From Isoetes taiwanensis (Eukaryota > Streptophyta > Lycopodiopsida > Isoetales > Isoetaceae): 64,000 nt of DNA. The stretch lies in NCBI GenBank assembly GCA_021234155.1, contig JAJEKV010000077.1:2008827-2072826 (forward strand), read 5' to 3'. This document shows positions 1-64,000 of the stretch, one piece after another. Made by a program: the position numbers and the translations under genes. Under the pieces are notes generated by a model. The model was not told the DNA's origin and searched no databases. It saw only the letters and a program-made list of their open reading frames with translations. Each line of letters opens with the position of its first letter. Position 1 is the first letter of the stretch.

Positions 1-422
1 GGACAATATTATAAATTAACTTTCATTGTAAACTTTGTGCTAAGAATTTCAATATAATTTGATGAAGACTTTTAAACTAAAAGCAATTAGAACAACTCTT
101 TCTTGCTTTATGATTTCACACTCTTTCTCTTTCCTATGTTTGATTTTCTTAGTATAATAAGCTTGTAAAAAGACAAACTATATTTCCTTCTATTTTCAAC
201 AGTAAATACTTATTGAGTTTTCAAATTTAATGTCTCTCTCCTCAAAACAACCATTTTTTTTTGCCCTCTTTTAAAAATGAAAATGCTTCAAAAATGTTGC
301 TTTTTTTGGGGTATTTCTAATGCTAATTGCTCAACAATCTATTTTGCTCCCTATTTTGTCTGTTTTTTTTCAAGTTTTCAATTTTTATAAAGGAATCTTT
401 CAAATGCACTTCTTAAATAAGT
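1..422. other. AT-rich non-coding stretch
   Basis: Very AT-rich with poly-T runs. I see no gene, tRNA or clear repeat here. Confidence 0.6.
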
Positions 423-2520
423 GTGTTTCATTTTAAACCTTGTTCTATGATAGGTGCAATGGAGATGACCACACTTCCGAACACGAGGAGCCACCTCGGA
501 ATGAAGCAAAGCCCAAGCAACAAGAGTCGCACTCAGAAATTCAACCTGGGGAGGAATGACAATGCACGCCTCACGACCACGATCTCGAGCTTGAAGACAT
601 TCAAGAATGCCCGACCGCAATAGCCAGGCGATCCTACTCAGCGATCAGCGTCACCGTACATCGGCAACCTGCAATGACACACGCATGTAGGGGCGTTGGC
701 GGTCACCGCGCATTCCTACGATGGACATACACATTAGGGAGGAGCATCTTTCTCAAAGGGATCACATCGGCCGAACACTCAAATTAACTTGGGGTGACAA
801 GTTCGGACCGGACATGAAGGTCAACAATAGTAGCAACATCTCAAGGAATCTCGGAGTCAACGAGCCGAAGAAGATGTAGCAAAACCAGAAGAAACAAATC
901 ACGATAGGAGGAAGGGAAACCCTAGAGGAGTATAAACATTTAAGTAGATCTTCGTAGTTGTTTTTTTGAAAAGTGGATGGATTAAAATCCCAACGTAAAT
1001 GCGTACATGTCTATTGTATACCTCGGGTGTTCACATATATAGGGGAGAAACATGAGCTTAGAGTCATGTTTTTTTAAGCGCTTAGATGGGAAGCTCCTTC
1101 GCCGACTACCAAAAGAAGGAAGCAGGGAAGCACAACTACAGCCCAAGATCAAATGGAAGAGAAATCTGAGGAGAGGCTTGACGAGCCCAAGCAAATACCG
1201 ACTCCAAACGCCGGGGAAGTGCCCTCAAGTAGAAGACGCTCGTCCGCAATGTCGAACAAAAGAGACAACACCGGTCATGTCAAGATCATCGGTTGCACGG
1301 GGACATCGTCGGTAGCAACACTACCTCTTCGGCAGCGGCAACACTTGCGAACTTATGACACGAAAGTGGCCTCAACAATAGAGGAGGAACGACCCGACAT
1401 CGCGAGCCAACTAAGAAGGCAACATCTCGAGCGACCATAATTCTACCTTGTGGTAATATAGGGTGATATTTATGACACGTGTATTAGATGGAGATGCACG
1501 CCACGAAGGCGCTGCGGCGAGGAGATATGCCTTTAACAACTAGGTGATGGCGTCGTCGGGTACTCCTACCGATGAATTAGAAGAGAAGAAGCCGATCACA
1601 TCTCCGGACATGTGGCACGTCAAAGCGCCAAGGTAGAAGCATTCGACACCTTAACGACAAGGATAGCAAGCTGAAGCACCTTCGGCAAAAAGAGTTCAAG
1701 ATAATAGCCGGGCTATTCAACGACAAGAGTATACCTAAAGCGGTACTTCTTCAACTCAAGGGTCAGCATTGCACGGATATAAGGATCCATCATCGAACAA
1801 TATAGCCAGGAGGAGGAGAGCCATGATGCCTTACTTGATAGAGACCGACATGCATTAGAGGGACAAAGGTCGAGGCGAAAGCTGGAGAAGTGCAAAGCAA
1901 CAGACTTCTTCCACGAGCTCCCTAGGCAACAGGAGGATCAAACCGGCGAGCACAATTAAAGCCATAGGAAGAAACCTCAAGACAAGAAACTGGCGCCACT
2001 TGTGGAACGTGACAACGTCCAAGCCATGTGATCGAGGGATCAAACAAGTAAGATTGAAAGCTCGATGGAGAAGCAACTAGGTGAGCGGAGCCGATAACTT
2101 GCATGCAACATGGTGAACCCAAGGATCGACGATTCAAAGAACAACTCCAAAGGAGTATAGCCAAAGGAATCGCGCACAACCTCAAGAGACGCCTCCAAAT
2201 AGCTTCAAGTATCATGAAGGGGAGAACAATTACCGCCCGAGAACAGGATCAGGAAGCAGACCAAAATGTCGAAGCATCAACGACCAGCACACCTTTAGTT
2301 AGAATGTGATGCAAAGCATGTTGTGCCATAGCCGACAAACACCGGAGGGCCCAAGTATATCAACAAGTTACCCCGGAGTACGAGCTGACGTACAAATAGG
2401 AGGATATATATCGTCAACACCATTGCATCGGGAGGAACACCAATGACATTGCCAAGGAGTAGGTGTGCAACTCGAAGGGAGGCACAAGGGGGACCTAATA
2501 GCTCTAGTAGTAATTGTAAT
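423..2520. other. GC-richer decayed sequence, unidentified
   Basis: Composition shifts abruptly to GC-richer, purine-rich sequence, as in the decayed gag and pol tracts further right. Short open stretches in all frames are polar and charged, but I recognise no domain in any of them and the longest is under 100 codons. It may be old retrotransposon leader or gag. That is inference from composition only. Confidence 0.4.
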
Positions 2521-3530
2521 TATGTAAGCTATATGCCTTGCATATATAGTTCCCTTGTTATTCCTTCCCTCCCATAGCGTAACAGATCAAAGGAAGAGAT
2601 GTTAGGCAATTTGCAGGGGTGAAGCAATCAACATCCTCAACACTCTTCGGGCAACAAGAGGACTCGACGTATGAGACATCGATGGAGTCGAAGAAACAAT
2701 ATTGGATACAGAGTCGTCCTTTAGCTGCCAAGACAAAGAGTTCAAGATGAAAGATCTTTTTCAACGGCGCCACCTTCAGGCTTTTGAAAAGCGGCATGGA
2801 AGATTTCAAGTGATCAGCTACAGCTTCAGATGTAAATGTGCAATCTACTTGCCATATTTTGTGAATTCCTTCTTGCAGCGAGGACATAGAATCAACCGGA
2901 AACATAAGGTTTTGCCTATGATATCTTGCATAAGAGGAAAAACAAAACGGAATTGGATGACCTGTATGGCAGATGGTATTTGAGAGCTATAATACTTGTA
3001 TTTGATAGCTTAGAAGCATCAGAATCCAAATCCTTAATCTTGTGTATGCCAATCAACTGCAGGCATGGGGTATCAGACCTTTGATCCTAGTCCAGCAAAA
3101 TTATAGCCATTTAATATCCAATGCAGCTTGCCAGGTTCTAGGCTAAAGCATCTGATAGCTTCCTTGGATGCAGGTTCTTCCACAAGCCAAAATACAGGTT
3201 CTACTCAAGGATCAGTCATTGATCCTTGACCCTATACCATAGCAGAGGTCAGAAGCAATTTGAAAAACAAGACTGTAGAGTGCAATTGAATTGAATCTGG
3301 CAGATGTCACATGAGTAGGCACTTGGCTCCATTGGCTCCAGGGAGAGAAAAAACTCATATCCTATGCTTCTTTAGACTGTAGTCAGTATCTTTTTTCTTC
3401 TTTCATTTAGATAAGATAATAGTATCAGAAACATGAGAATATTTGAATAAATCTATGGGCCATAAATAGGCCTAATATGTTAGGAAAAGAACCAGACTTA
3501 TGGAAAAAACCGTTGAGATCAGATGATGAT
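2521..3530. other. Intergenic, no feature seen
   Basis: No coding signature or RNA gene is recognised. The end of this stretch (about 3,000-3,500) shares only scattered short words with 6,900-7,100. Confidence 0.4.
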
Positions 3531-3607
3531 TATTGGCATGCTTTGAAGAGTAACAAATTCCTAAGTATTATTGGCATGCTTTGAAGAGTAACAAATTCCT
3601 AAGTATG
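3531..3607. repeat. Two-copy 38 bp tandem duplication
   Basis: The unit beginning TATTGGCATGCTTTGAAG occurs at 3,531 and again, identical, at 3,569. Perfect identity points to a recent local duplication. Confidence 0.9.
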
Positions 3608-3644
3608 CAAGAACCTCAATCAATGAAAAGAAAGAATATAACTT

Positions 3645-3810
3645 AATGTATTCAAGCAAATGTGTAAACCAGCACAATGAGATCCCTCACATTGTTACTT
3701 CTATCACTACTGAAAGCGGATTAAGGGGCAAGGATGTTTACCTCCAAGTGCAAATTGCAACCATGAGAATGCCCGGATAATAGAAAGGCAACTACGTCGA
3801 TGTTGTTTTC
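3645..3810 (+). repeat. Diverged direct repeat, left copy
   Basis: This stretch matches 6,355-6,510 in the same orientation. Shared words include ACCAGCACAATGAGAT and AAGTGCAAATTGCAAC. The copies differ at many positions. They could be old LTRs or two insertions of one family. The TATAATATGTAGCA...ATAACAGGGGGTT segment just after it (3,816-3,843) recurs near 28,277-28,306. Confidence 0.7.
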
Positions 3811-5470
3811 AGTTTATAATATGTAGCATTATAACAGGGGGTTTTTTTTGTGTTTTTGTACTGTTTTCTCTAAGGTTTTCATATGATTTGGTGGCCGTAT
3901 TCATCCAGGTATACTAAATAGTATTTCTAGAGTGCACCCTTTTGTAAGCCGTTGATTTTAGAAAAGGGGGCAAATCCTGTGGTGAATATCCTCCCATTAG
4001 TTTAGGGTTTTTTTTTAGGGTTGTTTAGGGTTTTCTTTAGGTAATCTTCATCCACATTTAACCATTTAACTATTTCGAACTAACTGTTTATTTTTATTTT
4101 CTTTTAAACCTAACGTGATGTAGGCGGCTCCACCACGAATCCGCCCTCGTGCCCGAGATCCTACCACGGTCCAGGTGTTTAGCTTGATCAATTGCTCTCG
4201 AAGTTAGGGCATTAAGCAATGCCTTGTATGATGACGGGCCCGTCTTACGGCATTAGATCCTTAGTGGTATTTGCCTGGAGCTTCAAGTGTGATAATAACG
4301 GCTCAAAATCGCCAAGTATGTTGGAGGGACCGTCCCCTATGAATCTGGGAGGTAATATGAACAACTCTATTTCTGGTCTTCTCCTCCATTTACGGGTGTA
4401 ATATCAAGCGATAGATTGGTGATTCGGGGTTTTCCCTCATATATCTCGATGGCCTGGTCAAGCTTCCCGGTGCCCTGAAACTTCTTATGTTTTCGCTTCC
4501 ATGGTTTTCATGAGTCGATTCGATCTTGAGATTTGAAGTTGAAGACATGTCAAGGAGTTGGGTCTTGTCCCCTAAGAAAAAAAAAGTTGGGTCTTGTCCA
4601 ATTTCGGATCTGTCATCCCAGGATCTTTGGTAATTTATTGTTTTCCTCCTTCAAGCTTTTAATTTTCTTAATGGAGCAAGGAATGCAATGGAGCTTTGAA
4701 TTTCAAAGGTAAACACACTTTTGCCTGCATGTATCCTTGGAAATTTTGAAAGATAAACACAGTTTTGCAGCTGCCAAATCCACTTCTATGTAAGTTGAAG
4801 TTGCCAATAATCCTGCTTCTACAATTCTCCAAATGTTTGAGCACCTAATCCTTAAATTCTCTTTATCTATTGTACACACTGGATTTGCATCTTTGGTGAA
4901 CTATGGTTACGTTTTTAAATGCTTTTCATTTCGTTGCCTTCTTGCTTGGGCACTTGTCGTCATGCGAGTAGACATTTAGCGAGCATAGCGGTAATGCATC
5001 GTCAGAAGGGTTTATGGTGTGTGATTTTACGACTGACGGAATGCATCTAGAATGCCATTTGAGTTACTAAAAATTATCTGTTTACAAGAGGCCTTCCAGT
5101 ACTCATGTCTTTCGTTGCAAGAATCTTCGCTTGCATATGGTTTTCCTGATTCTCATTCTTCCAGAAGGAACAACCCATTAATATATTCCTTTTTGTATTG
5201 AATTTACAGTTTCTAGTTGATGCGGGGATTTATATGAGAATTAGGCAAGAACAAGAAGTGAGCAGCACATGTCATGTAGAGTAATGTCGGTGCTCCAATT
5301 TATTGGATTTCAATTTCGTGTTGTCTTTACGTCTTGATGCCATTTCATGTGATGGCAAAATACTGAGCTTTGTTATAGAGCTCTGCTCTCATCAATTTGC
5401 TTGCTTCACCAGCATATTGGCTATCATTTGTACAAGCATTTCTTCCTTCTATATAATTTTCGTAAGGTAA
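3811..5470. other. Intergenic, no gene seen
   Basis: AT-rich sequence with poly-T runs and one GC-richer island around 4,120-4,500. No ORF here has recognisable protein features. Confidence 0.4.
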
Positions 5471-5472
5471 AA

Positions 5473-5820
5473 ATCATGTTATGATGCGACTTCTTTTAAA
5501 GCAGATTATGGCAAAACTGGCATCATATGATGCGACTCCTTCAAAAGTTATTTTCATTGAATGTGAATGAGGTTCACAAGATGCTTGGGCATTCATACTT
5601 CAATCTAGTACTTATAACAAATGTTGAGGGGGGGGGATGTGCATGCGATATCGATATCGATAAAGTAATCAAACACTAGGTGGCAAAGCAATGTCCGTAG
5701 CTTGACCTCTTAAATGGCTAGAGTTTGTCATTTGTGTTACCACCGGTGATGGCAAAACTGCGGACATCATATGATGCGACCGTAAATCGTTATGGTAAAA
5801 AGCGTGGCATCATATGATGC
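5473..5820. repeat. Dispersed palindromes GCATCATATGATGC
   Basis: The 14 bp perfect palindrome GCATCATATGATGC occurs at 5,520 and 5,807. An ACATCATATGATGC version lies at 5,764 and a degenerate one, ATCATGTTATGATGC, at 5,473. All four are followed by a conserved right flank beginning G, with the CTCCTTCAAAAG extension at 5,520 and 5,807. This looks like the same short element copied within 350 bp. Confidence 0.85.
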
Positions 5821-6049
5821 GGCTCCTTCAAAAGCATTCGATTGAATGTATTACTTTGAGTGTATCTATTTTGATCTGTCTCTAAGGAGTTTGCTATTGC
5901 ACATCTTGATGTGCTGCTTGACCAAAAAGGCATTTGCTATAATGAATAAATGTAAATAGTTGTTTGCAATGTAAATAATTTGTTTGTCTTGATGCTATTA
6001 TGCCTTTTAGTAATTATTATTTAGGCCCATTAGTTAGGGCCGAAGGCCC

Positions 6050-6280
6050 AAAATTTTTTAATATAACAATCAACACACAACTATCATTAACATTATTAAC
6101 ACAAACCATTGTATTTCACACATTTTAAATTAAAATCCCCTTAAACCCCCTTTGGTTTGGGTGCATATTCACGCGGGGGTTTACGTGAGGGCGCCGAGAG
6201 CTCAAAAATATATTTACAATACATGTACAAAATTAACACCATTAAGTACATTCTCTCAAACCTTATAGTATTTTGTAAAC
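6050..6280 (+). mobile_element. Single arm of foldback-type element (family of 12.4-12.9 kb)
   Basis: The segment containing TTAAAATCCCCTTAAACC and CCCTTTGGTTTGGGTGCATATTC aligns to both arms of the foldback element at 12,433-12,850. It extends to a shared GAG..CTCA and AAATCAACACCAT-like tail. Only one arm is present here. Diverged; probably a solo or truncated copy. Confidence 0.7.
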
Positions 6281-6354
6281 TTTAATATACAGTATACAAA
6301 AACTTGTACATGCATACCCCACAAACGAGGATTGCTATGTACGGTCCAGATCTT

Positions 6355-6510
6355 GGAATAAAGGGCAAATGCATAGACCAGCACAATGAGATACCTTACA
6401 TGGTTATTTTTGTCGAAAGCAGATTGAGGAGCAAAGATGTTTACCTGTAAGTGCAAATTGCAACTCTAAGAATGCCATAAGAATGGAACTGCAATCGTGT
6501 CGATGCTACA
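6355..6510 (+). repeat. Diverged direct repeat, right copy
   Basis: Partner of 3,645-3,810 in direct orientation. It shares the CACAATGAGAT and GCAAATTGCAAC blocks in the same order, with several indels between them. Confidence 0.7.
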
Positions 6511-6799
6511 CAGAAGAACTGGACAGGACATCAGGTTGCACTGCTGAAAAATAGGTCCAAAATACAAAATACATATCTTTGTAATCTACAATAGTACATC
6601 TTATAACAAAAGGGCAGAGTGGTTTAATGCTTTTTTTCTTTTAAAAGATTATCGTTAAAGAAGCTACTGGGATATACATGACAAAGAAGAATGAAAAAGG
6701 CATCGTTCATCCTTACTTCTACTGTGCTGTCCTAAATCTAAATCATGGCATATTGTCAGTCATTCCATATGGAGCAATATATAGATTTGCACATATTAT

Positions 6800-6899
6800 C
6801 CCTCTTTTCTTCAAGACTCATGCAGATTGATATTCAAAGTGATGATCTTCCCTCTTTTCTTCAAGACTCATGCAGATTGGTATTCAAATTTATCTTCCT
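6800..6899. repeat. Two-copy 50 bp tandem duplication
   Basis: CCCTCTTTTCTTCAAGACTC begins at 6,800 and again at 6,850. Each is followed by the same CATGCAGATTGRTATTCAAA, so the period is 50 bp. Confidence 0.9.
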
Positions 6900-7854
6900 G
6901 CTTTGCTAATAAATCAAGAGTTATTTGCACACATGATAGAACCTCAAGCTTCAGTATGATGGCTCGTTTTTTATGGAAGAACTGTTGAGAAAACTACCTT
7001 ATGTTCCAAAAATCCAATACTACCGGGCCTTTTTATTTCCTCTTGATATGGCTCCAATGCAGATTCTGCTCAATTAGATCGGAACCTATTTAATCTAACA
7101 ACACAAAATGATTTTTTTTGTGCATTTAGGGTCTGCTGTACTTTATTTTTTCTCCCCTAAGAGACATGCCACAAGAAGAAGCATTCACTGATTGGAGCAT
7201 GCATATATAATGTAAGAAATCCGAACGTACAAAGACAAAACCAAATAGGAATCCATCACAATGTCTGAGTGCAAAAGCTTTTGAGGAAAAACTTACTTTC
7301 TAGGCAGGGAATGACCTCTTAGATCTGCACCAATGCATCAAACAACATAACAAGCATACATAAGCTTGATCACAAGCATATGAAATGTTGAGACGTATCC
7401 TTCTCCAAGAAAAGCTTCTGTTATGACAAAATTAGGGCATTTAGTTATGACTTTTAAGCTAAAGCAATGCCTTCAAAGAAATGTGGAATTGTTTATGAAG
7501 TCGTATTGGCAAAGAAATCGTGGGATTAAGCCAATTGCCCAGAAGTTGAACTTGCAATAGCGTGATGCTTAGTTAAGTTTTGTATCATCTGCAATAGTTA
7601 GTTTCGCTGGCATCAAACAAAATCATACCGGAAAATTCAACGGATGAACTAATAAAGTTTAACGGTAGCTTTCACCATAGTAAAAAAGGAAATCCAGGAA
7701 AACCGATGCAGATCTTCTGTAAGTGGCTACATACAAAATTTTCTAGATCTTTAAAGAACATATGCACAAACGGGAGCATTGTCTTGTTACAACCCTATCA
7801 TGCCATCAAAGCAAAGGAGGAAAAACTTACACAAATACGGTCTTGCATTAGGTT

Positions 7855-7936
7855 GCTCTCCAGATTCGAGTTTCCCAGTGGCTCTCCAGATTCGAGTTTC
7901 CCAGTGGCACGGTGAGCTCTCCAGATTCGAGTTTTC
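7855..7936. repeat. Three-copy short tandem repeat
   Basis: CTCTCCAGATTCGAGTTTCC is repeated with period about 26 bp, twice nearly perfectly. A third, slightly spaced copy ends 5 bp before the ATG of the H3-tail-like ORF at 7,941. Confidence 0.9.
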
Positions 7937-7940
7937 GACA

Positions 7941-8042
7941 ATGGCAAGAACCAAAACACACAGCGTTAAACAAACCGCTAAATCCACGCTCCAAAATAAG
8001 TTAAGAAAATCAAGGGTTGAGATGCTGCACAGACTATCATAA
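7941..8042 (+). pseudogene. Short ORF resembling histone H3 N-terminal tail
   Basis: A 33-codon ORF starts MARTK, has a short insert, and continues with KQTAKST and then lysine/arginine-rich residues. This is the order of the canonical H3 tail (ARTKQTARKST). The DNA aligns with the start of the H3-like ORF at 20,056: ATGGC.AG.AC.AAAACA and ACAAACCGC blocks match, and this copy has about 12 extra bases between them. No histone-fold core follows; the frame stops at 8,040-8,042 and AT-rich repeats take over. I read it as a broken second copy of the 20 kb ORF. It is short enough that chance resemblance cannot be excluded. Confidence 0.4.
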
Positions 8043-10045
8043 AACGCCTTTATTATTATATATAGATAGATAGATAGTACATGCAAGGTACATCTAAAAT
8101 AAGAATTATAGTAATCAAATAGTCTTCTGGGACAAAAGGAATTGTCATGATGACGAAACCTTGTGGTTTAGAATCATTCTAACTAAGTAGGTAACCCATA
8201 ACTATATTGAAATAAATGATAACATAATATGTATATCAATCTTAGATGGTTATATATGTCAGCTAAGGCTAGTAAATTAATGCGCTAAGTAAGAAGCATA
8301 TAACCTCTTAAGGAGAGAATAAATATGACGTTGTGTACAACGCCATTGAAAGGGTGGACCATTTTTCTTTTGAAGAAAGTGGGAGGGCTCAATCTTATGA
8401 TTGAACGTACTTGCATCAAATTGACCAACCCGTAGAATAGAGTTCACTCCGGCAATGGCCGAAGCGAATAGAGCGTAAGATAGATAGATACCTTAGTGCT
8501 CAGGAGGCCTTCAACGTGCGAGACTGACGTAGTAGCTAACTACACCAATGAAGTGGAGCAAAACTATGGGAGAACAATGCAACGACCAAGTCATCTCCAA
8601 ATTACTCCACCTTGGAGGCTCAATGGGTGGATCGCCCTAGCCTTAGGTAAGGTGTGCCCATGTATAATAAGCTTTAATGTGTCTTATTGATAAGTTAAAT
8701 ATAGATCCTAATAACCTGCATAGAATTGGTCATGCGTATATGTATCAATAGGGAAATAAGTTAAATAACAATGGTAATGTGAGGTAGCATGTTAATTAAT
8801 CCTTCGCAAGGATGCAACTCCTTCCAAGGATAGCTATATGACCTCGGGTCCTTATAAATATAAATAGAAAATAGAATTCAGAGATACCTAGGTGCATCTT
8901 AGGGATATACTTCCAAAGGGTAATGGGACCCAAGGAAGAGAATAAGAAGCACATCTAATTCTTGTGTATGATAATTAAAACCTTGTCTATGTAACAATAG
9001 GTCTAAATCGGTTATTGTTTAAATAATCGCGATCTAAAAGTCGTTAAATATTGTAAAGCTTAGAGTAAATATAATTGTACTATCGGAAGTAATGTATCCG
9101 ATACTACTATATAATGTTAATATAAAAATATTACCGTAAGGTATTTAATATAATTGCATGCATTAAGGGAAGTACAAACGGGGATCATGCGGGGGTCCAA
9201 CAACGTGTAATGTTTACTTAAGACGTTAACGGATGCTAGCCGACATGCAATGCTTAGTTAGTGGAGGAAGTACGAAGACATCCTCTAGCCAAAGAGGGGC
9301 GGCATAAGAGCATAGCGACAAGCTCTGCATCGACAAGGTCAGATATGCAGATATGCAGAAATGCTCGGCAAGGTCATCTCCGATTTATGTCTAGATTAAT
9401 TTCATGTGTAGTTAAGATTAATCACGATGCACCTATGATAGGTATGGGTTGCATGCGCAATTCGATGATGAGACCACTACGGTGATCTCTGGGGCGTGGT
9501 GTAATGTCATTGTAGGCATGACCGCGGTTCTGCTTGGATGAGTTGGAAAGTAGATTAAAAAGTCTACTTCCGCCCCACGGAAGTAGGCGACCTCGAGATA
9601 AGAGGTCATTCGGGAATGCATTGATAGGAAAGCACCTCTAGTCAATGCCTACGGGGAGGACCCTATCCTTCACGCCCCATATCTGGGGAAGGACCCTATC
9701 CTCCACACTTGGGCAACTAAAGGTGTAGGCATGAGCCGCATATAGGCATTATAGTATTTGTCTCCACGGCCACGATGGAAGAAGTATCCTCTTCCCTACG
9801 GAGATTAGTCATGCATTCATGTAGATAGATGGGGTGGTTCCCTTATAACCAACTTTTACATTAATATTCTAGCGCAGTGTGAATTGAGGCCAATGAGAAT
9901 AAGAACCCGGGGAGTCGCATCACGAGCACTTGTATAGATAGTTCTAGAGTAGTTGTGATTTCTACCATTGAAACTAATCGCTTAAATCTTGTGTAAGATA
10001 GTAAGTATGTAATTATAGATATTGTAAAATTCACGCAGTGATTTC
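8043..10045. other. Intergenic or retroelement interior, no domain seen
   Basis: Contains a short GATA repeat (8,061-8,078). The sequence is GC-richer from about 8,480 to 8,660 and from 9,180 to 9,950. Because a polypurine tract and LTR-like segment follow at 10,583, it may be eroded interior of an LTR element. No reverse transcriptase, integrase or gag motif is legible. Confidence 0.35.
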
Positions 10046-10049
10046 AAGG

Positions 10050-10480
10050 TGCAAAAAGACTTGGCAACACAAATTTTGTTATAATGTGTTGCAAGGGAAT
10101 GAAGAGTACCTTGAAGTGTAAATTTTGTATATGAAATTGTTAAATCTTGATAAACTTAAAATGTATTATAAGTAAGGCTAATAGGTACCTTGTTTTTAAT
10201 AGAGTTAGGAATTGATAAGTTATTGGAATAATGTAATCTCCTAGTAATGTTTTAAAAATATTGGAGGGCAAGGAGGTCGAACTATTTAAGACTTGCAACA
10301 CAAATTTTGTTGGAATGTGTTGCAAGGAATGAAGAGTACCCTCGAAAGATAAATGTATATAAACCGTTAAATTTGATATTGTGATAAGTGAGACTAATAA
10401 GTACCTTATTTTGATAAGTTACTTGATTAAGGTAATGACGTAATAATGTTTTAATATTACTTTAAGGTAATCCTAATAAT
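10050..10480. repeat. Two-copy tandem repeat, period about 232 bp, with internal palindrome
   Basis: The block starting GACTTG(G)CAACACAAATTTT occurs at 10,058 and 10,290. Both are followed by a GAATGAAGAGTACC block and later a TAAGTTA..TTAATGTTTT-like AT tract. Each copy contains an inverted pair CTTG(G)CAACACA ... TGTGTTGCAAG, so each can form a stem-loop. Confidence 0.8.
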
Positions 10481-10582
10481 TGTGTAAGTATAATAGTAAA
10501 ATATTGTATGCATCAAGTTGATTGCGAGTTAGGGAAGATCCCAAGGTGGGGAGACCCAACGATGTGCGGACAACATCATTTC

Positions 10583-11100
10583 AAGGTGGGGAGAATGTGG
10601 CGTTCCAAAGACGATATCGGTTCTAAGGCGATATCAGACGCTAAAACACGCATACACGCCCATCTCGATTGGCGGTATGCGGCGACGTGTGGTCGAGCAA
10701 GTAGCACCCTAGGGGGCAGCTTGCAAGGTGTGTGCATTTAATTATGGGCACATTTGCTCATGTGCACACTTATCCATGTGTGTGTCAATGTGTACACATT
10801 TATCCATGTGGATATCCTAGGCCACTTATTTAATATAAGTAGGGCCACATCCAATTATCCCACATGCCTAGAGGGGATAATGGGAATCCTAGCCTAACCC
10901 TTTGTCTATATAGGTTAAGGAAACCCTAACTTGCCATTTTCGTTCATAGCATTTTAGGGCTCTTTTTACTCTCGGGAGTCAAACCCGCATCGGACTCTGT
11001 CGGCGAACCGGCTTCGTTAGTTTCCCTTTCTAGCTTCATCTTCTAGCAGTTCAGCAGGATGGTCGACTTCAGAGCAGGAGGAGCGAGCCAAGGATCAGGA
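10583..11100 (+). mobile_element. Polypurine tract and LTR-like segment of a Ty3/gypsy-type element
   Basis: AAGGTGGGGAGAA at 10,583-10,595 has the form of the plant Ty3/gypsy polypurine tract and is followed directly by TG (10,596), the usual first bases of a 3' LTR. The next 500 bp has LTR-like features: CTATATAGG (TATA-like) near 10,911, then AAACCCTAA and a GC-rich R/U5-like stretch. Parts resemble 17,640-17,860 (a shared ACCCTAGGG block and GGCCACAT). I cannot fix the right end, and no matching 5' LTR was found. Confidence 0.5.
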
Positions 11101-11504
11101 TGGCCAGCATTAAGTCCGCATTTCTCATAAATGGAGCTAAGAAGCGTTACTAACCAGATCTGTTTGCTTGCCGGCCTCAAAAGTCAGAGAAAAGTATAAA
11201 CAAAAGCAAGGGATTAAAACCCCAAACGAAAAAGAATAAACTAAGGCTCGTGAATTTTGCCATAGCCATTTTTCTTTGGGAAAAAAAAGATGAAGGGCAA
11301 TTGGGCACATGATTAAGCTCGAGTCAGGTTGGGTACTAAACAAGTCAAGCACGGTGAGCTTTATTTGACAAATCATCCGCTAAAATGATAGTGTGGGCCT
11401 CTGCGTGCTTTTGGGGAAAAATTTAGGTTAAAATTTGAGTGCAAGGCTCGCTTAGAAGAGGCATTCTTAGATAGCATTGTTTAATCCATCTAAAAGAAGG
11501 TGTT

Positions 11505-11560
11505 AGGATTTGTGCCCGGGATTTGAACCCAGAAGTAAACCACTACACAGCCCTCACTTA
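11505..11560 (-). mobile_element. tRNA-derived SINE head fragment
   Basis: On the minus strand, GGGTTCAAATCCC is a near-perfect pol III B box. A GTGTAGTGGTTTA block upstream of it resembles an A box. The A-to-B spacing is shorter than in a tRNA, so this is a fragment or derived head. No tail or TSD was identified. Confidence 0.4.
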
Positions 11561-12430
11561 TTCTTCAACAAACATGAATCGGCTCCTTTCCACGATTCTA
11601 TGCCAGTCAAATTATCTTGAGCATTAATCTGCCACAGCTACTAACAACAATGTCTGCTTTGGATCGCAGCACTGGCAATGCGGATCTTCAACCTCAATGC
11701 GGGATTTTCCAAAGCAATCTGCCGGATTCTACACAGCAATCTGCCAAAACTAGCCACAACAGATCAATCACCCACAGCCGGATTCTCTCAGCTAAACACC
11801 CAAGGATCTTCAGCCTCCTGCTGGTTTTGCTCAGTATGGTCTGCTACAGCCAATTCCAAAGCCTGTTTGATCTCAATTCTCTGTCACATACCCTGCATCC
11901 GACCTCTGTTTTTCATATGGGTTACACCACCGACTTCGCTTTTTCCCTCTTTTATTTTCTTGCCACGTCATCTATTCAACCATTAAAACTAATATTTTCT
12001 AGATAGAGCTTGAATGCTGGATGCCAATTTCCAGCAGAAGGGACCCATTTGCTCTACAGCTGCACTTTTCTTCTCTGAATCTTCTTCTGAAGATCACGTA
12101 CATAACAGATATAGAGAGGATTAACTACCCACAGAGCAGACAATTAATCCTACTGCCTAGAAAGCAAACAAGAGCTTACAACTAAGCATTAATCCGGCAT
12201 TAGTTTAGCTGAAATCTGGCAAGCAATCAATCACAGACCCACCTTGCCTACCGTTTCAAACATACAAGGCAAAGGAATTTAAAATTCAAAGCCTAGCAAA
12301 CAGCGTGACGACAGTTAGCTCCCCTGCTTTCCCTGCGCCATGCTAAAAGCTATCTCCCACACTCTAGGTGTCCAAATTTAATGCTCCAGTAAAAAGAAAA
12401 AAACCCACATCCCTGTTCCGGCCAAAACCC
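11561..12430. other. Intergenic, no gene seen
   Basis: Overlapping open frames at 11,617-12,006 (up to 129 codons) have no recognisable domain, and their composition is like the surrounding non-coding sequence. I do not call a gene. Confidence 0.4.
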
Positions 12431-12432
12431 TT

Positions 12433-12850
12433 TCATTGACATTAATTAACACAACCATTGGGTCCAACACATTTAAATTAAAATCCCCCTTAAACCCCCT
12501 TTGGTGTGGATGCATATTCACACGGGGGTGACTTTCCGGCAACGAGCTATTGGATAGGCATATTCACCCCTTATTCCTTAATCTACACCGGCATAAAAAG
12601 TTCCTCGCTTGTGGTATGTAAGTACAAAATTTGCTATCTTTGTATAACAAGATTTGCAAAAATACTATAAGATTTCGCGGAATACTATATGGTGTTGATT
12701 TTGTATGCGTAAAAAATACAATTATGAGGGCTCGCCGCTGCCCCTAAACGCCACCCCCCATGTGAATATGCATCCAAACCAAAGGGGGTTTAAGGGGATT
12801 TTAATTTTAAATGTGTTGGACCCAATGGTTGTGTTAATTAATGTCAATGG
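12433..12850. mobile_element. Foldback/MITE-like element with about 100 bp inverted arms
   Basis: The left arm (about 12,433-12,533) runs CATTGACATTAATTAACAC ... CCCTTAAACCCCC ... GCATATTCAC. The right arm (about 12,750-12,850) is its near-exact reverse complement, including GTGAATATGCATCC and GTGTTAATTAATGTCAATG. The right side then extends with repeated TTAATGTCAATGG words to a G/C tract near 12,950 (GGCCCCAAACTAGGGG). No coding capacity. A relative arm lies at 6,050-6,280. The short terminal TTTTTTTGCCCC..GGTTTAGGGG at 28,970 is similar. Confidence 0.75.
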
Positions 12851-13580
12851 TGAACCAATGTGTTGGTTGTTAATGTCAATGGTTGTTATGTGTTGGGGGT
12901 TTAATTTTATATGTTGGATGTTAATGGTTTTGTGTTGCAAAAAAAAAATTTGGCCCCAAACTAGGGGCGTCCCCGGTGTGACAAAAATTTTTAGAATTCA
13001 AAACCAAAAAACTAGAATTCATTTGAGGCTTTCATCCTTTGTAACTTTTTGAATTTCATCACAATAAAACAAATAGAACATAAGTAAGATAGAGCGGATT
13101 GATCCCATTATTCCCGAAGTCATAAAGTTTGCAACACCCATACACAAACATTTTTCAACCGGGAATTTAACTTGAGCCTTTGGCCTCCATGGATTCTTGT
13201 GGTGAGAAACCAAAGTGGGAAACTTTTACGCTTGTTGCACAAGGATCTAGAAGCCGTGGAATTTTGCTTAATAACTGCCTCAAAATCTAAAATGCATGGT
13301 AATTTTTTGCAAGCTTCATTCGAATGAGCCATAAAACAATATCAATAGCATAATCAGATAATCGGTGGTAGGATGTGAAAACCTACCAAACCCGGCCGAG
13401 AAATTGATGTTTTAGCATAGATAACTTAACCAAATATATCCATATCATACACCATCAAAAAGATCTTGGGAGAGAGCTTTCCAACGAATAATAAAATCAT
13501 CTCAAACGAGCTCACGGATCAAAAGTTATGATAAGAAATGTGTTGCCGGGCGGGAAACCGCACTACATGCGCCCTTCAAG

Positions 13581-13800
13581 GCCACAAAAAGAGGGCTTTT
13601 GTTATGAGCCATTGGTTCATTGACCATTGCGCACCACCATACACGAAAAAGGGCTTTTGTTGCGGGAGCCATTGGTTGTTGGCCATTATACCACACGCAC
13701 ACAAAAAGGGGCTTTTGTTGTGAGCCATTGGTTGTTGACCATTATGCACCACACGCAAAAAAGGGCTTTGTTGTGGAGCCATTGGTTGTTGACCATTGGA
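13581..13800. repeat. Minisatellite, about 4 units of 54-60 bp
   Basis: GAGCCATTGGTT starts at 13,606, 13,666, 13,722 and 13,776. Each is followed by GACCATT-like and AAAAAGGGCTTT blocks. Unit length falls from 60 to 54 bp along the array. Open frames through it are by-products of the repetition. Confidence 0.9.
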
Positions 13801-15160
13801 AAAAAAGGCTAAAATCAATGGCTCAGAAATGGTGCACTCTAGATGTACGCATTAGTACATCCATTTGAATACATCACGAAATCATAGGAAAACCTTAGTG
13901 AAAAGCGTACAAAAACACAAAGAAAACCCCCTGTTATTATGCTACATATTGAATCAAACCATGAATTAGAATTTTGCTTGCCATAGTCGAATCGGCATCC
14001 CAGGAGATTGGATTGAAAAAAACACGACCAAAATGAGCGCAGAGATTGAATCAAATACCCGAAGCTCAAATTTGCTCGGTGTTCTTATATTTGCAGAGAA
14101 ACCAAAGATCGGCCTTCTTAAAATGCAATCGCACATCGTGCACTCAAGCATTTGCTCAAGCATTTTCAGGGAATGTTAGAAAATACGCTCAAACATTTCA
14201 GGCAATGTTAGAAAATGACCTTTATTACCATGTTAAGAGACATTTAGAGAAATACGGAAACATTAATACACTATGCATGTTATTGTTTGCCTTAGCATTT
14301 ATGTTGGCATTTTGAATTCAACCTTTCCATCAAAAGGAAATACCTATGACCATATTCCTATTGTCCAATGATGAAATTTTTTATGTTGGAATTGTGAGAT
14401 GTGAATAATTCCCTTTAAGGCATAACTATGTCCAGACTAATTTGGAATGAATTGACAAATAGGATGTATGTGATTATGTGATAGTTTTGATGAGTTTCCA
14501 ATTAGTATTTCCAGGAAGCAAACCAACCCAAAACAACCAATGGTCTCTTAACAGATTTGTTTCTCAAATGGTCCATTCCGAATTCAAAATAAATCAACCT
14601 CCCAATCTATGCCTAAAAGCAATCTCTCTTTTCTACATAATCTAGCTTGATTTGAAAAACAAAGGAACCACAAGAATAAAGCCATAAACATCATATATGA
14701 AAAAAAATAAAGTTCTCCATTGTGCACAAATTTGACTCTACACAGGGCGCTAGCGCTAAATACTTGTATATAAATATTATTAATATTACATATTACACCA
14801 TTGAACATGACATCCCACATATCGTGGAATTGAGCCATTGAATTAAAACCCCCCCCCCCCCCCAAAGTTGTTTTTGTTAATATTCATGCAAGGCATCCAT
14901 CAAGAGGGCTCGCATGGCAGGTTGGATGTCGATTTCTGGACGATCTTGGCCATTGTTAAGTGTGACTTATTTTCTAGCAAGCTTTTGTTAACTGTCAGTT
15001 TCAAATATAGAATTAAACCAAAGATTGTGAAGCGCATTATACACACGTATAGTACATATATACGGTGTATGTCTTTGGAGTTCCTCGCCATTGGATGCCC
15101 CGCCAACATCACAAAAATGGTTCTGTCGCAAGAAAACGATTATAAGTATACGGCCATTTT

Positions 15161-16440
15161 GCTATGGTTTGCATATGATTGTGTTGTTGTATTTGTGTGA
15201 GGGTATGCTAGTAGTATTTCTAGAGCACGTGGTGTATTTCTAGTTAGTCTGCATTCCCACCCTATGGTTTTGCATACACATGTGCATGCGTTACACGCAC
15301 TCAATGCATGCACACAGTGCATGCATAACATTCATATATGCAGTGCATACATGTTGAGCCCTCTTTTACTTAGCACCTTGTAAGGCACATGCTTACTTTT
15401 TTTTTTCTTTTTTTTTTTTTCTTTTGCGGTTACATAGGTCTTTTCACATAAGAGGCTTATTTTTTCTCGAGCGTCGAGAAACACCTAAGGTTTGGAAAAA
15501 CGTGTGCAATCTTTAATGGTTTTTTTTTTCTTCCAAATAATTAATTTCTCTTTGTTTTAATGTTCTTGGCATATTTATTTGCTTTTGAATTTGTAGTGAC
15601 AGGTGATAATGGTTTTGTAATCATGGGTCAATTGCAGATAAACATTGATTGTGGGTGTAGCCTTGTTGTGTTGGCTCTATAACTATCTATAATGGGTTCA
15701 GTTCCTTGAATTATTGATGTCCTCATTCCTTATAATTGCATCACAACTATTTTGCGTCACGTGAAACGTATGAGTATAGGGTCATTTTGCTATGGTTTGC
15801 ATATGATTGTGTTGTTGTATTTGTGTGAGGGTATGCTAGTAATATTTTTAGAGGATATGGTGTATTTCTAGTTAGTTTGCACTCCCTATGGTTTTGGCAT
15901 GCACACGTGCATGCATTACATGCATACAATGTATGCGCACAGTGCATGCATAACATACATACATGCAATGCATGCATGTTGAGCTCCTCTTTTACTAACA
16001 ACATGCAAGGCACATGCTTATCTTCTTTTGCGGCCGTATAGTCCTTTAACACAAGAGGCTTGCTTTTTCTCTAGCCTCAAAAAACACCTAGGGCTTGCAA
16101 ACTTGTGCAATCTTTCATGTTCCTTTTTCTCCAAGGTAATTTGTTTTAATGTTCTTGGCATATTTACTTGCTCTTGAATTTGCAATGATAGGTGGTCAAT
16201 GGTTTTGTATTCGTGGTCCAATCCCATGGGTTCTAATGTTGTCGTATCATTGTTTTGTTGTGGTATTACGGGACAAAATCTGTCTCCATGGCTCTTTGTT
16301 GAACATCAATTATAGGTGTAGCGTTGTTGTGTTAGCTCTATAACTATCTTACGCTATTATAGTGGGGTCAATACCCATTCTTTGAATTTATTGATGTCCC
16401 TTTTCCTTATGATTTCATCACAGCTGTTTTGTATACCAAA
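15161..16440 (+). repeat. 628 bp tandem duplication
   Basis: GCTATGGTTTGCATATGATT starts at 15,161 and 15,789, and the following 600 bp corresponds block by block: TGTGTGAGGGTATGCTAGTA, an ATGCAT-rich core, TTGCGG, TCATAA. The copies differ by substitutions and poly-T length, so the duplication is not recent. Confidence 0.85.
15280..15352. repeat. ATGCAT-rich alternating purine-pyrimidine tract
   Basis: About 70 bp dominated by overlapping self-complementary words such as GTGCATGCG, CAATGCATGCACA and GTGCATGCAT. Sister tracts lie at 15,897-15,982 and, reverse-complemented, at 29,787-29,876 and 30,365-30,432. Such sequence favours cruciform or Z-DNA structures. It also contains multiple CATGCA (RY-type) words. 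Confidence 0.8.
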
Positions 16441-16545
16441 TGCTCTCAAATGTTTCTATTTATTTAACAAAGAAATAGGAAGTCACAACTATAAGTGTGA
16501 TTTGGTTTGTAGTATTGGCGTTTTTCAAACACATTGTTGGGGTCG

Positions 16546-16621
16546 TCACCACTCACCACACTCGTCACCACTCACCACAAAAGTCACCACTCACCACTCA
16601 CCACTCACCACACTCACCACT
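16546..16621. repeat. (TCACCAC)n minisatellite
   Basis: TCACCACTCACCACA-type heptamers repeat for about 75 bp with occasional spacer bases. Confidence 0.95.
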
Positions 16622-16965
16622 ATTGAGGTGGTATAGGGGATTATATACCGTATATGGAGGGATGTACGCACATGCACGCGTGCAGGATATTTGCACGTAT
16701 GTATTGTGGGCATTATGATTACTGTGTTATCTGAGCAGAGAGAGAGGGAGAACAGAGAGACGGTGTATTGAGAGAGATTATTTTTGCTTGATCTAGCTAT
16801 GGAGATGATGATTCTTTGTCTTGTGCATTGCCTTGATCTGATAGATTGAGCTTGGATTGTTGGGTTTTTCATCCTTCTTGCAAGGTTAGAGTTCAGGCTC
16901 TAACACACATGATCCTATGTCAATGGGTCTATACATTTATTAATATTCTTAATATGATTCTAATA

Positions 16966-17041
16966 AGTTTGTTGCGCTCCTTATGGGTCCCATAGGCCGA
17001 TTGGCCTCAGTGGACGATAAAAAATCATTCTCATTCTCATT
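16966..17041 (+). mobile_element. 5'-truncated LINE 3' end with microsatellite tail
   Basis: TGGGTCCCATAGGCCGATTG followed by GCCTCAGTGGACGATAAAA and an (ATTCTC)n tail matches the 3' end of the LINE family at 43.2 kb. The inverted repeat copy at 29,115-29,190 lacks these bases, so it acts as an empty site and shows this is an insertion. About 75 bp long. The exact TSD is not clear because a few host bases differ at the site. Confidence 0.75.
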
Positions 17042-17260
17042 ATTTTTTGTTATATGATTGATAGATAGTATGAATGATCACATCCCATGTTCTTCTACAA
17101 AATCTTTATCTTACCTTATGTTATCGACAAAAAATAATGTTGTGTTCATATTCCATGATCCATTTCCTAAGTAGTTCCATCGCATCATTTTACTCACAAT
17201 GAAGTTCATCTTCTACAAGACAACCCCTAGGCTCGAAAAGGGTTAAATTTTTTTTTACTC

Positions 17261-17600
17261 ATACACATAGCCCATTATATATATAAATATTCAAAACATA
17301 TATAATTCTCCTAGGGAGATGCTTTTGGAATATTCATGTGTTATTCTTATTTCTGAGCTCGACACGTAAGTCTCGTGGGTTTCTGAGGAAAAAATGTTAA
17401 AATCCAATAAATAGGGAGAAAAAGGCCTTTCTAAAAAAAAATTTGTTGCATGATGTGTTGTTTTTGAGAAGACAGGAGTGTGCACGACGGATCTCAAGAC
17501 ACCGCAAGCTAGGAATTGGGTCGACCGATGTGGAGTCGCGGACGCTCCGTGATAATATACCTGCATGAATACGTATATTATAATCGACACGCCACTAGTA
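17261..17600. other. Intergenic, no feature seen
   Basis: AT-rich, with one 99-codon open frame on the minus strand that shows no recognisable features. Confidence 0.4.
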
Positions 17601-17639
17601 CATGACTAATTTAGACGACACATGCACGATCGACCATAA

Positions 17640-19122
17640 AGGGTAGTACCCTAGGGTACAACCTTGTGACCCATTATATTGCACATGTTAAGGCCACATG
17701 CTAATATAATATCCTTTTTGCCATGTGGCAATAGCCTATTGACAAAAAAAGGGCCCAGCCCTAAATTCGTGGGATAAAGGGGCATAAACCCTAAAAGGGA
17801 AACCCTTTCGCCTCAGCCCCCCATAAGTCGGATTGGAGCAAAGATTGGACGCCTTCGCTGCGGAACAAGAAAGCAAGAGGAACCGAATTCCTTAGTGGCG
17901 CCGATCCAAGCCGCCAATCTCGAGATTCAAAAAGATGGACGCCTTCTAGAGGAGTGGGAGCCAGCCAAGAAGCGGGTTAGTGGTTGATCCGGATAGTTAG
18001 ATCCGAAGTTTTCAGCCCTCATTCCATAGAAGTTTAGTATTCATTCTTAGCTATAGGCACCCCCTACGACCCTAAGAATGAGAGAGAGAGACACTATCAA
18101 AGGAACCTAACCATGTATGATTAGGTAGGTTAGAATAGATGTATTCTATTATTTCCGAGTTGTAGATGATATCAGGACATTCTATGCCACTCTTGTGTAT
18201 TGGGAAGGGGTAGAGACCCAGAGCCCAAGTAGTTGGATGATCCTAGTTTTAGCCCATTAATTCCCAATTAATGCGGGTTCTGCGGCATAAGAGCCCGCCG
18301 GGTCGTGGGTGGCGGAGCTAGACCGGCCGACAAGGGAGGTCTTGTCCAATCACGGCTGATCCTCCGCATGTAGCGACGTCGGGAACGTTGTGAGCAAGGC
18401 CTAATACCGGGCACTGCGCGGAGGGAGGGTGGCTTGGGCTCACACCTCTTGGGCGGATGCCGCCTCCTAGGGGTTCAAGTCGTGAGCACGAAAGCAAAGG
18501 GCTCTCCTCGCCGCCTGCGTGGTTGGCATGAACCTTCCGGAGGGGAGCGATCCCTCCTCGCCTCATCGGGCCGGGAGATGCAACCCAAAGAGTGAGCCCT
18601 CTCGGCTATTCACCCGCAGTTACTTTTGCCAGCTCCAATACTTTTTCACCCATCTCAGTATGCAATGTGAGGGGCGGATGGAGGGACTACCCAACTGCAT
18701 ATGTTCCTATGCCAGCCCAAATCCATTTGCCATGAATTCGCCTCAGATTGCTATCCGGAGACCCCAAGCCGTCACGATCCCCATCACCCCAACTTGGGTG
18801 GATCTTCCCTATGTTATGTTGATGCACCGATGTGTGATGCGCTATCGCGGATATGGTGGACCACCCTTCGAGGTGGGTATGTTTATTATCTCCATTGATG
18901 TCATGTGCTCATGTTTTGTTTACGCTTCCGCTGTTAGGTCGACATCTCAGGGAGACTCGGATGAATGACACGCCCATTCTTCCCCGCCGGGTTCTTGGCC
19001 ACCATCGAGCCCGATGTTAGGTGGATCGGCCTCACATCGACGGGCGATGTCGGGTTTGAGGGATGATTCCAGCTTGTTGTATACCATCGGGTATCGTGAT
19101 ATGAGCCGGGTCGCCACAATGG
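17640..19122 (+). mobile_element. Possible 5' LTR and leader of Ty3/gypsy element
   Basis: The segment precedes a primer-binding-site-like sequence and has LTR-like traits, including AGTACCCTAGGG, GGCCACATG and AAACCCTTTCG, similar in order to the LTR-like segment at 10.6-11.1 kb. A 149-codon frame at 18,519-18,968 shows no known domain. I did not find a matching 3' LTR after 27.6 kb, so the extent is a guess from position. Confidence 0.3.
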
Positions 19123-19135
19123 TGGTATCGAGCTC
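19123..19135 (+). promoter_or_regulatory. Candidate primer-binding site (initiator tRNA-Met type)
   Basis: TGGTATCGAGC differs from the usual plant retrotransposon site TGGTATCAGAGC by one missing base. It lies upstream of, and on the same strand as, the gag and pol remnants, as expected. The 4 kb gap to gag is large but is filled by the H3-like ORF region. Confidence 0.4.
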
Positions 19136-19350
19136 TGATCTTGGCGCATCAGATCGAAAGCAATCCAATCCAAAATCCTATAGGAACTAACTAATCTAGA
19201 CATTCACCTTGGAGATAAAAGCCCAAGCACCAACCTCGAAAGAAGGGAAAATTTTTCTTCCCGTGCTAGAGTTAGTAATTATCCAGATTAGAATAATTAG
19301 AGAATCTAAGTAAGATAGAGTCCACTAAATTTTAGGCACCTTTGTCGACA

Positions 19351-19414
19351 CCTCCAAGAGTGCGCCAGAGCATGTTAGGTCCGCACTCCAATGGGTCTCA
19401 CAAGACTTTAGAGT
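19351..19414 (+). repeat. Nested stem-loop repeat, copy 1
   Basis: First of five copies of CTC.AAGAGTGCGCCAGAGC ... CAAGACT.T.AGAG. The outer arms pair. The inner GTTAGGT/ACCTAAC stem is lost in this copy. Confidence 0.75.
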
Positions 19415-19558
19415 GGTCACCCCATATGAACTCGAATTCGGCCATAAGTACCCCAAATGGTAAAATAAAGATGAAATTCCATCTAACAAAATTCGAATTA
19501 GCTAACATTGTATGTTAAAACACGGAAAATCCTAAATAAGAGTCAACTTAGAGCAACA

Positions 19559-19626
19559 TCTCTAAGAGTGCGCCAGAGCATAGTTAGGTCATTTACCTAA
19601 CACCTTTCTCTCAAGACTCTTTGGAG
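19559..19626 (+). repeat. Nested stem-loop repeat, copy 2
   Basis: Outer arms TCTCTAAGAGT and AAGACTCTTTGGAG. The inner stem GTTAGGT/ACCTAAC encloses loop CATTT. Confidence 0.85.
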
Positions 19627-19774
19627 TGGTCCCCCAAAAGTGACTTCACAATCTACTCAAAACTAACTCAAAGTGCAAAATAAATGGTAGAATCGAGCTT
19701 GGAATGCTTTCATTAGTAAGAAATGCCTGCTCATTAGTGTAAATTGGATACAATTAGGGCGAAAAGCACCACAT

Positions 19775-19837
19775 CTCTAAGAGTGCGCCGTGGCCTAGTT
19801 AGGTCCAACCTAACCCCCGCTCACAAGACTCTTGAGG
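19775..19837 (+). repeat. Nested stem-loop repeat, copy 3
   Basis: Outer arms CTCTAAGAGT and AAGACTCTTGAGG. The inner stem GTTAGGT/ACCTAAC encloses CCA. Confidence 0.85.
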
Positions 19838-20055
19838 GGTTCGAGAAAACCGCCAAGATCACTCCACTTTGGTTCAAGGTGGGGAGAGTTTCACAAAGAA
19901 AAACCAACCAGACGACCAACTCAATCCAACCCCTAAAAATTAAACTCTATAAATTACGGACTTAGGCTCATTTTTAGGGTTTTCAAGTAATTCTCAGGAA
20001 GCTCCTTCCGATAGCCGATCTTCTAGCGCGCCGTTCAATTCAACGCTGTTATACA

Positions 20056-21267
20056 ATGGCTAGGACAAAACAAACCGCCCCAGAAGCCCGTGAAGGAAGA
20101 TAAGCCCTACCAAGTACTCGCCACCAACGTAAGCTTAAAGATGCTGACGAAAAACTCAAGGTCGACATGGAGAGGCGGCCTAGGTACTATAGGAACTTGG
20201 AAAAGAGGCGCAGAAAGAAGAAAAGGCCAGAAGAAAGAAGAAAAGGCAAGGAGAAGGGAAGAAAGGGCCAAGAGAAAGGAGGAGAAGGCGAGAAGGAAAG
20301 CGGATGAAGAAATTGCAGAGGCGGAGGATCACCAATGGCGAGAGCAGAGGACCAAGAATAGGAGGAACCCGATCCAAAGGGAAAAGGGTAATGACTGAAG
20401 AACCCAGACCTAAGAAGAGGAGAACCTCAACCGGCCAGAAGTCATAAACGAGCCAACCGAGGGCTTAACAACCCCATCCCGCCGAAGACACGGGTGATGT
20501 AGCAGACTTTTGGAGGAAGTGCTTCGGAACCGGAGAGTCATCACGTAAGAAGGCTAACCCTCATCCCGACATAGAAGAACCCCTGTGAAGAAGACCCACT
20601 CCCCAGCTCGTGACCGGGGCAGACACAGATTGACCCCATCCCAGCCCATTGCCCCCACCATTTTCGTGTAATGGCAAGAGGCAAAGAAACTAGGGTGATG
20701 AGAAAGCAACCACAAAGAAGGCAAACCAAGACAGCCGTGGACTCTACACTCTAGGGCCCGAGAGGAGGTACAAGAAGGAATTAGCCAGCATGATATACAA
20801 GAAGATGTACGATGAGTACGCAGCCTTTTATTACCACACACGCTTTCGTCAAGTTTGTCGGGCGAGGGCGGCCAACTCGGTAGAAGCATTCCACCAAACC
20901 TCCACCGTAACCTTCCTGAACCCCCCAAGAAGCGCCTATGAAGAGATCCCAAGACTCTCCTTTGCAAGAGCCTCGAGAGAAATCCGCCACTTCCAAAGGA
21001 GCTACTGATTTTCTGATCCCAGAGCAAAAGATTCCGTGAGGTTCGTCCGAGAAATCTTGTGGGAAGTTCTACCCCAACAAGCTTAGTAACCAATGACATG
21101 TTACCGCTTTACAAGAAGCAAGAGATGGAGGTCGCACAACATTTCGAGGATTCACCGGCATGCACTTCCATGCAAAAAGAGTCACGCTTCAACCAAAGGA
21201 CATGAAGTTAGCCAAGTACATCAAGAGGAGAGAAATAGAAGAGAACTTACTCTTTTTTTGTAACTAA
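20056..21267 (+). pseudogene. Histone H3-like ORF, decayed, with long basic insert
   Basis: The reading opens MARTKQTA, identical to the H3 tail, then runs into about 900 bases of lysine/arginine-rich, coiled-coil-like sequence. The histone-fold core follows: SREIRHFQRS at 20,973-21,002 (H3: LREIRKYQKS), TDFLIP after a one-base shift, VRFVREI ending near 21,056, TALQEA at 21,103, and HAKRVT with PKDMKLAKYI from 21,169. Segment lengths equal canonical H3 within one residue: 16 residues from VREI to the base before ALQEA, and 16 versus 17 from ALQEA to HAKRVT. The LIP...VRFVREI stretch is closer to centromeric H3 variants than to H3.1. Frameshifts and stop codons make it a pseudogene as sequenced. 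A second MARGK start (20,671) lies 300 bp before the core. Stem-loop repeats flank it (three before, two after). It lies between a possible PBS and gypsy gag on the same strand, so it could be an extra retrotransposon ORF or an inserted host pseudogene. Confidence 0.75.
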
Positions 21268-21382
21268 TGTGCTTATATGTGATGTATGAAAATTTTGAAT
21301 AATAAAGATATATAGTCGTTTAAAAAATGTGTATTTCATTAGGTACAAGATAGATCTGGAGCAATGCGACATTTTTAATAAC

Positions 21383-21443
21383 ACTCCAAGAGGCGCCAGA
21401 GCATAGTTAGGTCCCAACCTAACCCCTCCTCGCACTCTTAGAG
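21383..21443 (+). repeat. Nested stem-loop repeat, copy 4
   Basis: Located just 3' of the H3-like ORF. Arms are ACACTCCAAGAGGCG and CGCACTCTTAGAGT; inner GTTAGGT/ACCTAAC encloses CCCA. Confidence 0.85.
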
Positions 21444-21594
21444 TCATCCACCCAACTGACCTTTGATCAGCCCTACTTGCTCCAAACGTAGGAAATGAAC
21501 GAAGAAACTTGCATTTAGGAAGAAAATAAATAGGAATTTACCCCTTCCAAATTTGATTCTTGGCATCCATTAGACAGAGATAGGCCAACATTCA

Positions 21595-21658
21595 TTCCAA
21601 GAGTGCGGGAGGCCACTTAGGTTCCCACCTAACACCCTCCTCAACAAGACTCTTAGAG
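21595..21658 (+). repeat. Nested stem-loop repeat, copy 5
   Basis: Arms CCAAGAGTGCGG and CAAGACTCTTAGAGG. The inner stem TTAGGT/ACCTAA encloses TCCC. Confidence 0.8.
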
Positions 21659-21659
21659 G

Positions 21660-23470
21660 CCCCACCTTCGGGTCCATAACTTGAGCTAGACATATCCAAA
21701 TTGGCCAAAATTTGTTGCATTAGAACCCTAAAACTGTGGACAAGCCATTTTCTAGCTTCAAATTAACCTAGAAACATTAGCCTTCATCCCAATTACCAAG
21801 AGTTTTAGAAACCCTAAAATTTTAGGGTACAAATTCCCTATATATACCCTCATAACCCCTAAACCGCAAACTGCACTGCTCCCCACAAGGGCATCTCCCC
21901 AGCTTCCTCTGGGCCTCCCCGGTTCCGCTTGATATCGGCAGACGCCTCGCCATGGCTGCATCCTTCATCACAGGCTTGGTATAGCTTCCCCCACATTGTC
22001 GAGGTAGATGTCAACATAGTATTCCAAGTCTTTCGAAAAGAATTTGACTGCTCGGGCAACTCAACTCCAATCCCTTCCACCGCCAAGTCCTGCAAGAATT
22101 CCAAGAGAAAGTAGTTCCTAGCTTGCAAGAAATACCACATGCATAGGGTACTTTGTACCAAAGATCAGATTGCAAATAGCCCTTAGTCATGTACCCAACA
22201 TTGCCAAAGTATTGCAAAACGTAATCAACCGCTACCCAAGCCTACATGACCCTAACCAGCAATAGAAACAGATTTTTCTCTTACAACACAACTTTAGCAC
22301 TATATCTAGTCTATAGGGTCAAAACCGTAGTAGGCTTAACCATCAATTCAGCCACTTGAGATCACACTTTGGACGCAAAGAAACTTAACGACTACCGCTT
22401 GAGTATGAACAGACCATAGCGTAAGCATCCAAGAAAGTGAGGACTCCGAAAGGAAAGTGAGGATGACATGGATGTGGACCCAGAGGAGGAACGCCGTGGA
22501 AGGTAACAAGACATCACCCGCCTGGTTTCCGACAGACCACCCCGAGGATTGCACAACCAATCGGCCGGGAATAACAAGTCTAGCACCCATCATAGTCAAG
22601 GCCAAGAGTACTTGTTGCTAAACGACATCAAAACCTCCCCAATGCGTGGACGAGGTTATGCCGCGATTTAACTCCTTCACCTTCTACTCAAGCAAATTTG
22701 GATTTAGAAGACTCCATCGACCAAGAAATCCAAGACTTTCCGTGCAAGTACGAGAGGCGCCTACATACACTGTGACACACCATGTCGACATTGAAGCCTA
22801 TGGCACTATCGAGGCATGATGACGGGAAGAACTCCCACAACAGGAGGAGTTTGTGGCACTTCAAGAGCAGATGGGAATAAGGGGAAGACAACAAGAGTAC
22901 TTCAAGGGGAGTCTTCTTCTTCGCAAGAACAAGTATCAAAATTCCAAGGGAGAGCCACAAACTTGACAAGTGTACTAACGCTTTCCGTGATTACAAGGAA
23001 TTAGTCAAGTACCTGGTCGATCAAGATGCATCAAGGCACAGTGGGTACCTCGTGAGCACGGGAGGAGTACCGTAGCAAAGCACTCAAATATTATCTTCCG
23101 CTTCCTAACTGACGCAGAATAATAATATTTCACAAGCGCTCAGCCCACGCGAGAGGGAAGAAGTCGGCGGATGCTAGTAGCACTTTCTGGATTTGGCATG
23201 CACGCATCTCCACTATCGTAAAAGTTGACCATGTCATTTTGGTGAAGCGGAAAACAGCCTTGGGCATTTTTCGACTTTCCGGCGGTACCCCACCTTCGAC
23301 AAGGTAAGTTATAAGGAAAGAAAGCTCATACCTCCCATAGACGGGTGGAAGAGCTAGCATTTGCCATCCGAGGGGATCATTTTAGGATATACTCGTGAAC
23401 TTGGGAAGTACAAGAGGTACAGCCCAAGTAAAGAAGTTTTTGAGGATCACCCCGGACTATCAGTAAAATC
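21660..23470 (+). pseudogene. Decayed coding-like region between H3-like ORF and gag
   Basis: Several + strand frames read as plausible protein, for example an FQVFRKEFDC segment near 22,030 and a DYKELVKYLVDQDASRH segment near 23,000, joined by frameshifts and stops. I do not recognise a domain. Position and strand suggest it belongs to the same element as gag and pol. A TATATATACCCTC box lies at 21,840. Confidence 0.35.
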
Positions 23471-23769
23471 AATGTAATGAAAATCATGACTATTGTATTA
23501 AGTAAATATATATCGGTTATATATCAATAAAAATGTAAGATCTTTTGAATTGCATTTTAAATGTCTTTTGGTATCGTTGTTTTAACAATCATATCATTCA
23601 AACACTTAATGCAACCAACAAAAAAGAACTCATGATAAATGGTGCTAAGGTAATAGGTGCGCTTAGAACAGCCGTGAATGTCCACCTTTGAATTCCAAGC
23701 CCAAGGCAATCACACACCAATGAGACAATTCCAGCCCTGATCCGCTCAAGAGTATTACGCACCGACGCC

Positions 23770-24600
23770 AGAGGAAGAAATCTCGCAGATGAGGTCAGAT
23801 CTGCAAGAAATCAAAGCCATGTTGGCAGGCAGGGGAAGAAACAGGCAAGACCAGAATGTGCAACCCCCAGAGGCCCGCTCTCAACACAAAGGAAAAGAGA
23901 AAAAGAGGAGCCGGCGCAGATCTTCTAGCTCCAGCCCAGACAAATTTCTGACTCAAGCTCTGAGTCTGAGGAGGAAACAGTAAGAACAGCCGGAAGGGAA
24001 GAAAGAGTAGCGGTAAAACAGCCAGGCCAATCCGACTACCAAAAGAAGGTCGACTCGGCCTTAAGTAATGTTTGGAAGGCACGAAAACTGGAACAATTTT
24101 TCTGCTAAAACAGATCAGGGATGGCAGCCGAAGCATGGCTAGACGAGATGAGTGAGTACGGAAATGCTTACGGCATGAAAGACAAAGACAAGGGCAGGGT
24201 AGCCACTGCTAACTTGAAAGGGGCAGCCCGTATTTGGTGGAGGGGCTATGCTAAAGCCCATGGAATGAGCAGAGACAAGTGCAGGTTTACAAAGTTCGCA
24301 AGGGCCTTCAAAAAGCACTATGTCCCAAGAGAACACAAGTGCCACCAGATGCAAGCCCCACGTGTTGCAAACAGGGAACAACCGTACGTAAATATATGAA
24401 AGAATTCATGAGACTAAGGTCAGATGTGCAAGCTCAAGAAGAGGAGAGAGCTGTGGAAGGCTATGTGGAGGGCCTGAATGAGGACTACGGAGATAGTCGA
24501 GTCCGAACCCGGGCCCGATCGGAAGTAGCAAAGGCCCGAGCCTACAAGGCACGGACCCCTTTAAAAGTGAACCTGGGCAAGTGGTAGGATAAAGGAAAAG
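23770..24600 (+). pseudogene. gag: Ty3/gypsy gag remnant
   Basis: Frames at 24,121-24,399 and 24,385-24,587 encode the retrotransposon gag (capsid) core. AWLDEMSEYGN leads into a KGAARIWWRGY motif, then FTKFARAFKKHYVP, and after a frameshift RKYMKEFMRL and VEGYVEGLNEDYG. The W-x(n)-GAA-x-x-WW pattern and the (Y/F)xxEFMRL block are typical of this family. An arginine/serine-rich stretch precedes it (23,880-23,960). I see no intact CCHC zinc knuckle downstream. At least two frameshifts break the ORF, so it is not functional. Confidence 0.8.
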
Positions 24601-25239
24601 CATATGGAGGCTAGAGCCCCGAGGGCAACCGGAATTGCCACACCGCCAAGACACCATACCTCGGAAACCAATGGAAACAGCCGCAGAAAAAGCAGGTCGC
24701 CTTCAAAGATAAAGGACAAGGGGGAGGCTCAAATTATTCAAAGACAGCCAAGCAGCCTCAACTCCATTCCAAAGAAAAGCGGGCAGGAATGTATAGAAAA
24801 ACAGCTTGAAGCTTCCTGGTAGGTTTCCAAATGGGGGCATAGAACACACAACCGCCTCGCTCGGATGAATGCAACTTTATGAAATGGGAGGTTGGGAGAC
24901 CCCACGAATAAGAAGAAGAGGAGAACTAATGACGCGACTATATCCATGGTGAGTGTCACATCTTTGCCGCCATAGATACGTAAAGCCAAGAGAGTTGCAA
25001 TTGGGTAATATCCATCCATTGGTAAGATAGCCGCCAAATCCTTTATAGTCCCTCATAGACTATGGTAGTTCCCCGCAATTTCGCGATCACCAAGGATGGC
25101 TGAAATGCTAAAGTTGAAAACAAAGTGAAGTCTAAACCCGTGCCGTGAGTGTTATTAGTGAGCCATCAAAGCACACCGCCCAAGAAGAGGGTGAATTTCA
25201 ATATAGACTTACCTGTATCAATATTGAAATGGGGGCGTA

Positions 25240-25300
25240 AATCATGAACATAGGAAAATATGACCTCATCATAGGTATGGAATACCTCAACCCAAAGAAA
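25240..25300 (+). pseudogene. Protease-to-RT linker remnant
   Basis: A short + strand stretch reads GKYDLIIGMEYLNP, which matches the conserved (Y/H)DxIxGMDWL motif that closes the aspartic protease domain in Ty3/gypsy polyproteins. The catalytic DSGA was not found upstream in this decayed copy. Confidence 0.6.
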
Positions 25301-25544
25301 AGCACAAATAGATTGTGGGGAGCTTAAAGGTAAAGCTAAATAAACCAACGGAAAATCATAGAAATCTCGTGTAAGCAAGTGACACCTATAATGCAATGCA
25401 TGTCAAGTAAGAAATTACTTAGATGCATCAAAAGGGAGCAAGTTGCATACATCTTCAAATTAGAACTTCACAAGAAGAGGCACCTGAAGATAAAGAAGAC
25501 AAGCCACAAGCTGTGTAGCCAAGTTAATAGAGGAGTTCCATGAC

Positions 25545-26560
25545 TTGTTCCCCGATGAAATCAAGGAGCTTCCGCCATATAGGGGAGTGGAGTGCGAAAT
25601 TGCACTTGTGCACTAAGCCCACCAAGAAGGCACCATATAGAATGACGGCTCACGAACTATCGGAGTTGAAGATAGATAGATAGATAGATAGATAGTAGTT
25701 TTAACGCCACGCCCACTAGGGCAAGAGATCCAACCGACATGTGACCACACACCACACTACATTGCTTGGTTGGGCCCCCGCCCAACCACCTTACATTGCG
25801 CCTCTGGGATTTGACCCCCAACAGCATCGAAAAGCGAGCTCGGGCGGCCTCAACTCGAGACCACATTGCTAATGAACTAGTGTGTTACCACTAGACCAAG
25901 TTGAAGAAGCAATTGCAAGAGCTATTAGACCTAGGGTTCATAAGACCTAGTGTTCTCCCGCTTGAAGCCCCCATCTTATTCACAAAAAGAAAGATGGAAG
26001 CTTGAGGATGTGTATTGACTATCGCCAATTAAACAAACACACAATCAAGAACAAGTATGCCTTACCCAGAAAGCGTAGATGACCTGATGGATCAGCTACA
26101 AGGTGCCGTGGTCTTCCAAAATAGACTTAAGGTCCGATATCATCAAATCAGAATCAAGGAGGAAGATATTCACGAACGGCCTTCCTCAACAAGATATGGC
26201 CACTATGAATTCACAGTGATGCCATTTGGCCTATCAAATGCTCTCAAAGAACGTTCATGAGACTCATGAACGATATCTTTCGGGAATTCCTTGACACATT
26301 TGTTATCGGTTCTTCGATGACATTTTGGTGTACAACAAGTCCCTAGAGGAGCATATCAAAGATCTGAGAAGAGTACTTTGAGAAGTCGAGAAGACACCAT
26401 CTTTTTATGGTTGTCGAAATGTCATTTCGCCACCGAAAAGAGTGGAATACTTGGGGCATGTCATATCGCCAGACTCCGATTCCAATCAACCCCGCAAAGA
26501 TCCAAGCGTTGATTGAATGGCCACACCAAAGAACATACACGGTGATGAGAAGTTTTGGGC
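25545..26560 (+). pseudogene. pol: Ty3/gypsy reverse transcriptase remnant, split by a SINE
   Basis: The recognisable order begins LPPYRGVECEI (25,568) and PYRMTAHELSELK (25,635). After the inserted SINE it resumes with [15 protein letters not shown], then [21 protein letters not shown] (26,070), YHQIRIKEEDI, RYGHYEFTVMPFGLSNA (26,195-26,250), and RVEYLGHVISP (26,440). These are RT motifs of Ty3/gypsy elements. The catalytic YxDD region near 26,310 is frameshifted. Several stops and shifts show it is dead. Same strand as gag and the H3-like ORF. Confidence 0.88.
25673..25898 (-). mobile_element. tRNA-derived SINE with (GATA)n tail and 9 bp TSD
   Basis: The 226 bp insert splits the gypsy RT. 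The target AGTTGAAGA is duplicated at 25,664-25,672 and 25,899-25,907, and removing the insert plus one copy restores the [11 protein letters not shown] reading frame. On the minus strand the element begins at an A box (TGGTCTAGTGG), carries a B box (GGGTCAAATCC), and ends TAAAACTACTATCTATC with a (TATC)n microsatellite tail instead of poly(A). That indicates pol III transcription and mobilisation by a LINE recognising a non-poly(A) 3' end. A-to-B spacing is about 75 bp, longer than usual. Confidence 0.93.
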
Positions 26561-26569
26561 TTAGTAGTG

Positions 26570-27125
26570 TATTATAGAAAGTTTGTCAAGAACTTTGCTA
26601 AGATAGCAAAGCACCTTTGACTGACCTCACCAAGGCCAAAAAGATAAAAGACCTGGGTGGCACATGGCAAAAGAAGGCTCGCTGTGATTCGAGAAGTTGA
26701 AGGAAGCCTTAACAACCGCCTCGCCTTAACATTGCCCCGGGATCCAGAAGGACAAACTCCGTTGCAACCGATGTTAGCAAGATCACTTATTAAGAGTGAG
26801 CGCCTTTTAATGCAAGAGGAAAGAGTCGTAGAGTATGCATTCACCAAGATGAACGACGCAAACTCGCCAGCACCACACATGATCGTGAGCTATTGGCGCT
26901 GGTAAGAGTTTTAAAGATCCGAGACACTATCTATTGGGAAGAAAGTTCCAATTAGATACCCACCACCGTAGGTCTACAAGACATCTTCACGCAAACCATT
27001 GTTGAATTTGAGGCAAAGAAGATGGATGGAGTTCCCCGGAAGAGCACGGTCGAGATTGTGTACAAGCCGTGGAAACTCAATGTGGTTGCAGATGCTCTGG
27101 CCAAGGCACCCCTTAACAACAAGAG
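26570..27125 (+). pseudogene. pol: Ty3/gypsy RNase H remnant
   Basis: After the RT region, + strand frames give FEKLKEALTTA-like sequence (26,690), then THDRELLALVRVLKIRDTIYW (26,875-26,940), the family's (Y/T)HDKELLAIVxALKxWRHYL motif. LNVVADALAKAPLNN (27,078) matches the NxVADALSR end of the domain. Multiple frameshifts. A following frame (27,125-27,331) encodes the charged linker to integrase. Confidence 0.82.
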
Positions 27126-27339
27126 TGCATTGCAATGCCATATCAACACTCACCAATGAGTTTGGCAAGAAAATAGAAGAAACGTTGCCAACGGACAAGG
27201 ACTTCCAGGAAGTATGGGCAAGCCTTTCTAAAGAGGCAAGATCGGACAAAGAGAGAGAAGCCTTCAAACATTTTAAGAAGGAAGGATTCTCATTGATATT
27301 CCTATGTAATATGGCCCCATCCAAGCCATAATTTCCTCG

Positions 27340-27570
27340 GAAGAATAATACCCTTCGTACAATTTCTTAAGGGAACATCATAAAAGGAAATTTCGGCTCT
27401 CCACATGGTTAATGGGAAACTCAATATAGTGCAAGCATTTCCACAATAATTCCATCTAGGGAAAATATGATGGCAATATGTAGGCCATAAGGTAATTTAC
27501 AAATCATGTCAAATATGCAAATATGTAGCCATACATCCAAAGGTTGAATTCTAACATCAAATCAGCCCTA
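27340..27570 (+). pseudogene. pol: Ty3/gypsy integrase zinc-binding remnant
   Basis: An RKNNTLRTI-like stretch (27,335) and KVIYKSCQICKYVAIHPKV (27,492-27,546) correspond to the integrase HHCC finger (YVxxCxxCQxxK). No legible DDE core follows. The element dissolves into AT-rich sequence after about 27,600, and I see no 3' LTR. Confidence 0.7.
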
Positions 27571-28680
27571 ACCGTATGTATTCTTCTATATCTTATGCAA
27601 AGTTGAGTGGGATCCCCAACTTAGTCTCAAAATTTTCCAAGGTCTAATTACCATGCTATAATTTATAGTGCAGCTTAACGTGTCGGCCTTTAGACATAGA
27701 ACAACTAAGTTAAATAGATTTCAATGTTGAGTCATGCATTAAGCAATGCCATTTGAAGTTATTGGATGTGCCTAGAAAATGGAAGTGGCTATAAGTTAAT
27801 GTATTGCATTACTAGGTCCAATACTTAACTGTTAAAATGGCATTTCCCCTTGGTTAATGAGGTTTTATTTAAATGTTTGCTTTTAAACACACTTCTAACT
27901 AATGTGAGCAAATTGAATCACAAAATTTGAATCTCATTTTGAGAGCCTTGAAATAACATTATTATCTTCAATATTCATTACGAAAGATGTTTTGCATTAA
28001 ATCAAAATAATCTAAGTTCTGAACATACAAAAATTGAACTGTGTTTGAGCATGGGGAATTCTAACCTCTGTAGTTTAAGGAGCCCTACTCCATGGCCGCG
28101 AACACAAGGCAACAAAATGCAGGTTCAAATTCTGCATGTTCTAGCATGTATAGACGAGTTGGGGAAGAGAAACGTTCGCGGCGGCCCCCCCCGGCCCCGC
28201 AGTTGTTTTTGTTGATATTCGTGCAGAGCATCCAACAGTGCCGAGGAACCCTAAAGACATACGTCCGTACATGTTTATTATAATATGTAGCACAATAACA
28301 GGGGGTTCTAGGGGAACAATTCCTGAAACTATAGACCATATATCCCTAAAGCAATTGAATGGGTTGTTATAAAAAAACATAGATTCAAGATAAAAAATAA
28401 TCACATTAGCTCACTGGGTGTATTGATTAAAGTAGTCTTATTAGAACATTGAGTTATTTTGATAGAGGTTTAAGCCCCCCGTATTTCATATTCTAAAATC
28501 TTAGGCAAAGACCTATAGAGGTTCAATATTCCCTCAAAACCTTAGACGAACTCATATTTCATATTTCAAAAGCATAGGCGCCTTCAATAATAAATGACTA
28601 TAAGCGAAACGAGAGGTGCCCAGAGGCCCCAACATACGATCTGGGTCGTAGGGTCGACGAATCCGACGGTTGTGGTAGTC
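27571..28680. other. AT-rich sequence with repeat fragments
   Basis: No gene seen. A GCAGGTTCAAATTCTGC B-box-like word occurs at 28,121-28,137. At 28,200-28,310 there are two fragments also present near 14,870 or 15,100 (TTGTTGATATTCGTGCA) and 3,816 (ATAATATGTAGCAC). A run of C and G bases lies at 28,185-28,198. Confidence 0.45.
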
Positions 28681-28689
28681 CAGAGTGCA

Positions 28690-30542
28690 CCTCGATTATA
28701 TGTACAATGAGCTTTACAACCTTTGGTCTATTTCCGTATTTGAAACTAACAGTTAACAAGAACTTGCTAAAAAATGAGTCGCGCTTAACAATGGCCAAGA
28801 TCACCCAAAATTGACATCCAATGGTCCGAGCCTACTAATGAACAAGTGGGAGGTCTGGGGGTTTTAATTCAATGGTTCAATTTCCTGATATGTGGGATGT
28901 CATGTTCAATGGTGTAATATGTAATATTAATAATATTTATAAATGGACTCTGCATATGTAAAAAAAAATTTTTTTGCCCCTCCGAGGTTTAGGGGTTGTT
29001 TTGTAGAAGATGAAATGATGTAGTGGAACTACTTAGAAAATGGAATGCGGAATATGAAACAATATTAAGATAAGGTAAAATAAAGATTTTTTAGAAGAAC
29101 ATAGAATGCGATCATTCATATTATCTGTCAATCATATTACTAAAAATAATGGATGTATAGAATCATATTAAGAATAATAATAAATATATAGACCCATTGA
29201 CATGTGATCATATGCTTGAGAAACACCAATGCTACAAATCAAATCACACCACTAGTTGTGGCTTCCTATTTCTCTATTAAATCAATAGAGACACTTGAGA
29301 ATAGAATACACTTGAGAGCATTTGGTATACAAAATAGTTGGAATGAAATTATAAGAAAAAATGACATTAATAAATTCAAAAAATGGGTGTTGAACCACTA
29401 TGATAATGTAAAATAGTCATAGATCTAACACAACAAGGTTACACCTATAATTGACGTTCATCAAAGAGCCATAAAGACACATTTATCCCATAACACCATA
29501 ATAAAATAATGATACGACAACATTAAAACTCATGGGATTGAACCATGATTACAAAACCATTGGCCACCTGTCATTGTAAATTCAAGTGCAAGTAAATATG
29601 CCAAGAACCTCAAAACAAAGAGAAGTTGATTACCCTGGAGCAAAGGGAATACGAAAGATTGCACATGGTTTGCAAACTCTAGGTGTTTTTTGACACTAGA
29701 AAAAAAGTAAGCCTCTCATATGAAAAGAAGCGGCCGCAATAGAAAGTAAGCATGTGCCTTGCATGGTGTTAGTAAAAGAGGAGCTCAACATGCATGCATT
29801 GCATGTATGTATGTTATGCATGCACTATGTGTATACATTGTGTGCATGTAATGCATGCACGTGTGCATGCTAAAACCATAGGTCGGAATGCAAACAAACT
29901 AGAAATACACTATATGCTCTAAAAATTACATACGACAACACAATCATATGCAAACCATAGCGAAATGGCCATATATTTATACGTTTTACGTGAAGCAAAA
30001 TAATTGTGATGAAATTATAAGGAAGAAGGACATCAATAATTCAAAGAATGGGAGTTGAATCCACTATAGATAGTTATAGAGCCAACACAACAAAGCTACA
30101 CCTATAATCAATGCTTATATGGGATTGACCCATGATTACAAAACCATTACCCACCTATCACTGCAAATTCAAGAGTAACTAAATATGTCAAGAACATCAA
30201 AACAAAGAGAAATTAATTACCTTGGAGAAAAGAGAACATGAAAGATTGCACACAATTTTGCAAATTCTAGGCGTGTTTCGATGCTCCAGAAAAAATAAGC
30301 CTCTCATGTGAAAAGACTAAGTAAGCATGTGCCTTACAAGATGTTAAGTAAAAGAGGGGCTCAACATGCATGCACTGCATGTATGAATGGTATACATGCA
30401 CTATGCATGTAATGCATGCACATGTGCATGCAAAACCAAAGGGCGAGAATTCAAACTAACTAGAAATATACCACATACTCTAGAAATACTACTGACATGC
30501 CTTCCCACAAATACAATAACACAATCATATGTAAACCATAGC
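28690..30542 (-). mobile_element. Dispersed repeat, inverted relative of 14.75-17.26 kb
   Basis: Reading the minus strand recovers the blocks of the forward copy, including the GAACATGACATCCCAC block (28,890) and two tandem copies of the ATGCAT-rich unit (CCATAGC ends at 29,960 and 30,542, about 582 bp apart). Block order here is A'-D'-C'-B' instead of a simple mirror image, so at least two element copies or a rearrangement are involved. No coding domain. Confidence 0.65.
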
Positions 30543-30604
30543 AAAACACAGCTCGGTCTCTCCATTTCTTATTCTCACCACATCGGCCCTCTTCCCTATA
30601 TCAT

Positions 30605-30976
30605 TTTTTTTTGAAGGACGTGAAACTTTATTAATCATCAAACGAGCAGCGAGATGGGGGACTGAAACCCGATGGAGGAAATGTCCACGTGAGCAAAACC
30701 ACCCGCCACCTTTACAAAGACACAACATGTAAATGAGTTACATATAAGTGTTAATCTGAGATAGTGTACCCAAATCTTATTCTTCACTTCATCCTTACGG
30801 AGGAAGATATATACGCTTTGACGATCGCGTTGCTTGGCTTCAATAAACACTTGAGCATCAGGGGCTCTATGGCCCTTGAAAATAAAGAGGTTTCTTCTTT
30901 TCCACGTTGACCAAATGATCCATGCTGAAGCTAAGTGAAATGCCCTCTTTGCCATATTGTCCCAAGAACTTGGGTA
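30605..30976 (-). mobile_element. 5'-truncated L1-type LINE with poly(A) and 18 bp TSD
   Basis: The 18 bp target CCCTCTTCCCTATATCAT is repeated exactly at 30,587-30,604 and 30,977-30,994. On the minus strand the 372 bp insert carries an open frame containing SAWIIWSTWKRRNLFIFKG, the conserved C-terminus of plant L1 ORF2 (IWxxWKxRNxxIF). It continues into a 3' UTR with AATAAAGTTTCACG and ends in poly(A), seen as T's at 30,605-30,612. Perfect TSDs mean a young insertion. The L1 at 53.5-60.2 kb has the same 3' end. Confidence 0.95.
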
Positions 30977-30994
30977 CCCTCTTCCCTATATCAT

Positions 30995-33410
30995 GACTTG
31001 TAAGGCAAGAGATATAATATGGTTTTGGATATAGATGGCCTAAAAACCCTTCCCTAGCAGCCCCCCTTCCCCTCTGGATGCTGCTCTAGTCTTGGATACA
31101 CTTATCATGCCTGCCATGTTTTAGAGGATCCAACCTGCGATCACTATTATGGGGACATCCGTGCATATGTCCTTGTAGACATGGATACAGGTTTTAGAGC
31201 TTTTGGAACTTCTGATGGAGACAACCGCCTTACTAGTGCTTGACAACCACCAGCCACATCTGCAGACATACTTTAAGGAGATGCCATGGTCCAAATTGAA
31301 GCAGAGATAACGACAGCCACATTTCATTTAGATGCCATGGTATAAACTGAAATAGAGGCTGAGCCACCACCACATGTAGATTTGGATGTTGATATACAAG
31401 ATGGAGCTCAAAACCATACACAGGGGCCAGGCTTCGGAATGCACACAGAGTACAGGTTTAGATCAACCCGATTAGGCCTGGCACTTGAACTCACGTCTTG
31501 TAGAGATCCCAGCAACATGTTCCACATCAGATACAGAAGCAGTTGCAAGTTTCTTCACAGACATGATGTGCATTCAAATCTCAAAAATCTTTACAGCACG
31601 AAGAGTGGGTGCCCATAGGTCAGATCGGCCATACCACGTTTTAGTACAGTTTTCGACGTCACGGGATAGCCTGCATAGTATCGTGTCAAGGTGGTCGGAC
31701 GACTCATTTCGTGCTCCAAGTTACCTATCATTGCACATGAACCACTTGCAACATAGTGGATTTGCATGCGCAAATGGAATTTTGAGGCCCTAGATAGGAC
31801 ACTCTCAGATTTGATGGGCAATGATAAAATATGATCTGGTGGATTGTAGTATTGGGAGGGCGAGATTCATGAAATCATGTGTTGCAAATGTTCATTTTTC
31901 CACTACACTTCAATTACATGGGTGTATTATTGTTTCGTGGGTGTATTATTTTTGTGAGCCGCCGATGACGGCATTTTCTGTGGAATATGCCGGGCGGGCA
32001 GATCCGTGCCTCCGATTTATCAAGATGGGGTCAAATTGACCCCATTTAATAGGGCGTTTTTGAAGCCCACACCATTGCTTACAAATTTAAAAAAATACAA
32101 GAGGAACCAAGAAATACCAAAGAACAACCTAAATTGACGATTCATTTACAAATGTAAAACATGAAGATATACATTGATGGAGTCTTTAGTACGTAATGGC
32201 TTGATAGCCAAAGACAACAAAGCTAGTAGAGAAGAAAAGCATAAGCACAAAAGAGGAGGCGATGAACATGAGCGTAAGAAGCTAGGTCAGGTAAAAGCCC
32301 GTGAGCTTCCAACACAACATAGCTTCGATACAACACGCCCAACAGACGTGAGCCCTGAATCAAACCCCAACAAGATAACCAATGCTCTTGCCTTACAAAT
32401 TCGTGAGCTAAATTCCCAAATAACGTTAAGAACAAAGCTCAAGAGTTGTTAGGTGCTCTTAATACAATAATATAAATAAAGCAAGAAGATGGAAAATAGA
32501 AGCAAAGCGGGGGATGCCGTACCGGCGGTTTTGAATGCTAAGGTCGATAAGATGCACCGGCGAATCTCAAATAAAAAAAAACCAAACCGATTGAAGTACT
32601 GCTAACCCGTATTTTGAAGTCGTGGATTTGAAGCCGTGATAACCAAGGCGATTTGAAGTTGTGATTTCGTTGTGATAACCTTGCTACAACCGCGATTCAC
32701 ACAAGAAAGAGACCGGCTTAGGGGCAAACCTGACCCTCTTGGCCTCATTTTCGGGCCGCATTTAAATCCGCCATCGCCATTTTCTTCCTAAGATTTTCCT
32801 CCTTGCCCTTTTTGGCTATGGTGCCCCTCGCAAGAAAACCTCAAAGATACAAACGAAATCAAAGTGGCCGATCCTCGCGAGCCGGTTTATCGGCATGAGC
32901 GTACCGGACACCGCACATGGCTCCTGCGGGCCAAATGCCGGCGGCGCCGCAGCCGTCCGCCAAGCACCTTAGGGCAAAAAAAAATCGACCAACCACCTCC
33001 GGTAGATCGGGTTCATCCTCAACCGCCACACAAGAAGGTCCAAAATTGGCAAGCAAATGTCCAGCCACCATCGTCGGCCCCGGCAGACGACCTCCTATCC
33101 CCAATTCAACCTTCTAACAATAAATACAGTTCCTTGCCCTAACTCACATGCCAGCGTCAGCTTTCTACTTTTCTAGATACGAATACACTAAAAAACAACT
33201 AAGAATCTTAAGTTATAAACATACGAAAGTTGATCGTGCACACATTATAATGACATCTTCGCATTCCATTCCATGTAATGACACCGGATTACATCTAGAA
33301 TATTCAGTCCACCTTATAAACTTTTACCCATTCCACACAACCATTACGTCAAAGGCAAGTGGGTTTGCCTTCCGGCAGTTTTTGCATCCATTCTAATCAA
33401 GAATAGCAAA
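30995..33410. other. Intergenic, no gene recognised
   Basis: Open frames up to about 100 codons (31,382-31,793; 32,864-33,142) show no domain and compete in several frames. GC content is higher at 32,480-33,110. No tRNA or element boundary was identified. Confidence 0.4.
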
Positions 33411-33412
33411 TC

Positions 33413-33494
33413 GCTATGCAAAACCTGTAGAATCAGGTTAACATCTTGCCTTGGCTATGCAAAACCTGTAGAATCAGGTTAACATCTTGCCTTG
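33413..33494. repeat. Two-copy 41 bp tandem duplication
   Basis: GCTATGCAAAACCTGTAGAA starts at 33,413 and 33,454 and continues identically to GCCTTG in both. It lies 470 bp upstream of the host gene start. Confidence 0.95.
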
Positions 33495-33518
33495 ACGTCA
33501 TGGAACAAGAAGAGGTCA

Positions 33519-33626
33519 GGCATTCTTGCCAGCCCCTGACCTGCAGAATCCGGGAGCTCCGCCCTGACCTGCAGAATCCGGTCATGCCTCTCCCGGATTT
33601 GCAGGTCAGGGGCTAGCAAGAATGCC
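33519..33626. repeat. Long hairpin upstream of the quinone oxidoreductase gene
   Basis: The left arm 33,519-33,556 (GGCATTCTTGCCAGCCCCTG...CCGGGAG) pairs with the right arm 33,590-33,626, with one mismatch and one bulged base over 37-38 bp. The 33-base loop contains a third copy of CCCTGACCTGCAGAATCCGG. It looks like a small foldback or MITE. Transcribed, it would make a stable small-RNA-precursor-like stem. Confidence 0.9.
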
Positions 33627-33963
33627 CTCCCCCTTCCCGTTCCACATCACTTACACTAAATAGGGTTTAAATTCTCGTTACTAAGGAAATGAAAATCCGA
33701 CTCGTCGGCAAAATGACACGAAAGTCATCTAGATATTTTTGCATAGAGTTAAGCATAGTCCCATGCTTCGGGCCCCCTCTTCAGTATCCATCTTCACTCA
33801 TAAACCTCTCTGCGAATTGTGCTCGCATCTCAGGTAGTAGCTGGTAAACCTATCTATTTGTTGGATGCTGTCTGTGCCTTCTTTTTAGTTTATTGTGTTT
33901 GATCTGTTTATCCATTCTATTTTCATCGTATTTGCCAGCACAAGAGCCTCCGCTGTATGCGCA

Positions 33964-36097
33964 ATGGTGAAGGGAATAAGAATTCACGAATATGGGGGTC
34001 CCGAGGTAAGCAGCCTCCTTTTGCTTGATTTATAATAATTTGTTTGTCTTGTCTTGCTTTGTGTCATTTTGTTATCTGGATGACGATCTTCTGAAAACTG
34101 AGGGAATATATAAAGCGTTGCAAATAATTGTCCTCTTTGATCTGTCAGTCTTTCATTTGCCTCCACAATGCTGCTACTTCTCGGTTAAATCTTGCACTTT
34201 AAATAAAATTAGCTTTTGTTTTATGGTTTCCATCTTCCTGTTATATTGCGGCCTTGGTGGCTTTTATGATTCTGAATTTGGAGATTTTCAAGTCTTCTCG
34301 TGATCTTCCAAAAAAAGCATTTTCAAACTTTCCTTGCATCAAATAACATTCCTTGCAATTGCAAGCTATAACTTGCTCATCATGCACCAATGTGTAGATT
34401 CTTAGAGTTAGTGTTGGTTGGTCTGTCTGGTTGCATTGTTGAAAACCCTCATTGGGAAGTGTTTATGTTTCACTTCACAAGGAAGTTGCTGCAGATCTGC
34501 TGATATGTATTAATAATCTGTTTGGTGGCTGCTGTCCTGTGCTTTACAATTTTTCTATAGCTTGCGTACCTCAATCTTCCTCTATAGGTCTTGAAGTATG
34601 AAGAAATAGATGTAGACGAACCTGGTGAAGGCGAAGTTCGAGTCAAGATTAGTGCTATTGGTTTGAATTTTATTGATGTCTACAATCGAACTGGTTTGTA
34701 CAAGTCAGACAAGATGCCATTTATTCCTGGTAAGTAAATTGTAAATAACAAGCCTATTTAAGTGCTCTACTTCTGGTCGACTTGACTTTTATAAATTAGT
34801 ATTTTTATCAATTAGAATCTGGTTAAGGTGCTTCAACTTATGTGCAGCTTTGAATCTTTAATATTATGTTGGAAACTAATTGAGCTGCTTCTTTTCCTTG
34901 TGTCCCTCTATGCAGGTAGAGAGGCTGTAGGAACAGTAGCAGCAATCGGTCCCAATGTGAAAGAATTGAAAGTGGGAGATAGAGTAGGATATGCGGGAAA
35001 CCCAATGGGAGCATATTGTGAGGAACAGATTCTACCAGAAAGTGTTCTGGTACCTATTCCTGAAGGCATCGATTCAGTAACTGCTGCAGCAATAATGCTA
35101 AAAGGAATGACTGCGGAAGGTCTCCTGCGGCGCTGTTTCAAGGTACTAGCTTATTGGCACAGTCTAAATATTCGAACATTACGATATTGAGTTGTATGCT
35201 TTTTTATCTACTCTTGGAGCAAACCAAAAAAGAAACCAAATTCAATATGTCAACTACCACCAACCTTTTCCAGATATAATGCCTGGCACTTACTTTGTTT
35301 GCTTATTAAGTATATGAGCAAGACAATTGAATGTTTTGAGTATTTATAGGAATCTTAAGCTAGACATTAACAAGATAGAAAACTTTTTGGTTCTAGATGA
35401 ATAATTATCTCATCAGCAAGTTCTGATGTTTAAAACACTAGCTTTCAGGTGGAACCAAGGCATACAATTCTCATTCATGCTGCTGCAGGTGGAATGGGGT
35501 CCATGCTTTCTCAGTGGGGGCGAGCATTGGGGGCAACTGTGATAGGCTGTGTATCAACAAAGGAGAAGGCAAACCAGGCAGCAAAAGATGGATGTCACCA
35601 TGTCATCATTTATAAGGACGAAAATTTTGTGGAGCGCGTGAAAGAACTAACTAATGGGAAAGGTGTCCATGTAGTTTATGATTCAGTTGGAAAAGATACC
35701 TTTTTGGTAAGATATGCCTAAATTTTGTTCTGAACAGTGTTACCAAATGAGTGCATTTGTTTACATCTTACCTTGTTGTGTTGATCATCAGGGCTCACTA
35801 GATTGCTTAGCATTACGAGGATACTTGGTAAGCTTTGGGCAAGCTTCAGGTTCACCAGATCCACTGCCCCTCTCTGCACTCTCTCCAAAGTCTTTATTTC
35901 TTACAAGGCCTTCAATGATGCATTATAATGCTACTAGAGGGGAGTTACTTAACAGTGCAAAAGAAGTATTTGACAGGGTTCTATCAGGAGAGCTGAAAGT
36001 TCATGTGAACCAGACTTATCCATTATCAAATGCAGCTCAAGCACATGCAGACTTGGAAAATAGGAAGACAACTGGGTCAACAGTTCTCCTTCCATAG
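33964..36097 (+). CDS. NAD(P)H:quinone oxidoreductase (zeta-crystallin-like, MDR family)
   Basis: The five exons are 33,964-34,005, 34,588-34,729, 34,916-35,142, 35,449-35,706 and 35,792-36,097. All introns have GT-AG ends, the frame stays open, and the product is 324 residues, the normal size for this family. The protein starts [16 protein letters not shown], the typical N-terminus. An [16 protein letters not shown] substrate-side motif (here [12 protein letters not shown]) and PGREAVGTV follow, then VGDRVGYAG and [17 protein letters not shown]. The NADPH-binding [19 protein letters not shown] lies around residue 145, then [10 protein letters not shown]. It should catalyse NADPH-dependent reduction of quinones or enones in the cytosol; no transit peptide is visible. 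A TCTCAG/GTAGTA junction at 33,833 and TTTGCCAG at 33,937 could bound a 5' UTR intron. The gene appears intact, unlike every neighbour. Confidence 0.97.
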
Positions 36098-37270
36098 AAT
36101 CTGTCGTGATTAGAAGTTGAGATACGTTGTCATAATAATAAGAAGTTATAGAAGTGATGCTTCCTATTTATTACTTGGTGCTTTCTGAATTACCATTATG
36201 GAAAGGCAAGCTCATGCCCAAAATTGTCTACCATAATATGGTACTGTGTAAGGTTTTTCATGTGACAATAAGAATGTTACATGCGTGATATGGCACCGGT
36301 GATAAAATGGGACATGGTATTTAGACATAAATATCTTCATACAACGGGGAGTCAAATATCTGGGAAATCATAGCTAGAGAAATGTTGTGGATTCATAGAT
36401 GCATTTATTACTAGTGCTGAAAAAATAGTTACATTTTATTGCTTTTGTCAATTGGTTGTGCTATTGTGTTGCATAATATCTTGCTAAGTCTTCTTTCGTT
36501 GCTTCATTTGATTAAATCTGGATTGCTATGGTGCATTCCTTGATGCATATAATTCTGATGGAAAGCTGATGAATACTTGTCGGATATTCTAAATAGCAAC
36601 GACTGCAGTTCTCTAATGTCCTTTCTATAATGGGGGTTTTCCAGCACTAACTTTTCTTGTTCGTGATTGGGACCACAAAGAGGTACATTCCAATTTGTGC
36701 GAAGCAAAGTAGCCGTCAATTCGACAATGTGTTTGTGTAAACAAGCATTGAATCTGAAGCTGTCTTGTTGCAGAGTGAGGTACTAGGCTACCATCGTGGA
36801 TTATTGTAAGTTGATTTTGGTGCGTCAATTGGAAGACATGCCATCTCCATAACAAATACCACCATTCAGTTGAAAAGATGCCCAACGTTGCTGGGCAATG
36901 TTTGGGTTCTGTAAATGTTGGCCCCACGGTTCAAGTTTGACGGGCACCCCTAGTTTTCCAATGACAAGGCACTTTTTTGGGTTGCCCCTAAGGGGGCAAG
37001 CCCTTGTTGAGGTGGGGTTTGTGGCATATGCTAGGTATATGCCAATATATACCTGAATATGCCAATGACCCGCTAAAACCCATCATAGGTCAGAAATGCT
37101 AGGTTGCCCTTGTTCTTTCGGAGAGGAACTATGGAAACCGGAAACCGTGCTCGCTCCTTGCTCGAGGTCGGATCGACGAGGCCCTTAAATCTGCTCAATC
37201 CAAACCAAGACTATCCGCATATCGCCGCTACAATTTGGTTCGCGAAAGTGTGCAAAACCGCAAGATCTAG
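36098..37270. other. 3' flank of host gene, no further gene
   Basis: It probably includes the 3' UTR. A canonical AATAAA was not seen close to the stop. From 36,960 the composition becomes GC-richer and leads into the PPR pseudogene. Confidence 0.4.
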
Positions 37271-37274
37271 ACTT

Positions 37275-39330
37275 GGGCAAGCGGGTTCGGTTCGTAATTG
37301 TTGAAAATGGACTAGATTCTGTTTCTGCCTTGGCGTATCATCTTATTTCGCTTGTTTGGTTCCCGTGGAAAACTTGCTTTGAAGCTAACCTTGCATTCTC
37401 CAGAGTACCAAAACCAAGTAAGTATACATGGCATTCGGTTATGGATTCTCATGTCAAACTAGGGTGAAGGTAGAATAGCCCTCGGTTTATTTGTGAGATA
37501 GAAATTAAAGGTATAAAGGCGGACAAATTCATACTTAATAGCATCTTAAAAGCATGCATTAGCATCTCTGTTTCATACAAAGACGCAGAGGTATATACAT
37601 CAAGACATCATTGAAAATGGGTACCAAGATGATGTTTTGCTAGTAAGATACTCCTTGATATGTATGCCAAGAGTGGATCCTTAGACGCGCGTAAAAAGTC
37701 TTTGGCAATTTGCAAGTTCGAGATGTGGTGTCATGGGGAGGAATGATCTCGGGATATGCCCCGAATGGCAAAGGGCGACCTTGCTTTCAAATGTTTCCAT
37801 AATGTGGAGCTACATAGTGTCAAACCGAAACGGGGTTATATTTTTAGGCCTTTTGAAAGCCGCCGCAAAGCGTAGGTGCATTAGAGCATAAAGCGAGATA
37901 TATTCATGAAGGCATTATCGTAATGGCCTTGTATGTGACAATCGTTCTTGGAAACACAATTGTTGATGTTTATGGGAAGCTTGATAGCTTGAAGGAGGTA
38001 CGTAATACATTTGAAATCTTTTGCAAAAATCCAGATGTTGTATCTTGGGTCAGTAATGATTGCGACCTATGGCCAACATGGTGAAAGTGATTGTGCCATG
38101 GAATGTTTCAAGAAAATGCAAGATAGTGGCATAAAGCCAAGCAAAGTCACATTTTGAACGCCTTGAAAGCATCAATTGGGATAATCCACATATGCCGGCG
38201 TGGTCATCCATGGACAAATAATTGAAAATAGATTTCGGGATCATATTGCCGTCGGTGCATCCTTGTTGACATGTATGTTATATTGATAGCTTGCGTGAAG
38301 CACAAGGACTTTTAATATCTCAATTAATCGAAAACGCCAGATATGGGGCTAATAATTGCGGGATGCCTTTGAATATTTTGGTCAAATGCAAGACAATGCT
38401 ACGTAACCCGATAAGGTGACATATTTGGGCATTCTAAAAGCATGTACTAGTATACAACACATCAAGCGAGGGAGGTGCATTCATGAACGATTCTTGCATA
38501 TGGATTCCACTTTGAGGTTGCTATAGGGAATACTCACGACATGTATGCTAAGTCCGGAAGTTTGAAAGAGGCAAACGAAGTCTTTGACGCACATTGCAAA
38601 CTCGTAATGTGGTGTCATGGAATGTGATAATTTCGGGATGCTACTGAACATGACTTAAGGTTGTCTTGTTTTAGAATATTATGAACAAATGCAAAGATGA
38701 TCGATAGAGCGGATGAGATAACATTTTCGAGCATTTTGAAAGCATGTGGCAATATAGGTGCTATAGAACATGGGCAAATTCACCAAAGAAATTGTCAAGA
38801 GTGCTTTCCACACCGGCATTGTTTTAGGATATAACCTTGTTGACATGTATGCCAAATGCGAAGCATAACGTAAGCATGCAAAGTATTTGACTGGGTCATG
38901 AGATCAAGACACGGGCTCATGGGGTGCAATGCTTGCGGGATATGCTCGCCTTGGCAATCCCGGATCCACAAAGTCGCGAAGGTTTTTAGAAACATGCAAA
39001 AGGTTGGTGTAACGCCGGATGATATAGCATATGGACGTATTCTTACTTTTTCGACCACATGGGCCTCGTGGATGAAAGTCTCGGTATTTCAGAACTATGA
39101 AAGAGTTACATGGTATTAAAGCTAACGTACTTCATGTGGCTTGCATTCTAGGTAACTTAGGTCGCTCGAAGATTTAAAGAAGCGTAAAGTGTATTAGAAG
39201 TGAGTGCTTGTGGTCGCGATATATTCCTTTATATGATTTTGCTTGATGCATGTAGATTACATAAGAATGTGGAGTTAGGGACCCGATGCTTTCATGCCAT
39301 TATTCATTTAAGCCGTTAGTCATAGAATGT
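37275..39330 (+). pseudogene. PLS-class pentatricopeptide repeat (PPR) pseudogene
   Basis: Successive frames read as PPR motifs: FSRVPKPSKYTWHSVMDSHVK (37,400), DMYAKSG (37,660), DVVSWGGMISGYA (37,725), MIATYGQHGESDCAMECFKK (38,057), NVVSWNVIISG (38,603), FRNMQKVGVTPDDIAYGR (38,980), and an end resembling the E motif, LLDACRLHKNVELG (39,240). The regular VSWxxMIxGY...A...F..M...G..P...T order is PLS-type, the class of organellar RNA-editing factors. No introns are visible, and many single-base indels and stops break the frame. A retrogene origin is plausible; such families are very large in seed-free plants. No DYW domain remains. Confidence 0.88.
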
Positions 39331-39344
39331 CAATCCTTTAGACA

Positions 39345-39420
39345 GTAATGAGCTCATTGTTGCAACCTAGGTGGTGATTAAAAATGAGCCAATTGTTGCA
39401 AACCTAGGTGGTGATTAGAT
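39345..39420. repeat. Two-copy tandem duplication, about 38 bp
   Basis: AATGAGCTCATTGTTGCAAC and AATGAGCCAATTGTTGCAAA are each followed by CCTAGGTGGTGATTA. Confidence 0.9.
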
Positions 39421-40160
39421 TTTTGATAAAGATGAACATTTGGGGACCTTCTAACTCAACTCCCGTGCTTCAACCTCTTAAAAAAATTAGGTATTTCATA
39501 CCATGGTAGACTATTCGGTTGCTAGTAATTTGGGGCATTGCCTATAATTGGCTACGTTTATGTTGGTTGTATGGCTATCCACCTCAAATAGCCAAAAACA
39601 TTAAAGTAGATGAAACTTTAATCTCACCATCATTTGTGTTGGTAAGTAGTACGGGTTCTTGCGACTTCTTGGATCATTAATATTAAGAATGACAAATTGT
39701 CTCCAGAATCGTAAAAGCACCCCTTCAAGAAATACCTTACGGATTTGAAAGGGCAAAAATGGTCTTTGAGAATTGATGATGTTTGCTATCATACATTAAT
39801 TACCCCTATAACAACCCCTACAAGAAATTTATTGTGACAGTTGCAGTGAATATTCCTTTGGTTTTAAATATATAGAGTGGGGTTGCACTCACTATACGTT
39901 TGATAATGCTAGTAATGTATTTGTGTCGCATTCTTTGACATGCGGGATTTGAGTGTAATTTTTTTGTGGTTTTTTGTCGCTGGGCAAAATGGGCTTTTTT
40001 TCAGACCGAATAATATTATATGCAACAAAATAGAAAATAACATTGGCAAATTGCCTAAAGAGTTAAATAAACAGAACAAATAATATTAATAGACTGAGTA
40101 CTCAAACAACGCTTACTATAATAGTGCTATAATATACTAATAGTAGATGAAACACAAATA
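39421..40160. other. Intergenic, no feature seen
   Basis: AT-rich flank between the PPR pseudogene and the transposase remnant. It may contain the transposon's terminal region, but I could not identify terminal inverted repeats. Confidence 0.4.
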
Positions 40161-40164
40161 ACAT

Positions 40165-42303
40165 TTATCCAATACAATAATACCCTAAGCTAGAATAACA
40201 TCCAAAGACGAAACTGGAAACATTGGTTGTATCGTTCGTGAGATCAGCCAAAGGATCCCTCCCAAGCACCTTAGTGTATATGTAGAACAAGTGCTTGCAA
40301 GGAACAAATTGCTTCTTGTTGCTCCAATGCATGAAGTCCGGACGGTGCTGGCCCGGGTTCACGTTTTATGCTAAGCGTGTACACTTTACCTTCTCTTTGG
40401 ATTGTGTAGTTGACATGCCTCCTTTGAATTATTGCTTTCCCCGCCACATCATCGACCACCATATCTTTACTTTGCTCAAGGCGCACCATCCCAAATTTGG
40501 TCAACTCCTTCCTTTTATTCACACGTCTTCCATCCCTTTGTCATGCGGACACTTTCGAAACATCATTATGTGATGTTTCCTAAACCGCACTACCGCAGTG
40601 AATGGTCGGTTGCATGTGAATCCCATCTAACCGGTATCCTTTGTTCACCAAGAACTCTATTTCATCCGGCCAGCATGATTGCTTCCTCTTGCAACCGGCC
40701 ATAGTTGTGGTCTTAGAGGTGGGTGCAACGAGAGCCTTATCGGGTACCATGTGCACTTCACATTATCCGGACAAAACCAAACTAATTGTTCCCTGTGATC
40801 CCCCCGAATGTCGATTCCATAGAAGCTAGGTGCATAAAGAGAAGACAATCCCTTGTTAATTTTCTTGTTACATTTCCTTCCATTTTCAGATGTCATTCCC
40901 CGACATTTAACTTGGTGAAGAAGTTGTTGTTTTCTCCGATAGCCCAAAAAGTGTTGTGAACATCTACTTGTGATTATGTATATAATCAGGCAGGATGTCG
41001 ACATCCTTATTGCTACTAAGGTTTTTCCCGAAAACCCTTCGGTGGGGTTTTTAATCCCGGTAGTATCGCTGCCGCTCTCTCTCTTTGTACTTGGGTCCCA
41101 TAGGCGGTTGGTCTCTCGTGGACGATAAAATCATATTCTATTCTATTCTATTCTCCATGAATCAAGATGTAGCAAAGAAAGCGATTTCGACCACCGGGAT
41201 CATCTAAGCAACTCTTGGAACATTATGTGCTTGCTTATCAAGGCGTCGTTCGTCTTAACCCGTGTCAAGTTCCCATCATTTGAGACTTTTTTTTGCTTCT
41301 TGGATATAGTTTGATCATTTCCACTGCTCACGAAACATGGATACATGCCATGTCGCCGACTTCACGATTAAAACATTCGGTGAAGAACTTTTGACTTAAT
41401 ACCACTGCTAAGTTGCCCTTGCAGTTTGGTAAATAAAGTCGAAATTCCAGGTCCAGGACCAACATAGTTGTGCTCTAAATATGATTTGTACCTTGTGCTC
41501 TGCAGTAATGCTTCAGTAAGGTCAAAAAGACTTGCATCATATAATGTTAAGGTTCTAGTGTAACCAGTTGCAGCTAACCAACTCCCATGTCTGGATTCTG
41601 ACAAATTTGTGTCAGGCATATACATAGCTGTGGATAAGTCTGTGCTGGCCTTCATATAATTTCCCCATCTACTTATGGTGCCACCATGCTAACCATGAGG
41701 ACAAAGAGTTTACATCACTTGGTGAAGCCTTGCCATGCCACCAATCTATGATTGATTGATACATCTTCTCAGCATCATCTATTGTTTGACACTCTCTCCA
41801 CTTTCTACAAAGCTTCAGATGTTCTTGTCTATATTCTGGATATATAAGACTCTTAGTATGGCGTTGTAGACACTGTTCAAAATGGAAAACACAAGATCTT
41901 TCTTTTTCAGTGTGTATTTGGCCATTATAAAATACTTCTCTAATTGCTGTCCAATTGGCTTGGGCCTCATCTGCCATGAACCCGTGAAACTCTGCTGGTG
42001 GATAGTTCTTACTAGTCATGACCTTATTTAGCTTGACCCAAAATTTCTTTTGAGACAAGACATCTTCTGTTTTCATGTCACATACAGCTATGGTCATCAA
42101 ACCTCTAACACTGTAACAATACGAAGTATTCAAGATATTATATATTGACTTCAGTTAAATGGATACTACCAAATGCAATATATAAATAATACTTACGTGG
42201 GGTCATATACATGGCAAGCAAGGGTTGTCCAACCTTGAATGCGCTTCACGTGATCAAAATGCACCCATGCCTTTGATAAATCACCAGATGGCCACATTCT
42301 GTT
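40165..42303 (-). pseudogene. SWIM-finger transposase (MULE/FAR1-like), broken
   Basis: Minus-strand exons read WPSGDLSKAWVHFDHVKR, then GWTTLACHVYDPT up to 42,197. A clean 86 bp GT-AG intron (42,111-42,196) follows, then VRGLMTIAVCDMKTEDVL, FHGFMADEAQANW, CVFHFEQCLQRHTKS and WWHGKASPSD. A one-base frameshift near 41,665 joins this to RWGNYMKASTDLS. At the far end, CPDFMHWSN-like sequence and FVPCKHLFYIYTKVLGRD (about 40,240-40,345) form the second half of a SWIM zinc finger; the first CxC is mutated. Aspartate/glutamate in FMADEAQANW fits a DDE transposase. A LINE 3' end (41,001-41,153) interrupts the frame. MULE/FAR1 is the likely family because of the SWIM finger. The exact family is uncertain, and no terminal repeats were found. 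Confidence 0.75.
41001..41153 (+). mobile_element. 5'-truncated LINE, (TTCTA)n tail, inserted in the transposase
   Basis: CTTGGGTCCCATAGGCGGTT, GTCTC.GTGGACGATAAAAT and (ATTCT)n match the LINE at 43,241. The upstream 90 bp contains the same hairpin core (GTTTTTCCCGAAAACCCTTC, then GGGGTTTTTAATCCCGG). It cuts the minus-strand transposase frame. No clear TSD. Confidence 0.88.
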
Positions 42304-42352
42304 TACTGTGCCTTTGTTTTGCCTGTGCATTTATATTCTTTTTTAATTGCAG

Positions 42353-45300
42353 TGTTATGGTAGAAACTAGGCGCAGCTCAAACAATTTTGTGTACACCTC
42401 CTTAGCAACTCCAACTAGGAAGAGTAGAGCTTTGCGTAAATCCAAAGATGATGGCCTCGAATTAGATACTATCACGAGTTAATTGTCGCAAATGTGGATA
42501 TTGTTCACATTGAAACAATTCGACGAGAGGTTCCACCAGCAGATGAATTAGATGATGTGCAAGATACAGATACAGTGAAGGCGTAAAACAGTGAAGGCTA
42601 ACGATGGCAAATCTTCCAAACGAAAAGAAAGGATAATGATGATGATGCCATAGAGTTTCCAAAGAGTTTCACGGTACAAATGATTTGTAAACATTGAAAG
42701 AACCGAGGATAGTGCATAAGACTCCACCCCTTTGATTCCATTATGTAGGATCATGTTAAATCAAGGCGGAGGATTGTAAGCAAAGAAGCAAAGGCTCGAG
42801 AGAGACATTGCGATCTTGTGACGGATATGTGATGGAAAAAGGTGGTTTCTTTTATCGATAACAACAACAATGGGTGGATTTTGTCATGTCACTTAATGCA
42901 ATAAAGGCCGGATGGGGTCAATATTGGCAAGAAGAGAATGATATGTTTGAGGCCCAACTTGCAACAAATGAAGATTGGAGTGATCTTCGTGGCAAGATGT
43001 TCTTATCTTCGCGGATGGGAATCATCGTGACCGATGCATGGATGCGTGAGATTCGGGATAGATATTCATTGGTGAGAGAGATGCACTTCTACGTGCAAGC
43101 TTCATTTGTGCAAATTGATCAAGAAAAAGAGTCCTGCGACTCATCCAGGGCAATGAAGAGAATTAATGAGTATGTATTGCATTATTTCTATGCTAATCTT
43201 GTATGCTCTATATGTTATATTAAAAACCGTCGATGTTTATAGAATAGAATAGAATAGTTTTTTTATCGCCCAATCGAGACCAATCGCCTATGGGACCTGG
43301 GAAGGAGCTAAGCTAAAGAACTTATTATCGCCGGGTTAAAAACCCCCCTCGAAGGGTTTTCGAGGGAAAACCGCGGGCGATAATAAGAATGTCATCAAAC
43401 CTGCATAAGTATACATCATCATGAAATAAATGTGTATGTACATGTCAAGCGTGCCCGAGGACATAGCTGATCTCGCGATGTCCATGACCTCTCGGTATGA
43501 TCCTAGCATCCGTGACGGATGCCGCGGCTCAATGTCACATGTAGCGGCTGGTGCCCGACCAACTCAAAGATAGCGTCCGGATTTGATCATATGCCGGGCA
43601 ACTTTGAAGGGTATGAGATTCATCCTCAACGACTCCCATTTAAGATTGACGTGGCGAACCCCGCCCCGACGCGGGCGCACCAATCCATCCGCCTGCCTCA
43701 CCGGAAGATGATGTGCCCAATGCGAATGGAGGCAATGAGTCCGCTTTTTCATGGGCAAGTGGGTGCGCAGTAGCATTGTGGGCCTCGTTCAATGTGGGAT
43801 TTATGTGGCGCCGGTAGTGTGTCTTTGCCTTGACTGTTCAAGGGGGCGGCATCCCAAAGCTTGCCTGATGAAGCAAGCGCCAAGATATTGCCTCAAGCTA
43901 TGGCGACCGCCTGCTTGCACATGTATGCACCTCCGTGCTCTCGCACATTCCATCTAGCCATCCATTGAGCTCTCTTTTCCCTCCAAAGATGCCTTGAGGC
44001 GTTAGGCCCCATTGCCATGATATAAGCTAGTTTTGGGAGACGAGCATCGGCCCATGTTGACCACCTTACCGAAATAGACAATGTGGGCGATCAAGGGGGC
44101 CCTCCAAGAGGCAAGAATCCTCGTTTCGCAGTAGAATTTGATATGGGACTGTGGACTTCACCCCTAGTGCTCGTACCAAGAAGGCTTTTCGCAGACTTGC
44201 CCAAGTCATTCCAAGTAGCGAGGGATACCACGGGCCCCATACTTCAACCCCGTATAAAAGGACGGGCTCTACTAAGACTTTGAACAGGTGTGGACTGATG
44301 GGTCCAATCATACAACTCCGGCTCTATGACTATTGTTTTGCATTGCATATAGTGCTTTCCACTACCGTAACTTCGTGAGCCGTATGGATGTGTCCCAAAG
44401 GCATAGTAGAGGGACGGAAACTCCACTCCCAAATATTTGTATGTGGATGCTACTTCCACATTCGCCCTCGGTAACGGAAGGAGGGGATCCTCGGCCGTCG
44501 CGAAGATGATATGAAAACCACCTTAGTCTTGGCCAAGTTGACGTGCATATCGGCCGCTTGACAAAATGTGTCCGTGGCATCGAGATGTCGTATGTCGTGG
44601 CCGGTGTGTAAGCTAGAGGTCCACATCATCGCGATATATTAACCGCTTGATGATCCGGTAGAGAAGGTGAGCCCTGCCGCCCCATTATCGCAAAGCCGCC
44701 TCTCCAATTGATCAATGTAAAGCCCAAACAATGTTGGGGAGAGAGGGCATCCCGGCGAACCCCGATACTACTATCAAATGGTTGGTTTGTCTACCGCAAC
44801 CGACCGGAGCATCTTTCATAAAGCCTGTACACTACATTCTCGCAAATCTACCGGAACCCCAAATTGTCGTAATCTTGCCCATAGTTTTTCCCCGAGGCGC
44901 GGTGTCAAATGCCTTTGCAAAATCCACGGCAACAATATAGATCCCGACGGGCGGTTCCTCTTTGTCTTCAACCGAGCTTCGCAATGTGAAGATGTGGTCA
45001 ATGGTTGAGTGTCGGGTCTGAATCCCCGCCACGGGTGAGGGCCCAGATATCGCCTTTTCCGCCTTGGCCAATCAGCCGCCGAGAATCCCAAAGAAGCAAT
45101 TTTGCAAACACCGAACCGACCATGATTGGTTGGTAACTGGTCGGTCGCGGGTCACCGCCTTTATAGATGGGAACAACTCGCTATTGGTCCATCGTGACGG
45201 GAAGCCTTCCGTAATGCCTTGTTGAACAAGGCAACAAGATCGGTATTATGGACGGCCCTGCCCACTTAAGCAATTCCTGCCGCATGCCATCCGTGTCGGG

Positions 45301-48300
45301 GCTTTCCCATTGGCAAGGCGCCGTAAGCCTTGTTCCACGCCCTGAACTGTGGATTTCCAAAGACCGGGCCTTCTTGCGGGGGTAATGCATGTGCACCCCG
45401 AGGGTCATATAGCTGTTGCAAGTATTGCCTCCATCGCCGGAGTGATGTTCCCCGTGGGCTATGCGGCTTTCTAAGAACCCTTCGCCGTGAAGGTCCCGGG
45501 TGACGTTCCGGGAGATAAAACATTTCCCTTTGATGTGCCGCAATGTACCCGGCTTTTTAGCTTTAAGGAAGACGCTGCATTGTCCGGACCGCATGTGGGC
45601 GAAAGCGTGGTCCGCGGACTTGGCGGAGCAAGCATTTGTGTTCCTTGCACTCGCATCAAACCATTGATTACGTGGGAAGGTTGTGTTCCTCGAGGTCCGT
45701 CCGCGGGCGCTTATCCCAAAGCATCTCTCGCCGCTAGCCCTAAGCACATCGGTCCCGGTCGTCTGCATTTGCTCTAGTGTAGGATATTGCAAAATTTCGC
45801 CAGTCATCTATAAGATCCGGGCATAAGCCCCGCGATGTTCATAATCCAATCGGTGAGGCATGTGAGGAGTCGTGGGCAATGTGGGTTCGCACAACCCCGC
45901 CAAGCCAACTTCAAGTAAAGTGGTAAGTGGTCCGGTCGATCTCTTCATCCCTATTAGTTGTTCCCACTGGAAGTGCTTGACGACATGCATATCCTCGCCA
46001 GCGGGGCAAAGACATAGTCCACCACACTAGATCCTCCCCCCTGGTTTTATGTGAAGGTTGAATGAAACCGGTATAGTGAGGACTACACTTAAAGACATTC
46101 TCTATGGGGTGTACTGGGGATGACAAACTCTAACTTGACCAACTTCACTTCTAGTATTCCATTGGAAGAATTGAAATGTAGTAGAGTGCAAGAAGCCAAG
46201 ACTCACGAATGGCTAACCATGGTATCCTTATACACGTTACATTTTAGCCCGTATTCTCTATCGTGTACCTTAACTTGGAACGTATATGTTATGAACATTG
46301 TGTTTTTGTTCGTTATTCTTTTTAACATTTCGGTTTTGCTCTATGTATGCAAATTCAAAAATAGAGAGAAATTGAGGAAGCCACTTCCAAGTATTCGAAG
46401 TTACGGTCTAGAAGAAGCAAGAGCAAAAGCGTAAAAAGAGATAAAAAAAGTGGGTCACAAAATGGGTAAGTACTTGGCAATTGTGAATCCGTGATTTGGG
46501 AACAAATTGGGTAAATTTGGTCACTAGTGGAGTTGGAAAATAAGTACATAAATTTGATGTTTGAAAAGTTGTATGACATGACAAAAGCCAAAGTACCAAA
46601 CTCCACAAGGGATCGCTATCTGACTTGGATGACATCCTGGTACAGCCTATTATTCGGCAGCTACAATATTCCGACCAATGATAGGGATTTTCATGAATGG
46701 GTTAAAAAGGAGACATGGTTGGAAACTCTTCTAACCAAGTCACGTGAAACTTTTGATGCAATTGTGTTAGATGAGGGCATTACAATCCAACCACTGGGAG
46801 ATGATTTGCGATGTGGTTAAGACAATTTAAGGTAAAGAATGTGGGAGTGATATGTTTAAAGCTTACGAGAAGAATATGTCCCGCAATAAAGAAAAGTAGA
46901 AGATGCCTTTGAAATTGAAGGCTTCGAACGAAGTCGCTATAGGGTAAATGATTTTTACATTTATATGCATAGGATTTAAACCTTCACTAAAATACATGTA
47001 GAAATATCCATTAAAATTGTTCTTTCCATTTTCGTGTATTTCAAGTATTGCCTCGAGAAGAAATATATTGACGCATTGCCATTCCGCCGCAACAATGGGT
47101 TAAAGGACGGAGAAGACCTCCATGTACTCAGCCAAAGGAAATCATGACAGGAAAGGAGGTTTATCTGAGTGGGAAATTCGTAATTGTCCTTGGTGGATTG
47201 ATTTCCCACCAGGCAAATTTCCAGACGAAGAGGGAGCGTTGTTCAAAGAGATGACTGATGGTAGGTTGTCAGCAGGTGATGTTGATATTGATGCTGTGGA
47301 TGATGGTAATCTTCGCGTCAAAAGGCGAAGAAAGCTTGCATTACCAAGAGATTCAAAGAAAGAAGTTAAGAAGAACATTGTGAGTGAGACTACTTCCATG
47401 GATCACGGTTCTAGTGCAGAGGAGCCACAAATGCAGGAAAATGAGGATTGTGGTATCCAACAAGTTGAACGAAGGTATGCTAATGTTTCTCTGTCATTGA
47501 TTTGTGCTGATGTTTCGGACATTGCTGCCACAATGAACTCTACTCAAGAGTCCATATTTAAGTCCATTAGAGAATTTGGAAGGAAAGTGGCAATGGAAAA
47601 CGCATACACGTGAGGAGAAACAAAGTGGACGTAAAATGGGGAGCCGATGTCGATATTGGACTTCCCTACAAGTGAAAACCTACGATGGGTCACTTGGTAG
47701 TTCCTGAATGGAACTTATGTAGCAAACAGGTTATTGATGATGCTTTCACTATAGCCACACTTTGTGTTGATGATTCTGGCTTTGTGGTATGCTTTTGTGG
47801 TATTAAGCAATTGAAGATTTTGGATGCTGCTGCAAAGAAACGCAATCTTGAAAGGCAACGCATGTACTTCATGGTGCAGAAAACTCCATGTGAGGTAACT
47901 CATGATGCCTTTGGAGTCTTTGAGAATAGTTGTTACTATTTCATTGTCTACACCAGGATTGGAGTTGATGTTGGGAAGATCAACTCAGTGGTGTATTCCA
48001 TGAGGGAATTGAACCAAAACAACAATGTTCTTTTCAATGTGCTAGCTGAAAAAGATAGGTTGCCAGTGCATGATGCAAAACAATCAAGATATGGCTTGGA
48101 AAAATCAACAAAAGTGATGGAATTTATACTTCATTCTTTTTGTGTGACGGGTGGCTTTGCATTGGACTTGCTTGCTGCTCTATGATGGAAGCATGCGCGT
48201 TAAAAGGTGTTCATTACTTTGGAACTGAGAAGGATGAAGTGTTGGTTCAGTCTGTGCTTGCTTTGCAAGGTTGTGGGGCTCCTTCTATTGATCTTGACAA

Positions 48301-48594
48301 ATCAGATGAGAGTGGAGATGAAGACGACATTGAGAATGTTCCAGTTCAGGATGTGGACGAACCGTTGGACTAGTCCGTGAGTTTTTCAGTTTCATACTTT
48401 GCTATTAAGCTTTTGATCTTTTTATGCATCGACATATTTACTAATATATCTAATTCTTATGCAGCACGTTTAAATTACCGGTATATGCAGAAAGTGAAGC
48501 TCGATATATGTCCACGTACATGATTCCTATACATTTGAAGGACAAAAAAAGAAAAAAATGCAAATTTGTAGATGATGAGGCACAACTAGCATAG
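42353..48594 (+). pseudogene. Multi-exon gene with beta-class DNA N4/N6 methyltransferase-like domain, decayed
   Basis: A TTGCAG acceptor precedes MVETRRSSNNFVYTSLATP (42,359). Further coding blocks lie at 42,874-43,172, which ends at a GTATGT donor, and at 46,340-46,440, 46,527-46,820 and 47,122-47,613. The C-terminal part starts with DVDIGLPYK (47,650; compare motif IV DPPY). GHLVVPEWNLCSK and DDSGFVVCFCGIKQL follow, then RYGLEKSTKVMEFILHSF (48,090), GGFALDLLA/CSMMEACALKG across a frameshift, and HYFGTEKDEVLVQSV. These correspond in order to the HPxEKPxxLMExLI, LDPFxGSGTTGxAAxxxG and GIExD motifs of PF01555-type methylases. Motif IV before motif I defines the beta arrangement. An acidic tail (DESGDEDDIE) ends at a TAG before a GTGAGT donor; a last exon-like piece ends at 48,594. 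Stops and shifts make it non-functional here. A LINE occupies one intron. Confidence 0.6.
43241..46110 (-). mobile_element. LINE (RT and endonuclease C-terminus), 5'-truncated, (TTCTA)n tail
   Basis: Read on the minus strand: endonuclease end with GSSVVDYVFAPL and DHLPLYLKLAW (46,080-45,890); linker with RQELLKWAGPS (45,250); RT with VVPIYKGGDPRPTSYQPIMV (45,180-45,110), HSTIDHIFTLR, IVAVDFAKAFDTAPR (44,940-44,890), GCPLSPTLFGLYIDQLE (44,750) and IYRDDV (44,630), a variant of the catalytic YADD; then EVASTYKYLGVEF (44,450) and VEPVLLYGVEVWGP (44,265). The 3' UTR hairpin is at 43,321-43,389 and GGTCCCATAGGCGATTGGTC runs into (TTCTA)3 at 43,241-43,257. Several frameshifts. The short-repeat tail recalls RTE-type LINEs; the clade is not certain. 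It sits in an intron of the methyltransferase-like gene. No TSD could be assigned. Confidence 0.9.
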
Positions 48595-48990
48595 AGTGCA
48601 TACTTTTGACTCTATATTTTGTTGTTTATGTTATTTCACTTATGGTGTCCACCACTCTGTTTGTCAAATTCGTTTTCTTATGATAATAGAAGCTATAGGC
48701 ATGCATTTGACACTAAATTCAACGTACATTCTTCAAATGTCAAATTTCATGTTAAGAAAGGTAGCTAGTTTGGGGCTGTTTGTATGCTTGGTTTCAATTT
48801 CAAGCGTTCAGATAAAATCTTATCTTAGTCTCAAAAAAGCCCAGAGTGCCCAAATAAAAAAGCCCATGAAAAAGATTTCCCCGCGGGATTTGAGCCCATT
48901 TTTTACCTTGTGTTCTGCTATGTTTCCGTACTGTGGGATAGATATTTTTACGCCATACCACGTGGCAAAGATCTAATAGGCACATATATT

Positions 48991-49121
<131 letters not shown>

Positions 49122-50410
49122 TGTGTTAGAAGTGATCATTACTTCACTAGATTTTTGCGACAACATCGCCCAATAATATCCACGGAGATCCCTGTGTGAT
49201 TTCTTGAGGGATATGATTGTGATTAGGCTATTTACCGAGAACTAACGGTGTGGTATCAAAGCAAGTAGATATGCTCAAGAAGGTGTTGACGGAATTTAAA
49301 CTAGTGTAAAGCACAAGTAGGTACAGAGGAGGAGGAGGAGGGAGGCCGAGGAGGAGATAAGATTATTAGATGATAATGTGGCATTGGGGCTGCCAAAGGC
49401 TGCAGTGCATTTGAGTTATTGATCAGAGAAACAAGGAGCAGTTCAATCTGCAAGAGGTAAATTGCGTAGGCTTGAATTGGCCCTTTCCAGATCTAGAATA
49501 ATATTTTAGGGATCAAGGATCAAATTCTTGTTGAAAACAAGAATCAAGTATCAAGTATCAAGTATTGTATTGTTTTAAAGTAGCATTTTTGATAGATTGT
49601 GAATCATGACTTTGAAGTATGATTTAAGCCACTTCACCCTCGAGTCAATGCTAGGGCAACCCTCCCGTCAAAGACCTTGTTTTTGTCTTTCATATGACAT
49701 TTCATATGACAGAATGTTGATCAATTTGAACCCTTCAACTGACATACAAAAATTCAGTTGATGGAAGACCATATTTCAATTATAAACTTAGAACAAAAAG
49801 GTAAGTTACATAATAGTAACTACTAATATAAATACACAGTTAAAAAGGTTAAGAGTAGCAGATGTGGGACTCTGGTTAATGTCCATTGGTGAATCTCGAT
49901 GACAAAGACAATGACGGCCTCTCTACTCGGCGAAGGTTTCGCTTTGATTGAAACATGGTGGAAAAATGAAGCCACAGAGCACTCTGATTGAAACATGGTT
50001 GAAAAATGAAGCCACAGACTCCGTCCACAGAGTCCACACACAGATGCCGTTTTGTGAAAAAGGGGGCGAAAGAACCAAAGAAAAAAAAAGCTCGAAAGCA
50101 TTACTGGGCTTATCTTTGAAAGAGCCGGTGTGCACCGGCGTGAGCGAAATGACTCGGATTTCCCAAATTGGTGGATTCGTTGAGAAATGGGAGAATGTAG
50201 GAGGAATCGGGAATGTAGAAGTTTAAAAAACAAAAAAAACTTAATGTTACCTAATTCATTATTCTATTAGAGGTAAGGTACATTAACTCGATATGCCTAT
50301 AAAATAACCCTAGTACTTATACAAAAATGAAAGGGAAATTTATATTTGCGACCTTTCAAATGACATAGACATTTTTTTCTTGCCTTTCTATATGACAGGC
50401 AAATTGATAT
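49122..50410. other. Intergenic with a 40 bp duplication
   Basis: GATTGAAACATGGTKGAAAA repeats at 49,946 and 49,986 with the same AATGAAGCCACAGA flank. No gene seen. Confidence 0.5.
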
Positions 50411-50413
50411 TTG

Positions 50414-51510
50414 TTACCCTTCATATGCAGGGCAATTTTGAACCTTAACAGATGTGTGACCAAAACCTTTTGGATCTGATGCAACATTTATATTATCTCC
50501 CACAATATACTGACAAACTTTCGAAGAGAAATGTCTAGAATTGCAATTAGAGCAAAATGTAGGTAGACCAACCCATCTAAGCTGAAGATTAATTTCTTTG
50601 CCAAAGAAATCTAAGATAGGGATGGAAGTGGGAACAGGCTTTGAGATATCCAATTGAATGTAACATTTAGGGGCCTTGTAGGGAGAGTAGTCAGTAGAGA
50701 TATAAGTTCCAATTGAGTTGAAAATGACTGAAAAGCGGTCTTCATTCCAGTAAATGGGATTAAGTTCACTCATACTGACAGATGTCATTTAAAGAAAGCT
50801 GAGGGCTCCATTTCAGAAAAATCAATTGATAGGTATCAAGTGTCGATCTGGCTGTTTTCAATAAGAAATTGGCAGTTCGAGAGTTTGCACATTCCACCAA
50901 AAGATAAGGGTAACTAAGCCAGTAGATTGAATTGACAGTGACACCTTTATTAAATTTAAGGATATGATCCCAGAGCTTGTCAATTTGGATCCCAACTTTA
51001 TCCACACATATTACAACAGCAGTAGAAGAAAGGGAGCTAATTCTTGAAGCAATTAGAGGAGAATCAAGTTTGATACCTCTAAACAGTTGAACATTTGGCT
51101 GAGTTCGAACTTGGAGGTTGTTAAATTCTTCTGTCAACTGCTGATCCGTGAGTAGAGGTTGGACAGGCCTTTGAGTTCCATAAGAAATGGGAACTCCCTC
51201 AGCATTAAGAACAGGAACTTGGCCATTGGAACCCGGATCTTTTGAAAGATTGTGCCAAGATGGAACATCTGAAGAAAAATGCTGCACGTCTTTGGAAACG
51301 AAGTTCAAGTCAGCAAAATCTCCAAATTTAAAGACCATAGAAGGATTTTGGTGATAAAAACTTAACTGGGTAAGAAGATTGGATCGTTCAACCGGAGAGA
51401 AGAGCATAAACTTATGAAGAAAAATGAGCGAATTTGCGTTTAGGGTTTTTGAAGTATTCGAGTTTTTTTTTGGGGAAAAGATTTTGAGAAATTTGAGACA
51501 TAATGAAAAA
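50414..51510 (-). pseudogene. L1-type LINE ORF1 (DUF4283 and CCHC knuckle), frameshifted
   Basis: Minus-strand frames start MSQISQNLFPKKK (51,502). After a shift there is a long frame (51,407-50,766) with the DUF4283-type stretch VNSIYWLSYPYLLVECANS and FLKWSPQLS. A second shift leads to LNPIYWNEDRFSVIFNSIGT, CYIQLDISKPVPTSIPI, LRWVGLPTFCSNCNSRHFSS and KVC (50,550-50,515), a zinc knuckle. This order is typical of plant L1 ORF1. The sequence stops at 50,414 and no ORF2 follows, so the copy is internally deleted or truncated. Confidence 0.85.
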
Positions 51511-51541
51511 GCTCAGGGTGAAACAACAGAAAGACAAAAAC

Positions 51542-51630
51542 AGAATAGAATAGAATAGAATAGAATAGAATAGGTTTTTAGCGTCCGCGGAGACCAATTG
51601 GCCTATGGGACCCAAACAAAAAGAAAGGAG
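51542..51630 (-). mobile_element. 5'-truncated LINE 3' end with (TTCTA)n tail
   Basis: (GAATA)6 on the + strand is followed by GCGTCCGCGGAGACCAATTG and GCCTATGGGACCC, the reverse complement of the family 3' end seen at 41,090 and 43,250. It lies just upstream (in minus-strand sense) of the L1 ORF1 start. Confidence 0.88.
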
Positions 51631-52600
51631 AGGTCAAAAGCAGACAAGAATGAGAAGAGGGAAGATCCTAAGGCAAAGAAATTAAAATTTAGCAAGGAAG
51701 GGTTGAGAATTAGAGATTTCACCCGATAACATACCCATCCATAGCAATTGTAGACACAAAACAACAGGTCTAGCATTCGGATTCCCCCAAAAGCTTCTCA
51801 TTGTAGACTTTAACTGTAATTCTGTGCTCAAGATTTTCTCTGTAAACTCTAGAGATACCTGTAGCAGAAATATCCTTATGACCGACAAATTCTTCCAACC
51901 AAGATTCAATTATCTCAGTTTCGAATTCGATGCAGCTCGGAGAGAAGGAGTATTCAATTTGGAATAAATTCTCTGGAAACACCTGTTTGTGAATGAAGCT
52001 GTCCCAAAGATCTGAATCTTTTCCTTTAAGAAAACCACAGATTATCTTGGATTCCTACCACAGAATTGTGAAAATTCGATTGTCCATAAGGAGTTAATTC
52101 ATTCCAGTGCTAACCCTCTACAAGGGTAGCAGGCAATTGGCACTGGAAATCGATCAATCAGAGGCAAGGTAGATCGATCTCAAGCAAATTTTTCAAGAAT
52201 TGGGATTAAACCGAAAAAAACTGCCATTTTCAAGAAAATAGGCGCACCACATTCTTTTTCCATATCATTAAGAGACGGGTTCTTCTCTTGGAATTTTTGG
52301 GTGACATATAAACAAAACTTTAGAGAATTTGCAATGAAATGCATATGTAAGTTCGTCGTCATTTAGCTGGAGTATTTGCCTAGGTCTGTATATTCTGGTC
52401 ATCAAGCTATTAGCGTACTGTGACAATCTCACACTTGTAATACGTTTGGGGTCTAAGAATGGCCTAAATTCATCAGATCTAGCAATATAAAGGTTTGTTT
52501 AGCTGGGGCTATAAGATACCTTACCATGTTTCATCAAATTACATAATCGTCTAATTATAAATCACCCAGTTATTATTTGCATCTAACAAGAATCAAATTT
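51631..52600. other. Unassigned minus-strand open frames
   Basis: Frames at 51,682-51,982 and 52,180-52,362 read as protein-like, but no domain is recognised. They may be more of the L1 on the minus strand. Confidence 0.3.
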
Positions 52601-52606
52601 GGCCTT

Positions 52607-52823
52607 TTGGGGCATGGTCTAGTGGCAAGACTCTAAACTGCCACACTCAAGATCACGGATTCAAACATGGCCAATATCGGTCTAGTAATGGGGACCTTAA
52701 AAACTCATTTTGAGTTCAAACATGGCTAACATCAGCCTAGTAATAGGGACCTTAAAAACCCATTTCGAATTCAAACATGGCCAACATCAGTCTAGTAATG
52801 GGACCTTAAAAACCCATCTTGAG
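52607..52823 (+). mobile_element. tRNA-derived SINE head with 55 bp tandem repeat of its B-box region
   Basis: TGGTCTAGTGGCAAG (A box, 52,615) and GGATTCAAACATGG (B box, 52,657) are spaced about 32 bp, as in a tRNA gene. The segment starting TTCAAACATGGC then repeats at 52,660, 52,715 and 52,770 with period 55, so the B box is present three times. The A-box core is the same as in the 25.67 kb SINE. No tail or TSD was fixed. Confidence 0.7.
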
Positions 52824-53438
52824 TACTCAAAGACCTCTTCTCATTCTCAGGTCTTTCAAGCTTTTCTTATTTTATATTTCCTTGGGAATCTTCTAATGCC
52901 AATGGACCTATTTATTTATTCGTTGATTTTTTACAGATAAATGCATTAGGTTTTTCTTTGGGCGCCATTCTCACCTATGAAGCTCGTAAAATATCTTTGG
53001 GATGAGTAGTCGAAATGGGGAAGATTAGAAATGCATAGTTGGCTAACTAATGCAAATGCTTGTTCTTTAGCATTAAAGCTTTTAGACGGCTTTCTTATTC
53101 GACACTAAAAACTCTTTCCATTCTCAAGGTATTTTGATTTTCTGATTTTTTGGAGCTCTCCGTAATGCTCTCATACTACTCAATTCAGCTCTTTATAGGT
53201 TAATCCAGTAGGTTTAGGATCGGGTGCCAGAATGTCTTTGGGTGAGTATTCCTACTGTTTTTTTTCCTGTGGGAATGACACGCAGATATAGGAAAGACTT
53301 TGGTAGGATCCTAAATTAATTGGCAAGTTATGAGTATTTTTTAAGTCTAAGGGCAAGCCTATAACAACATTTCCACAATGCTTAATAAAAGAAGCTGCAG
53401 CTTTGCATTCCATAATCTACATCCATCTGCATGTTCAA
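52824..53438. other. Intergenic, no gene seen
   Basis: AT-rich with no legible domain. Confidence 0.4.
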
Positions 53439-53874
53439 TAATGATCAATTCGTGATGAGAGAGACTGGGTCTCCCTCATTATGCGTCTCTAAAAGTTTTG
53501 GATAAAGATAATAATTTCTTCCTGGTTATGTTTGACTCTTCACTTGCGGTTGCTGAGTGCTTGTGGAGCGTGGTGTTGATCCTCTTTGGGGACATTATCT
53601 TCTATATTAGGTTTATTCTCCTGGATTCTTGCCAAGTAAGTCTGGTGCATTGCGCATGCCTTCCTGGCTTGCCTTAGAGGACTTTCCACTAGAATTGCAA
53701 GTGTCTGAGTTTATGATTGCTATTGCCAATGGATTGGGTTTGCATCTTATCCATTCTATTGTTAATGGTCCTCAAATTTGTGTATCTCTTCCTACTTGTG
53801 TTTCTATTCCCGTGGGAGTTGTACGAAGGCGGGACGACTAAGGTAAGTTCAAGCTAGACTCGTGACTAGCTCCG

Positions 53875-53914
53875 TGTCCTCCACTTTGGCTGCCGCAAGG
53901 CAGTGGGATATAGC
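53875..53914. repeat. 40 bp inverted copy of array segment in flanking L1
   Basis: GTCCTCCACTTTGGCTGCCG...TATAGCT just left of the array is the exact reverse complement of the segment ending each array unit (for example 54,049-54,088). It includes the GCAA-loop hairpin. Confidence 0.9.
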
Positions 53915-54947
53915 TGGTACTATCATTTGGACAAAAATACTCCCCAAGAGTGGACACTTGTGGATATACAACGTTTAAGGTAGCTTAAAACGTTTTATTT
54001 TTATTTTTGTTTAAGGTCCATGCTAGACTAATCTTGTACAGACTAGCTAGCTATATCCCACTGCCTTGCGGCAGCCAAAGTGGAGGACATGTATCACAAG
54101 GCCCCCAAAAATGAACTTGTATAAAAAGTTAGCATGAAAATCAGCATATATGTGGTTTTTTTATACAACAATTTATAATTTAGAAAAAAAACATGTGTTC
54201 TTCCTGGTTATGCAAAACCAATAGTGATTCATATCATATTTTTTGTACTAATTCGAAATTTACACTAATTTTTAGAAAATCATCATTAGTTTGTAAGATT
54301 GTTTTTAAGTGTACATTGATTTAGCAAAATCATTACTGGTTCATATCGTATTTAATTACATGAATTCTACAATCGTACATTGGTTTTTTGAAATCACCAA
54401 TAGTTTAAAACGCGTGTTTTATGCAATACTGATTTTGCAAAACCAATAATGGTTCATATCATACTTTTGTGTACTAATTCAAAATTTCATACTAGTTTAT
54501 AGAAATCACTATCAGTTTGTAATGTTATTTTTAAGCGTACATTGAATAAGCAAAATCATTGCTAGTTCATATCATGTTTAATTACATGAATTTTACAATT
54601 GTACACTTAGAAGATGTGCTTTATGCATACATTAATTTTGCAAATCCAATAGTGGTGATTTGTAAAGCCATTGTTACTTTGTACTATATTTAATTATATA
54701 AATTTTAGATTTTACGATGGTCTTTGGAAATCATCATTAATTTATTGAATGGTTTTTTTATATACATTTTTAATATCTCAATTTCGGATGCTTTTACACG
54801 GTAGTTGTCGATATGTATTGATTTTATATATTAGTTGTCTAGACCATAGAGATGAAACAAATCCAAAAATATGCTGGCACCTTGAACACCTGTATCTTGT
54901 GCACCATTGGGCACCCCATCATGTAATTGTTGAATGCTTCGATCCAA

Positions 54948-55213
54948 ACTTGCCCCATTGCGATGGGTCGTAACAAGCTAGGCATCGTGCGACCAGGCAT
55001 GCCAAAAGGCAAGAAACGATAGTTCGACTGCGTGATTGCATCCAAAAGCCAGAGTTACCCTATGACACATGTTTGAGAAGTCGACGATCGATTAAATGCC
55101 CGGATTGCCAAGTACATGTTATCTTTACACTATAGCACTAGGCTGGAAGTGCATTGAGTGAAAAGGTCGACTAGTTGCTGTAGCAAATCGAGTTTGGCCC
55201 TGTTAGTCATAAT
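54948..55213 (+). repeat. Direct repeat inside the CACTA-like element, copy 1
   Basis: The sequence from CCCCATTGCGATGGGTCGTA to GAGTTTGGCCCTGTTAGT recurs at 55,617-55,883 (CTCGTTGCGATGGCTCGTA ... GAGTTTGGTTCTGTTGGT). The copies are about 265 bp and about 85 percent alike by eye. Confidence 0.85.
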
Positions 55214-55616
55214 AGATGGTCCCTAAAGTAAACTAAATGCTTTGGACTCATGCGCAAGATCAAAACCCCATTCCAAGCTCGCTAAAGTGGTCGAACTGGA
55301 GGAATATACCATTTCTGTGTCGTGACCCTATGTCGAGAAAGAGGGAAATTTGGGGGTTGGCACATCCTTGCGGTCAATGTCTATTTTTTCTTTTCAGAGG
55401 TGTTTCTGGGATATGTGCTACCATTTCAACGGTGGGATTAACAAATGGAGCTGTTTTGGTACCCCAATATTTAAACACTGCTAAATATATAGGATTTAGG
55501 TTTTGGTAGCCTTCCCTATATCTGAAGGGTCGAAAGCTTGCATGCAGGGTTTCCTCGAGGGTTTGAGGAGAGATCCCAAGAGGGAGAGCAAAAAAACCCT
55601 CTGTAGGCATCGTTTC

Positions 55617-55883
55617 CGAACATGCCTCGTTGCGATGGCTCGTAACAAGCTGGACATCGTGTGACCGGACATGCCAAAAGGCACAAAGGGACAGTTCGAC
55701 TGTGCGGTTGCATCCAAAAGGCTAGAGTTACCCTATGGCACATGTTTGAGAAGTAGCCAATCGATTAATCGCCTCGATTGCAAAGTACATGCTATCTTTA
55801 CATCATAGCACTAGGCTAGAAGTGCATGAGCGAAAGGTCGACTAGTTGCCTCTAGCAAATTGAGTTTGGTTCTGTTGGTTTAC
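55617..55883 (+). repeat. Direct repeat inside the CACTA-like element, copy 2
   Basis: Partner of 54,948-55,213. The roughly 400 bp between them differs and contains a GGTTTCCTCGAGGGTTTGAGG palindromic patch near 55,550. Confidence 0.85.
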
Positions 55884-58800
55884 ATCTTCCCAAGAATCAT
55901 GAGGTTTGGTGTCAATCCGTGGAAACTTAAAGCCTTTCCATTTTTTGAAAGAATAACTGTTCAAGCAAAAGACAACCAGAAACGGTCATATTTGGCCACA
56001 CCATTTGCTTCTGCATGTAACTGAATACATGGTAGACCTTGTAGTTTTAGACTAGTTAAAGAAACTTTACTTTATTAAAACAAGTTAAGGTCAGATAGAT
56101 ATAATTCTAGCGAGGTACTGAAGACCGGTGTTTGAAGATCAGAAATACACTCAAGAAAAATTTAGCAGTTTATAAGTTGAGAGTACTAAAAAAATCTGTT
56201 CTTCGCTCCTCTAATCTATTTTTCGATGTGCTGATTTTTTTTGCTCGACATTGTTTATGCAGATCCAGCAAGCCTCTTTGGTGCAACGGCTGCTTCATTA
56301 GATGGGATTTCAGCGATTGTCAGTATGGGAGAATCTTTAAGTTGAAAGAGTTGTTTATCTCTGTCCTTCAAAAATGTACTCACAATTTTTTTGCTAATAT
56401 GAGAATGGTTGAATGACTACCAATTGTTGTCTTCTTTTTCTTCTAAATAAAAACAATGATAAATATTAAAGTAAGACTGTTTTATAATTGAACTTACCAA
56501 TCAATAATCATACATAACATCATACTTTGTAATCAAACATGTTTTAGAGCACTTAAGTTGATTGTGTTAATATATTAAGGTCAAATATCATGCGCCAATG
56601 TATGCCAAATCTCAAACTGGAAGCACTATTAAATACTATATATGAAATTAGGTATACTACACTGTTCTAAAATCGTATCGATTAATTATTTGAAATCATA
56701 GAAAAAAAACTCATTTAACAAATTTAAACCATGTCAAATTGCCATGTTATATGTTGTCCATTAATTACTACAAAATATTCGAATAATTTATCGTCAATAT
56801 ACCGAGGAAGATAGATGCGATTAAATACTGTTCTATTAAATTTGATATACTCGTATCGGATATTTTAAGTTGTTAGAAAAACTAACTGAAATAATTATGT
56901 TTTAGTACCATGGAGAAAAATAGATTAACAAAGGACGTATGAGCATCTTGAAAACCAAGTACGTTTAACACGTTATGTTTTGGTGATTAATCACCGTAAA
57001 AAATCACGATAATTATATGCTTAAAATTACCATGTCGATATACTGAGGAAGATAGATATTATCAAATATCAGTCTGCTAAACTTGACATACTAAATAGTA
57101 GTACATATTATATAGTTTAAGTTGTTATAGAAACCAATTAAAATTGCCATGTTTCAATACCATGTCACAAAATAATGTTGGCTTATCACCTTAAAAAAAT
57201 ATGTTGATGAACCATATTAAATAACTAGACATGGTTTGTAAACTTTTGAACCCACTAACATGTACTGATTTATGAATTTGATTTTCAACAACAAACCATT
57301 AAAAAAAAATCATATTGGTTCAATTTTGGGGGCCTTGTGTATAGGCTTTTAAGTTCTACCACGTCGGAGATCATCATCGTATAACCCCAATAACCAACTC
57401 CCAAAGCTAAACATACATTGGCAAGGTTTGAACCCATGACCAAATGTACATTTATTTTGGCATTACTAGGCCTATACCAACTCACCACACATCCCTTGGG
57501 CAAAACTTTTGCCTTACATGCACACTTTGTAGGCGGGGATATCTCCGCCTAAGAAGTCACGAGTATTTTTTATTTTTGTTTTAAGGTCCATGCTAGACTA
57601 ATCTTGTACGGACTAGCTAGCTATACCGCACGCCTTACTTGTGACCCAAAGTGGAGGACATGTATAGGCTTTTAAGTTCTACCACGTCGGGGATCATCAT
57701 CGTATAACCCCAGTAGCCAACTCCCCAAGCTAAACATACATTGGCAAGGTTTGAATCCATGACCAAATGTACATTTATTTTGGCATTACTAGGCCTATAC
57801 CAACTCACCACACATCCGTTGGGAAAAACTTTTGCCTTATATGCACACTTTGTAGGTAGGATATCTCCCGCCTCAAAAAGTCACGAGTATTTTTTATTTT
57901 TGTTTAAGGTCCATGCTAGACTAATCTTGTACAGACTAGCTAGCTATATCCCATCGCCTGGCGGGCAGCCAAAGTGGAGGACATGTATAGGCAAGTTCTA
58001 CCACGTCGGGGATCATCATCATTATAACCCTAGTAACCAACTCCCAAAGCTAAACATACATTGGCAAGGTTTGAACCCATGACCAAATGTACATTTATTT
58101 TGGCACTAGGTCTATACCAACTCACCACACATCCGTTGGACAAAACTTTTGCCTTACATGCACACTTTGTAGGCAGAATATCTCCCGCCTTAGCAAGTCC
58201 GCAGTATTTTTATTATTTGTTTAAGGTCCATGCTAGACTAATCTTGTACAGATTAGCTAGCTATATCCCACTGCCTTGCGGCAGCCAAAGTGGAGGACAT
58301 GTATAGGCTTTTAAGTTCTACCACGTCGGGGATCATCATCGTATAACCCCAGTAACCAACTCCCAAAGCTAAACATACATTGGCAAGGTTTGAACCCATG
58401 ACCAAATGTACATTTATTTTGGCATTACTAGGCCTATACCAACTCACCACACATCCGTTGGGCAAAACTTTTGCCTTACATGCACACTTTGTAGGCAGGA
58501 TATCTCCCGCCTTAGGAAGTCACGAGTATTTTTTATTTTTGTTTAAGGTCCATACTAGACTAATCTTTACACACTAGCTAGCTATATCCCATTGCCTTGC
58601 GGCAGCCAAAGTGGAGGACATGTATAGGCTTTTAAGTTCTACCATGTCGGGGATCATCATCGTATAACCCCAGTAACCAACTCCCAAAGCTAAACATACA
58701 TTGGCAAGGTTTGAACCCATGACCAAATGTACATTTATTTTGGCATTACTAGGCCTATACCAACTCACCACACATCCGTTGGGCAAAACTTTTGCCTTAC

Positions 58801-60229
58801 ATGCACACTTTGTAGGCAGGATATCTTCCGCCTTAGGACCATGCTAGACTAATCTTGTACAGACTAGCTAGCTATATCCCACTGCCTTGCGGCAGCCAAA
58901 GTGGAGGACATGTATAGGCTTTTAAGTTCTACCACGCGGGGGATTATCATCGTTATAACCCCGGTAACCAACTCCCAAAGCTAAACATACATTGGCAAGG
59001 TTTGAACCCATGACCAAATGTACATTTATTTTGGCATTACTAGGCCTATACCAACTCACCACACATCCGTTGGGCAAAACTTTTGCCTTACATGCACACA
59101 CTTTGTAGGCAAGATATCTCCCGCCTTAGGAAGTCACGAGTATTTTTTATTTTTGTTAAGGTCCATGCTAGACTAATCTTGTACAAACTAGCTAGCTATA
59201 TCCCACTGCCTTGCGGCAGCCAAAGTGGAGGACATGTATAGGCTTTTAAGTTCTACCACGTCAGTGTAGTTTTGAGGAAGCTTTTTTGGACACAATAGCT
59301 ATACCAACGTTTAAGGTACTATGGGAGTCCAACTCCTGTATTCATGGTACATCTTTGGGAGTGTGCATGTATGGCTAGTCACGTGCCTACAAAGTGTGCT
59401 CTATCATCGGTCAAAAGTGGCCCACTTTTTTTTTTTAAGTACAAACTACGTCTGCTTAATGGACCTGAGCTTGCTAAGATGTTTCCCAATGTTGAGGCTT
59501 TCGCTACTTACAGGTCTAGGCATGCTTTTGTCTCTACCTCTCCAACTGCTCCTATCCCATGTCACATAACATCCACTTCACTTGAATGTCGTGTTGTATC
59601 ATCTTCTTCCTCATCTGCCTCTACACTAGTTAATCCGCCAGTATTACCAGCCCTTGTGCCTTCTTCTCAAGCTATTTCTGCACCATCGCCTTCTTCTAAT
59701 GCATCCCCATCTCAGTCTATATCAGTAGACCCTCTTAATGAGGATTAACACTCTCATCTTTATGACATTGCTCACAAGCAAGCATTATTGGAAGAAGGAT
59801 GGTCTACTACACGCCAAAGAAGCTTGCACGTTGCAAAAATAGCTCGGCTCCTCAATCTGCGTTAGTTCACTCCGTAGCTCCAATATCTGCTACGATTGTT
59901 ACAGTGGATGTCCCTGATTCAGTGACATTGAGACACCAGGGAGCAGATCAAGTTGTTGTTAATGATTCTATGGATGTGGAAGTTCGATCTAGTTAAAGTA
60001 ACTTTTCTAAAAATATGATTATATATTATTCTTCTCTTTGTAGGAGAGGAAAATAGTGTGAATTGCATTATATTGTCATGCTTAGACGGGTGGTCCTGCT
60101 CAGTTGGATCTAATTATCCACTGGGTTTTTTATTCCTGTGTCTGCATTGTATTATGTATTATGATAGAATGTTATTAATAAAGTCTGATGTCCTTCAAAA
60201 AAAAAAAACTAATGATCAATTCATGATGA

Positions 60230-61040
60230 CCAGCAATTGGAATGCTATCTATAATTTCTACTGCTGTGACACTTGCTATTTCTCCTGCATTAGTCTTCTG
60301 ATCATGTTCTGTCATGCTTCCACAAACCAACAATGTATTGTGATACTCATTGACATCACTATTGTGTTATGTACAAGTTTAATTTCCAATTTCCATGAGA
60401 CTAAAGTTGAGCATGCTTCCCTACATTAACGTCTACTAATTTTGACAAGCCCTCTTAGTTTCTAGAGTCCAAAGGAGTAGAGGCAAACCGCTGGGTTAGA
60501 AAGCGGCACAAACCAGGAAGTAGCAAAAACCAGGTTTCTATTTAATTATTGGTGAAGGTTTTTGAATAAGTTATAAAACATTTTAGTTTCTTTGATCTCT
60601 ATAAATATTCCATTCTATTCTATTCTATTCTATAAATATAGATGTAGTGGTTTGGCAGGTTAATTTAATTTAATCTAATAATAAGAACAATATTGAAATG
60701 ATTATCAAAATGGCCATTTCCATTGTCATTTATAGATCAGAATTGCAGATTTTTGCGAGTTGAATTCGTTCTAAGTGTGAATTTGATAGGTTCCTTCATT
60801 TGCAGCCATCTTATTTTCGAAATCATTGCATGCATCTTGATTCCACTACATTTGGAACTTCTTGACAAACGAGATGCTCCAGGTACAAGCCCTTTTGAGT
60901 GATCAAGCATTCAAATGTCTTTCTTTTATGTGTGGTTCAACTGTGGCCTCAATGTTTCCTTTAGTATGGTTCTTATGTAATTTATGCTAGCATTTTTTTA
61001 GGGTAGGTTCACAAATTCAACTGTCAAATATAAGAAGTAA
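60230..61040. other. Intergenic; isolated (TTCTA)n microsatellite at 60,610
   Basis: (ATTCT)4 at 60,610-60,632 lacks the GGGTCCCATAGG LINE end, so it is a bare microsatellite or an eroded tail. No gene seen. Confidence 0.5.
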
Positions 61041-61740
61041 TGATTCTGGGAAAGGACTCGCAAGAGACACAAAACCGGGCTTGTCATTCATCACAAAGCT
61101 AAAGAAGATACAATGTTTGAAGACAGAGAGGGTAGCCCACCATAGAAACAATATCGGACTACCATTAAAAAAAAGAAATGTGCACAGCAATATAAAAGGG
61201 TAATGGCGACAACTTCTCATCGGGATAAAACCTCGGCCTTTTCGGGTTTTCGAGGAAAACCCTAATGAGAAATGGTCGCCAACAACCTTGAATGTGTTGC
61301 CCCGGAAAACCAAAGAGATGAGTTGATGGCTAACACAAAATATAAAGGTGACCCTTAAGAGGGCTAAGCCTCGCAAGCAACACACAAAAACCCCTAAAAA
61401 ATACCCGCGGAATGGTTAGAGAAAAGCAAACTCATGCCCTCACGCAGCCAGGCGGGAAGGGAGGGAAGCAACGAAGAATAGAAGAAGAGTGCCGCGGAGA
61501 AGACGCCGATAACCGGGTAGGTGAAAGAGGAAATAGCCTTTATATAGTTTCGCCCTTTCCAGTAATGGCGATCCGGATGGCTCGGATCGATGCTATTCTG
61601 GGAAAGGACTCGCAAGAGACACAAAACCGGCCGACTACCAAAGAACTTCCTTAACTATAAGCCGAGGGCGAAAACCCCGCAAGCAACACAAAGAACTCTA
61701 AAAAAACACCCGGAATGGTTAGAGAAAATTCAACATGTAG
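61041..61740. repeat. Direct duplication with LINE-like hairpin
   Basis: ATTCTGGGAAAGGACTCGCA..ACACAAAACCGG occurs at 61,043 and 61,594. CGGAATGGTTAGAGAAAA recurs at 61,409 and 61,712. Between them, 61,211-61,286 forms a stem (GGCGAC.A.TTCTCAT arms) around GGTTTTCGAGGAAAACCC, the hairpin core of the LINE 3' UTR at 43.3 kb. Confidence 0.75.
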
Positions 61741-61752
61741 CGTAAAAGAGAG

Positions 61753-62043
61753 CATCACCCCAATAGGGTGGAGAATAGCAGAAGACACCCAATCCGTGGA
61801 AACCAATTACGAGAAAGAAATAGCGCGCCACCCTCGAGGTGGAAATAAACAAAGATCACCCGCAGGTGGAGATAGCATCACCCAACGGGTGGAAAACAAT
61901 TATGCATCACCCAACGGGTGGAAAACAATTACGTAAAAAGAAATATGCATCACCCTGGAGGTAGAAATAAACAGCATCACCCACAGGTGGAAATAGCATC
62001 ACCACCATGGTGGAAAAAAGCGTCACCCAAATGCAACAGGTGG
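61753..62043. repeat. Array of about ten short hairpins (GCATCACCC...GGGTGGAA)
   Basis: Self-complementary CACCC/GGGTG units begin near 61,753, 61,783, 61,827, 61,855, 61,875, 61,904, 61,947, 61,973, 61,996 and 62,020. Stems of 4-6 bp enclose 3-11 base loops that all differ (CAATA, CTCGA, GCA, AAC, ACA and others). Spacers are A-rich (AAATA, AACAATTA). No coding capacity. Confidence 0.8.
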
Positions 62044-62259
62044 ATAACAATCATGTAAAAAGAAATATGCATTGCAAAATAATGCTAGACAATGTTATTT
62101 ACAACATCACTAAAGATGATAAATAGACATTAATGCCACCATCACGTTGGAAATAAACAGCACCACCCAACAAAAAACGGTCCATAAAAAAACGCGACAT
62201 CTAGAAAAAGATAAGCATCAATGTAAAACCATAAAAAAGAACATCAAGAACATAAAACA

Positions 62260-62630
62260 AACTAAAAGTGGCCATTAAAATGTGCCCAATATAACAAAAT
62301 TGTATATATAACAACGTAAGACATGCCATGTCTAGATAAAGAGAAGCATAAAAAAGGAAAAAATGATCCAATAGAAACCCATGTCGCAAAATCTCAATGT
62401 GGTGCCAAATGCAATATGCATCATATCCAGATAAAGTTAAATAGCAACACCATGCACAAATTAGAATGTGCCCAATACAAGACCTTGTGGACAACAAACG
62501 AGGACACCCCATATCTAAATAAAGAGAAGCATAAAAATGAAAGATAATCCAATATAAACCCATGTCGGAAAATCTCAATGCAATACAAACGCAATATGCA
62601 TCCTATCTAGATAAAGTCAAATAGCAAATA
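62260..62630. repeat. Two-copy tandem repeat, period about 185 bp
   Basis: TGTGCCCAATA at 62,281 and 62,467, and GAGAAGCATAAAAA at 62,341 and 62,524, are followed by matching CCAATA.AAACCCATGTCG.. and AAATCTCAATG blocks. Confidence 0.85.
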
Positions 62631-64000
62631 TGCCAAAGATATGTAATGAGCATACCAAATAGAAAAAGATCCGCTACAAAATGCAAAACCCTCAAAAGAT
62701 GCCTAGAACCGCCAGTGTGGAGTTGGGTCGCAGCACATAGCTGAGGAGAAGAAGAGAGAGCCACCACCCCCCAAGCAATCGGATAGGATAAAGGACGAGA
62801 GAGGAAAGAGAGGAGCGAAAAGAGGGGCCACCGGAGGCGCCGGGCGATAGTGACGGGCCGTGCATGCGAACGGGCAAGCGAAGCTAAAGAAATCATATGA
62901 GCACGGGCAAGGGTCTCGCCTGAGTGGCAGGGGAGAAAGGGAACTGTGGTCCTAAGAGTCCGTTCAAGCGTGAGGGAAGCTTCGCGATTGACGACGAGAG
63001 AACCGCCAGAAGAAGAGCCGAAAAGCCGTGGGGAAAAGCGAAAGTTGAAGAAGAAGAGCCAAAAACGCCCGCTATGGAGGGCCCGCGATCAGCCAATGAC
63101 CAAAAAGGGAGGAACATTAGAGAACAAAAACAATGAAAAGAAAAGGACGCCGCCACGATGATGAATCAAGGAAGGGCCCAACATAGTTGACCGATTTGAA
63201 TACAAATGCCGGACCAAGTCCGTGAATGGGGCTACGGACCAAGTCCAAGAATGTGGCTATTATCCTTCCAACCCGGGGGCCAATATCTAAAGGGAGATAA
63301 GTCAACAAAGGAAACCCTTCATCATGGATCCCCAAAAAGAATAACGATAAATAAGAAGGAAGAAAACAAGTAACCGAGATAATAAGGCAAAAGAAAAAAC
63401 TTACGATAGGGAATGCAAAAATGCATAGACATAAAGATCAACGAGAAACATGGAGGTGTTGAGTAGAGTGGCACACCACGAAGCGAAGCGCGAGAGGATG
63501 AGGACCGCCAAGAACCGTGAGTACCTAACCTCAACATGTGGACCCCCGTGATATCAAGCAAAAAAACGGAGGAAACGGAAAGAATGATAAAAAACTAGGG
63601 GCTAAAAGAACATGAAAAGTCAACCATGTCTAATAAAAGCAACGTCTCTAAACTTACACAATGAGTATGTAATATCATATATAGGGAGCAAAGCTATGCA
63701 CTAAAAAATCAGCCTATCATCCGAACATGACAAAGTGGAGCTAACTAAAACAAAGAAGCTCCCAAATCCATAAAATTGGTACACCTGGACAATATCACCC
63801 GGCCACCCATGTTCAAGAATAGAAAATATAACTTCATGAAGCAACAAATAAGTGCGCTTAATAAAGTGAACAAAGGAACCAACAAACACTAGAGCTCCCC
63901 CGATGATCATGCCAAAAAGAAGAATCTTAAACACAACCCCCAAATATTCAAAACCCAAGATCGGACCAAACCAAATATAGAATATACATATAAGAAATTT
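62631..64000. other. Intergenic, no gene recognised
   Basis: GC-richer purine-rich sequence to about 63,340, then AT-rich. Open frames under 100 codons show no domain. Confidence 0.4.

What the first reader, a model, noticed from the sequence alone, without database searches (positions are those of the whole stretch)
20056..21267. Histone H3-like ORF carried upstream of gypsy gag
The core aligns with H3 in order and spacing (REIR..Q.S, VRFVREI, ALQEA, HAKRVT, PKD..LA), and the ORF opens MARTKQTA. It is separated from its core by about 300 codons of basic sequence, unlike any normal H3. It sits between a PBS-like site and gypsy gag on the same strand. Some plant Ty3/gypsy lineages (Tat/Ogre) carry an extra ORF before gag, but a histone-fold ORF there would be new to my knowledge. 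Such a protein could package element DNA or RNA or target centromeric chromatin. That function is inference.
Basis: partly seen in the sequence, partly recalled or inferred. Interest (0 to 1): 0.88.

Follow-up and report, generated by a model that had tools for sequence, protein, structure and literature searches.

The report
Retrotransposon that carries histone H3
A plant genome holds a family of jumping genes that carry their own altered copy of histone H3, a core protein of chromatin, and selection has kept that histone intact, so the parasite probably acts on the chromatin it lives in.

Summary
Window 20056-21267 has the H3 tail start (MARTKQTA) and H3-core pieces in order, but the copy is decayed (17 stops in frame 1). 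It belongs to a repeat family ("A", 41 matched places). A better-kept copy matches PF00125 at E=2e-21. A larger related family ("B") has ORF1s of 411-459 aa ending in a complete H3 core, 76-81 of 92 residues identical to host H3. Layout: LTR, tRNA-Met-type PBS, ORF1 (H3), ORF2 (unknown), gag, pol with chromodomain, LTR. One 13.2-kb copy has 1.63-kb LTRs and a 5-bp target duplication. An LTR-start 27-mer occurs 748 times. Of 47 such starts, 16 have an H3 motif at the expected spacing and strand; slid controls average 0.055. H3-core dN/dS is 0.01-0.03. So this is a chromodomain Ty3/gypsy element with a captured, selected H3. CENH3 and retropseudogene readings are not supported. That the fusion enters host nucleosomes is inferred. 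Precedents are a fungal hAT transposon and DNA-virus H3s. Nine literature searches found none in an LTR retrotransposon.

The parts
17882..19118 (+). Remnant of the 5' LTR of the window element (3' part; the LTR start was not located)
   Evidence: 82% DNA identity to L042, a family-A copy whose LTR end aligns with the family-B LTR; direct blastn to the family-B LTR at 18207-18311 and 18645-18931...CGCCACA end.
19120..19135 (+). Decayed primer-binding site (TGGTGGTATCGAGC; intact family form TGGTATCAGAGC, initiator-Met tRNA type as recalled)
   Evidence: Sequence; same place in L042, TGGTATTAGAGC.
20056..21267 (+). ORF1 remnant, family A: H3 tail start, about 290 codons of basic or coiled sequence, H3 core; broken by stops and frameshifts
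20056..20079 (+). H3 tail start MARTKQTA (MARTKQTARK in L032, L033 and L034; MARTKQTACK in L035)
20961..21240 (+). H3-core remnant, split over two frames
   Evidence: intact reading in L034: PF00125 E=2.1e-21. Ends approximate.
21953..23470 (+). ORF2 remnant (unknown function); ends inferred from position in a better-kept copy
   Evidence: L041 holds the matching 540-aa open frame, hit by the family-B ORF2 profile at E=7.3e-19. In the window itself the similarity is weak: tblastn 22477-22638 E about 0.03, profile E=0.81.
24034..24476 (+). gag remnant
   Evidence: tblastn with a family-B gag piece, 55% identity, E=3e-41; Retrotrans_gag E=4.5e-4 and 6e-4, both below the cut-off.
25139..26537 (+). 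protease / reverse transcriptase remnant
   Evidence: tblastn, 25-71% identity by piece, best E=4e-32.
26555..27307 (+). RNase H / start of integrase remnant
   Evidence: tblastn, 41% over 264 aa, E=9e-42.

Best explanation
WHAT IT IS (shown): the window holds a decayed copy of a plant Ty3/gypsy LTR retrotransposon with an integrase chromodomain. The element carries two extra genes between its PBS and gag. ORF1 is a histone H3 fusion and ORF2 is a protein of unknown fold. The H3 part has been under strong purifying selection while the element multiplied. HOW IT WORKS (inferred): ORF1 protein pairs with host H4 and is deposited in host chromatin, or in nucleosomes formed on newly made element DNA. 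Its H3 core keeps nearly all core residues, but its tail and its chaperone-recognition site are changed. In family B the normal K4/K9/K27 tail is replaced by a new N-terminal domain plus coiled region. In family A the first nine residues of the H3 tail are kept in front of about 290 other residues. Rough odds: selected gene of the element 0.95; enters nucleosomes with host H4 0.6; benefit by evading silencing or steering integration 0.35.
For: One LTR-to-LTR copy with PBS, PPT and a GTGGC/GTGGC target duplication. LTR similarity upstream in 18 of 20 family-B copies, PBS in 14 of 20, gag downstream on the same strand in 16 of 20; these 20 were chosen for long open histone frames. Not chosen that way: 16 of 47 exact LTR starts have an exact H3-motif match at the expected place and strand, 0 on the opposite strand; 200 slid controls mean 0.055, max 1. 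Gag in 4 of 4 family-A copies looked at; homologous LTR and ORF2 in families A and B. H3-core median dN/dS 0.032 (66 pairs) and 0.013 (21 pairs); N-terminal domain 0.11-0.12. In family A, mismatches among L032-L035 in the core fall 12, 6, 74 by codon position (summed). H4- and DNA-contact residues kept in family B. Host SAVL/TAVL at H3 87-90 is FAIL, FAVL or HAIL in family B; singly carried viral H3s likewise often have xAIL there (PMC9145170, section 9). No ARTKQ in 20 of 20 family-B ORF1s.
Against: No expression, protein or chromatin data. AlphaFold2 gave no confident fold for the H3 part (pLDDT under 50 over about residues 300-442) with this shallow alignment. All 20 copies were chosen for long open frames among the best histone scores, which lowers H3-core dN/dS; saturated pairs were dropped, including all 84 core pairs between the two main subfamilies. 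31 of 47 LTR starts have no exact motif at the expected place. Family A has lost several DNA-contact or modified residues (R63 to P, K79 to D, F84 to V). L032/L033 do not show the third-position excess (4, 1, 2).
Confidence: 0.6

Rival explanations
1. ORF1 acts in the particle or pre-integration complex: the H3 part helps to compact or tether element cDNA, and the N-terminal domain and coil mediate assembly with Gag or integrase.
For: ORF1 is the first gene after the PBS, next to gag on the same strand; it has a long predicted helix at 186-240.
Against: No H4 or other histone gene was seen in the element, and an H3 alone does not wrap DNA (established knowledge). A core at 83-88% identity to host H3 with dN/dS 0.01-0.03 points to binding of unchanged host partners.
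Confidence: 0.15
2. Poison or decoy: ORF1 competes for host H4 and chaperones, or enters nucleosomes as a dominant disturber, and so weakens silencing in general.
For: Chaperone-recognition site changed in all 20 family-B copies. Viral precedent: bracovirus H4 with a long tail alters host chromatin (PMC9145170, passages).
Against: An element inherited with its host gains little from broad harm to it; no data here.
Confidence: 0.15
3. Centromere targeting: ORF1 is a CENH3-like histone that lands the element in centromeric chromatin.
Against: Loop-1 spacing is that of H3 (gapless), while CENH3 is two residues longer. Family B branches with canonical H3s in the tree (only 100 columns; long branches flagged). 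The LTR starts listed on contig C907 run from 2.9 to 51.9 Mb, not in one block (capped list).
Confidence: 0.05
4. Passenger or pseudogene: a host H3 gene or cDNA fell into an element once and was copied along without function.
For: The window copy is broken, and window-to-copy core mismatches are nearly even by codon position (36, 38, 43; summed). Transposon-amplified gene pieces are common in plants (PMC3538342, passages).
Against: Open ORF1s across at least three subfamilies with dN/dS well under 1; 1,263 exact H3-motif matches, host H3 genes included; H3 at the same place in the diverged families A and B.
Confidence: 0.03

Closest known systems
Plant Ty3/gypsy chromoviruses (Tekay, Reina, Galadriel clades; chromodomain type II)
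   Same: gag, protease, RT, RNase H, integrase and chromodomain in order; tRNA-Met-type PBS; 5-bp target duplication.
   Different: Two extra ORFs between PBS and gag, the first an H3 fusion. Clade not assigned here. The CHD paper (PMC3350952) has no 'additional ORF' in its text (find).
H3L of the fungus Pyrenophora tritici-repentis, carried by a hAT DNA transposon (PMC3538342, passages)
   Same: A mobile element that carries and multiplies an H3-like gene, next to an ORF of unknown function.
   Different: DNA transposon; 26 near-identical, recently expanded copies; no fusion of this kind described in the passages seen. Here: LTR retrotransposon, diverged subfamilies, long-term selection.
Single H3s of DNA viruses: Manila clam xenomavirus, Dishui Lake phycodnavirus, sylvanvirus and others (PMC9145170, section 9)
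   Same: Captured H3 with 73-87% identity in the fold; several have extended tails; xAIL at the chaperone site. Family B: 83-88% and FAIL, FAVL or HAIL.
   Different: DNA viruses with extensions of 35-68 residues there; here an LTR retroelement with about 300 or more added residues.
Orchid Ty3/gypsy element with a captured AlkB-type RNA demethylase (PMC9289625, passages)
   Same: A plant gypsy element that gained and kept an additional ORF from its host, with a plausible part in host control.
   Different: Different domain (2-ODD), 25-kb element in Phalaenopsis. No histone domain among the gained domains in the passages seen.
Extra ORFs before gag in Tat/Athila/Ogre elements (recalled; review PMC7264820 searched for 'histone': 0 occurrences)
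   Same: Extra ORF upstream of gag.
   Different: Those lineages lack the integrase chromodomain (recalled), and no histone is named in that review's main text.

Membership tests
LTR retrotransposon, Ty3/gypsy | LTRs with TG..CA ends, PBS, PPT, target-site duplication | tested here: met
   L019/L029: LTRs of 1633 and 1632 nt, TGTGACG..CGTCACA, TGGTATCAGAGCC one nt after the LTR, PPT-like TCTAAGGAGGGGAGAA, GTGGC on both sides. Full ends tested in this one copy.
LTR retrotransposon, Ty3/gypsy | gag-PR-RT-RNase H-integrase order | tested here: met
   L011 open pieces: Retrotrans_gag/Ty3_capsid, RVP_2, RVT_1; then RT_RNaseH, Integrase_H2C2, rve (rve at 29.6 bits, under its 32.6 cut-off).
Chromovirus | Chromodomain after the integrase | tested here: met
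   PF00385 E=6e-8 in L011 and 4e-8 in L031, both over the cut-off. Not tested in the window copy, whose pol remnant ends before it.
Chromovirus | RT clade (Tekay, Reina, Galadriel, CRM) | not tested
   No reference RT set was used; named protein hits were 28-50% identical.
Tat/Ogre/Retand | Absence of an integrase chromodomain | tested here: not met
   Chromodomain present. The defining feature is recalled; PMC11963269 calls Retand non-chromovirus (abstract in listing).
Histone H3 | Complete H3 core (PF00125), closest to H3 | tested here: met
   Family B: PF00125 E=2.5e-41 to 3.2e-42 in 3 scanned; best PDB matches are H3. Family A L034: E=2.1e-21, best PDB matches H3.3/H3.2/H3.
Histone H3 | Forms nucleosomes with H4, H2A and H2B | not testable with these tools
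   Needs biochemistry.
CENH3 / CENP-A | Two-residue-longer loop 1 than H3 | tested here: not met
Retroprocessed host H3 pseudogene | Near-identity to a host H3 and own target duplication | tested here: not met
   H3 core at 44-45 matches over 85-92 aligned residues in A (L034, L035), 76-81 of 92 in B; the ORF lies inside larger elements. A duplication round the ORF itself was not looked for.

The most novel reading that the evidence does not exclude
An LTR retrotransposon lineage makes its own nucleosomes: ORF1 replaces H3 in host chromatin or on new element DNA, marks that chromatin, and the element's other proteins (chromodomain integrase, ORF2) read the mark.
Probability: 0.25. Interest if true: 0.96.

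Novelty: new variant of a known kind. Interest (0 to 1): 0.88.

Why it matters
Host silencing of plant retrotransposons works largely through marks on the H3 tail, and chromodomain elements are thought to choose sites by reading chromatin. An element that supplies its own H3, selected over many rounds of copying, would turn that relation round: the parasite writes chromatin instead of only reading or suffering it. It makes testable whether a mobile element can change nucleosome composition to its own benefit, and what minimal part of H3 a parasite must keep. It also warns annotators: this one genome has over a thousand copies of an H3 motif, most of them probably not host genes.

Full report
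The window lies in an unnamed 1.66-Gb assembly, G000:C1086:2008827-2072826. Three MatK_N matches, two of them with stops, show plastid-derived DNA of a plant. I could not name the species.

Observation. The open pieces alone give at best PF00125 E=6.7e-4, under the cut-off. The DNA of 20040-21275 matches 41 places in the genome, the window included, at 78-87% identity apart from itself; 408 candidates were seen and 40 scored, so this is a lower bound on places, and two of the rows may be one copy. I read four of these copies (L032-L035). They give the family's protein: MARTKQTARK (MARTKQTACK in L035), about 280 residues of lysine- and arginine-rich and acidic sequence, then ALREIRHFQRS..FLIPRAAFQRFVREI..LALQEAAE..HAKRVTLQPKDMKLAK. 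L034 is open for 387 aa and matches PF00125 at E=2.1e-21. I call this family A.

A larger relative. A six-frame PF00125 search scored 150 of 8,705 first-look candidates. The top 15 rows (164-165 bits) look like host H3; the eight fetched are canonical H3. The other 135 rows score 144-155 bits. I fetched 20 of them, chosen for open frames of 450-494 aa. All 20 have an ORF1 of 411-459 aa from the first plausible ATG: a new N-terminal domain, a charged or coiled middle, a basic linker and a complete H3 core at the C terminus. I call this family B; it has at least three subfamilies, about 43-46% identical to each other over the whole of ORF1. Core identity to host H3 is 76-81 of 92. Against PDB the best match is H3.3, gapless through the fold.

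The element. Of these 20 copies, 18 have LTR similarity upstream, 14 a TGGTATCAGAGC primer site within one mismatch, 13 an open ORF2 piece of 250 aa or more (L011's frame there is gag-pol), and 16 gag on the same strand downstream; in a 17th (L009) only RT was seen, behind a second LTR. Copies without LTR similarity: L024, L028; without gag: L009, L012, L016, L017. Pol carries protease, RT, RNase H, integrase and a chromodomain. In L019 plus L029 both LTRs are seen (1,633 and 1,632 nt), with primer site, polypurine tract, and GTGGC on both sides; LTR start to LTR end is 13,231 nt. The LTRs differ by K2P 0.035, roughly 1.4 My at 1.3e-8 per site per year (rate recalled).

Not chosen by open frame. 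The exact 27-mer at the LTR start occurs 379+369 times, reversed-pattern control 0. A degenerate pattern for AIHAKRVTIM occurs 660+603 times, control 0; host H3 genes are included. On the contigs where both capped lists are complete, 16 of 47 LTR starts (15 distinct motifs) have the motif on the same strand at 2.5-5 kb after, or 5.5-11 kb before, the LTR start; none has it on the other strand; 200 slides of the motifs gave mean 0.055, maximum 1. The spans were set after I knew the layout. The other 31 have no exact motif there: solo LTRs, decayed copies or changed motifs. Searching with the N-terminal domain alone (150 of 2,628 candidates scored), 27 of the best 50 have open frames of 400 aa or more, and at least 23 have a listed histone match just downstream on the same strand (lower bound, since only 23 histone rows were entered).

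Families A and B are one lineage. In 4 of 4 family-A copies looked at, gag lies at the same distance behind the H3 ORF on the same strand, 85-94% identical to the window in the aligned part (L037-L040). One family-A copy has a 540-aa open ORF2 found by the family-B ORF2 profile at E=7.3e-19, and its LTR aligns with the family-B LTR up to the primer site (best E=8e-39). The window's 17882-20029 matches that copy at 82%. So LTR, PBS, ORF1 (H3), ORF2 and gag-pol is the shared layout; gag and pol pieces of A and B differ by about half their residues. The tree puts family B as one clade beside host and other H3s (93/99), with A on a long branch whose place is unsure.

Selection. Median dN/dS in the H3 core is 0.032 and 0.013 within the two main subfamilies (66 and 21 pairs), 0.11-0.12 in the N-terminal domain and 0.12-0.18 in the linker; dS is 0.6-1.3. 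Saturated pairs were dropped: all 84 core pairs between the main subfamilies and 26 of 66 N-terminal pairs within one. Choice by histone score and open frame biases the core value down; the N-terminal value is biased by openness only. In family A, core mismatches among L032-L035 fall 12, 6 and 74 on codon positions 1, 2 and 3, against 36, 38 and 43 for pairs with the window copy (sums). So the lineage was selected, and the window copy decayed. One pair, L032/L033, shows no excess (4, 1, 2).

Anatomy and mechanism. Family B keeps E50, K56, R63, R69, K79, R83, F84, H113, K115, R116, T118, K122 and D123 in the three subfamily examples tabulated; family A changes R63, P66, K79, D81, L82, F84 and Q85. 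At H3 87-90 the host has SAVL or TAVL, family B FAIL, FAVL or HAIL, family A DMLL. PMC9145170 (section 9 read) says this site decides the assembly pathway and that virus H3s carry SAIL or TAIL. No family-B ORF1 has ARTKQ; one of 20 has ARKS in the linker. AlphaFold2 folds residues 10-230 fairly well, but not the H3 part, with this shallow alignment; the H3 assignment rests on sequence. My reading, that ORF1 pairs with host H4 and makes altered nucleosomes that favour the element, follows from which residues are kept; no step of it was measured.

Known or not. Nearest: a fungal hAT transposon with an H3-like gene (PMC3538342, passages), DNA-virus H3s (PMC9145170), an orchid gypsy element with an RNA demethylase (PMC9289625, passages). 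A review of additional ORFs in plant LTR elements has no 'histone' in its main text (PMC7264820, find). Searches for an H3 in LTR elements; none listed one. The library lacks most subscription papers and all preprints, so absence is not proven. Because a transposon-borne H3 and gypsy elements with captured ORFs are each known, I rate this a new variant of a known kind, although a retroelement with its own selected H3 was new to me.

Noticed in passing
window 14769-16962 and 28701-30546: Inverted repeat arms (80-94% complementary pieces, each with about 600-nt internal tandem copies) flank the decayed element on both sides. Large inverted-repeat element with the retroelement inserted in its loop, or paired nested copies; unexplained.
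   Followed up: no
window 19352-19371, 19560-19579, 19775-19794 (and weaker 21379-21413): Repeated motif CTCTAAGAGTGCGCC..GC spaced 208-215 nt just before the H3-like ORF, each followed by its partial complement (CTCTTAGAG-like), so hairpin-like leader repeats; chance expectation 0.08. An exact-core search found it in no family-B locus held then.
   Followed up: partly
L009 nt 129-2363 and 5912-8163 (element orientation): LTR plus leader repeated at 95.6% with ORF1 and ORF2 but no gag found between: tandem or recombinant arrangement sharing an LTR.
   Followed up: partly
window 43241-46048: 83% identical over 2.9 kb to the stretch behind ORF1 in L016 (nt 5523-8326): another dispersed repeat.
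   Followed up: no
window 41669-42154, - strand: 161-aa open piece (..FMADEAQANWTAIREVF..) that reads like a MULE-type transposase (by eye only).
   Followed up: no
L041:523-2142 (ORF2); L025:4449-5834, - strand: ORF2, conserved in both families, has no Pfam or PDB match; by eye it may hold two copies of a short strand-helix unit (AlphaFold2 of low confidence).
   Followed up: partly
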